A stretch of DNA of 64,000 bases from assembly GCF_032854445.1 (NCBI RefSeq), contig NC_088295.1, positions 84,676,644-84,740,643 on the forward strand, written 5' to 3'. Positions 1 to 64,000 of the stretch are shown in pieces. The stretch is from Liolophura sinensis (taxonomy: Eukaryota > Mollusca > Polyplacophora > Chitonida > Chitonidae). The notes under the pieces were generated by a model that saw only the letters and a list, made by a program, of their open reading frames with translations, was not told the DNA's origin and made no database searches. The position numbers were made by a program, and so were the translations under genes. Numbering within the stretch: the first letter of the stretch is position 1; each line of letters starts with the position of its first letter.

Positions 1-216
1 CTCCACCAAGACATGATCCATCAAACTATTGAAGAACAAGCACCTTCACAGCATAAACACATAACTGGCACGATTTATGAGTGAAAAATGCCTAGAAGGA
101 AACTAAATGTATATTAAACCAAGCTTACTGGACACTGCCTGGGCTCACTTCATGACATATATATATAGCACACTCCAAGGAAATCTACTTGGAATTTTAA
201 AGCACTCTAGACTCAC

Positions 217-314
217 CTGAGTAAGATATATGGTGTCTTCAAATCTCTGCTTTTTATCAGGATTAAAGGTCAGACTGAAATGTCTAATGATTTCACTCAT
301 CATTTCCACATTTC
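217..314 (-). CDS. MANBA: MANBA exon 13 (last exon in window)
   Basis: Encodes [20 protein letters not shown] and YLTQ, ending in a strong GTGAGT donor. The family continues for about 250 more residues, which must lie left of the window. Confidence 0.92.
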
Positions 315-3300
315 CTAAAGGTAAAAAAAACACACATACACACAGAAAAAAATCTGCCTGGCCCTGGTAATGAATTACTTTTCAACTGGAACCTGAATCC
401 CTGTGATGAGTACATTCAGGAACTTGTCAATATAGAATATCCTTCTTTCTGCTTATACATGCACATGCATACCACGGAAGCCATCTCAAGTGCTGAGGAC
501 ATTCTAGCCAGCAGCATCTTGTTTAACATTGAGTATTTATCTCATTTAGCTTTATGTTCATATAAAACTCTTTATAAATTGGCTGTTTTCTTAAGTACTG
601 TATTTCACCTAAAGTTTAACAGTTTTCAAGTGACATTTTGCTTGATTCTGACTGATTCATCCACCTTTTACAGTTTTAGGGCCACATTAGTGTTTTTGTT
701 TTTTTTGGAAAAACTGAAGTGTTGGCATCAAAAGTATCATTTTCAGGCCTTTATGTGCTTCTGAAAGTGCATTTTTACTTTCCAAACTTCAGGTGAAATA
801 CAGTGTTGTTTCATCATTAAATCTATAACATAATTATTTATCTATAAAATTATTTGGAATTTGGTATGTTGTGTGTTGTTTGCTTTAGTTAGTGAGCCAT
901 GACTTATTTATATCATAAGATATAAATTTAACATCAAGAGAACCATACGTATACATGACAACCAGTCAATGATTTGACTGTTTGTCAACTACATAAGACT
1001 GTACCACACCCATGGGATGATGCTGCCTGTGAGCGCACCAATCAGACCAGTAGTCCCACTGAGATGGCTCTGACACCTTGGAGAGAGTTTCTAATGAGGG
1101 CCAGGACTGGATTCCATACTCAGAGGCAAATCTCAAAATAGGAAACTTGCTTACGTCCCACAAGTCAGATAAGTAGTCATAGAAGTGTTCTGTGAGAAAA
1201 AAATTCATAAAAAATATATATAAATAAAAAAGACACAGAAGTGGAGAGCAGGAATTGGACACGCTACATATATCAGCATTGTGCGGCAAGCATACAACTG
1301 TAACAAGCATTCCCTATCTACAAGCACCAATTCCATGTTTAAAGGGCAATAGCTTTGGCAATAACTGATGAGGTGCAACCCAAATAGTCCAAAAATCTGT
1401 CATGCCCACAAAATTTCAAAAAAATCCAATCAAAATCCTGGCAAGGTAATGATTATAAACACATGGACAAACAGAAAGACAGACAAGCTAATTGCTAATG
1501 CAGGTGGATAACAAGTAAAAGACAAGCCATTTTTGTACATCTTATTCAGGATGACAAAAGTGGTCCCCCCTGATGGATATACATGAACACAAATATTATA
1601 ATTTCATATTACCATCTCCGTAATGCCAGTCACCAGGATCTTTGGCAATCCACCCCTCTTTCTCAGTTTCCTTCCCATTAGATGGACTGGAGCTCACATA
1701 AGGGCGAGACGGGTCCTCTCTCTGTACAATAGGTGCTATAGTGTTGATGTACAGATCTATATATTCCTTCTTGTACAGGTCAAATTCAGACTGAGTGCCA
1801 AACCTAGTGAAGCCAAGAAGGGAGAGTGCTTGCTTACTTGAGCTATAACATCTGTTCCTGTCTAAGCAAAAGTAAGGAAATAAACATACTGATTTTTGAA
1901 GGTATTCAACTTGAATGATGTAAAAACTTTACCCACTATGCTCAAGAGAGCTCTAGGATCTTGCGCCATGTTTTGCTGTGACATTTCCTACACAAATTAA
2001 AGTATTCAACATTTTGCGTAAAACATCTTGCATAAGGTTATGTATTGGTCTAGCCACTACATATAAATCACTGTTCACTTATCATCATAAATGGTCACTT
2101 TTTATACAGGGTTAAAAACAAACCAGTTTTGTGCCAGAGCTTTTTCATTTTCATTGTTTCCAGCCCACAACAAAATGGAGGGATGTGATTTAAGCCTTCG
2201 CACCTTAACAGACAAACAAAAAAGTAAAGCTCAGTAGGGTAAGTTTTATAAAACATGTTGTTATGTTTTTGTCCACTTAATTTTTCACAGCGAAGAAAAG
2301 ACTTTTTTCATGCTTAAAAACATAAAAATTCATTTAGAAACATGATGTGCTTATAAAGTTTCTCCTTAATCCAGAAAGATTCACAGTTCACAATCTCATC
2401 TGAGCTGACCTGTGAATGAGAAGCAAATTTTAAGGCCTTTTTTTTTCTTTCAAAAACATACATACACCCTGGTACACAAACACTGACTTACTTGATGGGT
2501 TATCTCCCCTTTGACTAGGGTGAGGAAGTCTGCGTCAGCTGGGTACAGTGCCACAGCAAACATGAAATCCTGCCAGATCATAATCCCCAGCTCATCAGCG
2601 ATGTCATAGAACTCATCATTCTCATATATCTAGGTGAGAAAACAGCACAACTCTGGGTCATAATAAAATATTAAGTTCACAATAATCATTTCCTGACAGT
2701 CAGATGAATCAATCCATGTAATCCTTAGTTGGTGTTGCCACATCACTGGATTACAAGGATACATATGGACACATCTATCTCAATGCTGAACTGAGATGGT
2801 ATGTAAGTATTTATAGTATGTGTTTTTGTCTTGTAATATTTTTTCTTAAAGGAGAAATTGTAGCATTGCACACTAACACTGCTTAGCAGTGGTTCCCAAG
2901 TAACCAAGTGTATATTATCTTATAATAAAATCATGAACATAACATAAAGTAATATAAAGTACTGATGAACATCGGAAGAAAAGAAAATGTAAAGATACTG
3001 ATCTTAATTATTAACTAAGCATTAAGAAAGTTTTGGCAGTTTACCTGATTGTGCAGTTAGTAAAACTGCCCAAAAAAAAAATAAGTAGTGATACATCTAA
3101 ATGCCCAAGATCTGGACAAAAAAGCTACACTTTTATGCCATACTTTATTTCTTCTAAATTTTGGAACACCTGGTCTTCTCATTTTAGCCAATATATATAT
3201 GTAATTCTAGCAGGAATACTGAGATTATTTTTTCTCACATGGTTACACCATCTAATGAACAACATACTGATATCTTTACTTCTTCAAAAGGCAGGTAAAG

Positions 3301-6300
3301 AAATGTAATATTCTACTTTCAACACTACCAATATCTGTCCCAAATTTCAGAAGAATTAGAAAAAACATGTATGAGCATGCTATCCTTAAAGCATACATGG
3401 AGGAGCTAAACAGAAAAACCTTAATCGTGACAATAACCAGCTCTCTCCCATTTCACAATACCCCACAATACATTGTACATATGCGCTGTATACATTTTAA
3501 CTGAATCTACAAGGCTTACCCCTCCTCCCCAGACCCTAAGACAGTTCATGTGGGTGAGTCTGGCAGACCCGAGTAGATCTCTGTACCGGTCCACAGTCAC
3601 TCGGTCCTGGAAGCTGTCAGCTGGGATCCAGTTAGAACCTTTCATGAAGATTGGTACACCATTCACTTTGAAGTAAAATGTCAATCCTGAAAGCAGAAAT
3701 GAGATCTGGGATTTTTTCACCTGTACATGTTTGGTTGTTAAGGTTGTTGTTCAGGTTACACAATGCTTATGCCAAAAAAATAAGTTCAGATTGGTGCATG
3801 GCTCCAACCACAAGGCACCATCACGGCCTTGGATATGGAATGTCTAGCTTCCCTGCTATCACTGTTCATGGGTCCTCGGCGACATTAATATGCTGTTCCA
3901 ACACGGATCATGATATTTGCGTAGTCTTGTGTTTCAGATGTATTTCACTGACATATGTATAATGTGCCAGAGAAAAACTGGCCACCATTTAATAACAATC
4001 AAGTGATAAAAAGAATATAATACTGTTCAATTCTTAAACATTAGAATACTACAACTTGTACTGTATTGTGTTTGCTAAGATTTGTCAGTTCCAGCCTATC
4101 CTTCATTTATTAGCAAGCTGCTTAACCCTAAAACTGCTCATTCATGACAGATGTAACTGATCAAGTGGCCAGAATCAAAAGAAAAGATTTCTCTACTAAC
4201 CTACCCTAATTCTTGTAATAGGGTTGGGTTACACCCAACATTTGTAGCCTAATGTGTACTGATAGTAGTGAAGTTATTACCAGTGGCATTAGGTATGGGG
4301 TCCTGGACAAGCTCCACAGTTCTGAATCCTACTCGTACTGCCTTACTGGAGACTTCAGAACCTGAAGTGAACACAGCCTTCAGATTGTACAGGGGCTGAC
4401 TGCCATACCCATTAGGCCACCAGGCACTAACCTGTCAAACACAAAACCACAAATCCGCTTTTAAATTTTGAAATTATCAGTAATTACAATACATTTTCAG
4501 TTATTCAGCAATTTGTATCATTAAGCAAATATTAAAGACAAATAATATTGACAGATAATTACAATCTAAAAATTAATGAGTTAAAAGGGTTGAACTATCA
4601 ATTCATAATATTCAAATATATTAATTGCTACATCACTGAGTCTATGGCAGGCAGTTGGCCCTTTATCAGAGAGGTTACATTTTGTTATAATTAAGATCTG
4701 CAAAGAGTCAATTGGGTATTTTGGTAAAGAATGTATATTCAGAAGATATACAGTATATAGGGAACATATACATACTTACATTGGACAGAGTGTAGTTAAG
4801 CGAGACCTGCGATTTGCCTGTGGTTAAAGTAAGTGGGACTGAATTGTGGAGTGATGTCCCCTGCATCGTTAACTGGAGAACCCCTGAGACTGGAGATGGA
4901 CTGTGTGCCTGGAAGAATACTTCAACAGTCAGAACCCAGGAATCTGCACCACTACCTGGATAACAAAATATATACATCTTAACATGCATATTAATGATTT
5001 CTCTGATGAAAACAAAAACAAAATATTTGAAACAAGCTGTACTATAATAAAACCTACTCCAACATGTGAACATTGATCCTTCAAATTTACCAAATGTATC
5101 CCAACATATGTATTTTATATTCTACCAACTCGAATGCACATACTAACAGACTTCACATGCATCTGAAGAACCAGAGCAAGACAAACAAAGACTGTATGTC
5201 ATTTCTTACCCTGCCAAGTTTCAGCTGTCAGTGCTTCAACCACAGCTGTATCAAAGGCCACAATACTTATGTTTTTCCTGTTAGAAATGAAATAAATATG
5301 ATTTATTTATCGGACCATTGTTTCACATAATAGTCAAAAAATTTTCACAATATTTTATTCAACTGACTGGTGTTTAATGGCGTGCCCAAGCCATATTTGT
5401 GGTGCAGTGATTGTTCCCACTCTCCAGTGTCTAATACAAAAAGACATTTCACTGTGACTGGAGTAGGCTACACCATTTTTTGATTTTATGACCTAAACAA
5501 TGCATCAGTGCATATTTGGAGCTTTATAAGTTGCATGCTTTCCATATAACAGGAAAACAGGAGTAAACAGAACCAAAGAAAGAAATGGTCTTAAGTTAAG
5601 AGTGTCAGTAGCAAAGTCTTAGCCAGCGACCTGTCCACCCTTCTTTTGGGCTGGTAATTTTTCCAAGCAGACAGGGAATAATTCTGAAAACGGGTTAAAA
5701 GACGGGCGGATGAAAACTCGCTGTAGGTGGCCTACCCACAGAACTATGGTATTTACTAACAGTATGTACTAACCGTGAGCAGCGGAGGCAGGCTTTGTAA
5801 GCGCATAAATGCCTGTGGTTCTGACGTATGTGACTGCATAACACCAAATCAATGTCCAAAACAGGATAGTGTTGAAAATACATGTAGTTTCTGTTTTATA
5901 TGTTTGAACTGTCAACGTTCATCATGCTGGGCAATGTAAATAAATTCACGAAAGACTGATCACCCCGACTTTATTATAATTTAATTTAAAACAAAATTAA
6001 CTAGGTGGTGATTGGAACTGTTTATACATGTATCCAGAAGGTAATTTTTTACTCAACCGAAGGTTTGATGCCACTGGCTTCACTGAACCATGGAGGTAAA
6101 AAAAATTTGTGACAGGATAATAAAGCTGTCTGCTTGCTAATGCCTAGGCACAAGCCCTCTTGTGAGGCTGTCGCAGACGAACAGCCAGGACACGCATTTT
6201 GACAAAAACTTAGGTCAAGCTTGGCGGACATTTGCCGACAATACCTGTAAGTTTGTGTACTTATGTTTGTGGTATCTCAGCCTGAAGGGCTGTGATAATG

Positions 6301-9300
6301 GACTGGCAGTTTTCAATCCAAGCTAATCCACTGGTCAGCAGCTGTCACTAACAGCTATAGTCTGCTTTGATTCTTGAGGTGCATAGATTCTTGCACCGGG
6401 GCTGATTCCATGGCTTACCATAGCAGACAGAACCTAGACTAACACCTATTCTGACTGACACCTTTGCCAACAGATGTCAATGTCTATTGTATAACTGATG
6501 TATGCTTTGTCTAATGCACGATTCATCTATTGTTATATTGTTGAAATCAACAACTTAACCTTTCCTTAAATACCCATCGCTGTAAAAAATTGGTAATTAT
6601 GCTTGAAAACAGTATTATTACCTATACTGAAATGTTGCTCGTTGAGAAAATAGAAGGTGTGATCCATATATTTGTTTTGTTATCCAACTTAACTTCTAAA
6701 TGCCATTCAATGAAATCTTACTACACCAGGTCCTTTGTCAGGCACCTAGCAAAGGTTTGTGGTTTACTTGGAGTACTCCAGTAAACCTGACCACTGCCAT
6801 ATAAGTGAAAACTTCTTGATAATAGCATTAAACATCAATCAGTCAAATCAGGCATATCATTTTGGTGGAAGGTAGACCAGTAAGTCTTCCAGGGATGTAA
6901 CATGGCTTTGTAGTGATATATTTGTTCAAAGAATATACATGAAAAAAGTACTTATGGTTCAACAATAAGATAACAGCAATTTGTTAAAGGGATCGAGATA
7001 TCTTCAATCACTGAGAAAGAACTCTTGTCACAATGTTAGCCATTTTTCAACTTGCCATATTCCCTGTGTAGGAAAGGAAGGTCCCCAGTCCCAGCTGAAG
7101 GAACACTGCTCTTTCCGTATCATATTCACGTGACATTCTCCATGCTGAGCCGGGTTGGAGCATTTGGGTGGGATTACGTGGGGCATTGCTGAGGCTTTCT
7201 GAGCTGCATATTCAATCGCTGACTGAAACTCGACTCTAATTTCATTAACACCAAGCTGAAAAATATGAATATGAGAACTAAGACGAGAACATCATGAAGA
7301 GATGCTAGTTAGTCTATTAATATTGATGTGTAATGTGTTAAAATATATAAATGTTTGCATGTTATAAATTTGTTCAGTATGTCTCAACTGCACACATTTA
7401 TGGAGCAAATTTATTTCATGAACTCGACTTTTCAAACTGAGAAGAGCAATTCAGCTGTATGTAGCGTGGCATATGTCTCAATAAATAAGAAAGCATGAAC
7501 AATTTAACAATGGAAAAGAGTTGTACAAAATATGACTGGAAACAAATACTAATATGTGTCATTCAAGCCAAAATAAGATTTTACAGGTATAACCTTACCT
7601 TCAGGGCAGATTTGATGTCAAAGTCATATTTGACAAACATATTAGAAGACTTTCCCACCACCTGTCCATTAACTTTGATTGTGGCTATGGTGTCTAACCC
7701 ATCACAAGATAAAATAACTCTGCTCTTGGTATATATGTCTGATGAAACTGCAGCACACAGATAAAGAGAAAACAATTTCAGTAATATTAGGCAATTAGCT
7801 ACAAATGGATTGGGCAATCATTAAAAACATATGTCAGACATAACCTAAGTCACCCTCCAAAAAAGGGCTTTACTCTTACATGTACATTTTAACTGGTATT
7901 TGTTTCCTCTGTTCCCATGTTAATTTCTTTTAAATCTCAAATCGTTTTCATTAGGCAGAATAAAAGAACAAAAACACAAAAAGAATTCCCTACCATCCAA
8001 CCTTACTTTCCTTGATTATATCTAACAAAGATTTTTTAAAGGATGGCCTGAAAGGTTTTAAGAATTTTTTTTCTAATGGTGGAACTATGTCAAACATGTT
8101 TTAAACATAACTATTAATACTGTAAACATAAACAAATACTGAATACTTAACGAACCTACCATTAATATATATTTTTCTTTTGTTAATCCATTGGCCATGC
8201 ATGGACTGTGATCAATATGTTGGTAAAGATAAAGAAAATTTAATATATCTTGAGGGCAGCTTTAATATATAAATTGTATTTCATAAATATCAGTCAAGTA
8301 CCTTGAAAAGTTTTTTGGTATGTCCAATTTTCTCTTGGAATCCATCGATAATGGTCATCATTATACATGTAATATGGGTCTACAATTCTTTTGTTAGACA
8401 AAAGAGCAGTATACATGTTCCCAGGAACTTTTCCTTGTACAGTAAATAGTGTTCCATCTATAAGCAGAAAGTTAATATAATACACAGGAAATCATATTAC
8501 ATTTCCTCACCACTGTAATTTCTTCCCTTAGGGTGAGCCGCTTAATCATACTGTTACTATGAATTGAAAATTGATACCTTAATAAACACATTATACATTT
8601 ATCAAGTAGACATGTAAACATATTATATTGGATTTATTTGATCAGCACTTCATGTCGGACTGAAGAATATTTCTCTTATGCAATGGTGGCCAGCATTATG
8701 GTGTGAGGAAACCAGGCAGAGCCCGGGCCAAGGGAAACCCACAACCATTCACATGTTATTGTCAGATAATCCCATGAACAACCAAAGAGGAAGCCAGCAT
8801 GATCTGAACTTGAACTCACAGCGATCACAGACTTGTAAACATAAATTAGACAACTAATATTGCAGGTAGGTCTACTGGATACTACAGTGTATATATAGTG
8901 TATGGCAATGCAGACATAGCTGTGCAGATTAAGACAATCCCGTTGAGACTGATAATTTATAACTGCTAATATGTGTTACCAGGTTGGTTTTATCTGTGCT
9001 ACAAAGGTGTTTTATCTCCTTTCGCCTTTGTCCACTCTGGAATGAAGTAGTAATGAAGTCTCTTATCAAGATCAAGACTGCACGACATACAGATAACGGA
9101 ACCAAGCAAAGAGGTCACAAGTTCTAGAACATGCTGCAGAAACAGATCCATAAATGTAATCAATTCTAACATCATTGTACAGTGGTATATAAAAATACTT
9201 GGTACACCTTCCATTCAAGTCTAAATATCGTTTATGACACTTGTAAAGTTTATGTGATTTATGATTATATGGCTCAGGGAGTTCTTAGCCAAAAACATTT

Positions 9301-9449
9301 GTCACGAACTTACTTGAACCAGAATTCATGACAGTCCAAAGACCTGTCAAGTCTATCATCGCTGATGTCACATAGGTATCACATATTGATACTGTAACTT
9401 GTAGAATTAATGCTGTAATGACTCTTTGAAAATATCGTCTGCTCTCCAT
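217..9449 (-). CDS. MANBA: Beta-mannosidase (GH2 family), 13 exons, 3' end outside window
   Basis: Lysosomal exo-glycosidase that removes terminal beta-mannose from N-glycan-derived oligosaccharides. The 13 exons join in frame into 630 residues, against about 880 in vertebrate MANBA, so the C-terminal third lies beyond base 1. In order: a hydrophobic signal peptide (residues 1-23), the GH2 sugar-binding fold with WRIP and [14 protein letters not shown] motifs, an Ig-like sandwich with WWPNGYG and GFRTVEL, and the TIM barrel with [37 protein letters not shown] and RFASEYG. By family knowledge Glu465 of NNENE is the acid/base and Glu561 of FASEYG the nucleophile; both are present. No frameshift or internal stop is seen. 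The start at 9449 is chosen because it opens the signal peptide. It is divergent from LMLN across 253 bp. Intron 4 uses a GC donor. Confidence 0.95.
640..810 (+). repeat. Dispersed repeat E, copy 1 (MANBA intron 12)
   Basis: About 170 bp resembling 49723-49890 in the same orientation. Shared blocks include TTCTGACTGATTCATCC near the start and GTGCTTCTGAAAGT near the end, in the same order. I see no coding capacity and no recognised family. Confidence 0.6.
1010..1189 (-). CDS. MANBA: MANBA exon 12 (nucleophile)
   Basis: Encodes [20 protein letters not shown] and CAHRQHHPM; the Glu of FASEYG is the predicted nucleophile. The donor GTGTGG is non-optimal but supported because the phase-1 join gives HHPMGN, the expected family sequence. 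Confidence 0.93.
1613..1803 (-). CDS. MANBA: MANBA exon 11
   Basis: Encodes [34 protein letters not shown] and DPGDWHYGD, matching the barrel region between the two catalytic glutamates. Acceptor CACTAG, donor GTAATA, phase 2 to phase 1. Confidence 0.95.
2124..2203 (-). CDS. MANBA: MANBA exon 10 (acid/base glutamate)
   Basis: Encodes [20 protein letters not shown] then KALAQNW. The NNENE block carries the predicted catalytic acid/base. The donor GTTTGT is weaker than its neighbours, but the phase-2 join restores the family-typical NWFG across the intron. Confidence 0.92.
2492..2629 (-). CDS. MANBA: MANBA exon 9
   Basis: Encodes [20 protein letters not shown] and [12 protein letters not shown], conserved barrel strands. 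The acceptor is CCTAG and the donor GTAAGT; both phases are 0. Confidence 0.95.
3143..3360 (+). repeat. Dispersed repeat D, copy 1 (MANBA intron 8)
   Basis: About 215 bp that aligns end to end with 52808-53030. Shared blocks include TTTAGCCAATATATATATGT, ACCATCTAATGAACAACATA and TGTAATATTCTACTTT. It is non-coding and of unknown class. Confidence 0.7.
3520..3686 (-). CDS. MANBA: MANBA exon 8 (start of TIM barrel)
   Basis: Encodes [20 protein letters not shown] and [11 protein letters not shown], the first barrel strands and substrate-pocket residues of GH2 beta-mannosidases. Acceptor TTTCAG, donor GTAAGC, phase 1 to phase 0. Confidence 0.96.
4281..4431 (-). CDS. MANBA: MANBA exon 7
   Basis: Encodes [20 protein letters not shown] and [12 protein letters not shown], the conserved end of the sandwich domain leading into the barrel. 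Acceptor GACAG, donor GTAATA, phase 0 to phase 1. Confidence 0.95.
4780..4955 (-). CDS. MANBA: MANBA exon 6
   Basis: Encodes [20 protein letters not shown] and [12 protein letters not shown], the Ig-like beta-sandwich domain. Acceptor ATCCAG, donor GTAAGT. Phase 1 in, phase 0 out. Confidence 0.92.
5210..5277 (-). CDS. MANBA: MANBA exon 5
   Basis: Short 68-nt exon encoding [20 protein letters not shown] after completing the Trp codon begun in exon 4. It corresponds to the strand after GIW in the family. Acceptor AACAG, donor GTAAGA; phase 2 in, phase 1 out. Confidence 0.88.
6525..6690 (+). repeat. Dispersed repeat C, copy 1 (MANBA intron 4)
   Basis: Matches 48797-48950. It has the palindrome-like GTTGAAATCAACAACTTA, then TAAATACCCAT, then ATTATGCTTGA. 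The class is unknown. Confidence 0.65.
7056..7255 (-). CDS. MANBA: MANBA exon 4, followed by a GC donor
   Basis: Encodes [14 protein letters not shown] through [17 protein letters not shown], the strongest MANBA signature in the N-terminal half. The frame continues into exon 5 only if the exon stops after ATATG and the intron starts GCAAGT, a good match to the consensus of rare GC-AG introns. The nearest GT donor, three bases on, gives the wrong phase. Confidence 0.9.
7599..7747 (-). CDS. MANBA: MANBA exon 3
   Basis: Encodes [20 protein letters not shown] and [16 protein letters not shown], the GH2 sugar-binding strand pair. Acceptor CTGCAG, donor GTAAGG. Phase 1 in, phase 0 out. Confidence 0.93.
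8302..8457 (-). CDS. MANBA: MANBA exon 2
   Basis: Encodes the N-terminal jelly-roll segment with [20 protein letters not shown] and [14 protein letters not shown], all recognisable beta-mannosidase blocks. Acceptor TTATAG, donor GTACTT, phase 1 to phase 1. Confidence 0.93.
8630..8830 (-). mobile_element. SINE family A copy, degenerate (MANBA intron 1)
   Basis: Reverse-oriented copy of the tRNA-derived SINE described at 30499-30763. It shows AAGAATATTTCTCTTATG, GGTGGCCAGCATTATGGTG and AGGAAGCCAGCATGA in the family order; the 5' head is eroded. Confidence 0.75.
9314..9449 (-). CDS. MANBA: MANBA exon 1 (signal peptide)
   Basis: Begins with ATG and encodes [10 protein letters not shown], then a hydrophobic stretch ending near SICD, then the mature start with the GH2-typical LTGLW. 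The donor is GTAAGT; the exon ends in phase 1. The short N-terminus fits a secretory/lysosomal enzyme. Confidence 0.9.
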
Positions 9450-9702
9450 GACTCTGGTTGCAAAGGACCACCTGACATTAGCTTTACAGCCTCCTAACGT
9501 TGAAGAGCTCCAACCACTCAGGAATGGTCTGTGTCATAAGTGGAGTACTCAGTAAATAAAGTTACGTCTTACTAGAGCTGCCGCTTCCTTTATCCAATTG
9601 AATATGACCTGAAAAAGTATGAGTCAAGCGACGTACAGTTGCAAGAGTTATTGAGTGCGGTGGAAGAAAAGGGGGCGGAGGCGCTTAGTTGAAACCGATC
9701 AT
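9450..9702. promoter_or_regulatory. Divergent MANBA/LMLN promoter region
   Basis: The two start codons lie back to back only 253 bp apart. The interval has a CCAAT box at 9594-9598, a GC-box-like GGGGGCGGAG at 9671-9680, an ETS-like CTTCC near 9584, and no convincing TATA box near either start. A shared bidirectional promoter is inferred from spacing and motifs; transcription start sites cannot be placed. Confidence 0.6.
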
Positions 9703-9801
9703 ATGGCTTTTGTATGGTTGTTGTTGTTGTTTCTGATCATTGTCCCCACATTGACAGTGACAGCCCATTCCTGCTCACATCGCATACCCGCCGAGCATGA
9801 G
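9703..9801 (+). CDS. LMLN: LMLN exon 1 (signal peptide)
   Basis: Encodes [20 protein letters not shown] followed by [13 protein letters not shown]; a classical secretory leader. Donor GTAGGT, phase 0. Confidence 0.93.
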
Positions 9802-12800
9802 GTAGGTTTCTTATAATTTTTTGTTTTTGTTTTTTGTTTTTGTTTTTGTTTTTTTTTGTTACAGTTTACGAGCCTATTGACAGCTTTTTATATGACATCT
9901 TGATGGACTGTTAGACTTACGATAACTGTCAGAATTCTGAAATTGCACACTGACTGAGTCCGTCTAGTTGGTCTAGCATTATACCAGTACCACTGATATA
10001 CCGTAGAACTGAGATCTGTTTCATTCTTCCCTGCATAGCTTTTCTGAAATATTGATACTCTTCAATTTACTAACCTGGAACAGTGTGCTGTCCTCAACAG
10101 GTCAATCATTGTCATATGACTGAAAGATTGTAAAGTACGACATTAAACCCCAAGCACTCACTCACTCACTCAACATGTCAAAGCTGTGCACTACAGAAAC
10201 ATGGTTCCTTTAATCTAAAAGGAATTTTGGCTTCATATCACCTATTTATTCATTAATAATAAAGACCATAACATAACTACAGATACATATGTAGGCCTAC
10301 TGGGTACATCATCAGCAAGGGAGACTTCATTAGGTGCCATTTTCAGTTTAGTTGGCTTGCACTCAACATCTTCCAGCAAAAGAAAAACTTGAGAGACATT
10401 TAGATTGAAACCCAAGAAGATGTACACCATAAAAAGAGTGACTGACAACTTGTTTGGGAGTTTTGACTTAAACTATTGTTTGAATGATCAAAGTTAATGT
10501 AACAGTTCAGAGTGGTTAATGTATGTTGAAGCTGAGCTGGGAATGTGGCCAACTGATCTCAGAGCTAGGCATACCATTACTTATCAGCAAGAGGAATTCC
10601 ATAACCTATTTTGGGCAGCTGAGATTGGTGTAAAAGGACTCTGGTTTTTTGGGCATTAATTAGTGAAGATAAACATCACATTTGGGAAGTTAGAATCATT
10701 ATCTCTCAGCTTTACCCACCCATGGTAAGGTTGATGACACCTGATTCTTAGTTTAACATACAAGTATTTTGGACAGTTGGTGGGACATCAAAACAGTTTT
10801 CATCTTTCACTGATATTATTTTATGATAATGTCACATTGACAATAATGATTTTTTCTGCCAAGGAATGAAATAATGAGTTGGGAGTGTTAAATAGTGACA
10901 GACTGGAAACAAGCAATCAAGTGTAATAGGTCTAAGCTGATCATGAGTGAAATATTCTGGACATATATATATATATATATATATAAATAATTTTATTTTC
11001 TGAGGGTGACAGATGATGAACATTTACTCTGTCAGTTACAAAAACTGTTCTTAGGAGAGTCCCTCTGACAGGGTGACAATACAAACATAACATTTACAAG
11101 TAAATATTAACAGTGACCAGAAAAATAGTTTACACACATAACGGTATCAAAAGTAGTCAAAGATTCAGTAATTATGCTACACAAAGCAATACAAAATGAA
11201 CACAATCAGCAAAGGACAGATTACAATCAAGATATTAACTATGTATATATTGAAAATGGGTTTTTAAGCATTTACATTTTGTTTTTCAAGGAAGGTTGAA
11301 TGAAACTTTTTATGAAACGTGTTTGGAGATTTTGACTCTTTTTTTCAGTCCCTTTCTAATGAGTTCCACAGTTTTGGACCATTGTATGAAAGGCTTTGTT
11401 TAACATACTTTGAGGAGGGGAATGGCACTTGAATATTACTATTCGTTGTTGATCGGAGATGTGTTGTAGTTGCAGAGGTTACAGGTTTAAATAGTGTATT
11501 CAGGTATGTTGGGCACTTTCCATTTAGTATCTTATACTTGTAGACTCCTGTTTGCTGGGAAATTTTGTGTTGGATATAGAGTCATTTGAGTAGCTTGAAA
11601 AGGTTGGAAGTTGGTGTTGAATAAGGGGCATTTAATAGTAATCTAGCTGCTCTTTTTTGAAGTTTTGAGATTCTTTCTATCTGGTACTTGCTGGCATATC
11701 CCCAGATCGTGCAACAGTAGTTGATATGGAGTTGTAATATAGAATTTTTGCCTTTTTTTCAGTATGTTTTTAAGCCATCCTCCTTAAACACTTGTCAAAT
11801 AAATACATTTGTATGTACCTCACAGTCTCAGGCTCTTAATCACAGTCACTTGTATAACTGCTGTATAAAGGAAATTGATGAGTGGGATTGAGCTGTGATT
11901 GAGGATGGGAAATAAGCAATAAATTCACATGTAAATGGGAATGGAAGGATTGGCACTGTCCTTCATGTAGAGTGTACATTGTACACTCCATTTCTGACAA
12001 AATTACAAATGGAATGAATAAAGGGGTACATGAGAAAATTACTGTGTTATTGACATCATCCAAATGGTAAAGTGAGCTAAAATAATTATGAAACCAAGAG
12101 AATACATTATTTCCACATGCCCCGCTCTAATGCCTCAGCTTCTTAATTTGTAGAATAAGCGTGGTTTGTGGATATTACTTGGCAGGTTGTACATGGTGTT
12201 CACTTAGAAGAGGAGCATGTGATCAGGAAGAGAAGTGCAGACCAGCCGTTGAGGATTTACCTTCATTATGACCACAGTGTTGATGATCTGACTTCTGTGC
12301 AAAGAGATGTTCTAAAGGTACCACTTCAGACTGTGTGCTAAGTATATATTTGTACATGTACTTCTTCTGTAGATCATTTCCTGCAACTTAATACTTGTGT
12401 AACGCGTGTGTTTTTTTGTATATTCAGACCTTTTTGTTTTTTACCCTTCTTCTGTTCCTTCAGAGAAATGTACTTCCAACAGCTGTCAACTACTGGGAAA
12501 GCACACTCAAAGTTCGTCAGAACCGCGCCCCTATCAAATTACAAAGGTAATGTAAGTAAACATGAGACATCCTGTTCTGCCAAGACAGTCATAAGTGCAG
12601 GCTCTTGGGGGCACATACTTTCTTTACGTAGATAACCTGGCATGCACATGTACTTTGTTTACCTAGATCTGTTTCTGATATTTAAAACAAAGAAAAACAT
12701 GTAGCCTACTTTGTATGTGTGCATTGCTACTGTTTTTGGTGCATTTGTGTTGATTTTTGTATGTTTTTAATTTTTTATCTCTGAAAGGACAATGTAACAG

Positions 12801-15800
12801 TCATATTTTTGTAGCAGTTAGTAGCTTTAATGTACATACATGTATACATACAGGCTTACATGTACAGTTTGTATTTTCCATCCATTTATGTCCAGGTATA
12901 TTACCAACAATTAAGATAGTGATTTAATTTGAGATAATTGGAGAAATTAAAACCCAAATCAAGGTGCAGATTTTTTAAAGTCAATTCTATCAAGCAATAG
13001 ATATATATTATAAATATTTTTCCTTTCTCAATATTAAAAACATGGCAAAAATGCTCTGAAGATAACATTTAAGTCTTGGCACTGCTTAACCCCGCTCTCA
13101 GCACAATACATTGTGGCTGACTGCAGGACTGCATGTGGAGAGGACTTTAATAATTAAAAAAAAAAAACCACTTCATGTTTTTGACTTATTAAATCGTAAG
13201 TGATCAACATCAAAACTGGTAGCTGAGGCCTCTGTTGCTGAGAGGGGTTAGCATGAAAGCATTGCGCAATGACCCATGAGTGTCCCATCAATACGGTCAC
13301 TCATGTTGGCTTCCTTTCCCACTGTGCGTGAGGTCTGTCAGCAACCTGCAGATGGTCGTGGGATTCCCCTGTGCTCTGCCCTGTTTTTTCTTATCATAAT
13401 TCTAGCTGCCTTTGTATAAGTGAAATATTCTTGAGTATGGTGTAAAACGCCGAAGAAATAAATTAACAGATCAAAACTGGAAGCAGATCATATTAACTGA
13501 AACAAATCAATTTAGTTGATGTAAAATACAAGATCTGTGGAAACATGGACACTGGGAATGGAGTTGGGTAAAGATGAAATAGTGGTGGCGTCTTTTTTTT
13601 TCTTAAAACTATATGAAAGAAATGTTTATGTCTGTTGTTACATGGAACTTCTTGGTAGTCACAAGAGTTACATGTGTGTATTGAAGAAGAACTGGATTCA
13701 TTTCAGTGGTTGTTTATGTGTGTTCTGCAGAAGAGGTCCTTCAGTCCCTATGCCACTAAATTTGCGAGTTAGAGTCTGGCCTTAGACAGGGAATATTATC
13801 TTCCCCTGCTTTTAACCATTGCTGATAATAAGCAGTTGACAATGTGTGTGTGGTCATTTTCATAGACTTACCTTCGCTGAAGACCACATGTGGGAAAGTT
13901 CATCAGTATAAACTTGCCAGAGGCCTGTGGTTTAAGCTGGGTATTTAATTGAAAAGAGAATGGTGTCAGGCAACAGTCATATAAATAAATGAATAAATGA
14001 AAACACAAAAGTTTATGAAACAAGGATTTTTTCTCATTTCTTGATTCAGAAAGTGTATCCAGGGTAAGGTTCAGTACCACACAGTGTGGTCAATGGACAG
14101 ACAGGTGAGCCAGACACCATACTGTGTACTGTCCTGTGTGGCCAACACCATGTGTGGAGAAGTCATTATCCCGCAAGAACACCTTGAGGTACAGAATACA
14201 TCATCACTGTTCCACTGTGCAACTTTTCATAGTTGCCTTTGCTGAAGCTTTACTGAAGTAAACAATTGTCTGATAAACATACAGGACTTTATGAATCAGT
14301 GGTATAAAATTTGATTCTTCACCTGCGGAATAGACTAAGAAAGGGTGTCCAGGTAAAGCACTCTAACCATACTCCAGGCTATCTCCAGAAGACCCAAAAG
14401 AATATTTATAGCTGTTAGTGTGTATTCTCACTGGCTAAGTATTTTAATGGGTTCTTCCTGGATAGAGGCTAAAACCTAATGGTTTACTTTCAGTCGATGT
14501 AAGGTAATTACCAAGATCAGGTGATTTTCGTCTTAGCTCTACATGGTTTTTCTGCCCTTTTGACTTTGGAAACGTGGCTGCTGTTGTGGAAATAAACTTC
14601 AATACGGCATAAATCAAAAATGAAATATTTGTATTTAACCACGCACTAGGTATAGTTTAAATTATCCTTATACAGGCAATTTCTGTCTTGTTGTTAGCAC
14701 CTGTTCTTGGTAGATTTGGATTTTTTCAAGAATTTAGGGTAATACCTTATCCTTTGTACATAATGAATAGCACATGTGCATACATACAATGATAAATTGT
14801 TGACACTTGCCCGAGGGAAGAAGGAGGAGGAAGAACAAGTCTTCACGTTTCTTTATTCTCTGATTATTGAAATGAACTCATATCCGTTGTTGTTGTCAGG
14901 CGTGTTACACTTGTTCGGGCAGTGTGCTTTGTGAGAAGAAAGGCATTACCGGACCTGGTGTGCACAACACAGACTTTATCCTCTACATCTCAGCTGTCCA
15001 GTCTGATCGCTGCCACCTGGGCTCTACTGTGGCTTATGCAGCTCACTGTCAGCTGGAACATGCCCTTGACAGGTGAGAATCCCTGGTACAGTTGTACTAA
15101 GAAGACAACAGGTGTGCTGAACCTCAACCATTTAGCTTGTAGTTTTTACACACAATCCATCATAGTGTAATGAGGTTATTTATAAACATGATAGTGAAGA
15201 TTCCTAGTGTGGGGCCTTATCTGTCAGTGATTAGTGACAGAGAATTTGGAGACGCCCACACTTTCCTTGCTTGTGAGGCCTTGGTGACCATAAGTGGGGG
15301 ACGAAACTCGCCTGTTTTAAAACTTATAATATAGACTTTCTCTGTAGCAAACTTTTGTCTCTTATCCCACAGGTATTCATGTGTTTTTTTTAGCAAGTGT
15401 ATCCAGCAAGTATTATGTACTCTACACCAAGGTGATGAGTTATCTCCCTTGTTTTCCCTTTTCAGACCTGTGGCTGGGTACATCAACATTTGCCCCGGGA
15501 CTTTATCTACCACTGCACACGATCTCCATCAGACTATCTCCACTGTTAAACATGAAATTCTACATGCTCTGGTACGCGTATATACTTCATGTAATGAGGA
15601 TACAACAGTTCTCTTTACATTGTGTTTTTACATTGCGGTTTTCGTATTAAGAGTGGTACATATTAAACAAATTCTGTGGGCATCAGTAATTATTGTGCTC
15701 ATTGTTTACAATTAATTGAAAGCCATGAACTGCTAAACTGGTAGTGTGCAAAAGCTGGTGTGATCACAAATTTGTTTGATTGGTACATTGGTTGTGTTCC

Positions 15801-18800
15801 AGGGGTTTACAGCTGGTCTGTATGCATTCTACAGAGATCCTTTAGGAAATCCTTTAACTCCAAGAAGAGGACCCACAAACAAACCCATCTTCAATGAAAC
15901 GTAAGTGAAAGTTGTAAAAAAAAATATGTGAGATGTATTTAGCTTGGCACAGACTTTATGGTAAGTGTAGGCAGATTTTAAGTCATGTTAGACAATTTGT
16001 GACCAATCAGTGGCGTGCTGCTACATGTATTTCCAAATCCTAGACCAATGAGCTTATCTGTTCTAATTCAGCCCAGGCTGCCTCAGCTGAGACTTTGAAC
16101 GGCAGTGGTTTACTCTGGATTTCTCCTCATCTAAAACAGAGCAAATTGTGGATGAAACCATAAAATACAAGTAAAATATATCAAATTCAACAGGGTATTT
16201 TGACAGTGTAATCAGTCGTAATTAAGAGCCCTCTGTGACTCTTTCTCCCAGTCACTCTCTCTAGTCTTTGTTTCGGTCTGTTTTATGTTCTTCATGCATA
16301 ATTATATAGAAAAACCCTAATTATATGTTTTTTTAGTATGGGTGTGCACATGTGGAGTGAGAAGGTTGTCAAGGCTATCACCAGGCCTATGTGGATGGTG
16401 GCATCTGGAAACATCCCCAAACAGGTTCATCTCCTCGTCACTCCCCGAGTTGTGGTATGTCACTCTGATTCTTCCTGGACACCAAGACAATCTCACATCT
16501 GTTCTACTCTCAGTCTTTATATATTGTTATGCCACTTTTAGATGACATGACAAAGACCACTATAACACGTATGTCTTTTGGTGGCAGTGTGTTTCAGTTT
16601 GTGAAAATGTACAGGAGAGTTGATATTAAGCAATCAGAACTGTCAAAAGAAGAACACTTTTAACATTAGTTTAACATTAACATTGTTCTGATTTCTTTTC
16701 AACAGGTCTGGATGTTGTACATGTGATATGACTGCTGATTAAGTTTCACATTCTTAATCTCTAAATATACTTGACCCCAGATGAGTGGGTTCAATAGCTC
16801 ACATTGCAGTAATCAACCAAAAACCTACATTTGTTAAAAAACTCAAGTGTTGTAAATGTACTTGCCAGGAAGAAACCCGGCGACACTTTAACTGCTCAAC
16901 TCTGGAAGGAGCCGAGCTAGAAGACCAGGGCATTCTGGGAACGACACTTACCCACTGGGAAAAACGGGTGTTTGAAGTATGTTGTTTTCTGGGTTTTAAT
17001 ACAATACCTACATGTATCTGTAACTTCAAAATTGTGTTCATAGTTATGCTAGAATTTTTGTACAAATACATGTTTTTGTGTAATTTAAGTATGTGTAATG
17101 TAATATAGTTTGTATCTGAAATCTACAGCGATAAGATCATAATTTTGAATCCCGTTTTCACCTGTTCAAAAGCCGCATTATGTCATGTGGTTATCAGCAA
17201 ATCGGCGAGGTGCTGTGGTTTCACTGGATCTGCTTGGTTTCCTTAACTGCTACGTTTAAATCTGACAGCTGTCAAATGAGATAGATATTCTTTAATAGGT
17301 TCTGAGTAAAACAATAATCAAATGAGTAAATAAACGTGTTGCTCCTGTCACATATTTATTTGATCAAGTTTAATTTAGTGTACTGTGACTGAGTGTGGCT
17401 TTAGTTTAATCTTCTTGTCTTCTGTTGTTGTTAAACAGAATGAGGCTATGACTGGGACCTACACTCAGAACCCAGTCTTCTCCAGGATCACATTAGCATT
17501 GATGGAGGATACAGGGTAAGGCATCATTTGTTCTCCATATTACAGTTTGTAATATACATAAATAACTTGATGCAGCTTAATGAAAATAAAAAAATAAATA
17601 AATAGACTCTGGAAAAAGGTGAAGAAATTGTGTTGTCCACCTCACTGTTTGTCAGTGGTATGGGAAGGGTATTTCTGTTTCTTCATCTTGCTGTTCTCTT
17701 ATGTGTTCCCAGCCAGGTTCTTTCCACTGTAAAATTTGCAGACCTGGCTCTGGTTCACATCACACTCACCATATTGGGATATGCTAAGTACACACTGACC
17801 TGGTGTCAGTGTACTGTGACTGAATGTGGCATTATTTTTGGTGTCTTTGGTATGTCGTTGCAGTGCTGCATTAGAAATATGTCAACACTGGAACTGGCCT
17901 GCTATTATTTTGATATTTAATTACCTCAGTAATGTTGAAGCAAGGTTAAACCTCAAGCAAACAGAGGAACAAATTATGTGTGCCTGGCTCAGGTTATGCC
18001 ACTCTGAATAAATTTGCTAGTGTCTGTAATAATATATTACTGATCTTCATCAAGCTTAAATCCATGGGAAATCCTTGAGCAGGCCTTAAGATCCTAGAAG
18101 ATCTTTGATGCTTTCTGAACCTCACCTGTGCTTTTTAACCACCTTGTGTTTTATTTTTCAGATGGTACAGAGTGAACTATGATAATGCTGAAGAGTTGTT
18201 GTGGGGTAAAAACCTTGGCTGTGATTTTGTGAAGAAGAGCTGTATGGAGTGGATGGTCAGGCGAAAGGAAATGTGAGTGTTGCTTAAGGGTAGATTTCTG
18301 TTTTGGTGTACATGACACAAGACAGTCCATGACCAAGACATCTACTCACTGCTCACCTTGTACTAACTGTTCACCTTGTATTCACTGTTCACCATGTACT
18401 CACTGCTCACCTTGTGTTCATTATTCAGCATGTACTCATTGCTCACCATGTATTCATTGTTCAGCATGTACTCACTGCTCACCTTGTATTCACTGTTCAC
18501 CATGTACTCACTGCTCACCTTGTGTTCATTGTTCACCTTGTACTAACTGTACACATTGCATGCACTGTTGACATTGTATTCGCTGTTCACTTAGTTTTCA
18601 CTGTTCACTTTATATTCAATGTTGACCGTATGTTCACTGTTGACCGCTTTGGTGGCCAAATTTTTAGCGCGTCCATCTGGAAGTTGGGAGTCCTGGCAGC
18701 ATGGACTCACCCTGCCACGAGAAGACACTGCATGTGTATGCACACCTAACGTCTCCTTGTTTTTATGTGACTTTTTGTAAAGTATGTGAAATTGTAAAGT

Positions 18801-21800
18801 ATACAGCGTAGAACCTCAGGCATTCATACATACATATATTCACGTTTTTTTTTTTTTTTACTGTTCATTTTGTATTCACCCTGTATACCTTGTACTCACT
18901 GATGAACTTGTATTTGCTGTTACCTGTGTTTTAGGAAGGAGAGCTTGCACCCTTACTGTGATAATCCAAAGGAGGGTTTGCTTCTCACAGAGTGCTCTAT
19001 GAACAGGGAATCTGTGGCCTTGTGTAATCTGGTGGAGTACCCTCCCAGTAGACCCATTCCTAGGCAGTTTCAGGTATGTAGTTAATACAGAACAGAGTGT
19101 TACATATAGAAGATGCCTCACCATTTTTAGTAAGCATCCTAAAGTGGCCTCTAAACTAAATGAAATAAGACTGCCAAAAAAAAAAAAAGAAAAAAGAAAA
19201 AATTAAATGAATAAACAAACAAATAAATAAATATAATACATGGAAACTGTGCTCAGTTGCCATTGTGGTACAATTTTAAAGCTGTGAATTGCTCAAGATG
19301 TTGTCAGACTTGATGCATGTCTCTTAGTATATATGCATCTGTTATTATTTCAGTACTTCCGTGACATCCCTTCCATCCCGGGGAGCGACCCTCGGGACTT
19401 TGGTGGGTCCGTGTTCCTGGCGGATTACTGTCCCTTTATACAGGTCAGAATTGTACTACGTGTGGGTATTTGCTGGGGTTGAGAGGGAGCATTCTATGGC
19501 CTAGTGGTTAGTGTGCTAGCATGACCCAGGAGCCTCTCACCAATGCGATTGCTGTGAATTCAAATTCATGCTGGTTTCCTCTCCTGTCACAGATGATAAA
19601 GTCAACCTGTTTACTCCCACCATAATGCTGGCTGCAGCTGTACAAGTGAAATTTTCTAGAATCATTCCAGTCAAATGAATAAATAACTAAATAAATAAAT
19701 ATTTGCTTATAGACATATAAATACCTGTGGATATCAGAGAAAATTGATAACCATAACAATTGATAAAACTTGAGAGAAAAAAATTGTTTATGCTTATTTT
19801 GTGCTGTGATTGGCAGGACTTTACGTGGAAGTCTGGAGATATGGCACTAAGAACCTCCAAGTGTACTGATCCTGCTAATAACATAGGTAAGACATGATTA
19901 ACAACATAGTTTTGATACAGAACTGGTATAAGTTAAGAATATATATGTGTCGATACTGATGTGACTATCTCAAGTATATGGTGACTCATTTGAATAAGTG
20001 GTAAGTGATTGGAATTCTTTGATCTTTTAATTCTTTTTTAACGAGTACAGGTGATTGAAATTAAGTTTCCTGATAGTTACTTGCTCAGATGCTGGGGTTG
20101 CAATGTTGATAATATCTTATTACACGTCATTTTTGAGTTTTAATATATGGCATTGGACCCTGATATGAAACCATATGTGTGCGTTATTCGTATTGTAACT
20201 TTTAGGTTTAAATTGATGTTTTCTGTGAGATTTTAAACTCTTCTTCTTTGTTTTCAACTGTAGTCTTTTTTTTCTCCTCCAGTTTTGTATTCCAGAACAA
20301 TAGCTAAATATCTCTGTTCATAAAATGACTGTAGAGGTATCAGTGCATATGTACGTATACTATATGTTTATACAGAGCCAAAATTAAACTACCTGCTGGA
20401 AAAATATGGTGCAAAGTCTGCTTGCTTTAACCATGCTGGTTTCTTCGTGCTGAAGCATTGTCATGAGAGCACTAGTCCCCAGCATGGAGGCAGTGGCTGT
20501 TATCAGGTCAGTGCTTGTGGATGTAATGAGGAAGATACTGCTATCATGCAGGCTTACTTCCCCTGTTTGTACTCACCACTCTGCAGTTCTTAAAAATTAC
20601 TTCAAAGCTGTAACATGTAATAAATAACTGTGATATTATGTTACCAGTCAAGAAAACAGAAACAGTGCAGGAGGTTTTTCTGTTACCTGCTAATATAGAT
20701 ATTATAATATAATGTAGGTATATACTGTCCTGTAAGTGAAATTCTTGTGAAATAACACTATGATATAAGTCAGCATGATTGTAAATAATTAAACAAATAA
20801 ATCAGTAAATTCACTAGGAGTTTCCATTAGCATGGTGCATATACTGGTCTTGACTTCGGCATAAATCTCCAACGAACATATAAATACATAAATCAATAAC
20901 ATTAAATCAGTTTTGGAAATTATAATATTTTGAAATTTGTCTTCACAGTTGACCTATGTCTTAGTTTATTGTTTACAGTATACCTGCCGTAATGGCACTG
21001 GCCTATCTCTGCAAGTTGCCAGCAGATCCTACCTATGTAGTTACATGGGCCAGAAAGTCAAGGTGTTTGGTACTTCAAAAAGCTGGCTTCATCAAGGGGA
21101 GATAATCTGTCCGTCATGTGCCGAATTATGCAGTGTAAGTGTAAGATGTGCTGTGTAAAAGCTGTTACACGTAACATATGATGTATATTTTCATATTTAA
21201 AAAATTGTTCCTGGACACACTAGATTATGTTCTAGGCTTTCCCTATTATATGCATTCGGTGAATACATGTGTTTACATCACATGCACTTAACTTCCATGG
21301 CAACCAGTACTGTAGGCATTACGTTGCCATGGTAGTCATGTGAAATGGGCCCCAGATCCTTGTGCCATGTAGCAAAAATGTCCATGAATGGTGATGTTAT
21401 TGCCTTAGTACTGATATCTATGGTAACTACATGCATGTACATGCAGTCTTGCCCAAACACTTTAGTGAAACCAGGTCCTGCGTGGTTCAGTATTTATAGG
21501 GTATTGTATTGTATGGTCCTGTATGGACGAGTCCATACAGAACCATACAATCCAATAACCTATTTATTATACACCCACCTGTCAAAAATGTAAAAAAAGT
21601 AAATAAACTTGAACGCTAAACAAATTGGGTAAAACCGTGCTAATTATTTCATATCGCGTAACATTAGCGGATAGCCGGTTGCGGATGAATATGGAGTACT
21701 GAATGGAGCACTTTCATTGGCTGACGGAAAAGTGGGTCAGGAGCACGTGGCCGAAGCGGTATTTTACAAACAGAAGTGTAAAGAAAAGGAATGCAGTCTT

Positions 21801-23202
21801 TTCATTGAAAATTAAAAGTGCAGTTATTGAAAACTGCGCCCCCGAATAGACTAGTGTAATCTTTACAGGATGAGGACGAAAGAGAAGTAGAGTTTGCTGA
21901 CTAAGTTAGCTGATTATCCTTGGGATTCTGTGCAGAAGTTGATGCCATTGGAGTTGTGAAGACTTCATTTGTGTGCACTTAAACTGACCAGCCAGGGAGT
22001 GGAAACGTGGGAGATGGTTGACTGAAGGCACGATTTCCCTGAAGTAAACTCGACATTTGCTTCATACTCCTGGATGCTAGCAAGGGATTTGTGTCCAGTG
22101 ACCTGCATAATTTTATGTGGAGATTTTACAAGGGTTTGGACGGTTGTTTTTCGGACCGAGTGATTAGTTTTCCGGCCGTTCAGTCCAGCAGCCTCGGCTG
22201 CCCTTTTCATTATCTCTCCCAAATGATGCTCTCCCATTGGAGTGGAGTAATACCACACAGCTGCATCAGGTTTGAGGCGACATTCAGGAATTGGTGTGAG
22301 GTAGAGCAGACTGTCCGGAGACACAGATTTTTCTGGACGAGCACGGACGAACATCGTGTTGTGTCGTCTGCTTGTTGACAAACAAAGAGTAGTCCGCACG
22401 TGTGACGTCAGGTTACAACTGTCCAGTATGTTAAAAATATTGGACAGTTATGTTTACTACATAATTTAGTAGGCGCTGGACACTTAGGTGTATAATAATG
22501 GACACTATATACACTTTGTGTATATTCCCTGATTTAATAAGATTCCATACACTTTGTTTACATGACTGGATTCACATTTCCTCATTTAGTAAAATATCAT
22601 ACACTTTGTTTGCATGTCCGGATTAACGTCAAAATTTAATAAGATTCCAAACATTTTGTTTATGTGTCTGGATTCACACATTGTGTACATTCCCTGATTT
22701 AATAAGATTCCACACACTTTGTTTTTATGCGTGGATTCAAATGTTGTGTACATTCCCTGATTTAATAAGATTCCACACACTTTGTGTACATGTCTGGATT
22801 CATTTAGACAGTGTGCACAAAGACTTGGTTAACATGCCTTGATTCCATACACTTTGTTTTTGTGCCCTTATTGAGTTAAGACTTTAAGCACTCTTTACAT
22901 ATGTCTTGATTTAGCTAGTTCATATACACTGTATTGCTTGTGATCACTCTCACCAAATGAAACCTGTCCTGTCCGCATGTCAGTAATTATACTTCTCTGT
23001 GTCGTTGTTGTTGCAGAAACATGATGTGGTGTGTCCAGCAGAGAGTGAACAGTCTGCCCACCCAACTTCCCCACTGGTATTACCAGATGCCCCATGTTTC
23101 GGTACAATAGGGCAAGCTTCTCAGCACTCCTCATTCGTGATTTGGATGGTTATAATACCAAACCTCCTAAGTTTCCTTACTGGGCTGCTAATGACATGGT
23201 GA
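9703..23202 (+). CDS. LMLN: Leishmanolysin-like zinc metallopeptidase, 17 exons, complete
   Basis: M8-family (invadolysin/GP63-like) metzincin; animal members act in cell migration and mitosis. The 17 exons join without frameshift into 671 residues, close to the roughly 650-690 usual in animals. An N-terminal hydrophobic run (residues 3-21) is the signal peptide. The zinc site is complete: HEILH at 238-242, third ligand His345 in THWEKR and Met-turn Met356 in NEAMTG. Further family marks are [18 protein letters not shown] and [15 protein letters not shown], and the C-terminal half is Cys-rich. The protein ends in a hydrophobic segment of about 25 residues (FVIWMVII...LLMTW), which by family analogy suggests GPI or membrane anchoring. 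The start at 9703 is the ATG that opens the signal peptide. Divergent from MANBA. Confidence 0.96.
10105..10174 (+). mobile_element. SINE family B 3' tail fragment
   Basis: Shows CATATGACTGAAAGATTGTA, then AAGTACGACATTAAACCCCA, ending in the simple run CACTCACTCACTCA. This is the 3' end of the second SINE family (fuller copy at 38625-38938). Confidence 0.7.
10964..10986. repeat. (TA)n microsatellite
   Basis: Uninterrupted TA dinucleotides of about 20 bp within LMLN intron 1. Confidence 0.85.
11260..11757 (-). mobile_element. Non-LTR retrotransposon fragment, C-terminal end of reverse-transcriptase ORF
   Basis: Read on the minus strand this gives [66 protein letters not shown] and [14 protein letters not shown]. 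That is the familiar post-RT 'RAARLL...YK.LNG..P.YL...WNSL' tail of CR1/L2/Jockey-type LINEs. Two in-frame stops interrupt it (after LFKLLK and after LERD) and everything upstream is missing, so it is a dead 5'-truncated copy. The exact clade cannot be decided from this fragment. Confidence 0.8.
12186..12317 (+). CDS. LMLN: LMLN exon 2
   Basis: Encodes [20 protein letters not shown], then [25 protein letters not shown] is the likely propeptide-to-catalytic transition, with a furin-like dibasic site. Acceptor GGCAG, donor GTACCA. Confidence 0.92.
12464..12546 (+). CDS. LMLN: LMLN exon 3
   Basis: Encodes [20 protein letters not shown] and RAPIKLQ, the conserved helix before the first Cys pair. 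Acceptor CTTCAG, donor GTAATG, phase 0 to 2. Confidence 0.93.
12547..14049 (+). other. LMLN: LMLN intron 3
   Basis: AT-rich intron holding one degenerate SINE A copy (13222-13472). Nothing else recognised. Confidence 0.7.
13222..13472 (+). mobile_element. SINE family A copy, degenerate
   Basis: GGCCTCTGTTGCTGAG head remnant, then CAGCAACCTGCAGATGGTCG, then TATAAGTGAAATATTCTTGA and a GTAAAAC..AATAAATT tail in family order. It is diverged throughout and lies in LMLN intron 3. Confidence 0.75.
14050..14188 (+). CDS. LMLN: LMLN exon 4
   Basis: Encodes [20 protein letters not shown] and [12 protein letters not shown]. The VIIPQEHLE block is typical of leishmanolysins. Acceptor TTCAG, donor GTACAG, phase 2 to 0. 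Confidence 0.92.
14900..15072 (+). CDS. LMLN: LMLN exon 5
   Basis: Encodes [20 protein letters not shown] and [16 protein letters not shown], family-typical strands leading to the zinc helix. Acceptor GTCAG, donor GTGAGA, phase 0 to 2. Confidence 0.95.
15466..15571 (+). CDS. LMLN: LMLN exon 6 (HExxH zinc motif)
   Basis: Encodes [13 protein letters not shown], then [15 protein letters not shown] supplies two zinc-binding histidines and the catalytic glutamate. Acceptor TTTCAG, donor GTACGC, phase 2 to 0. Confidence 0.97.
15803..15900 (+). CDS. LMLN: LMLN exon 7
   Basis: Encodes [20 protein letters not shown] and TNKPIFNET. It continues the active-site helix (HALGF motif split across the intron). 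Donor GTAAGT. Confidence 0.93.
16337..16454 (+). CDS. LMLN: LMLN exon 8
   Basis: Encodes [20 protein letters not shown] and [10 protein letters not shown]. The TPRVV block precedes the third-ligand exon as in the family. Acceptor TTTTAG, donor GTATGT, phase 2 to 0. Confidence 0.92.
16869..16976 (+). CDS. LMLN: LMLN exon 9 (third zinc ligand)
   Basis: Encodes [20 protein letters not shown] and [12 protein letters not shown]. The His of THWEKR is the predicted third zinc ligand. Acceptor TGCCAG, donor GTATGT, phase 0. Confidence 0.96.
17439..17515 (+). CDS. LMLN: LMLN exon 10 (Met-turn)
   Basis: Encodes [20 protein letters not shown] and LMEDTG, including the metzincin Met-turn methionine. 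Acceptor AAACAG, donor GTAAGG. Confidence 0.95.
18162..18272 (+). CDS. LMLN: LMLN exon 11
   Basis: Encodes [20 protein letters not shown] and [16 protein letters not shown], a strongly conserved leishmanolysin block. Acceptor TTTCAG, donor GTGAGT, phase 2 to 2. Confidence 0.95.
18327..18640 (+). repeat. 18-bp minisatellite (LMLN intron 11)
   Basis: About 17 copies of an 18-bp unit close to TACTCACTGCTCACCTTG. Variants differ by transitions (TATTCATTGTTCACCATG). Because 18 is a multiple of three, a Cys/His-rich frame stays open for 80 codons; this is a by-product of the unit length. Confidence 0.9.
18645..18740 (+). mobile_element. SINE family B head fragment
   Basis: GGTGGCCAAATTTTTAGCGC then GTCCATCTGGAAGTTGGGAG aligns with the tRNA-like head of the SINE B copy at 38625. 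It sits directly after the 18-bp array. Confidence 0.5.
18935..19073 (+). CDS. LMLN: LMLN exon 12
   Basis: Encodes [20 protein letters not shown] and [16 protein letters not shown], part of the Cys-rich C-terminal domain. Acceptor TTTTAG, donor GTATGT, phase 2 to 0. Confidence 0.93.
19354..19443 (+). CDS. LMLN: LMLN exon 13
   Basis: Encodes [20 protein letters not shown]; the GGS..LADYCP block is family-typical. Acceptor TTTCAG, donor GTCAGA, phase 0. Confidence 0.94.
19494..19702 (+). mobile_element. SINE family A copy (LMLN intron 13)
   Basis: Has the tRNA-like head (GGCCTAGTGGTTAGTGTGCT, B-box-like AATTCAAATTC), then CCCACCATAATGCTGGC, a shortened tail and (AAAT)n. It is more diverged than the 30.5-kb copy. 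Confidence 0.8.
19817..19886 (+). CDS. LMLN: LMLN exon 14
   Basis: Encodes [20 protein letters not shown]; continues the Cys-rich domain. Acceptor GGCAG, donor GTAAGA, phase 0 to 1. Confidence 0.9.
20376..20506 (+). CDS. LMLN: LMLN exon 15
   Basis: Encodes [20 protein letters not shown] and GSGCYQ; conserved E.YG..S.CF block. Acceptor ATACAG, donor GTCAGT, phase 1 to 0. Confidence 0.93.
20979..21134 (+). CDS. LMLN: LMLN exon 16
   Basis: Encodes [20 protein letters not shown] and [12 protein letters not shown]; the CPSC..LC cysteine block is typical of the C-terminal domain. Acceptor TTACAG, donor GTAAGT, phase 0. Confidence 0.92.
21497..21566. repeat. Near-perfect palindrome, about 34-bp arms (LMLN intron 16)
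   Basis: The inner arms ATTGTATGGTCCTGTATGGA and TCCATACAGAACCATACAAT pair with one mismatch around a short centre near 21530. Pairing extends outwards with a few mismatches (ATAGGGTATTG against CAATAACCTAT). It could be an extruding hairpin, a miRNA-like stem or the remnant of a small inverted-repeat element; nothing decides between these. Confidence 0.8.
21965..22399 (-). pseudogene. Crypton/DUF3504-type tyrosine recombinase, C-terminal fragment
   Basis: Open frame of 144 codons on the strand opposite LMLN, within its intron 16. It reads [40 protein letters not shown] and [19 protein letters not shown] gives the HxxR motif, TGHKS the following His, and the Tyr of QEYE fits the catalytic tyrosine of YR recombinases; the TNHSVR..GHKS pattern is that of the Crypton-derived domain of animal proteins such as ZMYM and QRICH1. 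The N-terminal half with the first catalytic Arg is absent, so it cannot be a complete enzyme. The initiating Met is only the first in the frame and is probably not a real start. Confidence 0.75.
22497..22862 (+). repeat. Degenerate ~60-bp tandem repeat (LMLN intron 16)
   Basis: Five or six imperfect units built on CTGATTTAATAAGATTCCA, then ACACTTTGTTTACATG, then TCTGGATTCAC. Spacing varies around 58-63 bp; the outermost copies are the most decayed. Confidence 0.8.
23017..23202 (+). CDS. LMLN: LMLN exon 17 (terminal, hydrophobic tail)
   Basis: Encodes [12 protein letters not shown], a Ser/Pro-rich spacer, then a hydrophobic tail ending GLLMTW before TGA at 23200. The small-residue stretch QASQHSS before the hydrophobic run suits a GPI-attachment site. 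Acceptor TTGCAG, phase 0. Confidence 0.85.
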   Translation, partial: KHDVVCPAESEQSAHPTSPLVLPDAPCFGTIGQASQHSSFVIWMVIIPNLLSFLTGLLMTW

Positions 23203-25066
23203 CATCATGCTGGTTATTTTAAGGGTTTTTTTTTTCACTGGTGAGTTGCATCCCTAAGTGTGGCTGTATATGAGTAAATTATACACTCACTTAAATACAT
23301 CTTGATTATACACTTTCGCTCTTTCTCAAATAATTATAAATAAGTATTTCCAAATTATTTCTTAGATTTTTCTATTTCTGTATCAGTGTTGCAAACACAT
23401 TTATATGATGGTGCATTATGTTAAAATGTATCAGAATGTCACCTTAACACCTAACTTGTGAAGGATGAATGAATACATTGGTAAAAACTACTGCTTTTAT
23501 ATTTTGGTGCATATTGTAAGTTATATGATTACAGCTATTTTTTTTCTTTTTGGAATTGTGGTGTCATCATTTTTTCAGTGTTTATTCTTTGATAACTTGA
23601 TAATAACTGTCAGACATAATCAGAAATCTCCATAACAAGCTAATGTGTAACTGCTTTGACAAATGTGTGAGAACAAGCATGACCCTGTCTGTAGCATGAC
23701 TGTTTACATGTACGAAATGAATGCTGTAGTTTTGCAAATCAACAAGTCCCGAGCTGCGTTGATTATACCATTTAATAACCTTAACTGTAGATGACAGTTA
23801 CATATTATCTACATTTGGCACTTGGGGACAACCATTAACCAACATGTCCAAATGCTTTACATCAGTAATAAGGTACCCCCTAAGTGAGTTTACGCTGCAT
23901 TGACAGCTCACATGTTGCATGTATGCGTGGGAGTAAAACAGTACTCCGGCCATGTAAGCAGCTGGATATGTACTTGGCCAATCTTACTGGTCAGTTGCTG
24001 TACATCGGTAACATTCCATTAGAACAGTAAGTATCTGCACGGACATTGTAGGTTGCCCCTACAAGTTGTGAACAGAAAATTAATTTGATTATTGTATAAA
24101 ATGATAAAGCATGAATTTCTAAATTAACTTTTGAAATCACTATTTTACAAGACATTCATGTAGATTTTTCAGGCATGAATTGATAATATTCGATCTTCCT
24201 TTGCGTTGTTTACTAAAGTATACTTGTACCGAGAGCACATGGAAATGCTAACACTTAGAAACCCATGCTTTCAATTGACCATATTTGATACAATGTGATA
24301 CTTTAAAGTGTTGAGTTGAAAAGTACAAGTAACTATCTAAAAAGGATATGTAGTACCTGCATGTTTTAATAGAAATTTCCATGTGACATCTTTCATGTAG
24401 AGCAATGCGTTGGGAGGAGTTTGGGGAAGGATGGTGGGAAAACTATTATTCTAGTGTACCAATCTTGTTTGTAGACATGCCTGCCTGCTCCTGGTCAGCT
24501 CTGGCTTCAGACTGATCAGAATACCATGTGCTCTCCTCTATTATAGCAGGCTGTCACCCGTGGCTGCTGAGTGACATCACCTATGACCCACTGCTGCGTC
24601 ACTGAATGTATATCAATGACCTGCATTGGCAGGGTGAAGTGAACCTAAGCAGAACGCGCCCTCCATCTATGAAGGGAGACAACTGAGCACTAGTCTAGTA
24701 GTCCATGTATACAGCACTCTGTCTTTCATAAACCATGCATAATACACCATTAGGCTGTTATTAGCTTTCCAAGAAACACTTTCTAAAAATTGGGATCTTA
24801 GTGTAGAAATCATTTTGTATATGGTTACAAAATTAGCCTACCTTTTTGTGATTTGGGACAACAAAGGAACTTGGATTGGATCACTAATGACATTCCTGAA
24901 GCAGAGGAAAATTTGAATGTAGTCAGTCTGAATTGATGTAGTCATCCTGTTTGTCCATAGTGTTAAGCATTATGGGATTTCATATGTATCCTTTAGATCT
25001 AAGTTCTGTATGAAATTCAAAATATTAAGAGTTAACCACAAATAATATGGTTTTAAACAAATAGAT

Positions 25067-25130
<64 letters not shown>

Positions 25131-28100
25131 CACACACATGTCTAAATGTACATACGTATATACTGCAGGTCATTTTCTGTGTTATTGTGTTTGTCTAGAA
25201 AAAGAAAGTGACATATATTTTATTGAATGTAGTCATTATATGTAAGGCTATCTCATGTTTTTTATCCAGAATTTTTTGGGAAATTGTTTTACTTTACTGT
25301 ATTGAAACCTCATAAAAATTAAGCAGAAAGCATTTGACAAGTCTATTGGAAACATTCAACATTTATTAAGCTTTCCACTTTTGTGACTTGATTCTCCTTG
25401 TGTTATCTATTCTCATATTACCATCTCTGTATTTACAGTTTTTTGAGTTTGATTAAGCACATATATCATATATACATGAATATGTTCATAAATATAATAA
25501 CTGAAAGTTTCTGGTACTGAAATATTTATTATCATCACAAAGAAACTTTTTGTTAGCTTGTAGCCCATTGTTACGCTGTCTTGTTAAGCTTTCTTGCAAT
25601 AGTCTCACGTTAAACTACATATTATGATGTGTATTGGTTCATTTTTACATTTTGTTACCAAGTTTGATGGTAGCAGGTATTTTTGTTGATATTCAGCAGT
25701 CCCACCAATATGGTTAAACAGATCATGTATAGTATTTTATCATTTATTTACAGTTTTTTTTCTTTTTGTTGATGTATCTGATGCTTTATCTTTGTGTATG
25801 TGGCTGTCAACTCTTGTTGTTTTAGGGCATTAATCTACACTATGTCTAAATGTGGTAAAGATATAACTATAAAATTATTTCAGATGTTGACAATCAAAAG
25901 TTATGGGCTATAAATGCTTTTCTCGTGTCTTCTAAAGTTGAGGGTAAAATTATCACTGATAAGGGTAAATAAGGTATATTTTTTCATCTAGTTTCAGGGA
26001 ACGTATAGAGGCAATGATGTGTTGTTCATGATAAGGCCTAATGTTTGAGAACATGTAACATATAGCTGTAATACTAGATATAGATTGGAAACCTCCAACC
26101 TGAAATACAACACGAGAGCAGATTGTGATAATTATACACCTGACTTATAGTCCAAAAATACAATCACCCACATGCTCAGGCACAGGAATCTATACTGCAG
26201 GGTATCATGTCTATGTGGTCGTTGTATAACTTATCAAAAGATATAGCAGCTTGTATTAAGAGCAATAATACTTAACGGTGTATGAATTGTTGTTTTTGTA
26301 ATGTGGGAAAATGCTTTCCATTTTGACCAAATGTTTTGAAGAAATCTTCATTTGTGCATGGTGTAGATCTGTTATGTAAGCTTGTATTGTGTTGTTAGGG
26401 GTAAAGTTATGGAGTTCGACTGAAATCTGAAAATTTTAGAAGCCTAGTGAAACTTCAAAGTTGAATACCTGTCGTATTGTGGAACATGTATGTCAGATTT
26501 TGCGATAATTGTTTGTGTGATTTGTTTTACAGTTGTTTTTATCTGTGATGATAAATTCATCATGCTTTTTATAGCAGTTATCATGCCTTTGTCTTTATTG
26601 ACTTTAGACACTAAAAATACCTATTAATTTAAAAAATTCGTTAAAAGCTCGAGTTGGGAAGGTTGACAGTGTGATGGATATCCGAAGGAATATGGATGTC
26701 CGAAGTAATATGGATGTCATATCGTGCGGCTATATTTGATAAGGGTTTGTACAGTATAGCTTTATGACAACCTTTGCTGAAAATATGAATCATAAACAGA
26801 CATCAAGCTAAGCAGAAAAATATTCCCAAATATTCTGTGTGGTGTGGAACACACAGACCGAGCCTTTTGCATATGGAAGGTGTCTGAAACAAGCTTGAAT
26901 CTGAGGACAGTCTCACTATATAGGGGCCTACCTGGTGTAATACAGTAATACTGTGTCATCAAGAATTATAAGCCGAGATAAGCCTGGTGAGAGCCAAAGG
27001 AAACACTCAGATATGGCATACGTCAATATGAACACACAGGAACTGACCGGCTCATATAAAAGAATTGGTAACAGCAATGCTAGAGAGGGCAGATCTTCTT
27101 GTCGTAACTGTCACACATTGTGTTCAAGAATGGCCATATGACTTTACGCCAGACCAGTGATGAAGAGGTAATAGAAGCGAAAGGACTGGCAACAATATTC
27201 ACGAAGTGGAAATGCACAGTCCTGCATAATTATTGCCTATATAGGCGTCATGTAGTCTGTGTTTATCTTGCAAACAATCAATCATATATACGATGTGATA
27301 TAAAGAACTGGTACACGAGAAAGGGACAGTACATTAAAAATTTAAAGAAACATCATCAAGTTGATTACGTCTTAAAAGTGTTAAGTATTATCAAATGAAT
27401 GAATAGTAAGCTAAATATATACCCGGTATTAATTTAAGGTTGACTATGGGCCCCTGTGTATCCAAAAATATTGACGATCAGACATCGAAATATTTTATTG
27501 AAATCCACTTTTGTTAAATTATAGGTCCTGAAGTTCTTTAAACAAAATTAATGCTCGGACAGACAAAAATAGCCCTAAAGTTTCATTTTTTATAATGTCC
27601 TTCACAGTTTTTGAGTGAAGATGGACAATGGACTGTCAGTGAACAATGTTCCACCACTAAGCCATCGTGTAGGCTTGAAGTTGCTTGTAACTACTGTGAA
27701 TGTTCAGCCTTTTCGACCTCTAAAGCACTTTTTTTCAGTGAAATTTATGTATATAACAATTATGAAAATGACACTGAAAATGATTTACCTGTGTCACTAA
27801 GATACAGGCTTCATTAAACTGTACAAATTATTTCTCTATACCCCATAGTTCTCTCAGAATGTTTCTGTGAGAATAATATTCAAATTCCACACAATCAAGA
27901 AGAAAATGTTCGATGCCGCATCCGGCACTATGGAGAACACACTCGGGTCTTATGCCTCCTTTGAGGACATCACATACCTAATGTCATGTTATATATGACT
28001 CAAAACTTGTACTTGCATACATATTCCACTGAGGATACAATTGTATATTAAACACTCAAAAAGTCAATCTGTTAAATTTTACAAAGTCTGCGATGATAGA

Positions 28101-28540
28101 ATGTAATCTGTTATTATAACACATTATTGTGTCACGTTCAACGTAATATCCTGTTAGTCTCACAGAATCGTTATGTTGAATATGTGTGCTATATTTAACA
28201 AAATAACCTGTTGCTGTAACATTCTAGCATCACTCAGATAACAGACTTACTGTTAAACTTAACAGATTACTTTTTTTAGAGAACGAGAATCCCAAAGCGG
28301 CATCTCGTTAGAAAGTCATGGCCCCTTCTTGAGCTACATATAACATGGGTACGAGTTCAAGCTAATGCCATGCATCCAGGATGAATAGCATGGTGTTCAT
28401 TTTGGGCTCTAAACTCAGCAGATGTACAGTGTTTATGTATGTACCAACACATGGTATGCTCGGGAAATCTCCTTGGAGTGTCCGATTTGGCATGTTGACA
28501 CGTATCTTGCATGTATCTTCCCTGTAATTGTTCTGAGAGG
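23203..28540. other. AT-rich intergenic region downstream of LMLN
   Basis: Presumably begins with the LMLN 3' UTR, but I could not find an unambiguous AATAAA close to the stop. A long (TA)n run is at 25071-25127. Small open frames near 26953-27398 and 27611-27817 have no family motif. No gene is supported. Confidence 0.6.
25071..25127. repeat. (TA)n microsatellite, about 57 bp
   Basis: The longest pure dinucleotide run in the window, flanked by GTGCACACACATG on the right. Confidence 0.95.
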
Positions 28541-28544
28541 AGAT

Positions 28545-28868
28545 GTATGTAGCTCAATGGTACAAGGTGCGCGACTCTCAACCATGCCCACTGAGGCACA
28601 CAGTTCAATTCCGGCCTTATGGACGAAAATTTTGTAGATTACCCCGCTCTCACCGTTCGTAGGGAACCATGACTGTAAGAATATGACGGGATCCGTAGGG
28701 CCATTTAACCGTGCTGTCCTAAACCTCCGGTGGAGGCCACATGCATGTCTTACTACACTATGCTCACCCTGGCTGTCCTCGGTTTTCTCCCACCACAATG
28801 CTGGCCGCCGTCGTATAAGTGAAATATTCTTGAGGACGGCGTAAAATACCAATTAAACAAATAAATAA
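28545..28868 (+). mobile_element. SINE with family-A tail and a different tRNA-like head
   Basis: The 5' part has an A-box-like TAGCTCAATGG (28550-28560) and a B-box-like GTTCAATTCC (28603-28612), unlike the head of other family A copies. From about 28770 it carries the shared tail: CCACAATGCTGGCCGCCGTC, GTATAAGTGAAATATTCTTG and AATAAATAAA. This looks like the same 3' module on another tRNA-derived head. Confidence 0.75.
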
Positions 28869-28889
28869 ATTCTTTACTATGACGTGTGA

Positions 28890-29036
28890 GTCTGTACCAG
28901 TACGTCACACGTGGGAAAAGTTCGTCAGCTACTTTCCACCAGTCTGTACTTTTTCCCCGAACACTGAGGGATTCTCCAACAATAAAACTGACGGCCTCTG
29001 TATGAGTGAAATATTTTAGTAGCTTTAATCTGTTAT
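28890..29036 (+). mobile_element. SINE family A fragment, degenerate
   Basis: GTCACACGTGGGAAAAGTTC ... ACGGCCTCTGTATGAGTGAA ATATTTT follows the family A order from the middle to the tail but is heavily decayed. Confidence 0.5.
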
Positions 29037-29797
29037 TTAATTGGTTTTGTTGTCCCCTATAAAGACTCAGCCTATCTCAACCTTTCCTCTGGGCTTTCAG
29101 TTGCAATTAGTTAGCCAACGCACCAATATTGATGTATGCGTCGGCCATTTGATTTAGGGATTTTACTGACGCCGACGTTCGAAGCTTTATTTAGTATGGT
29201 TTTCTGGCCTCACTAGAAAGGACTGGTGGACTGGCTACGTTACAGGTTTGAAGTCATAGCCATGTAATCTTAAAAGGAAAAGTTTGTAATTCCTCGTCCG
29301 GTCTTGTCAACAAATATAGGTGAAAATTGGCGAATCAAGGCGCAATGTTACAAGGGTGGATCCGAACTGGAAAGGATGTGGCAGTGATCAGTCGTCGCTA
29401 CGACGGGTTATCAAATTAAATATAGCCATGTTAGGCAGGGATCTCCCTCCACGACTCAGTCTCAAGATATTGTTGACAATAAAATTAACCTCTCTGCATT
29501 ATGCGAGATCGTTGCTCCAGGTCCTTAATTCGTCTAATCCACTACAAACCTGCACAAAAACTGATAGAGGAAGGGAGTAACCGTCTTTCGCACTGCAGAG
29601 ATACAGTTTGTGCCGCATTGGGAGTTTTCGTCTAGAACATTCTAAGCTATGTCGCTTATGCATGTATATCGTCCGTTACCTGGCACATAGCAGCAAAGTC
29701 AGGGACAATTTTGGACGCTCAGGGTGCCTATATATATATGTAGCTATAGGCAGTGTGAAAGTATAGGACATCATCGCATACTCACGAGATTTATTTG

Positions 29798-30057
29798 TTG
29801 ATTTTTTTTTTTTTCTGATTGGTGTTTTACGCCGTACTCAAGAATATTTCACTTATACGACGGCGGCCAGCATTATGGGGGGTGGAAACCGGGCAGAGCC
29901 CGGGGGACCATCCGCAGGTTGCTGACAGACCTTCCCACTTACGTCCGGAGAGGAAGCCAGCATGAGCTGGACTTGAACTCACAGCGACCGCATTGGTGAG
30001 AGGCTCCTGGGTCATTACGCTGCGCTAGCGCGCTAACCGACTGAGCCACGGAGGTCC
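29798..30057 (-). mobile_element. SINE family A, near full length, reverse strand
   Basis: Reads in reverse from the tRNA-like head (GCCTCCGTGGCTCAGTCGGT at the right end) to the ACGGCGTAAAACACCAATC tail and an A-rich run at the left end. Its head is almost identical to that of the plus-strand copy at 30.5 kb. Confidence 0.9.
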
Positions 30058-30498
30058 CTCTATGTTGAGTGTTAGTTGCATTTGATGCAAGAATGTACTG
30101 AAGATCACAATGATAACCACATGTGAAAAGCCATCGTAAATTCCTGAACTTAAAGCCACATACATGATATGCAGCAGATCTATACTCCCGCTCGTTTGGT
30201 TCTACTTTTCTAAAGGGGTGTGGGGTTGGGAGGGTGTGGGGTATCTATATTACATTAGCAGGAATTACCCGTCAGACATTTGTTGGTCCCTATCCCAAAT
30301 GAGGCAATCCGATGTCTTAATTATGTGAAAACGCAGATCTTCTCTCTAGCGGTGTAATACATATATTTGTTCTCCAGACTGTGTAACCAGATAAATGATT
30401 CAAAGATCATGACACAAACAGGTTAAAATATTGATAACATACGAGGCAAACAAAAACAGAGAAGAAATTACAGCAACACTGCTTACGAGTGTTTAATC

Positions 30499-30763
30499 GG
30501 GGCCTCCGTGGCTCAGTTGGTTAGCGCGCTAGCGTAATGACCCAGGAATCTCTCACCAATGCGGTCGCTGTGAGTTCAAGTCCAGCTCATGCTGGCTTCC
30601 TCTCCGGCCGTACGTGGGAATGTCTGGCAGCAACCTGCGGATGGTCGTGGGTTTACCCCGGGCTCTATCGGGTTTCCACCCACCATAATGCTGGCCGCCG
30701 TCGTATAAGTGAAATATTCTTGAATACGGCGTAAAACACCAATCAAATAAATAAATAAATACA
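30499..30763 (+). mobile_element. SINE family A, full length with target-site duplication
   Basis: The best reference copy. It has a tRNA-like head with A box TGGCTCAGTTGG (30509-30520) and B box GTTCAAGTC (30574-30582), a middle part with CAGCAACCTGCGGATGGTCG, the tail AAGTGAAATATTCTTGAATA then CGGCGTAAAACACC, and (AAAT)n. A 9-bp direct repeat AGTGTTTAA flanks it (30488-30496 and 30764-30772), the expected result of LINE-assisted insertion. Many scattered copies show this is a successful family; the window alone cannot give its published name. Confidence 0.93.
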
Positions 30764-30772
30764 AGTGTTTAA

Positions 30773-31070
30773 AAACGTAAAAGTTCTAAGGTAACGGAGT
30801 GGTAAACAAGACAGACTGTTCTTCTGCAATGACAACCTTTATCGAATCACGCAATGAAAACGGAATTAATTCCCCATTGCATAATAAGTCTCGTGGAAGC
30901 AAATATATATATATATTATATATATATACATATATATATATAAATTCAGCATGTAATGGACAATTAATCTTATTGTTGATGTGCTAAAACTCAGTTTTAA
31001 ATTTTTATTCTGAATCAAAAATGGTATAACAGTCTATATCGGGTATACGCACGTCTGTTCGATTTCCTCT
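30773..31070. other. Intergenic, with a TA-rich run
   Basis: Holds an imperfect TA repeat at about 30903-30945. No gene seen. Confidence 0.6.
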
Positions 31071-31071
31071 A

Positions 31072-31375
31072 GTCGTTTGTTGTTTTCCTCCGGGTGCTGT
31101 TTTCTTTCCTCTGGGTGCTGTGTTCTTTCCTCCGGGTGCTGCCTTCTTTCCTCTGGGTGCTGTGTTCTTTCCTCTGGGTGCTGCCTTCTTTCCTCCGGGC
31201 GCCGTGTTCTTTGCTCCGGGTGCTGTCTTCTTTCTTCCGGGTGTTGTTCTTTTTCCTCTGGGTCCTGTGTTCTTTCCTTTGGGTGCTGTGTTCTTTTCTC
31301 TGGGCACTGCCTTCTGTCCTCTGGGTACTGCCTTCTGTCCTCTGGGTGCTATGTTCTTTCCTCTGGGTGATCTCT
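31072..31375 (+). repeat. 21-bp minisatellite, intergenic
   Basis: About 14 copies of a unit close to TTCTTTCCTCTGGGTGCTGTG. As the unit is a multiple of three, several frames stay open on both strands (Pro/Gly/Lys-rich on the minus strand, Cys/Ser-rich on the plus strand). No promoter, signal or conserved start supports coding. Confidence 0.9.
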
Positions 31376-31379
31376 GTTT

Positions 31380-32210
31380 TCCCTTGGCCCTGGAATCATG
31401 AAGCTGTCTTGAACGTGAACAATGTTATCTTCCAAACAGAACATTGTGCTATAACTGTGACCGACCTCAGGTTTTTCCATTTTAATAGTAAGACTTATCT
31501 CAGATTTTCATGACAAAACTGATCATTTAGTCTTAAATTTTAAATCTAAACTTCGGAATAATGCCATAAGTTTTGTCTGACTTATGTCCAAGACCGTTTT
31601 GTGAACCATCTACATGTCTATCTGTAAATCTGAAAAATTTTATGTTGCGACGTAAAACATCAATTACATAAGCAACGCTACTAAATTTACATCTTTCAAT
31701 GTTGACCATACTGCTTACTTTACTGTATTCGTTTGTAATTATTACACTTCTATATACAGATAAGAGTATAAGTTCAACATACAAAAAGCCAACGAGTTCC
31801 TCTAACGTATTCCTCTGTACCACATTTTGAAAGTTACAATCATACATATTCCTAAATTATAACTTATTTTTACCACTAAAATATGTATATTTGTGTCTCT
31901 ACCATTGCCGGGTATAATTTCTAACACACATATTGAAAAGGTATCATTATTTCTCCCTGCATATGTTTGAGCACGTCAGGTTTGGGACAACCGCATATCC
32001 ACAGGGAGATGAGCAACAGTTCCGTGGACGTATTCTCTTCTTACTACACAGGCCTTCCCTCTAACATGCACAACAAACAGCTAGAGCCGAAAAGCGAATC
32101 GCATCTCAAATATTTGTTGTTTAAACAGTTTTGCCAAATTCTGGAGGGAAATGGATGAAAGGTTTTTTTCCTCGGCTGGCCTCGCTAAGGCCTCCAGTTC
32201 ACACGTCTCC
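31380..32210. other. Intergenic region upstream of the Ly6-like gene
   Basis: AT-rich with no recognised repeat or gene; the last part leads into the TATA-containing promoter at 32216. Confidence 0.55.
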
Positions 32211-32215
32211 CAGGC

Positions 32216-32223
32216 TATATAAG
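32216..32223 (+). promoter_or_regulatory. TATA box of the Ly6-like gene
   Basis: TATATAAG followed by a GC-rich start region (GTCGCGCCCTTCCCGCTCC) about 95 bp before the signal-peptide ATG. It is the only textbook TATA promoter noticed in the window and suggests tissue-specific or inducible rather than housekeeping expression (inference). Confidence 0.65.
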
Positions 32224-32317
32224 TCGCGCCCTTCCCGCTCCGGCGCTTTCCAAAGATTCGCTCAGTGTTGGGAGAACTTTACCTTTCCTTCTGTGTTATC
32301 CTCAAAAAGACACCGTT

Positions 32318-32363
32318 ATGAAGTGGTGTGTTTTGGGACTAGCTCTGATCTGCCTTCTACCTC
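32318..32363 (+). CDS. Ly6-like gene exon 1 (signal peptide)
   Basis: ATG at 32318 encodes MKWCVLGLALICLLP, a compact signal peptide, and ends at a GTAAGT donor in phase 1. This short first exon followed by a Cys-rich exon is the usual Ly6 gene plan. Confidence 0.7.
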
Positions 32364-32556
32364 GTAAGTATAACTCTATAACCCACATTTTACAAAATCG
32401 CCTTTTTCATAATTTCTCCATGATTACAAATGCATGTAACTGGATTTATCTTATTCTTCGAGTTAAAATAGTGATTGTTACTCATTATTTCGAAAATATT
32501 TATCCCAAGGCTTGTATACATGTTTTCAGGATATATATGGCATATTGAGACATATG

Positions 32557-32705
32557 TGGGAAGCTTCCAGGAACATTTTTACATTTCATACCCTTATATA
32601 TGGGGAAAAACATACCTGTACATATGTGGGAAGCTTCCAGGAACATCATTTTTACATTTCACACCCTTATATATGGGGAAAAACATACCTGTACATATGG
32701 GGAAG
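32557..32705 (+). repeat. Tandem ~70-bp duplication (Ly6-like intron 1)
   Basis: Two and a fraction copies of a unit beginning ACATATGTGGGAAGCTTCCA and ending TATATGGGGAAAAACATACC. The copies are almost identical, so the duplication is recent. Confidence 0.9.
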
Positions 32706-33280
32706 CATTCTTAAGAAACGACAGAGAAGAAATAACTATAGCATAACATAGTCAGCGTCTACTAACCGATCGTGATTAAGTATTGTGACATTCACTGAAT
32801 CAAGTAAGAAATCTAATACTGTAGTTCCTTAACCTTTTCTCATATGAAAGAGCAGTTTTCAATACAATTTATGCACATTTTTAATTTGATTTTGGAAACA
32901 AAACTACAGTGGTTCGATTGTCCAGTTTCAGGGGTTCAGAAAGAACATAATATTATCAGTGAAAAAGAATAATGCCTTCAGAATATGCTTGAATAATTAT
33001 CTTGCAAACATGCGAAAAGGTTGAAGAATTACAGTAAGCACATATACTTAGATAAAATATTTCACTTTTCGTGTTCCATACATGGAGCCTAACTGTTTAC
33101 AGGAATGACAAAAACCTTACGTGTGGGTTTAAATTTATATAAAAAAAGTTAATATAATAAGACTGCTATCGACACCGAGTAGAGTTGTGTAAATCACTAT
33201 CCCGCAGGAATTTGTGCCTGGGGAACATCTAAATATTTGATGTTAAATATTTTGAATTATACATATATAACATAGTTCCA

Positions 33281-33380
33281 CCGGGCTCTTCCAGGTTTCT
33301 TCTCATCATAATGGTGATCGCCGCCGTATAAGTGAAGCATTCTTGAGTACGGCGGAAAATATCAATCAAATAAATAAATA
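33281..33380 (+). mobile_element. SINE family A 3' fragment (Ly6-like intron 1)
   Basis: CACCGGGCTCTTCCAGG, CGCCGCCGTATAAGTGAAG, TTCTTGAGTACGGCGGAAAA and AATAAATAAAT: the 3' half of the family only. Confidence 0.8.
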
Positions 33381-33389
33381 TATAACATA

Positions 33390-35480
33390 TAACATTCACA
33401 TAGCTGAGGTATATGACAATTATAGAATTTTCATAATTAGTTTATTCTGTTCTCTAAATTGAAATTCGTTTTATCAAATGATCAAAAAACAAAGAGGGCG
33501 TTCTGTACGACAATGTGTTTTAGATATACAGGTATAAACTGGCTTCATTGGCTGAACACTGCTTAATATGTCTTTATACAGGTACTCGTAACATGTTTTC
33601 TACTGGGAAATTGTAAACCCTGTAATTTACACTATAACAAGTTGGCAACTCTTGTAAACTTGATAAGACGTTTGTAAATATTATCTAGAGACTGACTTTT
33701 AAGTTATGAGAGCGAAATCACCCGATGCAGTCGGCTAGAAAAACACTAATCTGCTTGTTTTGATGTCTCTCCACGTGACGCCTATGAGCTTAGAGCCCGG
33801 ATGCAGGAATCATGGGAGCAGCTTTGTTGGTAGCCGTTGCATAGCTCGTTACCATGCATTGAGCTTAATCTCAGAGGATGTGTCATGCTTTGTGTTTGGG
33901 CCGATCTGGCAGGCTTTACTGCACCACGCACTCGGTGACAGCTGGGTACTATACCATTCACAACGAAGATGTGCAGATGATTTGAAATTAAAATTTATTA
34001 TGATAAATAACCACACGGAAAATTTGTATACGTAAATTACAATGTTAAAACATTTTGTAGGAATTACCGATGACTGGCCCATCACTACGTGTTTCTCTTA
34101 TTATCTCCTTGTATGTATGCAATGTTCCTGAAAATTTCCTTATGAGTCATAGCACATTCGTGGGCAGGAGTTTTATAGCAAACTTTAATTCCTCAAATAG
34201 ATTTATATGGCCAAGTATCTGGTCTTAAGCTACATATAGGAACAAAGTGTCTAAGAAGTGTTCAATGTCTAAAATCAATACAATGGGTAAATCTATCCGA
34301 AATGTTGTCCATCTCACCGAGCCCCAATTTAGTTAATCCGAGTGCATGTCAACCGAAGAAGACATGCAGTTAGTCATGATGGGCAACAAATCTTCAGATA
34401 ATTTTTCTTACTTACTGATTGTCCTCCAAAATCTCTGTATACAATCGGGTTCTCTGAAGGGCTACTGTAGGCTATAATGTCAGCGAGACCACTTGAGACG
34501 GCGGTTTTAGAAAAGTGGGATTTTAAGGTTGGACTCGGTTTTTTTTACGGATTAAGGACTGAAAGTGGAACTGAGTTCCCCCTTACCTGTGGGCTTCCTG
34601 TGGGGTCTTAACCGCGTGGTTTAAGGAGAACCTGCGTTGTGCCCTCTACCCCTTAACCACGACGGCCTTGGCCAGGGAGGATTAACATATTAGCCAACTA
34701 TTTGTACTATGCTAAGTGATACAGTTGTCCTCTGTCCCGCTATTCGCTCGTCAAAAGCCGTGGATAACGAGGTTCTCGGGAGGGGGGGCTTACATTCTGT
34801 AGGCAGATGTTTCTTCCAGAACTCGTTTGCATACCGAAACAGCAGGAGAGAAATAATGATCAGAGTAAGCTTCCAAAGAAACCTTTGACCCTAAAGGTGA
34901 AGTCTCGGCCATTAAAATCACGTTATAAAATATCATTGTGTATTTCACAACCTATTGTTGTATGTGCCACAAAAAATGTGCTCCCAAGGTAACATGAATT
35001 TTCACGAACATCTCATCTCAAAGCTTGAGCATGAGGATATGTGTCTGATTTCAGAGGCCCTGTTGGCATTACTGGCCTTTAAACATTATTGCGTGACGGA
35101 TATTATTGTAATTGATCATCGATACACATAATAATTGCATTATGTTGCATTTTCACATTCACTTATTCGTGAGTTGGATTTGGGGACATCTAGTGCATTT
35201 GTGAATGAGCCTGTAAACAATTATCAGCTTGGAAATTATTATTATTGTATGAATTTTGTTATCACATTATTTACATTTAAAGATTTGTCTATGGCCTCCT
35301 GAAGAATAATTTCTTACATGTTACTTTTTAACAGCAAAGTCAAAGTTGATGGTAGCGAAAAACTACGAAATCATGCGACGTTTCCGTTTTTATTATCATC
35401 TCTGATTTTTCATTTCTCTTTGCCCCTTCTTATTACATAGTAATCATTTTCCTGTGACAAATTGTTTATACTCTGTTCTT
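33390..35480 (+). other. Remainder of Ly6-like intron 1
   Basis: No exon recognised. A partly palindromic CTTAACCGCGTGGTTTAAG lies near 34610. The open frames at 33760-34035 and 34807-34992 show no domain. Confidence 0.5.
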
Positions 35481-35484
35481 GCAG

Positions 35485-35628
35485 ACATCAGCGGGTTGAT
35501 GTGCTACTGGTGTAGTGGAGTCGGAAATGACAGGGACTGTGAACGGAAACCTCTTGGTATCAAGTCTGGGCCCAGCAATGTAAACTGTTCATCAAAATTC
35601 TGTACTACTGCCAAAGTGATGAACCTTG
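35485..35628 (+). CDS. Ly6-like gene exon 2 (first cysteines of the LU domain)
   Basis: Encodes HISGLMCYWCSGVGNDRDCE ... NVNCSSKFCTTAKVMNL. The LxCYxC start, then C and C...C spacing is that of the first two loops of a Ly6/uPAR fold. Acceptor TTGCAG, donor GTATGT, phase 1 to 1. This exon is intact. Confidence 0.75.
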
Positions 35629-35867
35629 GTATGTGCCGTAAAAGATTCGTTATTATGTGTCAAGATAGATGGAAATATGTACCCATAATGTATACAATAG
35701 TAAGGCAAAATCCATGTAGGGTTTTCGGTGGTTTATTGGTTCAAAGCGTTATTTCATTACAAATCAATAAGCTTTGTCGTGACATCCGTGCTCAAACCCG
35801 CATCGGGTAATGACTTTGACAATGGTTCTGCTTTCCTAGCTAAATTGGTGATCAGCGCTGATAGGTT

Positions 35868-36022
35868 AGAGCAAGAGGACTGGTTGGCCCTGTGTCAGTA
35901 TAATGTGACTCGGTGGGGTGGAGTCATCTCTGGTGCTTTCGACCTCGAGTAACTCCTCCTCGTCATATGACTGAGAATTTTTAAGAACGACGTAAAAACC
36001 CAAGCATACATACGTAAATAAG
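35868..36022 (+). mobile_element. SINE family B fragment (Ly6-like intron 2)
   Basis: GGACTGGTTGGCCCTGTGTC, AGTATAATGTGACTCGGTGG, then CTCGTCATATGACTGAGAA and ACGACGTAAAAACCCAAGC: the middle and tail of family B in the same order as at 38625-38938. Confidence 0.7.
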
Positions 36023-36335
36023 GTTCAGCCAATGCGAGCTAAAACATCCTGTGGCTTCGCTTTAAGTTTTATATATACAGAAGATTGTCGGATACTTGGT
36101 GGGGCGTAGTGGTTAAACCAAAGCTCAGGTCGGTTTTCTTTGCCCATAGACCTCAAAGCTTTCACTTACGTGATATGTATCAACATTTATTTCCATGCAT
36201 CTCAGTTGCTTATTTTGCAAGAAAATCTTATTGCCTCCATTATTTTCTTCTCTACACGTAAAAATACTTCAAATTGTTGAGATGAGAATTCTAATGATCT
36301 TGAAGTTTTGAACAATCTGTGTGTATATTTTATAG

Positions 36336-37363
36336 AAAATGGCGGAGGTGAAGTCCTTTGCTCGCTTCTGTGATTAACGTGTACCGAGGCAATCGCTGTG
36401 TGAAGGACACCAAACTGATGACGTGTTATCAGGCTGTGTGTACGATCACTGCAACAACGGAAATCCCAGCCCAAAATACCTCCGCGTAGAAAACCTTCTT
36501 CAACCCGATCCGGATTCCAAGAAGAGGCTGTCAGATGAAGTTTCTACTGATTCACAGTTTCATTTCTTCACCGCACCATCCGTTGGCGGAGATAAAAGTA
36601 AGAAGAAATCCCCAAATGCCTTCCAGGAACAAAGTATTTTCAAAGCCTTCACTACGCAAATCCCGATTTCCACTCCGTCCACCACCCACAGTAACAAGCC
36701 CTGACCCATCTACAACCACTGATGCTCCCACAACAACAAAGACTACCTCAACCGACAAAGACGTGACCAATGACGATAACTCCACTCCCGTGTCGGATGG
36801 CCAGCAGTCATCAAACAGCATCCCTTCCGTCTCCAGTCTCATCATTAACAGCAGAGGACACAACACACGTCTTGGAATCCTCACATAGCAACACAGATAA
36901 TGGAGCGACGCTCTCTGATGTCCCTAGCACGAGTACTGATTACTAGTCCTGCACCAGACGATACACAGTTGGGTGACGACAAGCCCGCTCCTGAGAACTC
37001 CGTGGATGACTTGGGTTCGATGGCTCCCGTAGATGGCCCCGAGCTCCCCCAACAGGACGGTCCGCCAGCCACATTGTCACCGGAGCCAGTGAAGGAGCAT
37101 CATCCAACTGCTTGAACCTGTTCCAGACGTGAAACCACAGACGAAAAAAGACGTTATATACACTACACCAAAGCCGTCTAGCCCTTCCACTTTAGGCCCG
37201 GAAAACGACTTTGAAGAAGGTGTTGAGAAAAATATAACAAGAACAGAGGAGTTAAATCTAGCCGCCAACACAAAATGCTACAGACACTTCAGAGGTCACT
37301 TCTGTGCATACATTCTCTGTTTCAGTGACTATACTGGCTGTTATAACGCATGTATTGTTATAG
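36336..37363 (+). pseudogene. Ly6-like gene exon 3, frameshifted
   Basis: Acceptor TTTTATAG then GAAAATGGCGG. The spliced frame meets TGA within 14 codons. The missing Ly6 cysteines (RC, TC, GC, HC followed by NN), the Thr/Pro stalk and the hydrophobic C-terminus are recoverable only across about seven frame changes, the last five all in the same direction. Confidence 0.6.
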
Positions 37364-38051
37364 TACTTCGGCATCACGACTGTGGAACTTGGGGAACGAC
37401 AACACAGCTTGCATGAAGTGAGGAAAACCTGTGAGCATGCAATATGTGAGAGATCGAGGTTTTGGCAAGGTTCCAGAGAGACTGAGTATACAGAATAGGT
37501 GTGGACAGAATAAGTGTTTTGAGCTGTAGATTGACTTGAATAAGAAAGAACGATATCATAATTATATCAGAGAGAAGAAAAAGCGAAATGATCTGATTTA
37601 CAGAGTGCATCAAAATCCTTGTAGATATTTAGGATTGTGCAATTCATGTAGATACGGGGAGTGTGAGATTTTAAGTCATGTTAACTGATGTATATAGGTA
37701 GTTTCAATCAATTTTTGTACAAATTATAGACACTTAATACTGTTAATTAACAACGTCTGCACAAACTAACGCTTGTATAAACCATAAAGCAACAGTTGTC
37801 AGAACTGATTCATTCCAGGACAGTGTCTGAATGTGGTGTTGTCACACTCCAGATGTACGCATTACATTTTCTGCCATTCGTATCAAATACTTAAGTTCTT
37901 GCTGCAATCTTTAACACACAATGTGCCTATATTGTCGACGCTTCTCGCGTTCCACGTCACATAAGCATTCATAAGTCGTTGCTTTGTGCAGATCAATACA
38001 ATACATTACCCGCCATGATTGTCATCCACATGTAGATGTTTTTATAAGATG

Positions 38052-38057
38052 AATAAA
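38052..38057 (+). terminator. Possible poly(A) signal of the Ly6-like gene
   Basis: AATAAA about 690 bp after the last predicted stop (37361-37363). It is the first canonical hexamer I noticed downstream; T-rich sequence follows. Confidence 0.45.
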
Positions 38058-38620
38058 GTTCAGTGTTCTTTTTTCTCTATATGTAAATATATATGTATAT
38101 ATATATATATATATATAACTATACAAATACATCAACGATAAAATGGGTTGAAGTTAATTGATCCACGGACGAAATTCGTTGAGAACCTGTTTTTTAACAA
38201 ATAAATGCAATGACAAATCTCTTTCATGACCAGTTGATATTGTCATGGGAAACGTCTCATGGAGTTGGCACAACAACGCTGGGACATGACTTAATATTTG
38301 CTTTATAATAATGTAAATACATTTAACAAACATTAGTGAGCATGGGAGTTTGTTTCCTTGGCTGCATCGATAGATTCATTTTAAAGCTGGAAAGTTTGTT
38401 ATGCTATGTAACCATGTACATTTATGATGTGATTCACTGTTTCGTTTATACAGCTAGTTTAAGTTTTATTCCTCTTACCAAATTCTTTTTATTTAATAAA
38501 TCTATATACACGCGTCACTTTCGGTAAAGTGGCCTGATAAGTAGGCCTATTATCGGTACGGTACATTTATCTATTTTATTAGGATTGACGCCGTTTCAAC
38601 AATCATTCACCTACAATAAA
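38058..38620. other. Intergenic, AT-rich
   Basis: Contains a (TA)n run at about 38094-38117. No gene is seen. Confidence 0.6.
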
Positions 38621-38624
38621 CATA

Positions 38625-38938
38625 CCGCATCGGTAGCCTAATGGTTAGAGCGTCCACCTCCAAATTGGGAGACCTGAAATCAAAACCAGGTGGGGTCATA
38701 CCAAAGACAAAGTCATTAAAAATGGTTCTTGTTGCTGTCTCAAGGAAACGACTGGTTGACCCGGTGGCAGTATAGTGTGACTGGATGGGGGTACGTGTCA
38801 TATACGGTCTTGGAGTGGCGGCAGCACTTTGGCGGACACAATATATGTACACGCACTTAATGATGACTCGTCGTCATAGCTGAAAATTGTTAAGTACGGC
38901 GTCAAACCCCAAGTATGTGAGTGAGTGAAATTATAAAT
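38625..38938 (+). mobile_element. SINE family B, longest copy
   Basis: tRNA-like head with A-box-like TAGCCTAATGG (38634-38644) and GCGTCCACCTCCAAATTGGG; then a body with GACCCGGTGGCAGTATAGTG; then the tail CGTCGTCATAGCTGAAAATT, GTACGGCGTCAAACCCCAAG and a GTGAGTGAGTG end. The B box is degenerate. It is a family distinct from A, although the tails share the word TACGGCGT. Confidence 0.8.
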
Positions 38939-39332
38939 TTGGCGTTTTCCAAGGCCCCGAAAAGGGATGATGCACGCCACCCCAAGTATGTACATACATT
39001 GCGTTGATAAGTTATACACATATACGCGGAAGTAGCCGGAAGTACTGAGAGTTAACTACAAGCACATGGCAAGTAAGTCTTGAACTTCGCAAATGTGATG
39101 TATGTGATACGTTATATTGTTGGAACTTTTTTGAGATCGACCACGAACTAATGAAACGGAAATATCCATCAATACTATCATGCATTCAACTGTTGTTTGT
39201 TTATTGCATTGAAGTACAGATTTTTTAGATGTAACAAATCACATGCATATTCTTGCAACTCTGCAAACAATATTATAATGGTTATAGAAAGAAAACAAAA
39301 GCGGAAGGATTTACGAAGATTTACATTTGATT

Positions 39333-39515
39333 TGATTTGATTCATGTTTTAGGCCGTACTAAAGAATATTTCACTTATGCGACGGCGGCCAGCATTATGG
39401 TGGATGCAACCGGTCAGAGCCCGGGGTAAACCCACGGCCATCCGCACGTTGCTGGAAGACTTTCCCACATACGGCTGGAGAGGAAGCCAGCATGAGCTGG
39501 ACTGGAACTCACAGC
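39333..39515 (-). mobile_element. SINE family A copy, partial, reverse strand
   Basis: Starts with AGGCCGTACTAAAGAATATT then CGACGGCGGCCAGCATTATG and ends at ACTGGAACTCACAGCG, so the tRNA-like head is mostly missing. A second partial copy follows 15 bp later. Confidence 0.85.
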
Positions 39516-39529
39516 GTATAAATTACAAC

Positions 39530-39700
39530 CACTTAATTTATTTATTTATTTCATTGGTATTTTACGCCGTACTCAAGAATATTTCACTTATACGACGGCG
39601 GTCAGCATTATGGTGGGAGGAAACCGGGCAGAGCCTGGGAGAAACCCACGACCATCCGCAGGTTGCTGCAGACCTTCTCACGTACGGCCGGAGAGGAACA
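39530..39700 (-). mobile_element. SINE family A copy, partial, reverse strand, next to another
   Basis: From the A/T-rich tail ATTTATTTATTTCATTGGTA through TACGACGGCGGTCAGCATTA to GGCCGGAGAGGAA. It is truncated before the tRNA head, like its neighbour, in the same orientation. Confidence 0.85.
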
Positions 39701-39704
39701 ACCA

Positions 39705-41380
39705 CTTATAGAAATGGGCATAAAATCCGACACCTGCAACATTTGATATAGGCCTATACATAGGCCTAAAACCTACATTCACGACACCAAAATACAGTGT
39801 CTTCTGTCATTTTGCCATGCATACATAGCAAGTTTTACCAAAACAAGAGTCCCCAATCGTGAATTCTCCGTTGCATGCAGGATGATGGATATCCTCGGAT
39901 TAAATGGGGAGTTATCTTTTGGGTGTGGATTTCCATTCAGGATGAACCAAGATGAACAGGCGCAGGCGCAGGTCATTCACTTTGTATCGTATAGTAATTT
40001 TCACCTTTCTGACGCAGTGAGGCGTAGGTCTAAAAGTTCTTTCTGAACGTGTACCTTTCAGGCTAAATAACCATATAGATTTATACTATTTATCATACGC
40101 AATGCAGTCTAAATTGAGCATGGCATCCGCAAGGAGAAACCACATGCTTTAGACCTGTAGGCATATGGGTCTATATATGTGTAATATCTACATATCAAGG
40201 GTAACAATGACGATGATTTAACTTAGGGAAGTAAGCTACATATATCATAGTCCAAGTAAGACTGTATGAATCTTGTGGAATACGATACGATCAGTTAAAT
40301 ATGGAACTATCATTATATTTGGGTGACAAGGCGATTTACGGTACATTGAGGAAAATATTCAGTCGTGCAGAATTAATAAGATTTTTGAAATTTGTGCGTT
40401 TGCCTTGTCTCACCTAGGCTAATGAGTACTTTAAGAGTGTGGAGGGCGTGCCGAACAAGTATATGCCTCAGCATAGACACTGAACTGGAAAACTAGAATA
40501 TGACTTCACTCCCGCACATTGACTTCAGGGGAACAGGGGAACACTACCGTATTGGATGTGAATGATTATAAACTACTCCATAACTCCATTACTCCATTGA
40601 ACACTCTAGTGTTCAACCAAAAAGATACAATTCGGCGGAAAAGCGAAATATTCAAATTGCGCAGCGAAAATCTAGACAGTATTGAAAACTAGAGGGCACA
40701 GGACAGAACAAACATTGTTAAACGAAATGGGTGAATGCGGAGTAGGCATATGTATATGTACACTCACCTAAATTCTAATGACCCCTCGTCGTCATATAAC
40801 TGAAAAAATGTTAAGTATAAACCTAGCAGTACTGAAGGAGGGCACAGGACAGAACAAACATTGTTAAATGAAATGGGTGCATGCGGAGTAGATATAGCTT
40901 TTCAGGCTGATCGAAAGAGTAGCCTCCCCTTGTGAGAGGTCTCGGTAAAGGAGGAATGAATGTGGGAATAAGGCGGGAAGAAATACAGCTACATGTGAGA
41001 AGATCGATGTTGGATGCATGTAAACAGGCGAGCGTTTTAGAATATAGTTCACAGAGTGCTCAGAATCTGGCTCCCATAGTTATCACTTAATTGGACCGTG
41101 TAAAACTAACATAATCAGATTCAGAATCAAACGTGTACAGTATTGTGCAGTCAACAGACGAGTTTTCATCCGGGTCGTTGTTGTACTATAGGTTGTTGCC
41201 CGCAGTTAGAAAAATATTTGAATGCGCCATAACCATGGCTGAATTGACTGAATTGACTGAATCTGTTAAAATGTGCATCATAGCATCACCCCTTTTTCCT
41301 GAGAAATGGTTCACCTTAGTAACGGTAAACTTTCGTTTAGCCAATAAATCGGCTGTGAACTTTTATTATTGCATAGGTAA
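39705..41380. other. Intergenic region with a 148-bp duplication
   Basis: Apart from the direct repeat at 40692-40898 and a 9-bp-arm palindrome TTGAACACTCTAGTGTTCAA near 40595, nothing is recognised. Confidence 0.55.
40692..40898 (+). repeat. Direct repeat (about 60 bp, 146-bp spacing) around a SINE B tail
   Basis: GAGGGCACAGGACAGAACAA followed by ACATTGTTAAA occurs at 40692 and again at 40838, each continuing for about 60 bp. Between the copies lies CTCGTCGTCATATAACTGAA, a SINE B tail (40775-40818). Confidence 0.8.
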
Positions 41381-41385
41381 GGTTG

Positions 41386-42001
41386 GCCCCAGGTGGCTAC
41401 TTCAACTCCTCTCTTTATATTTGGCAGGCGGAGCATTGTAGCTGCAGGGGAAACCAGTGGTAAATCCAGACACCGATTCACACCATGCCCGATAAATCAT
41501 TTCGGGCATTTTGCAGTCCAAAACTGGTGTCAACTTTGACTCTTACCTCTCAGCTCTTGGCGCACACAACATCCCAGGTATATTCCATTTGGTAATGGCA
41601 CACCAGCCCAGTACACATGACATGGCAGACTATTTCTATACAAGGCGGCCATTAAGTTTGTCTTTTCAGGTTTAATGCGCATTCACTATCTAGCAACGAT
41701 AACTTTTTCCAAACCCATAACTGTGGTGTAGGCAAAATGGTTGCTGCATTAGCAATGACTGTGGGGTGAATTTGGGTCTTGTGTGTCCTTACCAAGTGGA
41801 ATATGTGAGATGTTGCATGAGCGGGTGAGCTGAGAGGTAAGAGCCAAAGTTGACACCACTTTGGACTGCAGCCATTGTTTAGACTTGTTGGCTTATCGTA
41901 CATGGCATGAATCAGTGTATGGTTTACCATTGGTTCCCCCAGTGGCTACGATACTCTGCCAGCCAAATATAAAGAGAGGAGCTGAAGTAGCCACCTGGGG
42001 C
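41386..42001. mobile_element. Fold-back element (616 bp) with ~180-bp inverted arms
   Basis: The left arm starts GCCCCAGGTGGCTACTTCAA and the right arm ends with its reverse complement, GAAGTAGCCACCTGGGGC. Further inwards CTCTCTTTATATTTGGC pairs with GCCAAATATAAAGAGAG, and TCTTACCTCTCAGCTC pairs with GAGCTGAGAGGTAAGA. The arms cover about 41386-41570 and 41825-42001 with mismatches; the middle has no coding capacity. I found no clear target-site duplication. It is a non-autonomous fold-back or MITE-like element of unknown superfamily. Confidence 0.8.
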
Positions 42002-42960
42002 TTTAGGTCTAGTTCAAAGCCAAGAAGGTAGTTATGGAATGTAACTCTCTGTATCGATCAAAAAGTGTTGAGAGAGTCAAGGGAAATAAGTGCCTCTAAT
42101 ATGTGGGATCAGCGGTAAGCTAAATTTACCGCATTGGCGTGTACAAGTGATAGTTCAACTAAATTAAATGTTGAGGTCTCTTTTCAACAATTTCTGATAT
42201 TTTCCTGCCCCAATATTTAATCATTGAGCTGAAAAACCCAGTCAGCCTGAAGTGGGCCTTAAAATCCACTCAAAAACAGCACCATATGCCAATTTCTGCT
42301 CTGGATTTTATTCAACCTGTAGCAAGCAAATATTACCTGCCCGTGACAGGTGCACACATAGACGTTGCCTATCGTGCCCTCAGAATTTTACTCATATCTC
42401 ACTGGTACATGTACATGTAGTTGCACTACCTTTCTGTGACCTGTTCATAAAATCTAATTCATGGATTATGGCAGTCTTACCAAACCTGATAAACTGTAAG
42501 GGGGCATGACTGTGGATGACAGTTGCATTTTGAGTTTATGGCCTTTTAGAGTGGCGTAAAGGACTGGTGTAATCATGACAGTAACATGAGCAAGGTGCAC
42601 TGAGTTTATGTAAAAATATTATTAATAGTTAGAGATCAAAATGCCTACAAGAAAGTGAGAAAATCTGACAAAAGGGAAAAAGCCTTTGACATATATTATA
42701 CATGTACAATTTAAAATTGACAAAATGAGATGAAATGTTGAAAGTTGATCAAGTTTAGAAAGGTTTTGTGACAAAGTGTGATGTAAACATAAAATTAATG
42801 TGCCAACATATAAAGTGTCATCTCTGAGAAAATAAGATAAATAAGGCACCCAAGGTAATCCATATTATGCCATAATACTACATCTGAACATGGTTGTCAT
42901 TGTATATTAAAGTGAAACGTTGAACTTTTCTATCTCTTTGACAAAAAGTAACACTTCACG
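42002..42960. other. Upstream region of ORC4
   Basis: AT-rich with no recognised promoter element; a CACTTCACG context precedes the ORC4 start codon. A non-coding upstream exon cannot be excluded. Confidence 0.5.
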
Positions 42961-43109
42961 ATGAGCCGACGGAAGTCCTCAACTCGAGCATCAAAGCCTG
43001 AACCGGGTTCTTCAACTGATCTGATCAAAGAGGTACAGCTCATACTGCGTTCTCGTCTCTCTCAGACATTCCTGCCAGAAGACATTCTTGGATTTGAAGA
43101 AGAAAAACA
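42961..43109 (+). CDS. ORC4: ORC4 exon 1
   Basis: Encodes [20 protein letters not shown] and [15 protein letters not shown]. The basic, Ser-rich start matches vertebrate ORC4. Donor GTAAAT, phase 2. Confidence 0.9.
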
Positions 43110-46100
43110 GTAAATGGATTTTTTGAACTCAGTGTGTTTAATAGTAATCTCTTTATAATGTGAATTCTACAGTTTGCAGTTTGTTTTACCTAGAGGATGT
43201 TATTTAAAGTGAAGACACTTAATGTACATGTACCTTTCAGGAATGAAAACTTTATAATTATTTATTTAGTTGATTCATGTTTTATGGAGTACTCAAAAAT
43301 ATTTCACTTATATGATGGCAGCCAGCATTATGGTGGGAGAAAACTGGGCAGAACCTGTGGAAACCCAGGATTAGCAAACTTTACAAACTGGAGAGGAAAC
43401 CAGCACGAGCTGGATTTGAACTCACAGCAGCCACATTGGTGGGGTGGCTCCAATATTACAATGCTGGGGGACAAGTCTGTTTGCCATGCTATAAGCGAAG
43501 CACATTATATGAAGGTTGTTAGCCTGTGACATAGATGATTTAGATAGAAACATGGTGTGACACTTTATGTTAACTGTAAACCACATCAACATAAGATCAT
43601 TGTTTCTATTTATTGCATTTATTTTATTTTATTTGAGTACAAAGAATTTACCAAATCCAAAGGTTATAATGGAGCATTTGTGTGGGGGATTGACAGTGTT
43701 ATAATGGAGCATTTGTATGGGGGATTGACAGTGTTATAATGGAGCACTTGTGTGGGAGATTGACCTGTTATAATGGAGCATTTGTGTGGGGGATTGACCT
43801 GTTATAATGGAGCATTTGTGTGGGTGATTGACAGTGTTATAATGGAGCATTTGTGTGGGGGATTGGCCGTGTTATAATGGAGCATTTGTGTGGGGGATTG
43901 ACAGTGTTATAATGGAGCATTTGTGTGGGGGATTGACCTGTTATAATGGAGCATTTGTGTGGGGGATTGACCTGTAATAATGGAGCATTTGTTGTAAGGA
44001 AGCATGTTATAATGAGGGAGAGATGTAATTCTGTACTTGTGTTTTACCAGAAATAAATTTCTTCGTCAGAACAGTCACCCTGTTTCCATACTTATTTCCA
44101 TACTTGTTTGTCATTATGATTTAGATCCATGTCAAAGACGTTTTAACAGTAATATTGATTTTTTATGTATGTATTAATTGTAAACCACACAAGGCAGTCA
44201 TGTTGATAATTCTGTACATTTCCTTGTGTATCTAGACAGTTACAGGAGGTGATAAGAAGGACGGCTGTCTATGGTGAGAGTAACTCCGTTCTGATCACTG
44301 GTCCACGTGGTGGAGGCAAGTCAGTGGTGGGTGTCTTCCCCTATCCTAATCTAAAACACCGTACAACCATAGATAGATGCTTTGTTTTTTGAGCTCGCCT
44401 GCACAGTACTAGTTTATGTCGTACCCCGAGTCAACAGGGAAAGCAATGTTAAACAAAGTGTTAGGGGTGGTTTCTCAAAATGTACAGCATGTATTGACCT
44501 GAAATTTTACAGGCATATAAAGTACAATGACACAAGAGAGTTATTCCATTACTGAGGCTCTGTGTATATATTAGTTACCATAAATTACCAAATTCACAAT
44601 TTCTGTACCGTGTATTGAGCTGAAGTTTTGCATTCATTTGTCTCTTACAGACAAGTTCTTTGTATTCTTGCTACCTAATCAAATTTAAGCAAATATCTTT
44701 TTATCCAGATACATGTACATGGCAAGGTGTGTGTTGTAAAAGAGTTGGGGTTATATTTCATAATTACAAAATATGGGTTGTTTTTACAGCTTTTCACACC
44801 TTCCATGTACAGTTCTTAACTGTGGAGTCAAGATTTTAAATCTTGTCTTTGATAATTTCACTTTACACTGAATTTTCACTTTTTTCTTTCTAGCTGCTCA
44901 AAAAGTGCCTTCAAAATCTGGAAAATGAAGAAGAAGTTGGCACAAATCTACTTCAAGTTCATCTTAATGGTAGGATATATGTATCAGTGTATTTAATAGT
45001 TGCTTCAGCTGCTTCTCAAATACAGGGAAGATAACTGATGGTACATATTGTGCTGTGTAGTTGCCTCCCCTTTTCCAAAAATGTTAATTTCAGGGTATAC
45101 AAGCTGTGAGTAAATTTTTAATAGCCATCAAAGAATATGGTTTTGTTCGTGAAAGTTCTCTTGGAATTTTTGCATGGTTTATAGTTGATTACAGGTTATG
45201 AGTTTACACTGACTTTCGTGACTTTCGTGCAGAAATACAATAAATTCTTCAAATTTCTTCTGTACTTCACCCAGTTTTCTTGGTGCATATTTTTGGCCAG
45301 CTGAATTTTGTACTCTCTGGCATAGTTCCAGCCAAGAGTTAATGATTGAGGTGAAGAAAGGGAAGAAAGCCATGAAGGGCCATTGCAGAATAGGGGTGTT
45401 TCGAGTTCAAACTCTTTTATCCATGAAAGTAGAATTTGATTTGATTGGTGTTTTTACGCTGTACTCAAGAGTATTTAACTTGTACAAGGGCGGCCAGCAT
45501 TATGGTGAGAGGAAACCAGGCAGAGTGGAGGGAAACCCATGACCATCCGCAGGCTGCTGTAGACCTTCCCACATACAGCAGGAGAGGAAGCCAGCATGAG
45601 CTGGACTTGAACTCTTAGCGATCACATTGGTGAGAGGCTCCTGGGTCATTACGCTGCATGGATGAAGGTAGAAAAAGTCCAGCTCTATCATGTGACCGGT
45701 CAGAAATGTAGGCAACTCAAAAATTCCCTATTGTCGAAACAAGATATGACTCACTGGCTGTAGACTATGTATAAATGAATACAAACTCAAAGCTTGGGAG
45801 AAAAAGCACAAGTTGTTTCAGAGAAAGTATTTAACAGGACCTGTATAAAAGTGTATCATGTATTATGTATGGTATTGATTATGTTGCCACGTAAGTGGAA
45901 TGCACTTCATTGCTTTGTAAGTGAAATATAACAATAGTTTCTTTGCCTTTTCTTATGATTTGATAGATTGGTCATGATTTGCTGTGACAGATCTTTACCT
46001 CATTTTTATTTTCTCAGTAATAAACTTCAAATTTGATTGATGCAAGAGAAACTTTATATGCCTTAATTTCGTCAGTTAATAATTTAAAAAACAAGTTGAT

Positions 46101-49100
46101 AGGAATAGTGTTTTATGATGAATCGGATTCATTGAAGATTTTTGTAAAATGTTGTTGTTTATGTTTTCTTCAGGACTGTTACAGACGGATGATAAAATAG
46201 CTCTGAAGGAGATCACTATTCAGCTTCAGTTAGAGAACACCCTGGGAGACAAAGTGTTTGTATGTGTTCAGCAGAGAACCCTATCTGCATAATAGTACAT
46301 TTGTTTGCTTTTTTACATAAACGTTATCCTTTGAGCAGTTACTGGACTCTAAATTACTTGATAAAGGGCAACTGGTATTTACATCAAAGAGAATAAGAGG
46401 GGCATTCAGGGAGCATTATCCATTTATGCTGAATTCTGTCATCTTTTTTACATCAAACATGTATGCCTGCCTGAAGCGGGGGCAGAAAATAAAGCTGATA
46501 AAAGGGAATTATTAACTGGAGTGTGTTCTATCTTAACAGGGCTCGTTTGCTGAAACACTGCAATTTTTACTTGACTCACTAAAAAGTGGTAAGTTGGCAA
46601 ATATTGATTTTGTCGTAATTCTCTGAGATTTTGTGAAGAAGTGCATTTAGATGTGGGCACAGTGTTTGATATAATATAAAGTAAAAAATGTTGCTTGCAT
46701 GGATATATGGTGGTGTATTTTACAGTCTTGCAATCACTGGCACCTTATGAATATATTGGTTATACAAATATTTAAAAAGCTGACTTAGATTTTGTGGGAC
46801 TTCAGATGAAGTAATTTGTAAAGAAGAGAGGTAATGTTGGTTGTTATCCTAAAACACAACCAGTGTTTGATTGATTTTTTGCATGTATAGGAAAATTGTA
46901 CGGAATCCGAATTGTTTTTACATCCTCCACAGCCTAATTTGGGATTTTTCCGAAATGCTTTGTGTCATCTATCGCTAACCTTTGGCTACGATTAATGCTG
47001 AACATAACATGGCTTTGATGTCATCCCAGATAAAATTACCTGACTGACATTACAGCAGCCATGTTTACACTTCAGATTAGGAAATGTACACATAGCATGG
47101 GAAAGTCAGTAATATAAATCTTTATTCAGTCCATAGTGAAAACATATTCAGTATGACTGAGCTATATCTAAACCACATGGTAAAATGACTTGAAAAATAT
47201 TTAAGTTTAAATTTTCAAGAAATTGGAGACACTTTACTCAGCATCCATGTACTGCATGTGCAAATGTATGAGTAACTCTGAGTGTAAATCATAATTTTAT
47301 TAGAGTGGACTGTGGATGGATCCCACATGATCAATGTTCTGCCATCCCTTCGCATCACAACTTTTCATTTCATTCTTGGTTTGATAAAACAATGGTGATG
47401 TCACAGAAAAGATTAATTTGTGAAGGAAATTCGGTTGACCAACTGCAACAAGATTCATTATGCTTGGTCAAATTCATGATTTTAATTAATAATTCTATAA
47501 AATTGCCTCTTGATTTGTGTGACCAGGTGATCAGCAGAGTAAGCCCATTCTCTTTGTGCTGGATGAATTTGACATGTTCGCACTTCATCGAAACCAAACC
47601 CTACTGTACAACCTATTTGATGTGGCCCAGTCGGCGCAGACTCCAATCTGTGTGCTTGGTCTTACATGTAGACTGGTAAGTATAACTCCACTGTACCCTC
47701 AAAATCACACTCATCGGGACTTGACATATCATACTGTGTGATAACCGAATCCGCGAAAAGTTGAATCAGGACAAGGGAGATAATTTGTGATGGTAGGAAT
47801 AAACAGAAATGTGGATATGAGCGCAATTGTGTGATACAAAATGTCTGTAAATAAACACAAGAATTTCAGGTATTTGTTGAACGATTAACATGGTTTTAAA
47901 TATCACATAATTCTAAAATCAAAATTCTTGCATCTGTGACAGTGAAGTCTAGAAAATATTGAACATGAGCTTGTGCGAAGTGATGTACCGCAAAACGACT
48001 TTACCTGGGACAGGCAAGTCTTGTCTACGAGGCAAGTCTTGTCTACGAGGAAGGTGATCCTTAGACTACCTTAACCAGAGTATATCAAGAATTCTTGAAT
48101 ATATTTTTTATGGTACTGGTATAGTGCCAGTCCTTAATGCCTTGATGATGTGTAAAAAAGGTAGTGGTCACAGATTGTGACGATGTTGGACTGGTGATGA
48201 AGAAACACTAAGGATTGTCACGTTGGACTGGTGATGAAGACGCACTAAGGTGATTAATAGCGATGTGTAAGGGTGTAACTGTGACAACTTTTTTTCCATC
48301 CCTGGATGTTTTGAGACCAGTATATTGTACCTTTTGTTTTTCAGAACATAGTCATTGTTCTGGCATGGATTTAGTTCAGTTGTTTAAAGGATGTGGTTTG
48401 CTAGTTTAAAAGCAAGATATATCATAAATTGGTTTAAAGTGAAATGTTGACTAAACATCATAATAGTATTGCTTATTCAATGTCAGTAATGGTATTTGAA
48501 ATGAAATATGTTTTTAGATTCTAACATAAACCATACTTTTTTGTAGGATGTGATTGAACTGTTGGAGAAGAGAGTCAAATCCCGGTTTTCTCATCGTCAA
48601 ATCCATCTGTTCACTCAGCTGAACTTTAATCAGTATGTGCAAGTGTTCAGGAACTTTCTGACACTTCCCCAAAGTTTCCCCAACAAAAAGTTTGTCTCTC
48701 AGTGGAATTCTCATGTGCAGGTAAAAACCTCATAGTCCCATGCTTTCCTTGCCTTGTCTATCTTGTCAATGTGTTGTGTGTTTCTTATATTGTTCATATG
48801 TTGAAATCAACAACTTAGCCCTCTCTTTAAATACCCATTGTGTCACCTGTTGATCATTATGCTTGATAATGCTATTAGTACCTATACCGAAACGTCGTTA
48901 AGTGAATAAACAGAAGTTGTGATTCATGTATTTGTTATGTTAAAGACTTTGTTGTCTTCAGATATAACACCTTGACAGTCTTAAGCTGTGGCGACTTTGT
49001 ACATCTAGTTGTAAACACTAATAGTCTAAAACTATAAAAGGCTTTGTTGTTCTCTTGGTGGTAAGTCCTATCTATAGTCCTTTAGCTTTAAATGAAGCAA

Positions 49101-52100
49101 TAACCTTACCGTTGTGGTAGTAACTAGCCATTTTGGTACCTGTAGTCTGTACAATTCTCTTTCGTTGTGCATATGTTGTGTATGTATTCAGTGTGGTCCA
49201 AATACATAAAACACGGCCATTATGCCGTGGCTAATGACGGGGGCAGCTGCCCCAGTGATGGTCAAATTAAACCCCAAGTAGATAAGCAAACTTTTGATTA
49301 TCCACACCTGCGGACTAATGTGTAATTAAATGTCGGCATGGACACGTGAATAAATCTATTTATACCTCCAAGTTACCAGGAAGTCAGGAAGCCAAGGGGT
49401 TTGTCCAGAGTCTAGGTTCCTCCTCTGGAAACATTTCTGCCACCATAAAAGTGGTCACACATGCGCCAAAAAAGAAAACGTGTGGTTGTTGTTGTTGTTT
49501 CAGAGTTTATCTCAGGAGCCGTCCATCATAGACATCCTGAAGAGACAGTACAGCATGTGTAAGGAGATCCGAGAACTTCAGCAACTTGTGGTTTGTGCCA
49601 TACTCTTATTTCTGAATTTCATTTCAAATGAAATTGGTACCAAGAGCTATTACAGTTAATTAAGTCCTTGATTTTATGGTCAGTTTAGAATTTAGAATTT
49701 TTCATTGGCCCATATGGATTGGTTCTGATTGATTCATCCGCATTATACGGTCACTTTTGATTTAGAGTTGTGTGTGGAGTTTGTTATTTCCCATCAGAAA
49801 CCTGAAAGCATAAAAAGTAGCATTTTAAAGCTGTTATGTGTTTCTGGAAGTTCATTTTAAAATGCTAAATTTGAGATGAAATACTGTATATTGTGCATAT
49901 ACAACTGTAGCTGTATGTACATAAATGATGTAAACAGTAATGAAATCTTCTTTGATTGTCATTTAAATGATTCTATCAGCTGCTTTTGGGCAGAATTTCA
50001 TAAACATGAATTTATTACTTAGTCTCATGTAAAATTGGTTGTAAATTACAGACGTATCCTGTTTGTAAAATCTCTACAGACCAAACATCGTTGATGATTA
50101 ATGACTTTGTTGAGTCCAGGAAACTTGCCACCTGCGACTCAAAATCTGCCATTTTACTGGGTAAGGCTGTATAAATGTGCAATTTGCTGTGTGTAATTAA
50201 AAGGCTATGAAATGTATGACCTTGCAAAATCAAGAAATAGGTTATATCTCGTGATGCTGTGTCAGCGATAACAGTTCTTATAAATCATGTTTATAGGGGA
50301 TGTGTCCAGTATTTGAGCATTAAGCTGCAGGCAAGAAATCTCTTCGCAGATATAATGAATTCTCCATATCTTATTGACATTGGCCTAAAAAAGATGAGTT
50401 TGAAAACACCAGTTTCACCCATATTAATTAAATGGGTGAAAATTTTGGTTGACATCATTTGAATAAAAACCTGAAAACCTCAGTGCCCAGTAGTTTTCCT
50501 CAGTAATCAGCATGTTTACAAAATTTCCACAAAGTTTCACATCTTGGTCAGGTGATAGATCCATTTTGTAACAAAGTATGTCCTCCCTGCATTTCCAGAT
50601 GAGTGGATTGTCCCAATGATGTTTCATTATGAATGCATCAAAAAAAGCCTAAGGCCGTGATAGAAAATCGGGATTTCTGGTTTGCTCACATTTGATCTTT
50701 GAAAGTATCTTGAGTTTTTGATGGATTTATGATGTTTGTGTTCTCATTTGACATGAAGTGTCATATGAGAGTGTCAAGTAGAACACTGAAGACATTTTTT
50801 CATGAAGTATTTGAGTTTTGTTCCCTGGTATAAAGACGACTTCTGCACATCAGATGTACTAGCTTTATTTACTTCATTTAATCATTGTTTAATGCCAAGA
50901 TGTGTTGTGTTAAAAAACAGGATTTAATGCTCTGGACTCACCTCAGAAATATTTATATATGAAGGAAGTTTCTATTTGTGTTTGATGTTGTTGTGGTTTA
51001 CAACTCCTAAAATCACCATGTCTGATGTTATTGACCGAAAATCACTTAGTTGTGGATGGAATTTCAGGTTAAGCACTATGGATATCTCATGACTATTTGT
51101 ATCCTGATACTGACCCACTGATACAGAGGACATAATTGTTGGGAAATATGGAAAAGTACCTTGTCTAAAGTTACCGCTGTCTATGGTGATAGTAAGATAA
51201 TGACGCCTCGTAACAATAGGCTGTTGATGGCTTTCATGTGGTCATTTGCATAGTATTATGTTTGTTGAAATGTGCATGTCTTTCACCAAGATGTTGTGGA
51301 AGTTTGTTGCAATTGTGTGTGAGAATTTGTTTGTAACATGTCAATTGTCTAGTGGTTTCTCCAGGCATTGTGGAAGCCTGTTGCCATTTTGTGTGGGAAA
51401 TTGTTCGTAACATATCAATTGTCTGGTGGTTTCTCCAGGCACTGTGGAAGTCTGTTGCCATTGTGTTTGGGAATTTGTCCGTAACATATCAATTGTCTGG
51501 TGGTTTCTCCAGGCACTGTGGAAGTCTGTTGCCATTGTGTTTGGGAATTTGTCCGTAACATATCAATTGTCTGGTGGTTTCTCCAGGCACTGTGGAAGTC
51601 TGTTGCCATTGTGTTTGGGAATTTGTTCGTAACATATCAATTGTCTGGTGGTTTCTCCAGGCACTGTGGAAGTCTGTTGCCATTGTGTTTGGGAATTTGT
51701 TCGTAACATATCAATTGTCTGGTGGTTTCTCCAGGCACTGTGGAAGTCTGTTGCCATTGTGTTTGGGAATTTGTTCGTAACATATCAATTGTCTGGTGGC
51801 TTCTCCAGGCATTGTGGAAGCCTGTTGCCATTGTGTTTGGGAATTTGTCCGTAACATATCAATTGTCTGGTGGTTTCTCCAGGCACTGTGGAAGTCTGTT
51901 GCCATTGTGTTTGGGAATTTGTTCGTAACATATCAATTGTCTGGTGGTTTTCTCCAGGCACTCTGGTTTCTTTCACCTCGAACTGACTGCCAAATATATA
52001 AGAGATTAATATTTTAGTAGGGCATTAAATAACAATCAAACAAATTAGTGGATAATGCCTGCAAACTTATTTATGCAAATTTGAAGTATAACTGACTTGA

Positions 52101-55100
52101 TCTCTCTCTTGATCTGTTGTCTTAAAAAAATAAATAAAAAGGGATTGCTTCATATTGTCATTCAGTTCTGTCAACGGAAATAGTGTTTTTCATGTTTTGC
52201 CACAGGTATATCTATCCTGGAGCTTTGTCTGATTATCTCTATGAAGCATTTAATGGATATATATGATGGGGAGCCATTTAACTTTGAAATGGTGTATAAT
52301 GGTAAGTATTTTAGTGACAGGCAATGTGTCCATAAGAATAAATAGGAAATGGAAAAAGCTTTTGGGCTATTTTATTCAAAAAAATTACATTCCAGGAAAC
52401 TTTTTTAACATTTAACTGAATTCAGGAAATTGAAAAAGTTTATGAAATGGAAACTTGTGAGGTTTTAAAACTCATAAATATGATTGTTGCTTTGATTTTT
52501 AAATTTCTGCCATATACATGTGTGACTGTAATTGTCTACCCCCTGGTGTGTTTATATAGAGATACCCATTGTGTGCTGTGTTTTTGCTTATGGCAGTTTT
52601 CGAGAAAAATCGAATTTAAAATTTAGGAACAAAGTTGAGACTGAGAATTGTCTCTTCAGGCCTTAAGAACTGATAGAGCATCTCACGTGGTCTTCGCAGA
52701 ACTGCATTGTTACTTGTTCATTAAGGAAATAATCTGTTCAGTATATTTTCCACTGTATTTATTCATTGGCTTATTCTCAGAGTTATGTACGATTGGTTAC
52801 TACAACATACCCTATTTCTTCTAATTTTTGGGACACTTGGTCATTTTAGCCAATATATATATGTAATTGTAGCAGGAAGATTGAGTTTCTTTTTTTCACT
52901 TGGTTAGACCATCTAATGAACAACATATGCTATCTTTACTTTTCAAAAAGGCTGTTAAATCTGATAATGTAATATTCTACTTTTAATACTACTAATATCT
53001 GCCCCAAAAATTAGAAGAATTAAGGTGGTAAACCAAATTTTTACCAGATTTAACTAGAACAGACTTCTAATTTTTGAGCTTCCGATTTTATGCATGCTCA
53101 TTTGTCAATTTATGTACATGTACCTGAGTTAAGAGACCTTCGGTCTTCAGGGAATTTTTTGAGAATGTAAACATTGGTTTGTCAGTTAGATTCTCTTGTG
53201 TTTTCATCACCATTATGCTCTTGACAAAATATATTTGAAATACTGCCAAGTGTGGAGTAAAACCTCAATCATTTATCATCATTCTAAGTCATTTTGTAAC
53301 ATCTTATCATTTTTTGTCTGTTTTAAAGTATACGCCCTAAGGACAGTTTTTTTTTTGTCTTTGAAGCACATAAACTTTCAAACCTAAAAACTTTGGTAGG
53401 CAAGCCACTTCTTCATATCATTGTACACATTGTTTTGTGGTGCACTTGTATGTGGAATGAGATGCAGTACATTTGTGTAGCGGTACTTACTGTGTATTTA
53501 TCTGAGCAAGTATCTTTGGGGCACAATGTGAGGAGTATCTGCAATGCATTTACCTGGGGAATTTTCTGAAGTACATTTATGTGAGGGAATATGTGCAGTG
53601 CATTTATGTGAGAAAGTATGAGCAGTGCATTTATGTGAGAAAGTATGAGCAGTGCATTTATGCGAGAAAGTATATGCAGTGCTTTTATGTGAGAAAGTAT
53701 GAGCAGTGCATGTATGCAAGAAAGTATGAACCATGCTTTTATTTGAGAAAGTATGAGCAGTGCATGTGTGCGAGAAAGTGTGAGCAGTGCATTTATGTGA
53801 GAAAGTATGAGCAGTGCATGTATACGAGAAAGTGTGAGCAGTGCATTTATGTGAGAAAGTGTGAGCAGTGCATTTATGTGAGAAAGTATGAGCAGTGCAT
53901 GTATACAAGAAAGTGTGAGCAGTGCATTTATGTGAGAAAGTGTGAGCAGTGCATTTATGTGAGAAAGTATGAGCAGTGCATGTATACAAGAAAGTGTGAG
54001 CAGTGCATTTATGTGAGAAAGTGTGAGCAGTGCATTTATGTGAGAAAGTATGAGCAGTGCATGTATACGAGAAAGTGTGAGCAGTGCATTTATGTGAGAG
54101 AGTATGAGCAGTGCATGTATACCAGAAAGTATGAGCAGTGCATGTGTGCGAGAAGGTATATGCAGTGCTTTTATGTGAGAAAGTATGTGCAGCGCATTTA
54201 TTTGAGAAAGTGTGAGCAGTGCATTTATGTGAGAAAGTATGAGCAGTGCATGTATGCAAGAAAGTATGAATCATGGATTTGTGAGAAAGTATGAGCAGTG
54301 CATGTATACGAGAAAGTGTGAGCAGTGCATTTATGTGAGAAAGTATGAGCAGTTCATTTATGTGAGAAAGTATGAGCAGTGCATTTATGAGAGAAGCATG
54401 AGCAGTGCAGCCATTTGAAGAAGTGTGTGCAGTACAGCTATGTGAAGAAGTGTGTGCCGTGCAGCTATGTGAGGAAGTAGACGTGTCTGCAGTGCATGTG
54501 AGTAAGTATCAGCACTGAAATTATGTGAAAGTATGTGTGGTGATGTACATGGAGAAGAGCATGAGGATTGTGGGCAGTGACAAGGGATTTAGCACCTGTG
54601 ATAATTAACTGTCATTGTATGAGTAAGGCAAGATTTTGAAAATATTCTGCTTCTTTTTCAGAATTTCAGAAGTTTGCACAAAGGAAATCTTCAATGCAGA
54701 TCTTTGACAGACCTGTTGTATTGAAGGTATGTCTATTTAGAGAGACAGAAACTTGCCAAGCAGACCTATATTTTGACACGAAGGTCAAGTTTGTAGATTG
54801 GCACATTTAAGAAAATATTAACGTTTCTCTTTGTACAAGATATAATCCCATCAGTTTGAATAATAATTTGCTTCACACTCTTTTGAACTTGTAATGGTTT
54901 TCGGTTCTGATCTTAGGCTTTAATTAAAAATGATTGGGTTAATCTTCTAATTTCTGCAGTGTGGAGGTAAGGCTCATGTTGATCATATTGAGTATGAGCA
55001 TGGTGATAGCTTACACACACAAGCATGTGTCCCTTCAAAGCTAGAAAGACAGACATTTTATGACTAAATTGATTGTCATGGTAACCAGTGGGAATTCCTG

Positions 55101-57686
55101 TGGTATATGTATCTTACTTATATCTGAGGTAATAAATACAGAGATATGGGAGTATTGGGTTAGATAGATACTAAACTCGAATGATTGGGTTGTAACATCA
55201 AAGAAGAAGGCAGTCATCCATGATTGACTGTTGTACCAGGAAAGCAGGCTCAGACATTGGTAATATACAAACTGAATCCTGTGGGCTTTTGCTCTGTCTG
55301 GTCGAGGTACATGTATTTGTAAATACAAGTAAAAATTTGAAGAGCATATCAAGTACATTAATTAATTGCATACATACTGAAATATGGCATTGTAGAACAG
55401 GGAGACAAGCTGGTAAAATTGTAGTGTTACAGCATGATAGAGCCTGTCAGTCTGCCAGTATTAAGAAGGGCTGACATATATAATATAGAGTACTATAATT
55501 AAGGGGCTTCTGATGTCAAATTTCTGCAAAATTTATTTTCTACCATGTCATAATTTATACTATATACGAAAAAGCCTGAAAATAATCCTGATCACTAGTG
55601 AATATATACATGTACAACATGTGCAAAACCATGAGTAATTAGGATTAATCTAATTATGTTCTAATAAAGACAATGGAGCAAAGCATGCACCTCTTTTTGT
55701 TTATCAGATTGAATGAATGAAACCTTTGTTTAAAGAGGGTAGGTCTGTCAAATTTTCATGTTTAAATTATCATTCAATCCTGCTTTGACCATGATGGGCT
55801 CCCCACCTTTTTGTAAATATCATTTTGTACCTCTAAAATTCTTAAGAAATGTAACTAATATGAACAGTGAATTTCAGTGATTGACAGTGCTGTTGTCAGA
55901 AAATTCCAAAAATGTGGGTACACTGAAAGTTGAGAGATGTCAGGCTTGTGTAGTAACACAGTATATATAGGATATTACTTTGAAAAGTTCTGCATGTTGG
56001 AGTACATGCCATAATACAACACAATTAGAAGAATTTAAGTAGTGTGTAGTTGTTACATGGTCTGCGTATTTCACATATTTTGGATTATTTTGATAGGTGC
56101 GTTATTTTACTATGTATGAAAGTAGACACAAAGAATCCAATATAGATATGCACATTTTCTGACAAATGTCACATGAGGATATCCTTCAACAAGATTGAAT
56201 TAAACTTTTGAAATATGCCCTTGGATGGCTTTGGATGTAAAATATTGCTGATTTAAGGATATTCTGCTGGTACATATAGATTTATCTATACGTGAATACT
56301 GCCATGTTAAAAAAATGGTGGATAACCCTAAAGCATTGATGTTATTTTGCATGTGGCAGTATCTTTGTCATTGCAGTTGTGTTAATCGAAAACATTATGT
56401 TCAAACCACATAATAAGGTTGTTAGTAAAGAGAAACATTCACAATTCAACTGGAATAGACATGTATTATGCTGATCTTGTTTGAGCATGCCCAGTTTGCT
56501 GTCACAGTTTGATAGCAATGTGACAGTCATGGAATAGCCTCTTTGGTTGTGTCATGTAGTGTACTGTCTGGTGAGAGATTGGCTGTCCTCGGTATCTAGG
56601 ACAAACTGATTGTGATGAATTGATTTTAAGCATAAGATCATCTGCGCTCGTACAAACATGTGTTGGTAGATCCATAATATTATAATCCGGAAGAATAACT
56701 AAGACGAAAGTCAGCCAGTTAGGACAATTGTCGGCTGAAAAAATCTTGCTTTAAGTTCCAGCTTTCATGAAAAGCCAGGGCTATAAATGTGGATCTGTCA
56801 GTTTCCGTTCAATAATATTTTTTTGGTGCAACCTTCAGTGAAATTTAAAAGCCTGATGTTTGTCATATTCAGCATGGGATATAAATTTGTGGAAATTGCC
56901 TGTTAGTAAAAATTTGACAATATTAAGGTGATTATGTAATTCTTTCACGTGGGAGAAGCCAAAAATGTGAAATGTGTGGACTATCCCAGCAATTTATCCT
57001 GTTGAAGACATATTTGCTGGATCAGAAAGCCATGGAAAACAGGAAAATCATGAAAACATCAAGTTCAAACAAAATATTAAGGGCTCTTTTCAGTTTTATT
57101 TTTGTTTCACATTTGGACTTTTTAGTGTTGGTTTGCCCGTGACACAAATGAAATTGGCACGGCTTAAGTGTTACATGGATAGGGGACATTTTTACCACAT
57201 GGTAGTTTTGTTGTAACCCTGTGTTATATTTGAAGCATATCATTACTAAAGGGAACTCTTGTATTCAGGATAAAATGAACGCACTAATGATAAATGTCGT
57301 GATTAAGCCATCAGAACACTACCCACAACTTCCATGTTCATTAAGGATATATTACTTGTATCCCGATATAGTCTCACTGGCCTTTGTATATTGTAATATC
57401 CACAAGGTTTTATGGTTAATGCATGCATTTAGTGTCAATTTTGTTGACGTCTGAGGAACGCGTTCATCTATCATTCATCTCGTCTCTGTCACATCTGCAG
57501 GCTTATGAGCATCTGATGGCGCTGGAACTGGTCAAACCCACCGATGGCATGGCTTCTAAAGTTCAGAAAGAATACCGCCTGATGACTCTGCTGATCCATC
57601 CTTCACAGCTGACCGAGACCCTCCAGAAATACCCACAGTGCCCTACTGAGGTCAAGCAGTGGGCAAACAGCACCGTGACTACCTGA
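42961..57686 (+). CDS. ORC4: Origin recognition complex subunit 4, 12 exons, complete
   Basis: AAA+ subunit of the origin recognition complex, which marks replication origins and loads the MCM helicase in the nucleus. The 12 exons join in frame to 438 residues; human ORC4 has 436. Walker A GPRGGGKS lies at 72-79 and Walker [10 protein letters not shown] at 158-166. LGLTCRLD and [13 protein letters not shown] follow; the latter holds the conserved arginines contacting partner subunits (family knowledge). The C-terminal winged-helix part includes [20 protein letters not shown] and ends NSTVTT. The start at 42961 gives MSRRKSS, like the MSSRKS start of vertebrates. Introns carry three minisatellites and four dispersed repeats. 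A second last exon lies at 61939, so two isoforms are possible. Confidence 0.96.
43258..43452 (-). mobile_element. SINE family A copy (ORC4 intron 1), reverse strand
   Basis: TATTTAGTTGATTCATGTTT, TACTCAAAAATATTTCACTT, GCAGCCAGCATTATGGTGGG and ACTTGAACTCACAGC-like order, moderately diverged. Confidence 0.85.
43661..43990 (+). repeat. 34/35-bp minisatellite (ORC4 intron 1)
   Basis: About ten copies of TTATAATGGAGCATTTGTGT followed by GGGGGATTGAC and either AGTG or CTG. The two length variants alternate in blocks, suggesting slippage or unequal exchange between unit types. Confidence 0.92.
44236..44326 (+). CDS. ORC4: ORC4 exon 2 (Walker A)
   Basis: Encodes [20 protein letters not shown] then [10 protein letters not shown], the ATP-binding P-loop. 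Acceptor ATCTAG, donor GTGGGT, phase 2 to 0. Confidence 0.96.
44894..44969 (+). CDS. ORC4: ORC4 exon 3
   Basis: Encodes [20 protein letters not shown] and QVHLN, matching the family EEV..N.LQVHLNG. Acceptor TTCTAG, donor GTAGGA. Confidence 0.95.
45438..45662 (-). mobile_element. SINE family A copy (ORC4 intron 3), reverse strand
   Basis: TTGATTGGTGTTTTTACGCT at the tail, GCGGCCAGCATTATGGTGAG, then GAGAGGAAGCCAGCATGAGC and GGCTCCTGGGTCATTACGCT at the head; nearly full length apart from the first 30 bp or so of the tRNA part. Confidence 0.88.
46174..46259 (+). CDS. ORC4: ORC4 exon 4
   Basis: Encodes [20 protein letters not shown] and [14 protein letters not shown] is strongly conserved in animals. 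Acceptor CTTCAG, donor GTATGT, phase 1 to 0. Confidence 0.95.
46540..46588 (+). CDS. ORC4: ORC4 exon 5 (49 nt)
   Basis: Encodes [16 protein letters not shown], the family GSFAENL.FLL block. Acceptor TAACAG, donor GTAAGT, phase 0 to 1. Confidence 0.93.
47527..47675 (+). CDS. ORC4: ORC4 exon 6 (Walker B)
   Basis: Encodes [20 protein letters not shown] and [25 protein letters not shown] is the Walker B site. Acceptor ACCAG, donor GTAAGT, phase 1 to 0. Confidence 0.97.
48160..48252 (+). repeat. Short direct duplication (ORC4 intron 6)
   Basis: GTTGGACTGGTGATGAAGA then CACTAAGG occurs twice in about 90 bp. Just upstream, CAAGTCTTGTCTACGAGG is repeated at 48016-48052. Confidence 0.75.
48547..48720 (+). 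CDS. ORC4: ORC4 exon 7
   Basis: Encodes [20 protein letters not shown], then [22 protein letters not shown] is nearly invariant in ORC4. Acceptor TTGTAG, donor GTAAAA, phase 0. Confidence 0.97.
48797..48950 (+). repeat. Dispersed repeat C, copy 2 (ORC4 intron 7)
   Basis: Same order and orientation as 6525-6690: TTGAAATCAACAACTTAGCC, TTTAAATACCCATTG, ATTATGCTTGATAATG, AGTACCTATACCGAAACGT. Unknown family. Confidence 0.65.
49504..49590 (+). CDS. ORC4: ORC4 exon 8
   Basis: Encodes [20 protein letters not shown] and EIRELQQLV, the helical lid segment. Acceptor TTTCAG, donor GTTTGT (weak), phase 0. Confidence 0.9.
49723..49890 (+). repeat. Dispersed repeat E, copy 2 (ORC4 intron 8)
   Basis: TTCTGATTGATTCATCC, TATGTGTTTCTGGAAGTTCA and GAGATGAAATACTGT follow the order seen at 640-810. 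Confidence 0.6.
50052..50160 (+). CDS. ORC4: ORC4 exon 9 (diverged)
   Basis: Encodes [20 protein letters not shown] and [16 protein letters not shown]. Its 37 residues (the last completed by exon 10) equal the human segment in length, and DSK plus the final Gly align, but the usual LALNRV start is replaced. The frame before and after fits exactly (acceptor ATTACAG, donor GTAAGG). Confidence 0.8.
51288..51962 (+). repeat. 74-bp minisatellite, about nine units (ORC4 intron 9)
   Basis: Units of 74 bp built from TCAATTGTCTGGTGGTTTCT, CCAGGCACTGTGGAAGTCTG, TTGCCATTGTGTTTGGGAAT and TTGTCCGTAACATA. The central six are nearly identical, while the outer ones are diverged, the pattern of unequal exchange. 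Each unit contains TTTCTCCAG followed by GC, a fair splice-acceptor match, although no exon is known here. Open frames reappear every 74 bp simply because the unit is repeated. Confidence 0.95.
52206..52301 (+). CDS. ORC4: ORC4 exon 10
   Basis: Encodes [20 protein letters not shown] and [10 protein letters not shown], a near-match to the vertebrate winged-helix start. Acceptor CCACAG, donor GTAAGT, phase 1 to 1. Confidence 0.95.
52808..53030 (+). repeat. Dispersed repeat D, copy 2 (ORC4 intron 10)
   Basis: Aligns with 3143-3360: TTTAGCCAATATATATATGT, ACCATCTAATGAACAACATA and AATGTAATATTCTACTTTTA in the same order and orientation. Confidence 0.7.
53530..54480 (+). repeat. 27-bp minisatellite with 81-bp higher-order period (ORC4 intron 10)
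   Basis: About 33 copies of a unit near GTGAGAAAGTATGAGCAGTG plus CATTTAT. Between about 53823 and 54110 the units fall into sets of three (two ending in CATTTAT, one in CATGTATAC), giving an 81-bp period. The last copies (from 54410) drift to GTGAAGAAGTGTGTGC. Because 27 is a multiple of three and the unit lacks stops, frames stay open for more than 230 codons on both strands; this is not evidence of a gene. Confidence 0.95.
54662..54726 (+). CDS. ORC4: ORC4 exon 11
   Basis: Encodes [20 protein letters not shown] and LK, conserved across animals. Acceptor TTTCAG, donor GTATGT, phase 1 to 0. Confidence 0.94.
54727..57500 (+). other. ORC4: ORC4 intron 11
   Basis: A 2.8-kb intron; its last 1 kb (from about 56528) is the left part of the tandem duplication. 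No other gene recognised. Confidence 0.65.
57501..57686 (+). CDS. ORC4: ORC4 exon 12 (terminal exon, copy a)
   Basis: Encodes [20 protein letters not shown], then [14 protein letters not shown] and [15 protein letters not shown] before TGA. It matches the family C-terminus (FEHLQQLELIKP ... CPTDVRQWA). Acceptor CTGCAG, phase 0, interchangeable with copy b at 61939. Confidence 0.95.
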   Translation, partial: AYEHLMALELVKPTDGMASKVQKEYRLMTLLIHPSQLTETLQKYPQCPTEVKQWANSTVTT

Positions 57687-58805
57687 GGGGTGACGAAGAC
57701 TAAAGCCTGTCCTCTAACCGCTAAGAAAGATCTTCGAGAATGTGACAAGACTAGAATCCTTAATTGACCATTGACTTTGTGGGCTTTCAAGCTTGTCCTA
57801 GGACTGGTGATAACATTACATTAGTGAAAGTCCGTACAGCCAGAATTTGTTGTGACTGCTTAGTAATTTGGCATTTGATTAGACCAGCTATGCTGGTCAA
57901 TTACAGACATACTGTAATTCTTCAACCTTTTTGCATGTTTGTAAGGTGTTCATTCAAGCATATTCTGAGGACATTATTCTGTGTTGACCGATAAAGTTAT
58001 GCTTTTTGTGAAGTCCGGAAAATGGCCAATCCAACTGGTGTCTCCACTATCAAATTAAAAATGTGCATAAATTGTACTGAAAGTTGCTCTTTTATATGCG
58101 AAAAGTTTGAGGAATTAGGGTGGACTTGTATCAAGATATTTCTTGTGAGCTGTATTATAGCTGTGGCAGCTAGCCTGAGGATAACTTCATTCACAGACAG
58201 ACACCTGTGAAAAACACCGGTGGAAAAGGGACTGATGTGTCATAGAGAACGGTGGTGGGCTATTGTCTTTCTGAGAGCAGGTGGTTAGGGGCAGCTATAC
58301 TGGTACCCATGGGGTGGATCCGTGAACAAAACCACTATGTGCCAGACACAACAGTTTAATTTTTACGTCCAACCTTCGTGAGGGAAAAGCTTGTGTAATG
58401 CAATTCTCTGCATAGCGATGGCCTCTAGTGTGTACCTGAGACTAAGTACCTAGAAAGGACAGACTGGAGAGCTCGCTTGGTAGGTCCTTGCGCCTTCAAA
58501 AGTTGTATAGCTCCGTCTTAGTTTCATCTGGACATTCCTCTTTATGCCACAATCCCAGTCGTTTTGGCTCAGTTTAAGAGGTTTGGGAATAATCACGACC
58601 TTCTAGATTAGGTTGGTATAAATACCAAGATTTGAAATCAATATAATACATGTACACACAACATAGTACATGTATGTACTAATCTGCTACCGTATGCCAC
58701 TGGAACAATCCTTGCATAAATGAGAAGATATTAAAGTCGCACTGTATTAACACAAGAATTGATATAGGAGAGTGTATGAAATCATCTTTGTAATGTATGA
58801 TGTTC

Positions 58806-58811
58806 ATTAAA
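58806..58811 (+). terminator. ORC4: Putative poly(A) signal after ORC4 copy a
   Basis: ATTAAA in the context TTCATTAAAGATATTTT, about 1.1 kb after the stop. The same context is kept in the duplicate (63095-63100), which supports its use. Confidence 0.5.
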
Positions 58812-58839
58812 GATATTTTATGACACATTTTACATAGTT

Positions 58840-59795
58840 ATCTTACATTATGGCATCGGTGATTTGGTTGGTTTGTGCTATCTGTGACAAGGGGGCGATT
58901 ATACGAGGCCATTCAAGAAAAAAAAATTAAAATCTTTCCAAAACGCTCGGTCTTTGTTTCTGAAAATTAAAATTTGGATACATTTGACTCAAGACTGATG
59001 AAGTGGACAAAATTTTACTTTATAAACCCGAAAAATAAGCTTTAAGATCGTATTTCATGTTTTGACTTTAGTCAGAAGTGCCTTTGTGGAATCGGTTCAG
59101 GGTGTCTGTAATCCAAAATGGCGTCATGAACCAGACACCTGGTTTGTCATATATGTTTCTGTTCTTTAGAGATGACGTCACTGGACACGATGAGCTTGTG
59201 TGCGAGGCGGAATTTATCCCCTTTACTACGTACCAGTCCAGTCTTTAGCCTATATTGTGTCTGTGAAGGAAGTTCTATTCACCTGAGAGTCTTTTCTTAT
59301 AGCAGGAAGTATGTGGAAGCTCAACGCTACATCTATAATCTTTCAACATCTACATCCAAACTAATATCTTCTGTTCACTTTCTGTTGGACTTGATCTAAT
59401 GTCAAGAAACTGGACGTCAGGGTAAAGGTTAAAAGCAGTTACTGTTGACTTGATTTATAGTCAAAACTTTGACCCATTTTATAAGCAAGTTGTTCATCTG
59501 TGTTAAGTTTGGATGAAACGATATCTTTGTTGTCGAATATAGAAAAAAGGTTCCCTGGAATAGAAAAGAGTTCTCGAACATCAATCTGTCAGCGATATTG
59601 TGCAGTCTCTCGGATGTTTTCCCCAGTCGGTCATTTAGGTTGGCGTTTCCAACTTGTCCGCAGCTGGCTGATTTAGAAAAGCTGGAAAAACTAATCGGCT
59701 CAGCGAGGGTTCAAGCGAAATGCACACCAATTGGTGATACATATGTACATCACTGGTCTTTTCTGCACGAAGTTGAAGGCATTACGATTGACACG
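58840..59795. other. Region downstream of ORC4 copy a
   Basis: No gene. The part from about 59520 pairs with 63740-63990 of unit 2. Confidence 0.6.
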
Positions 59796-59799
59796 TTGC

Positions 59800-60010
59800 T
59801 ATTTATGTATTTGAGTGGAATTTTTAACCGTACTCAAGAATATTTCAGTTGTAAGTCGGTGGCCAGCATTATGGTTGCCTTCAGATCTTCCTGCGCACGG
59901 CCGACGAGAAAGGTAGCATGAGCTGAAGCAGCTCACAATGTTGGCATTGGTGTGAGGCTCCTGGGTCGTGCTGCACTAGCAAACTAATCACTAAGACACA
60001 GAGGTTCCTG
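59800..60010 (-). mobile_element. SINE family A copy, reverse strand
   Basis: TTAACCGTACTCAAGAATAT, GGTGGCCAGCATTATGG, ATGAGCTGAAGCAGCTCACA, GTGTGAGGCTCCTGGGTCGT and a tRNA-like head ending in GAGGTTCC. It lies just after the end of unit 1. Confidence 0.8.
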
Positions 60011-60960
60011 ATTGTCACTTTGTGGTCATGAGTTCAGTTTGACTATATGGAGGTATACTGTAAATATAAGGATTTGTGTTGTTTTGGTCGACATACTGGC
60101 ATGGTTTTCACACGTTTTGGGGTTTAGGAACTCATTTAATTTAACCTATTTAACAAATAACAAAGACGATTGTACAGTGAATTTGTCATATCCCATCTTA
60201 TTCCATCTCAATGTAAATGAGAAGGAAAACAGGCCTTCTATGTGTGTACAGCTTCTGGAAAGGGCCAACGAATTCACATAAACTCTAATGTACAAGGTTA
60301 GAATTCAACTACTTTGAATGGACCAGTCAAACACCGAATCGTGTGTTTTGAAACTCTGGATTATGTTATGTCATCATTTAAGGGAAAAAAAGTTGGTCGT
60401 GCAAAATATTAGACTGAGGCAGTCTTATTTTATGATTTATTGGTTAAAGCCCTTCAGAAGAATTTTACACTTATTTGACGGGAATCAAGTTTATGGATGC
60501 AGACAACTGCACAGAGTAAGTCAGCGCCTTCTCTAGATACATTGCAGACATCATGATGTAACTCCAGCCTAAGCAACGAAAGATGCATTACAACATGTAG
60601 ACAACCCTGTGCGATCCCACGATAACCATTAGTATTGTAGCTGTACGGCACGGTCTACATGGCGATTTTAACAGGGGTATTGAATATAGAAACTAATGAA
60701 AGAGGATTACATTATCATTGTGAATTGTGGTCTTGGGAATAATTGTATCCCGCTGGTAGTTCTGTCCAAACATAAATTCAGCTGAACTGAAAGAAAACGG
60801 AAACCGTGCTAATCTGTCATAGTGTGGACGGTTCGTGTGTTTTGCACTTGGATGTCAATGTTGTAGTGGCGTGACTAAATGCGTGTACAAACCACATACA
60901 TGTATTCATATATGTGTGAACGAGATCAGTTTGCTCTCAGAAGTCGATGAAAAAAGGGTA
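60010..60960. other. Spacer between the two duplication units
   Basis: Holds a very decayed SINE A-like piece at about 60430-60535 (TTACACTTATTTGACGGGAA). No gene is seen. Confidence 0.5.
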
Positions 60961-61517
60961 GTCATGGTATAGTCTCTTTGATTGTGTCATTTAGTCTACT
61001 ACCTGGTGAGAGATCGCCTGTCTTCAGTACTTAGGAATAACGGTGATGAATGAATTTTGAACTTAAGACTGTCTATGCTCATACAAACGTGTAGATCCCA
61101 TATGTTATACTGTAACCACAAGGATGACAAAAGTCAGCCGGTTATAAAGATAATTGTCAGCTGTAAAACACTTGCGTTAAAGCCACGTTTAATGAAAATC
61201 CAGGGCTGTAAATTTGGATCTCTCATGATGGTATAAAATAAACTTTTTGATGCAGGATTATTTTATGTAACCTTCGATCAAATTTTAAAATCAGCCTGAT
61301 CCATGCATACGTTTAGCGTTGGATATAAATTGGTTTAATTTACTTGTCATTAAAAATTCGCCGTAGTAACGGGAATGATAATGGCTGCACCTATTACGTC
61401 AGCTGATTTGAATGACTGAGAGCAATTATCTCAAATCGAAGTCCATGACTGACCATAAACTGCTGGTGGGCACTCGTGAAGAGATTAGAAGGTTAAAATT
61501 TTGTTAACTGGCATATG

Positions 61518-61690
61518 TATTTATTTGATAGGAGATTCAAAAATACCCAAGAATATTTCACTCATACGCCGTTGGCCAGCGTTATGGTGGGAGGGGAAAC
61601 GAACGACTATCCTGGTAGATATTGCCTCGTACAACCGGAGAGGAAGATAGCGTGAAATGGACTTCGACCAGCTGACAGTAGCAATGGCAA
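61518..61690 (-). mobile_element. SINE family A copy inside duplication unit 2
   Basis: TTCAAAAATACCCAAGAATA, TTTCACTCATACGCC, GGCCAGCGTTATGGTGGGAG and CCGGAGAGGAAGATAGCGTG in reverse order of the family. The matching part of unit 1 shows no SINE. Confidence 0.75.
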
Positions 61691-61938
61691 GGGCAGTTTG
61701 TTGTAGCCCCATGTTACATGCATGTGTTCCATGCTGACGAAGCTATCAAAACACTACCCACAAATTCCATGTTCATCAAGGATATATTCCTTGTATCCCG
61801 ATATAGACTCTTACTGGCCTTTATATATTATCATATCCACAGGGTTTTATTGTTTAATGCATGTATGTAGTGTAAGTTGCGATGGTGTCTGAGGAACGCG
61901 TTCATCTATCATTCATCTCGTCTCTGTCAAATTCACAG

Positions 61939-62157
61939 GTTTATGAGCATCTGATGGCGCTGGAACTGGTCAAACCCACCGATGGCATGGCTTCTAAAGT
62001 TCAGAGAGAATACCGCCTGATGACTCTGCTGATCCATCCTTCACAGCTGACTGAGACCCTCCAGAAATACCCACAGTGCCCTACTGAGGTCAAGCAGTGG
62101 GCAAACAGCACCGTGAAAGTGCCCAGAGTATGTGAAAAGACTGGAATACTTAACTGA
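61939..62157 (+). CDS. ORC4: Duplicate ORC4 terminal exon (copy b)
   Basis: Encodes [34 protein letters not shown] and QWANST, then a new end VKVPRVCEKTGILN before TGA. Against copy a I count three substitutions in the first 178 nt (Ala to Val, Lys to Arg, one silent), then a deletion of roughly 50-60 bp that replaces TVTT by the longer tail. The acceptor TTCACAG keeps phase 0, so splicing from exon 11 to either copy gives an intact protein. No other ORC4 exon is duplicated. It may be an alternative last exon or an unused relic; transcript data would tell. Confidence 0.8.
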   Translation, partial: VYEHLMALELVKPTDGMASKVQREYRLMTLLIHPSQLTETLQKYPQCPTEVKQWANSTVKVPRVCEKTGILN

Positions 62158-62651
62158 CCATTGACTTTGTGGGCTTTCAAGCTTGTGCCCAGGCGGGTGA
62201 TAACATTGCATTAGTGAAAGTCCGTACATCCAAAATTGGCTGTTATTGCTAGGTTGTTGGCCTTTGATTGGACCAGGTACGTTTGTCAATGATGGCCATA
62301 AACTGGTCTCAAGACATTTCTTGTGGACTGTATTATAGCTGTGGCACTTAGGCCTAGGGTAATTTTCATTCACAGACACCAGTTAAAAACGGACGGAAAA
62401 GGGACCGATGCGTCAGGGAGAACTGTGGTGGGCTATTGTCTTTCTGAGAGCAGACGTTAGCGAGACACAACAGTTTAGTCTCATGAGGAAGAATGCTTGA
62501 GTAATGCAATTCTACTCCTATCAATGACCTCTTGTGTGTACCTGAGATGAACTACCCAGAAAGAAAGACTGAAGAGGTCCCTTACGTCTTCAACAGTAGT
62601 ATACCTCCGTCTAGTTTCTACTGGACGCTCATCTTTGTGCCACAGTTCCAC

Positions 62652-62788
62652 GGCCCAGTTTCACAAAGATGTCTTACATGTACGATACTACATGTATACG
62701 GCAATGGTAGGGTAACTCTCACCTACAAAATATCGAACGACAAATGTACGATAAAGAATGTCGTACACCACTTTGTGAAACTGGACCC
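62652..62788. mobile_element. 137-bp MITE with terminal inverted repeats
   Basis: Starts GGCCCAGTTTCACAAAG and ends CTTTGTGAAACTGGACCC, inverted repeats of about 17 bp with one mismatch. Subterminal GTCTTAC and GTCGTACA are also roughly inverted. Unit 1 of the duplication has the uninterrupted flanks at about 58550-58565, so this is an insertion after duplication. Confidence 0.85.
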
Positions 62789-63094
62789 TGTTTTGGAGCA
62801 GTTTGAGAAGGTTTTGGAATAATGATGACCTTCTAGATTAGGCTTGTATAAATACAAAGAGCTAGAATAAATATTATTGATTCATACATGTATACAGAAC
62901 TTAGTATACACGTGCTAATCCGTTACCCTAATCAGAACAAACTTTGCATAAATGACGATGTATTATTTATTCATTTACTGATATATTTATTCATATACTC
63001 CGGAATATGAAAACATTTTAAAGTTGCATTGTATTAACACAAAACTTGGTATCAGAGTGTGTATGAAATCATATCTGTTATGGCTGCAATATGC

Positions 63095-63100
63095 ATTAAA
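63095..63100 (+). terminator. ORC4: Putative poly(A) signal after ORC4 exon copy b
   Basis: ATTAAA in GCATTAAAGATATTTTT, equivalent to that of copy a. Confidence 0.45.
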
Positions 63101-64000
63101 GATATTTTTTTCATAGAACCTTTCATTCGGTCGGCTCAAATTATGGTATCTATGATGTGTTTGGTGTCTTTGATATGTTTGGTTTCGGGTGTATTTGATG
63201 TGGTTGGTTCATAATCATGCCTGGTATATAACTGTAAAAACTTTGAACATCCAGGTATGGATATTTTGTTTCCTGAGGAAGATCGAAAGTTTGGAGTTTG
63301 GCCCAAAATGGGGTTGGGAGACAGGCCCAGGTTCTATGAGGTCTGTTGTTTGTATATAGCATCTCTGGTCATGGTCAGCTGGAAAATAAGCGGAAAACCA
63401 TGTATAGTAATCTTTAGTCTTAGTGTTTTGCAAGTATTTTTATTTCCTTGAAGGTGAAGGCCATCTTGATGACGGTCAACTCGGAAGCTCAAATCTGCAT
63501 GTACATCGTCGGAATAATTGTTTCAACGTCAATATGCAGACTGATTTTCTTTTGAAGATGATCTTATGATGAAATCATGACGACAGATTCTGTCCGAGTA
63601 TTAGTAAGGAATTAAAATTTGCTTGAATTTTTACTTAAACAGTTATTGTCGACTATACAAATCTTATTTAATTTGCTTAAAGGTTACCGTTGATTTGGCG
63701 TACAACCAAAATAATACATTTTTAAGTCTGGATAATCTTGGATGCGTAGAATAGATAAAAGCCAATCTAGAGTCTAGATAGAATATGGAGTTTCCATACA
63801 TTTGTCTATCGGCGTTGTCCAGCTTTCTACCAGATAATCTGTGCCCTGTCTCTTAGTGAAATTGAAGTTTCCAGCCTGTCCGCAGCTGGTTTGATTATAA
63901 AAGCTGGAAAAGTGAACGGTTCAGGTGTTCAAGCGAAATGTACACCAATAGCAGGTGTACACCGCTGTTCGAGATGACATTACCATAAATAGAGGTATAC

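Follow-up and report, generated by a model that had tools for sequence, protein, structure and literature searches.

ORC4 is needed to start DNA replication, and in the chiton Liolophura sinensis its last coding exon is followed, about 4.4 kb downstream, by a second copy. Does the gene use both copies as alternative last exons, or is the second one spliced rarely or never? The locus was analysed in a window of 64,000 nucleotides (the whole stretch of DNA studied), which occupies 84676644–84740643 of scaffold 1. Positions are those of the window; joined coordinates are those of the window plus the next 40 kb, up to 104000.

The L. sinensis ORC4 gene comprised 12 coding exons on the + strand, from 42961 to 57686. 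Matching of the NCBI protein placed exons 1 to 11, all on the + strand, at 42961–43109, 44236–44326, 44894–44969, 46174–46259, 46540–46588, 47527–47675, 48547–48720, 49504–49590, 50052–50160, 52206–52301 and 54662–54726, the last ending in the donor at 54726. The annotated terminal coding exon, used by the NCBI protein, was at 57501–57686 on the + strand including the stop (designated 12a). Exons 1–11 and 12a, when spliced, encoded a product 100% identical to the NCBI L. sinensis ORC4-like protein (438 aa). This product matched Pfam ORC4_C (E 8e-53) and, above the cut-off, AAA families, with an AAA+ ATPase region preceding the ORC4 C-terminal domain. Exon 12a matched the human ORC4 of solved structures (E 9.9e-16), and human ORC4 was 54% identical to a preliminary gene model of the window's ORC4. 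The genome (609,464,459 bases in 632 contigs, the window's scaffold 1 having 96,433,062 bases) was searched with the NCBI protein, and 14 of 14 candidates were scored. All 12 matches with E ≤ 0.001 were at this locus, both copies of the last exon included, indicating that ORC4 is single-copy. The species of the Liolophura assembly described in PMC11068029 has since been renamed L. sinensis (PMC12441733). Three minisatellites were also seen in ORC4 introns: a 35-base unit repeated 9.6 times (43663–43992), a 74-base unit repeated nine times (51295–51966) and a 27-base unit repeated 34 times (53570–54479), which ended about 180 bases before exon 11.

A first-pass annotation had described a second terminal exon with a phase-0 acceptor, an open frame, its own stop and an ATTAAA signal, and all of these were found. 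The duplicate exon (12b) was at 61939–62157 on the + strand, open to a new stop, which is included in these limits. Both exons were preceded by AG and could join the donor at 54726 in phase 0. They differed at three of 177 shared bases: 57502 (A in 12a to V in 12b), 57568 (K to R) and 57614 (silent; all in 12a coordinates). Translation of both exons also confirmed that the products differ at the extreme C-terminus: that of 12a ended in NSTVTT and that of 12b in NSTVKVPRVCEKTGILN, an extra 13-residue end replacing the TT. From the last shared codon to the next shared stretch there were 39 bases in 12b versus 87 in 12a; because 12b is 48 bases shorter here, the old stop and the early 3′UTR are missing and the C-terminus is altered. 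A word search located ATTAAA downstream of 12a at 58806–58811 and downstream of 12b at 63095–63100, both on the + strand, and further ATTAAA or AATAAA words were also present in the stretch. A crude matrix from ten ORC4 acceptors gave scores of 7.5 for 12a and 6.4 for 12b, the used acceptors scoring from −3.4 to 9.6 when left out one at a time. The 12b acceptor thus equalled several used ones in score, indicating that it is strong enough to be spliced. A DNA search of the genome with 57400–57800 found only the source and this copy, and no further copy of the exon was detected in the 40 kb past the window.

Self-BLAST revealed that the exon is part of a tandem duplication of about 4.4 kb, its blocks pairing 56459–60561 with 60898–64724. 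The first unit (56459–60897, + strand, its right edge set by the start of the second) contained the end of intron 11, exon 12a, the 3′UTR and the 3′ flank; the second, on the same strand, ran from 60898 to 64000 and beyond the window end, reaching position 64724 or further (joined coordinates). The duplication proposed in the first-pass annotation was therefore real in kind and unit length, but the extent given there, 57501–62157, was too narrow. Around the exons, 57300–57911 and 61735–62300 matched at 82% (E 1.5e-154), a similarity far above chance. In five distal noncoding blocks, 339 of 1459 aligned sites differed (23%; 0.161 to 0.302 per block), plus indels, a lower bound counted over alignable blocks only. 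The near flanks were intermediate (53 of 368 sites, 14%), and the shared exon differed at only 1.7% of its sites. Judged from these sequences, the 3′ end of ORC4 was evidently duplicated long ago, and the alignable distal flanks are old.

Some repeats lay in and around the duplicated DNA. The 3′UTR of 12a carried an insertion-like stretch of some 200 bases (57911–58117, + strand) with no counterpart at the corresponding place behind 12b; it was 80% like 32822–33036 in inverse orientation and is likely a mobile element. A dispersed repeat, which we would guess to be SINE-like, had several copies on both strands (59800–59875, 61514–61594, 30682–30757, 39539–39614, 28792–28867, 19493–19685 and 33307–33380). 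An open frame on the − strand (21965–22447) had weak matches to DUF3504 and Phage_integrase, both below the cut-off, resembling a fragment of a tyrosine recombinase.

False duplications, from uncollapsed haplotypes or mis-joins, arise in assemblies of heterozygous marine genomes. A haplotypic duplicate would show divergence near the heterozygosity over its whole length. Heterozygosity of L. sinensis is 1.24% according to the available text of PMC11068029, whereas the distal flanks differed by 16–30%, with indels in addition. HiFi reads averaged 8,347 bp, longer than the 4.4 kb separating the copies, though coverage was only 14X, and purge_dups had been applied on the basis of HiFi depth (available text of PMC11068029). 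Neither the window nor the 40 kb after it contained any N. The divergence of the flanks, the read length and the purging led us to reject the haplotype artefact; an assembly error at this locus is very improbable, and the duplication is taken as real.

Why, then, are the two exons so alike? At fourfold sites, one of 29 differed in the exon, compared with 23% in the distal blocks (Fisher p 0.005) and 14% in the near flanks (p 0.07). Over 41 synonymous sites a single difference was observed, where 9.5 were expected at the distal rate (p 0.0008) and 5.9 at the near rate (p 0.019). The most homogenised stretch, a proposed conversion tract, was 57449–57677 on the + strand, pairing with 61887–62115, with seven differences in 229 bases; a 43-base intron stretch upstream of the exon was identical in both copies. 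Near-identity thus included silent and intron sites and was bordered by older flanks on both sides, as expected of non-allelic gene conversion, with one exception: five of the seven differences were clustered within 11 bases spanning the splice acceptor (57492–57502 and 61930–61940).

Selection on the protein spares amino acids only, and here silent sites were spared too, suggesting that recent conversion is a better reading than protein-level selection alone. The divergence of the exon (1.7%) is also close to the heterozygosity, in keeping with this reading. Against conversion, the tract is not clean, although the patch at 57492–57502 may be an island that escaped it, and with the near flanks as the yardstick the fourfold comparison is weak and the synonymous one moderate. 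The identical intron stretch and the conserved silent sites would also be seen if nucleotide-level constraint, e.g. by splicing enhancers, held the exon and adjoining intron in both copies. This constraint would, however, have to act on nearly every silent site and yet allow two amino-acid changes, and it is an improbable sole cause. We infer that gene conversion made the exons alike.

The evidence is thus best read, with fair though not full confidence, as an old 3′ duplication with a terminal exon 12b that conversion has refreshed and that is spliced rarely or never. The 3′ end of ORC4 would have been duplicated in tandem long ago, leaving 12b 4.4 kb downstream; recent non-allelic conversion would then have rewritten the exon together with some tens of adjoining bases, so that 12b looks fresh and open while the surrounding DNA is old. 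Transcription would meet 12a first, and with its slightly better acceptor and own polyadenylation signal 12a would take the transcript, leaving 12b spliced rarely or not at all.

If conversion was recent, the open frame of 12b would say little on function. In simulations the 59-codon frame stayed open in 87% of cases with three random substitutions and in 23% with 40. The changes between the exons, three events in all, were two amino-acid to one silent; their likelihood was 0.43 under omega 1 compared with 0.04 under omega 0.05, which weakly favours relaxed evolution. The exons were also compared with 119 homologues, i.e. the best 120 of 3013 database matches minus the L. sinensis protein, many of them nearly identical sequences from oysters. 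Exon 12 began with A in 118 of these and with S in one, as against V in 12b. This conserved alanine was within a helix (372–384) of a predicted model of L. sinensis ORC4, a fair model used for helix limits only (mean pLDDT 74, pTM 0.55, last residues below 50). After the shared Trp, all 119 homologues ended within 5–7 residues, compared with 18 in 12b. The K/R site was K in 96 homologues and R in the other 23; the K-to-R change is therefore mild and counts against the reading of 12b as an idle exon. Exon 12b alone matched Pfam ORC4_C only partially (E 7e-05; 22.7 bits against a cut-off of 25.3), as expected of a single exon.

Is 12b used at all? Protein database queries with the full-length protein, a 126-residue and a 72-residue sequence gave 3013 matches (120 listed), 17 and 7, respectively. 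The only Liolophura ORC4 among the matches listed ended in 12a, in a cluster with one member sequence, and no other chiton was recognised by name among them. NCBI labels alternative products "isoform", and the L. sinensis protein name carried no such label. The 4-residue words of the 12b tail occurred in none of 144 retrieved proteins. The dual-ended ORC4 put forward in the first-pass annotation was not borne out by these results or by the departure of 12b from the homologue layout, and we infer non-use of 12b. A literature search on ORC4 with "alternative last exon" found nothing, and no title retrieved was on ORC4 isoforms, judged by title.

A working 12b would mean that 12a is skipped in some tissue or stage and that ORC4 gains the 13-residue end in place of TT. 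In favour of this, 12b has an intact acceptor, frame, stop and ATTAAA; the terminal exons are homologous, in tandem and of compatible phase, as mutually exclusive tandem terminal exons are; and swaps between tandem terminal exons form a class known to be productive (available texts of PMC9741552 and PMC9013439). Against it stand the single listed protein and the unmatched tail, the replacement of an alanine that is almost invariant, a C-terminal end unlike those of the homologues and, weakly with three events, the ratio of amino-acid to silent changes. A test for competing RNA pairing gave no sign that the shared intron stretch has a pairing site in intron 11: for one pair of 46-base stretches, scanned against 120-base targets taken every 60 bases, pairing was equalled or beaten by 37 of 60 shuffles (12a) and 17 of 60 (12b). 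Use of 12b in this way is unlikely. It is similarly doubtful that the chiton makes two ORC4s through conversion-maintained tandem last exons, the 12b form, with Val for the winged-helix Ala and its 13-residue end, serving a tissue- or stage-specific origin recognition complex.

Exon 12b might instead end a small gene of its own or a fusion transcript. No support for either was found: tblastn with the ORC4 product over 62158–104000 (joined coordinates) gave no credible ORC4 match, only two weak ones (E 3 and 5.1), and the missing tail among the retrieved proteins counts here as well. This origin is extremely unlikely. The refreshed and probably idle 12b carries a caution, that an open frame and intact splice signals need not mean a working alternative exon where conversion may have refreshed it. 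Were 12b used, a single animal would have two alternative C-termini for ORC4, differing in the winged-helix part, which is unusual among replication genes.

Partial 3′ gene duplications can be kept alike by non-allelic gene conversion. The chiton locus shares with them a near-identical stretch within an older duplication and differs in having only one copy pair and a five-difference patch inside the tract. Tandem duplicated terminal exons are already a known kind of arrangement. Among human substitution events of tandem duplicated exons, 77 of 236 change the C-terminus (available text of PMC9741552), and like chiton ORC4 these genes have homologous 3′ coding exons in tandem able to swap the C-terminus; the word ORC4 is absent from the main text of that paper. 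The human set, as given there, consists of annotated splice events, most of them ancient and with good expression, whereas the chiton 12b is known from genome sequence alone. In Drosophila, pip has tandem terminal exons and PGRP-LC has 3′ variable regions, and for both the available text of PMC9013439 reports exclusive choice with competing RNA pairing, in contrast to the negative pairing test in chiton ORC4. As described there, both have terminal exons duplicated together with their flanking intron, a structure like that of chiton ORC4.
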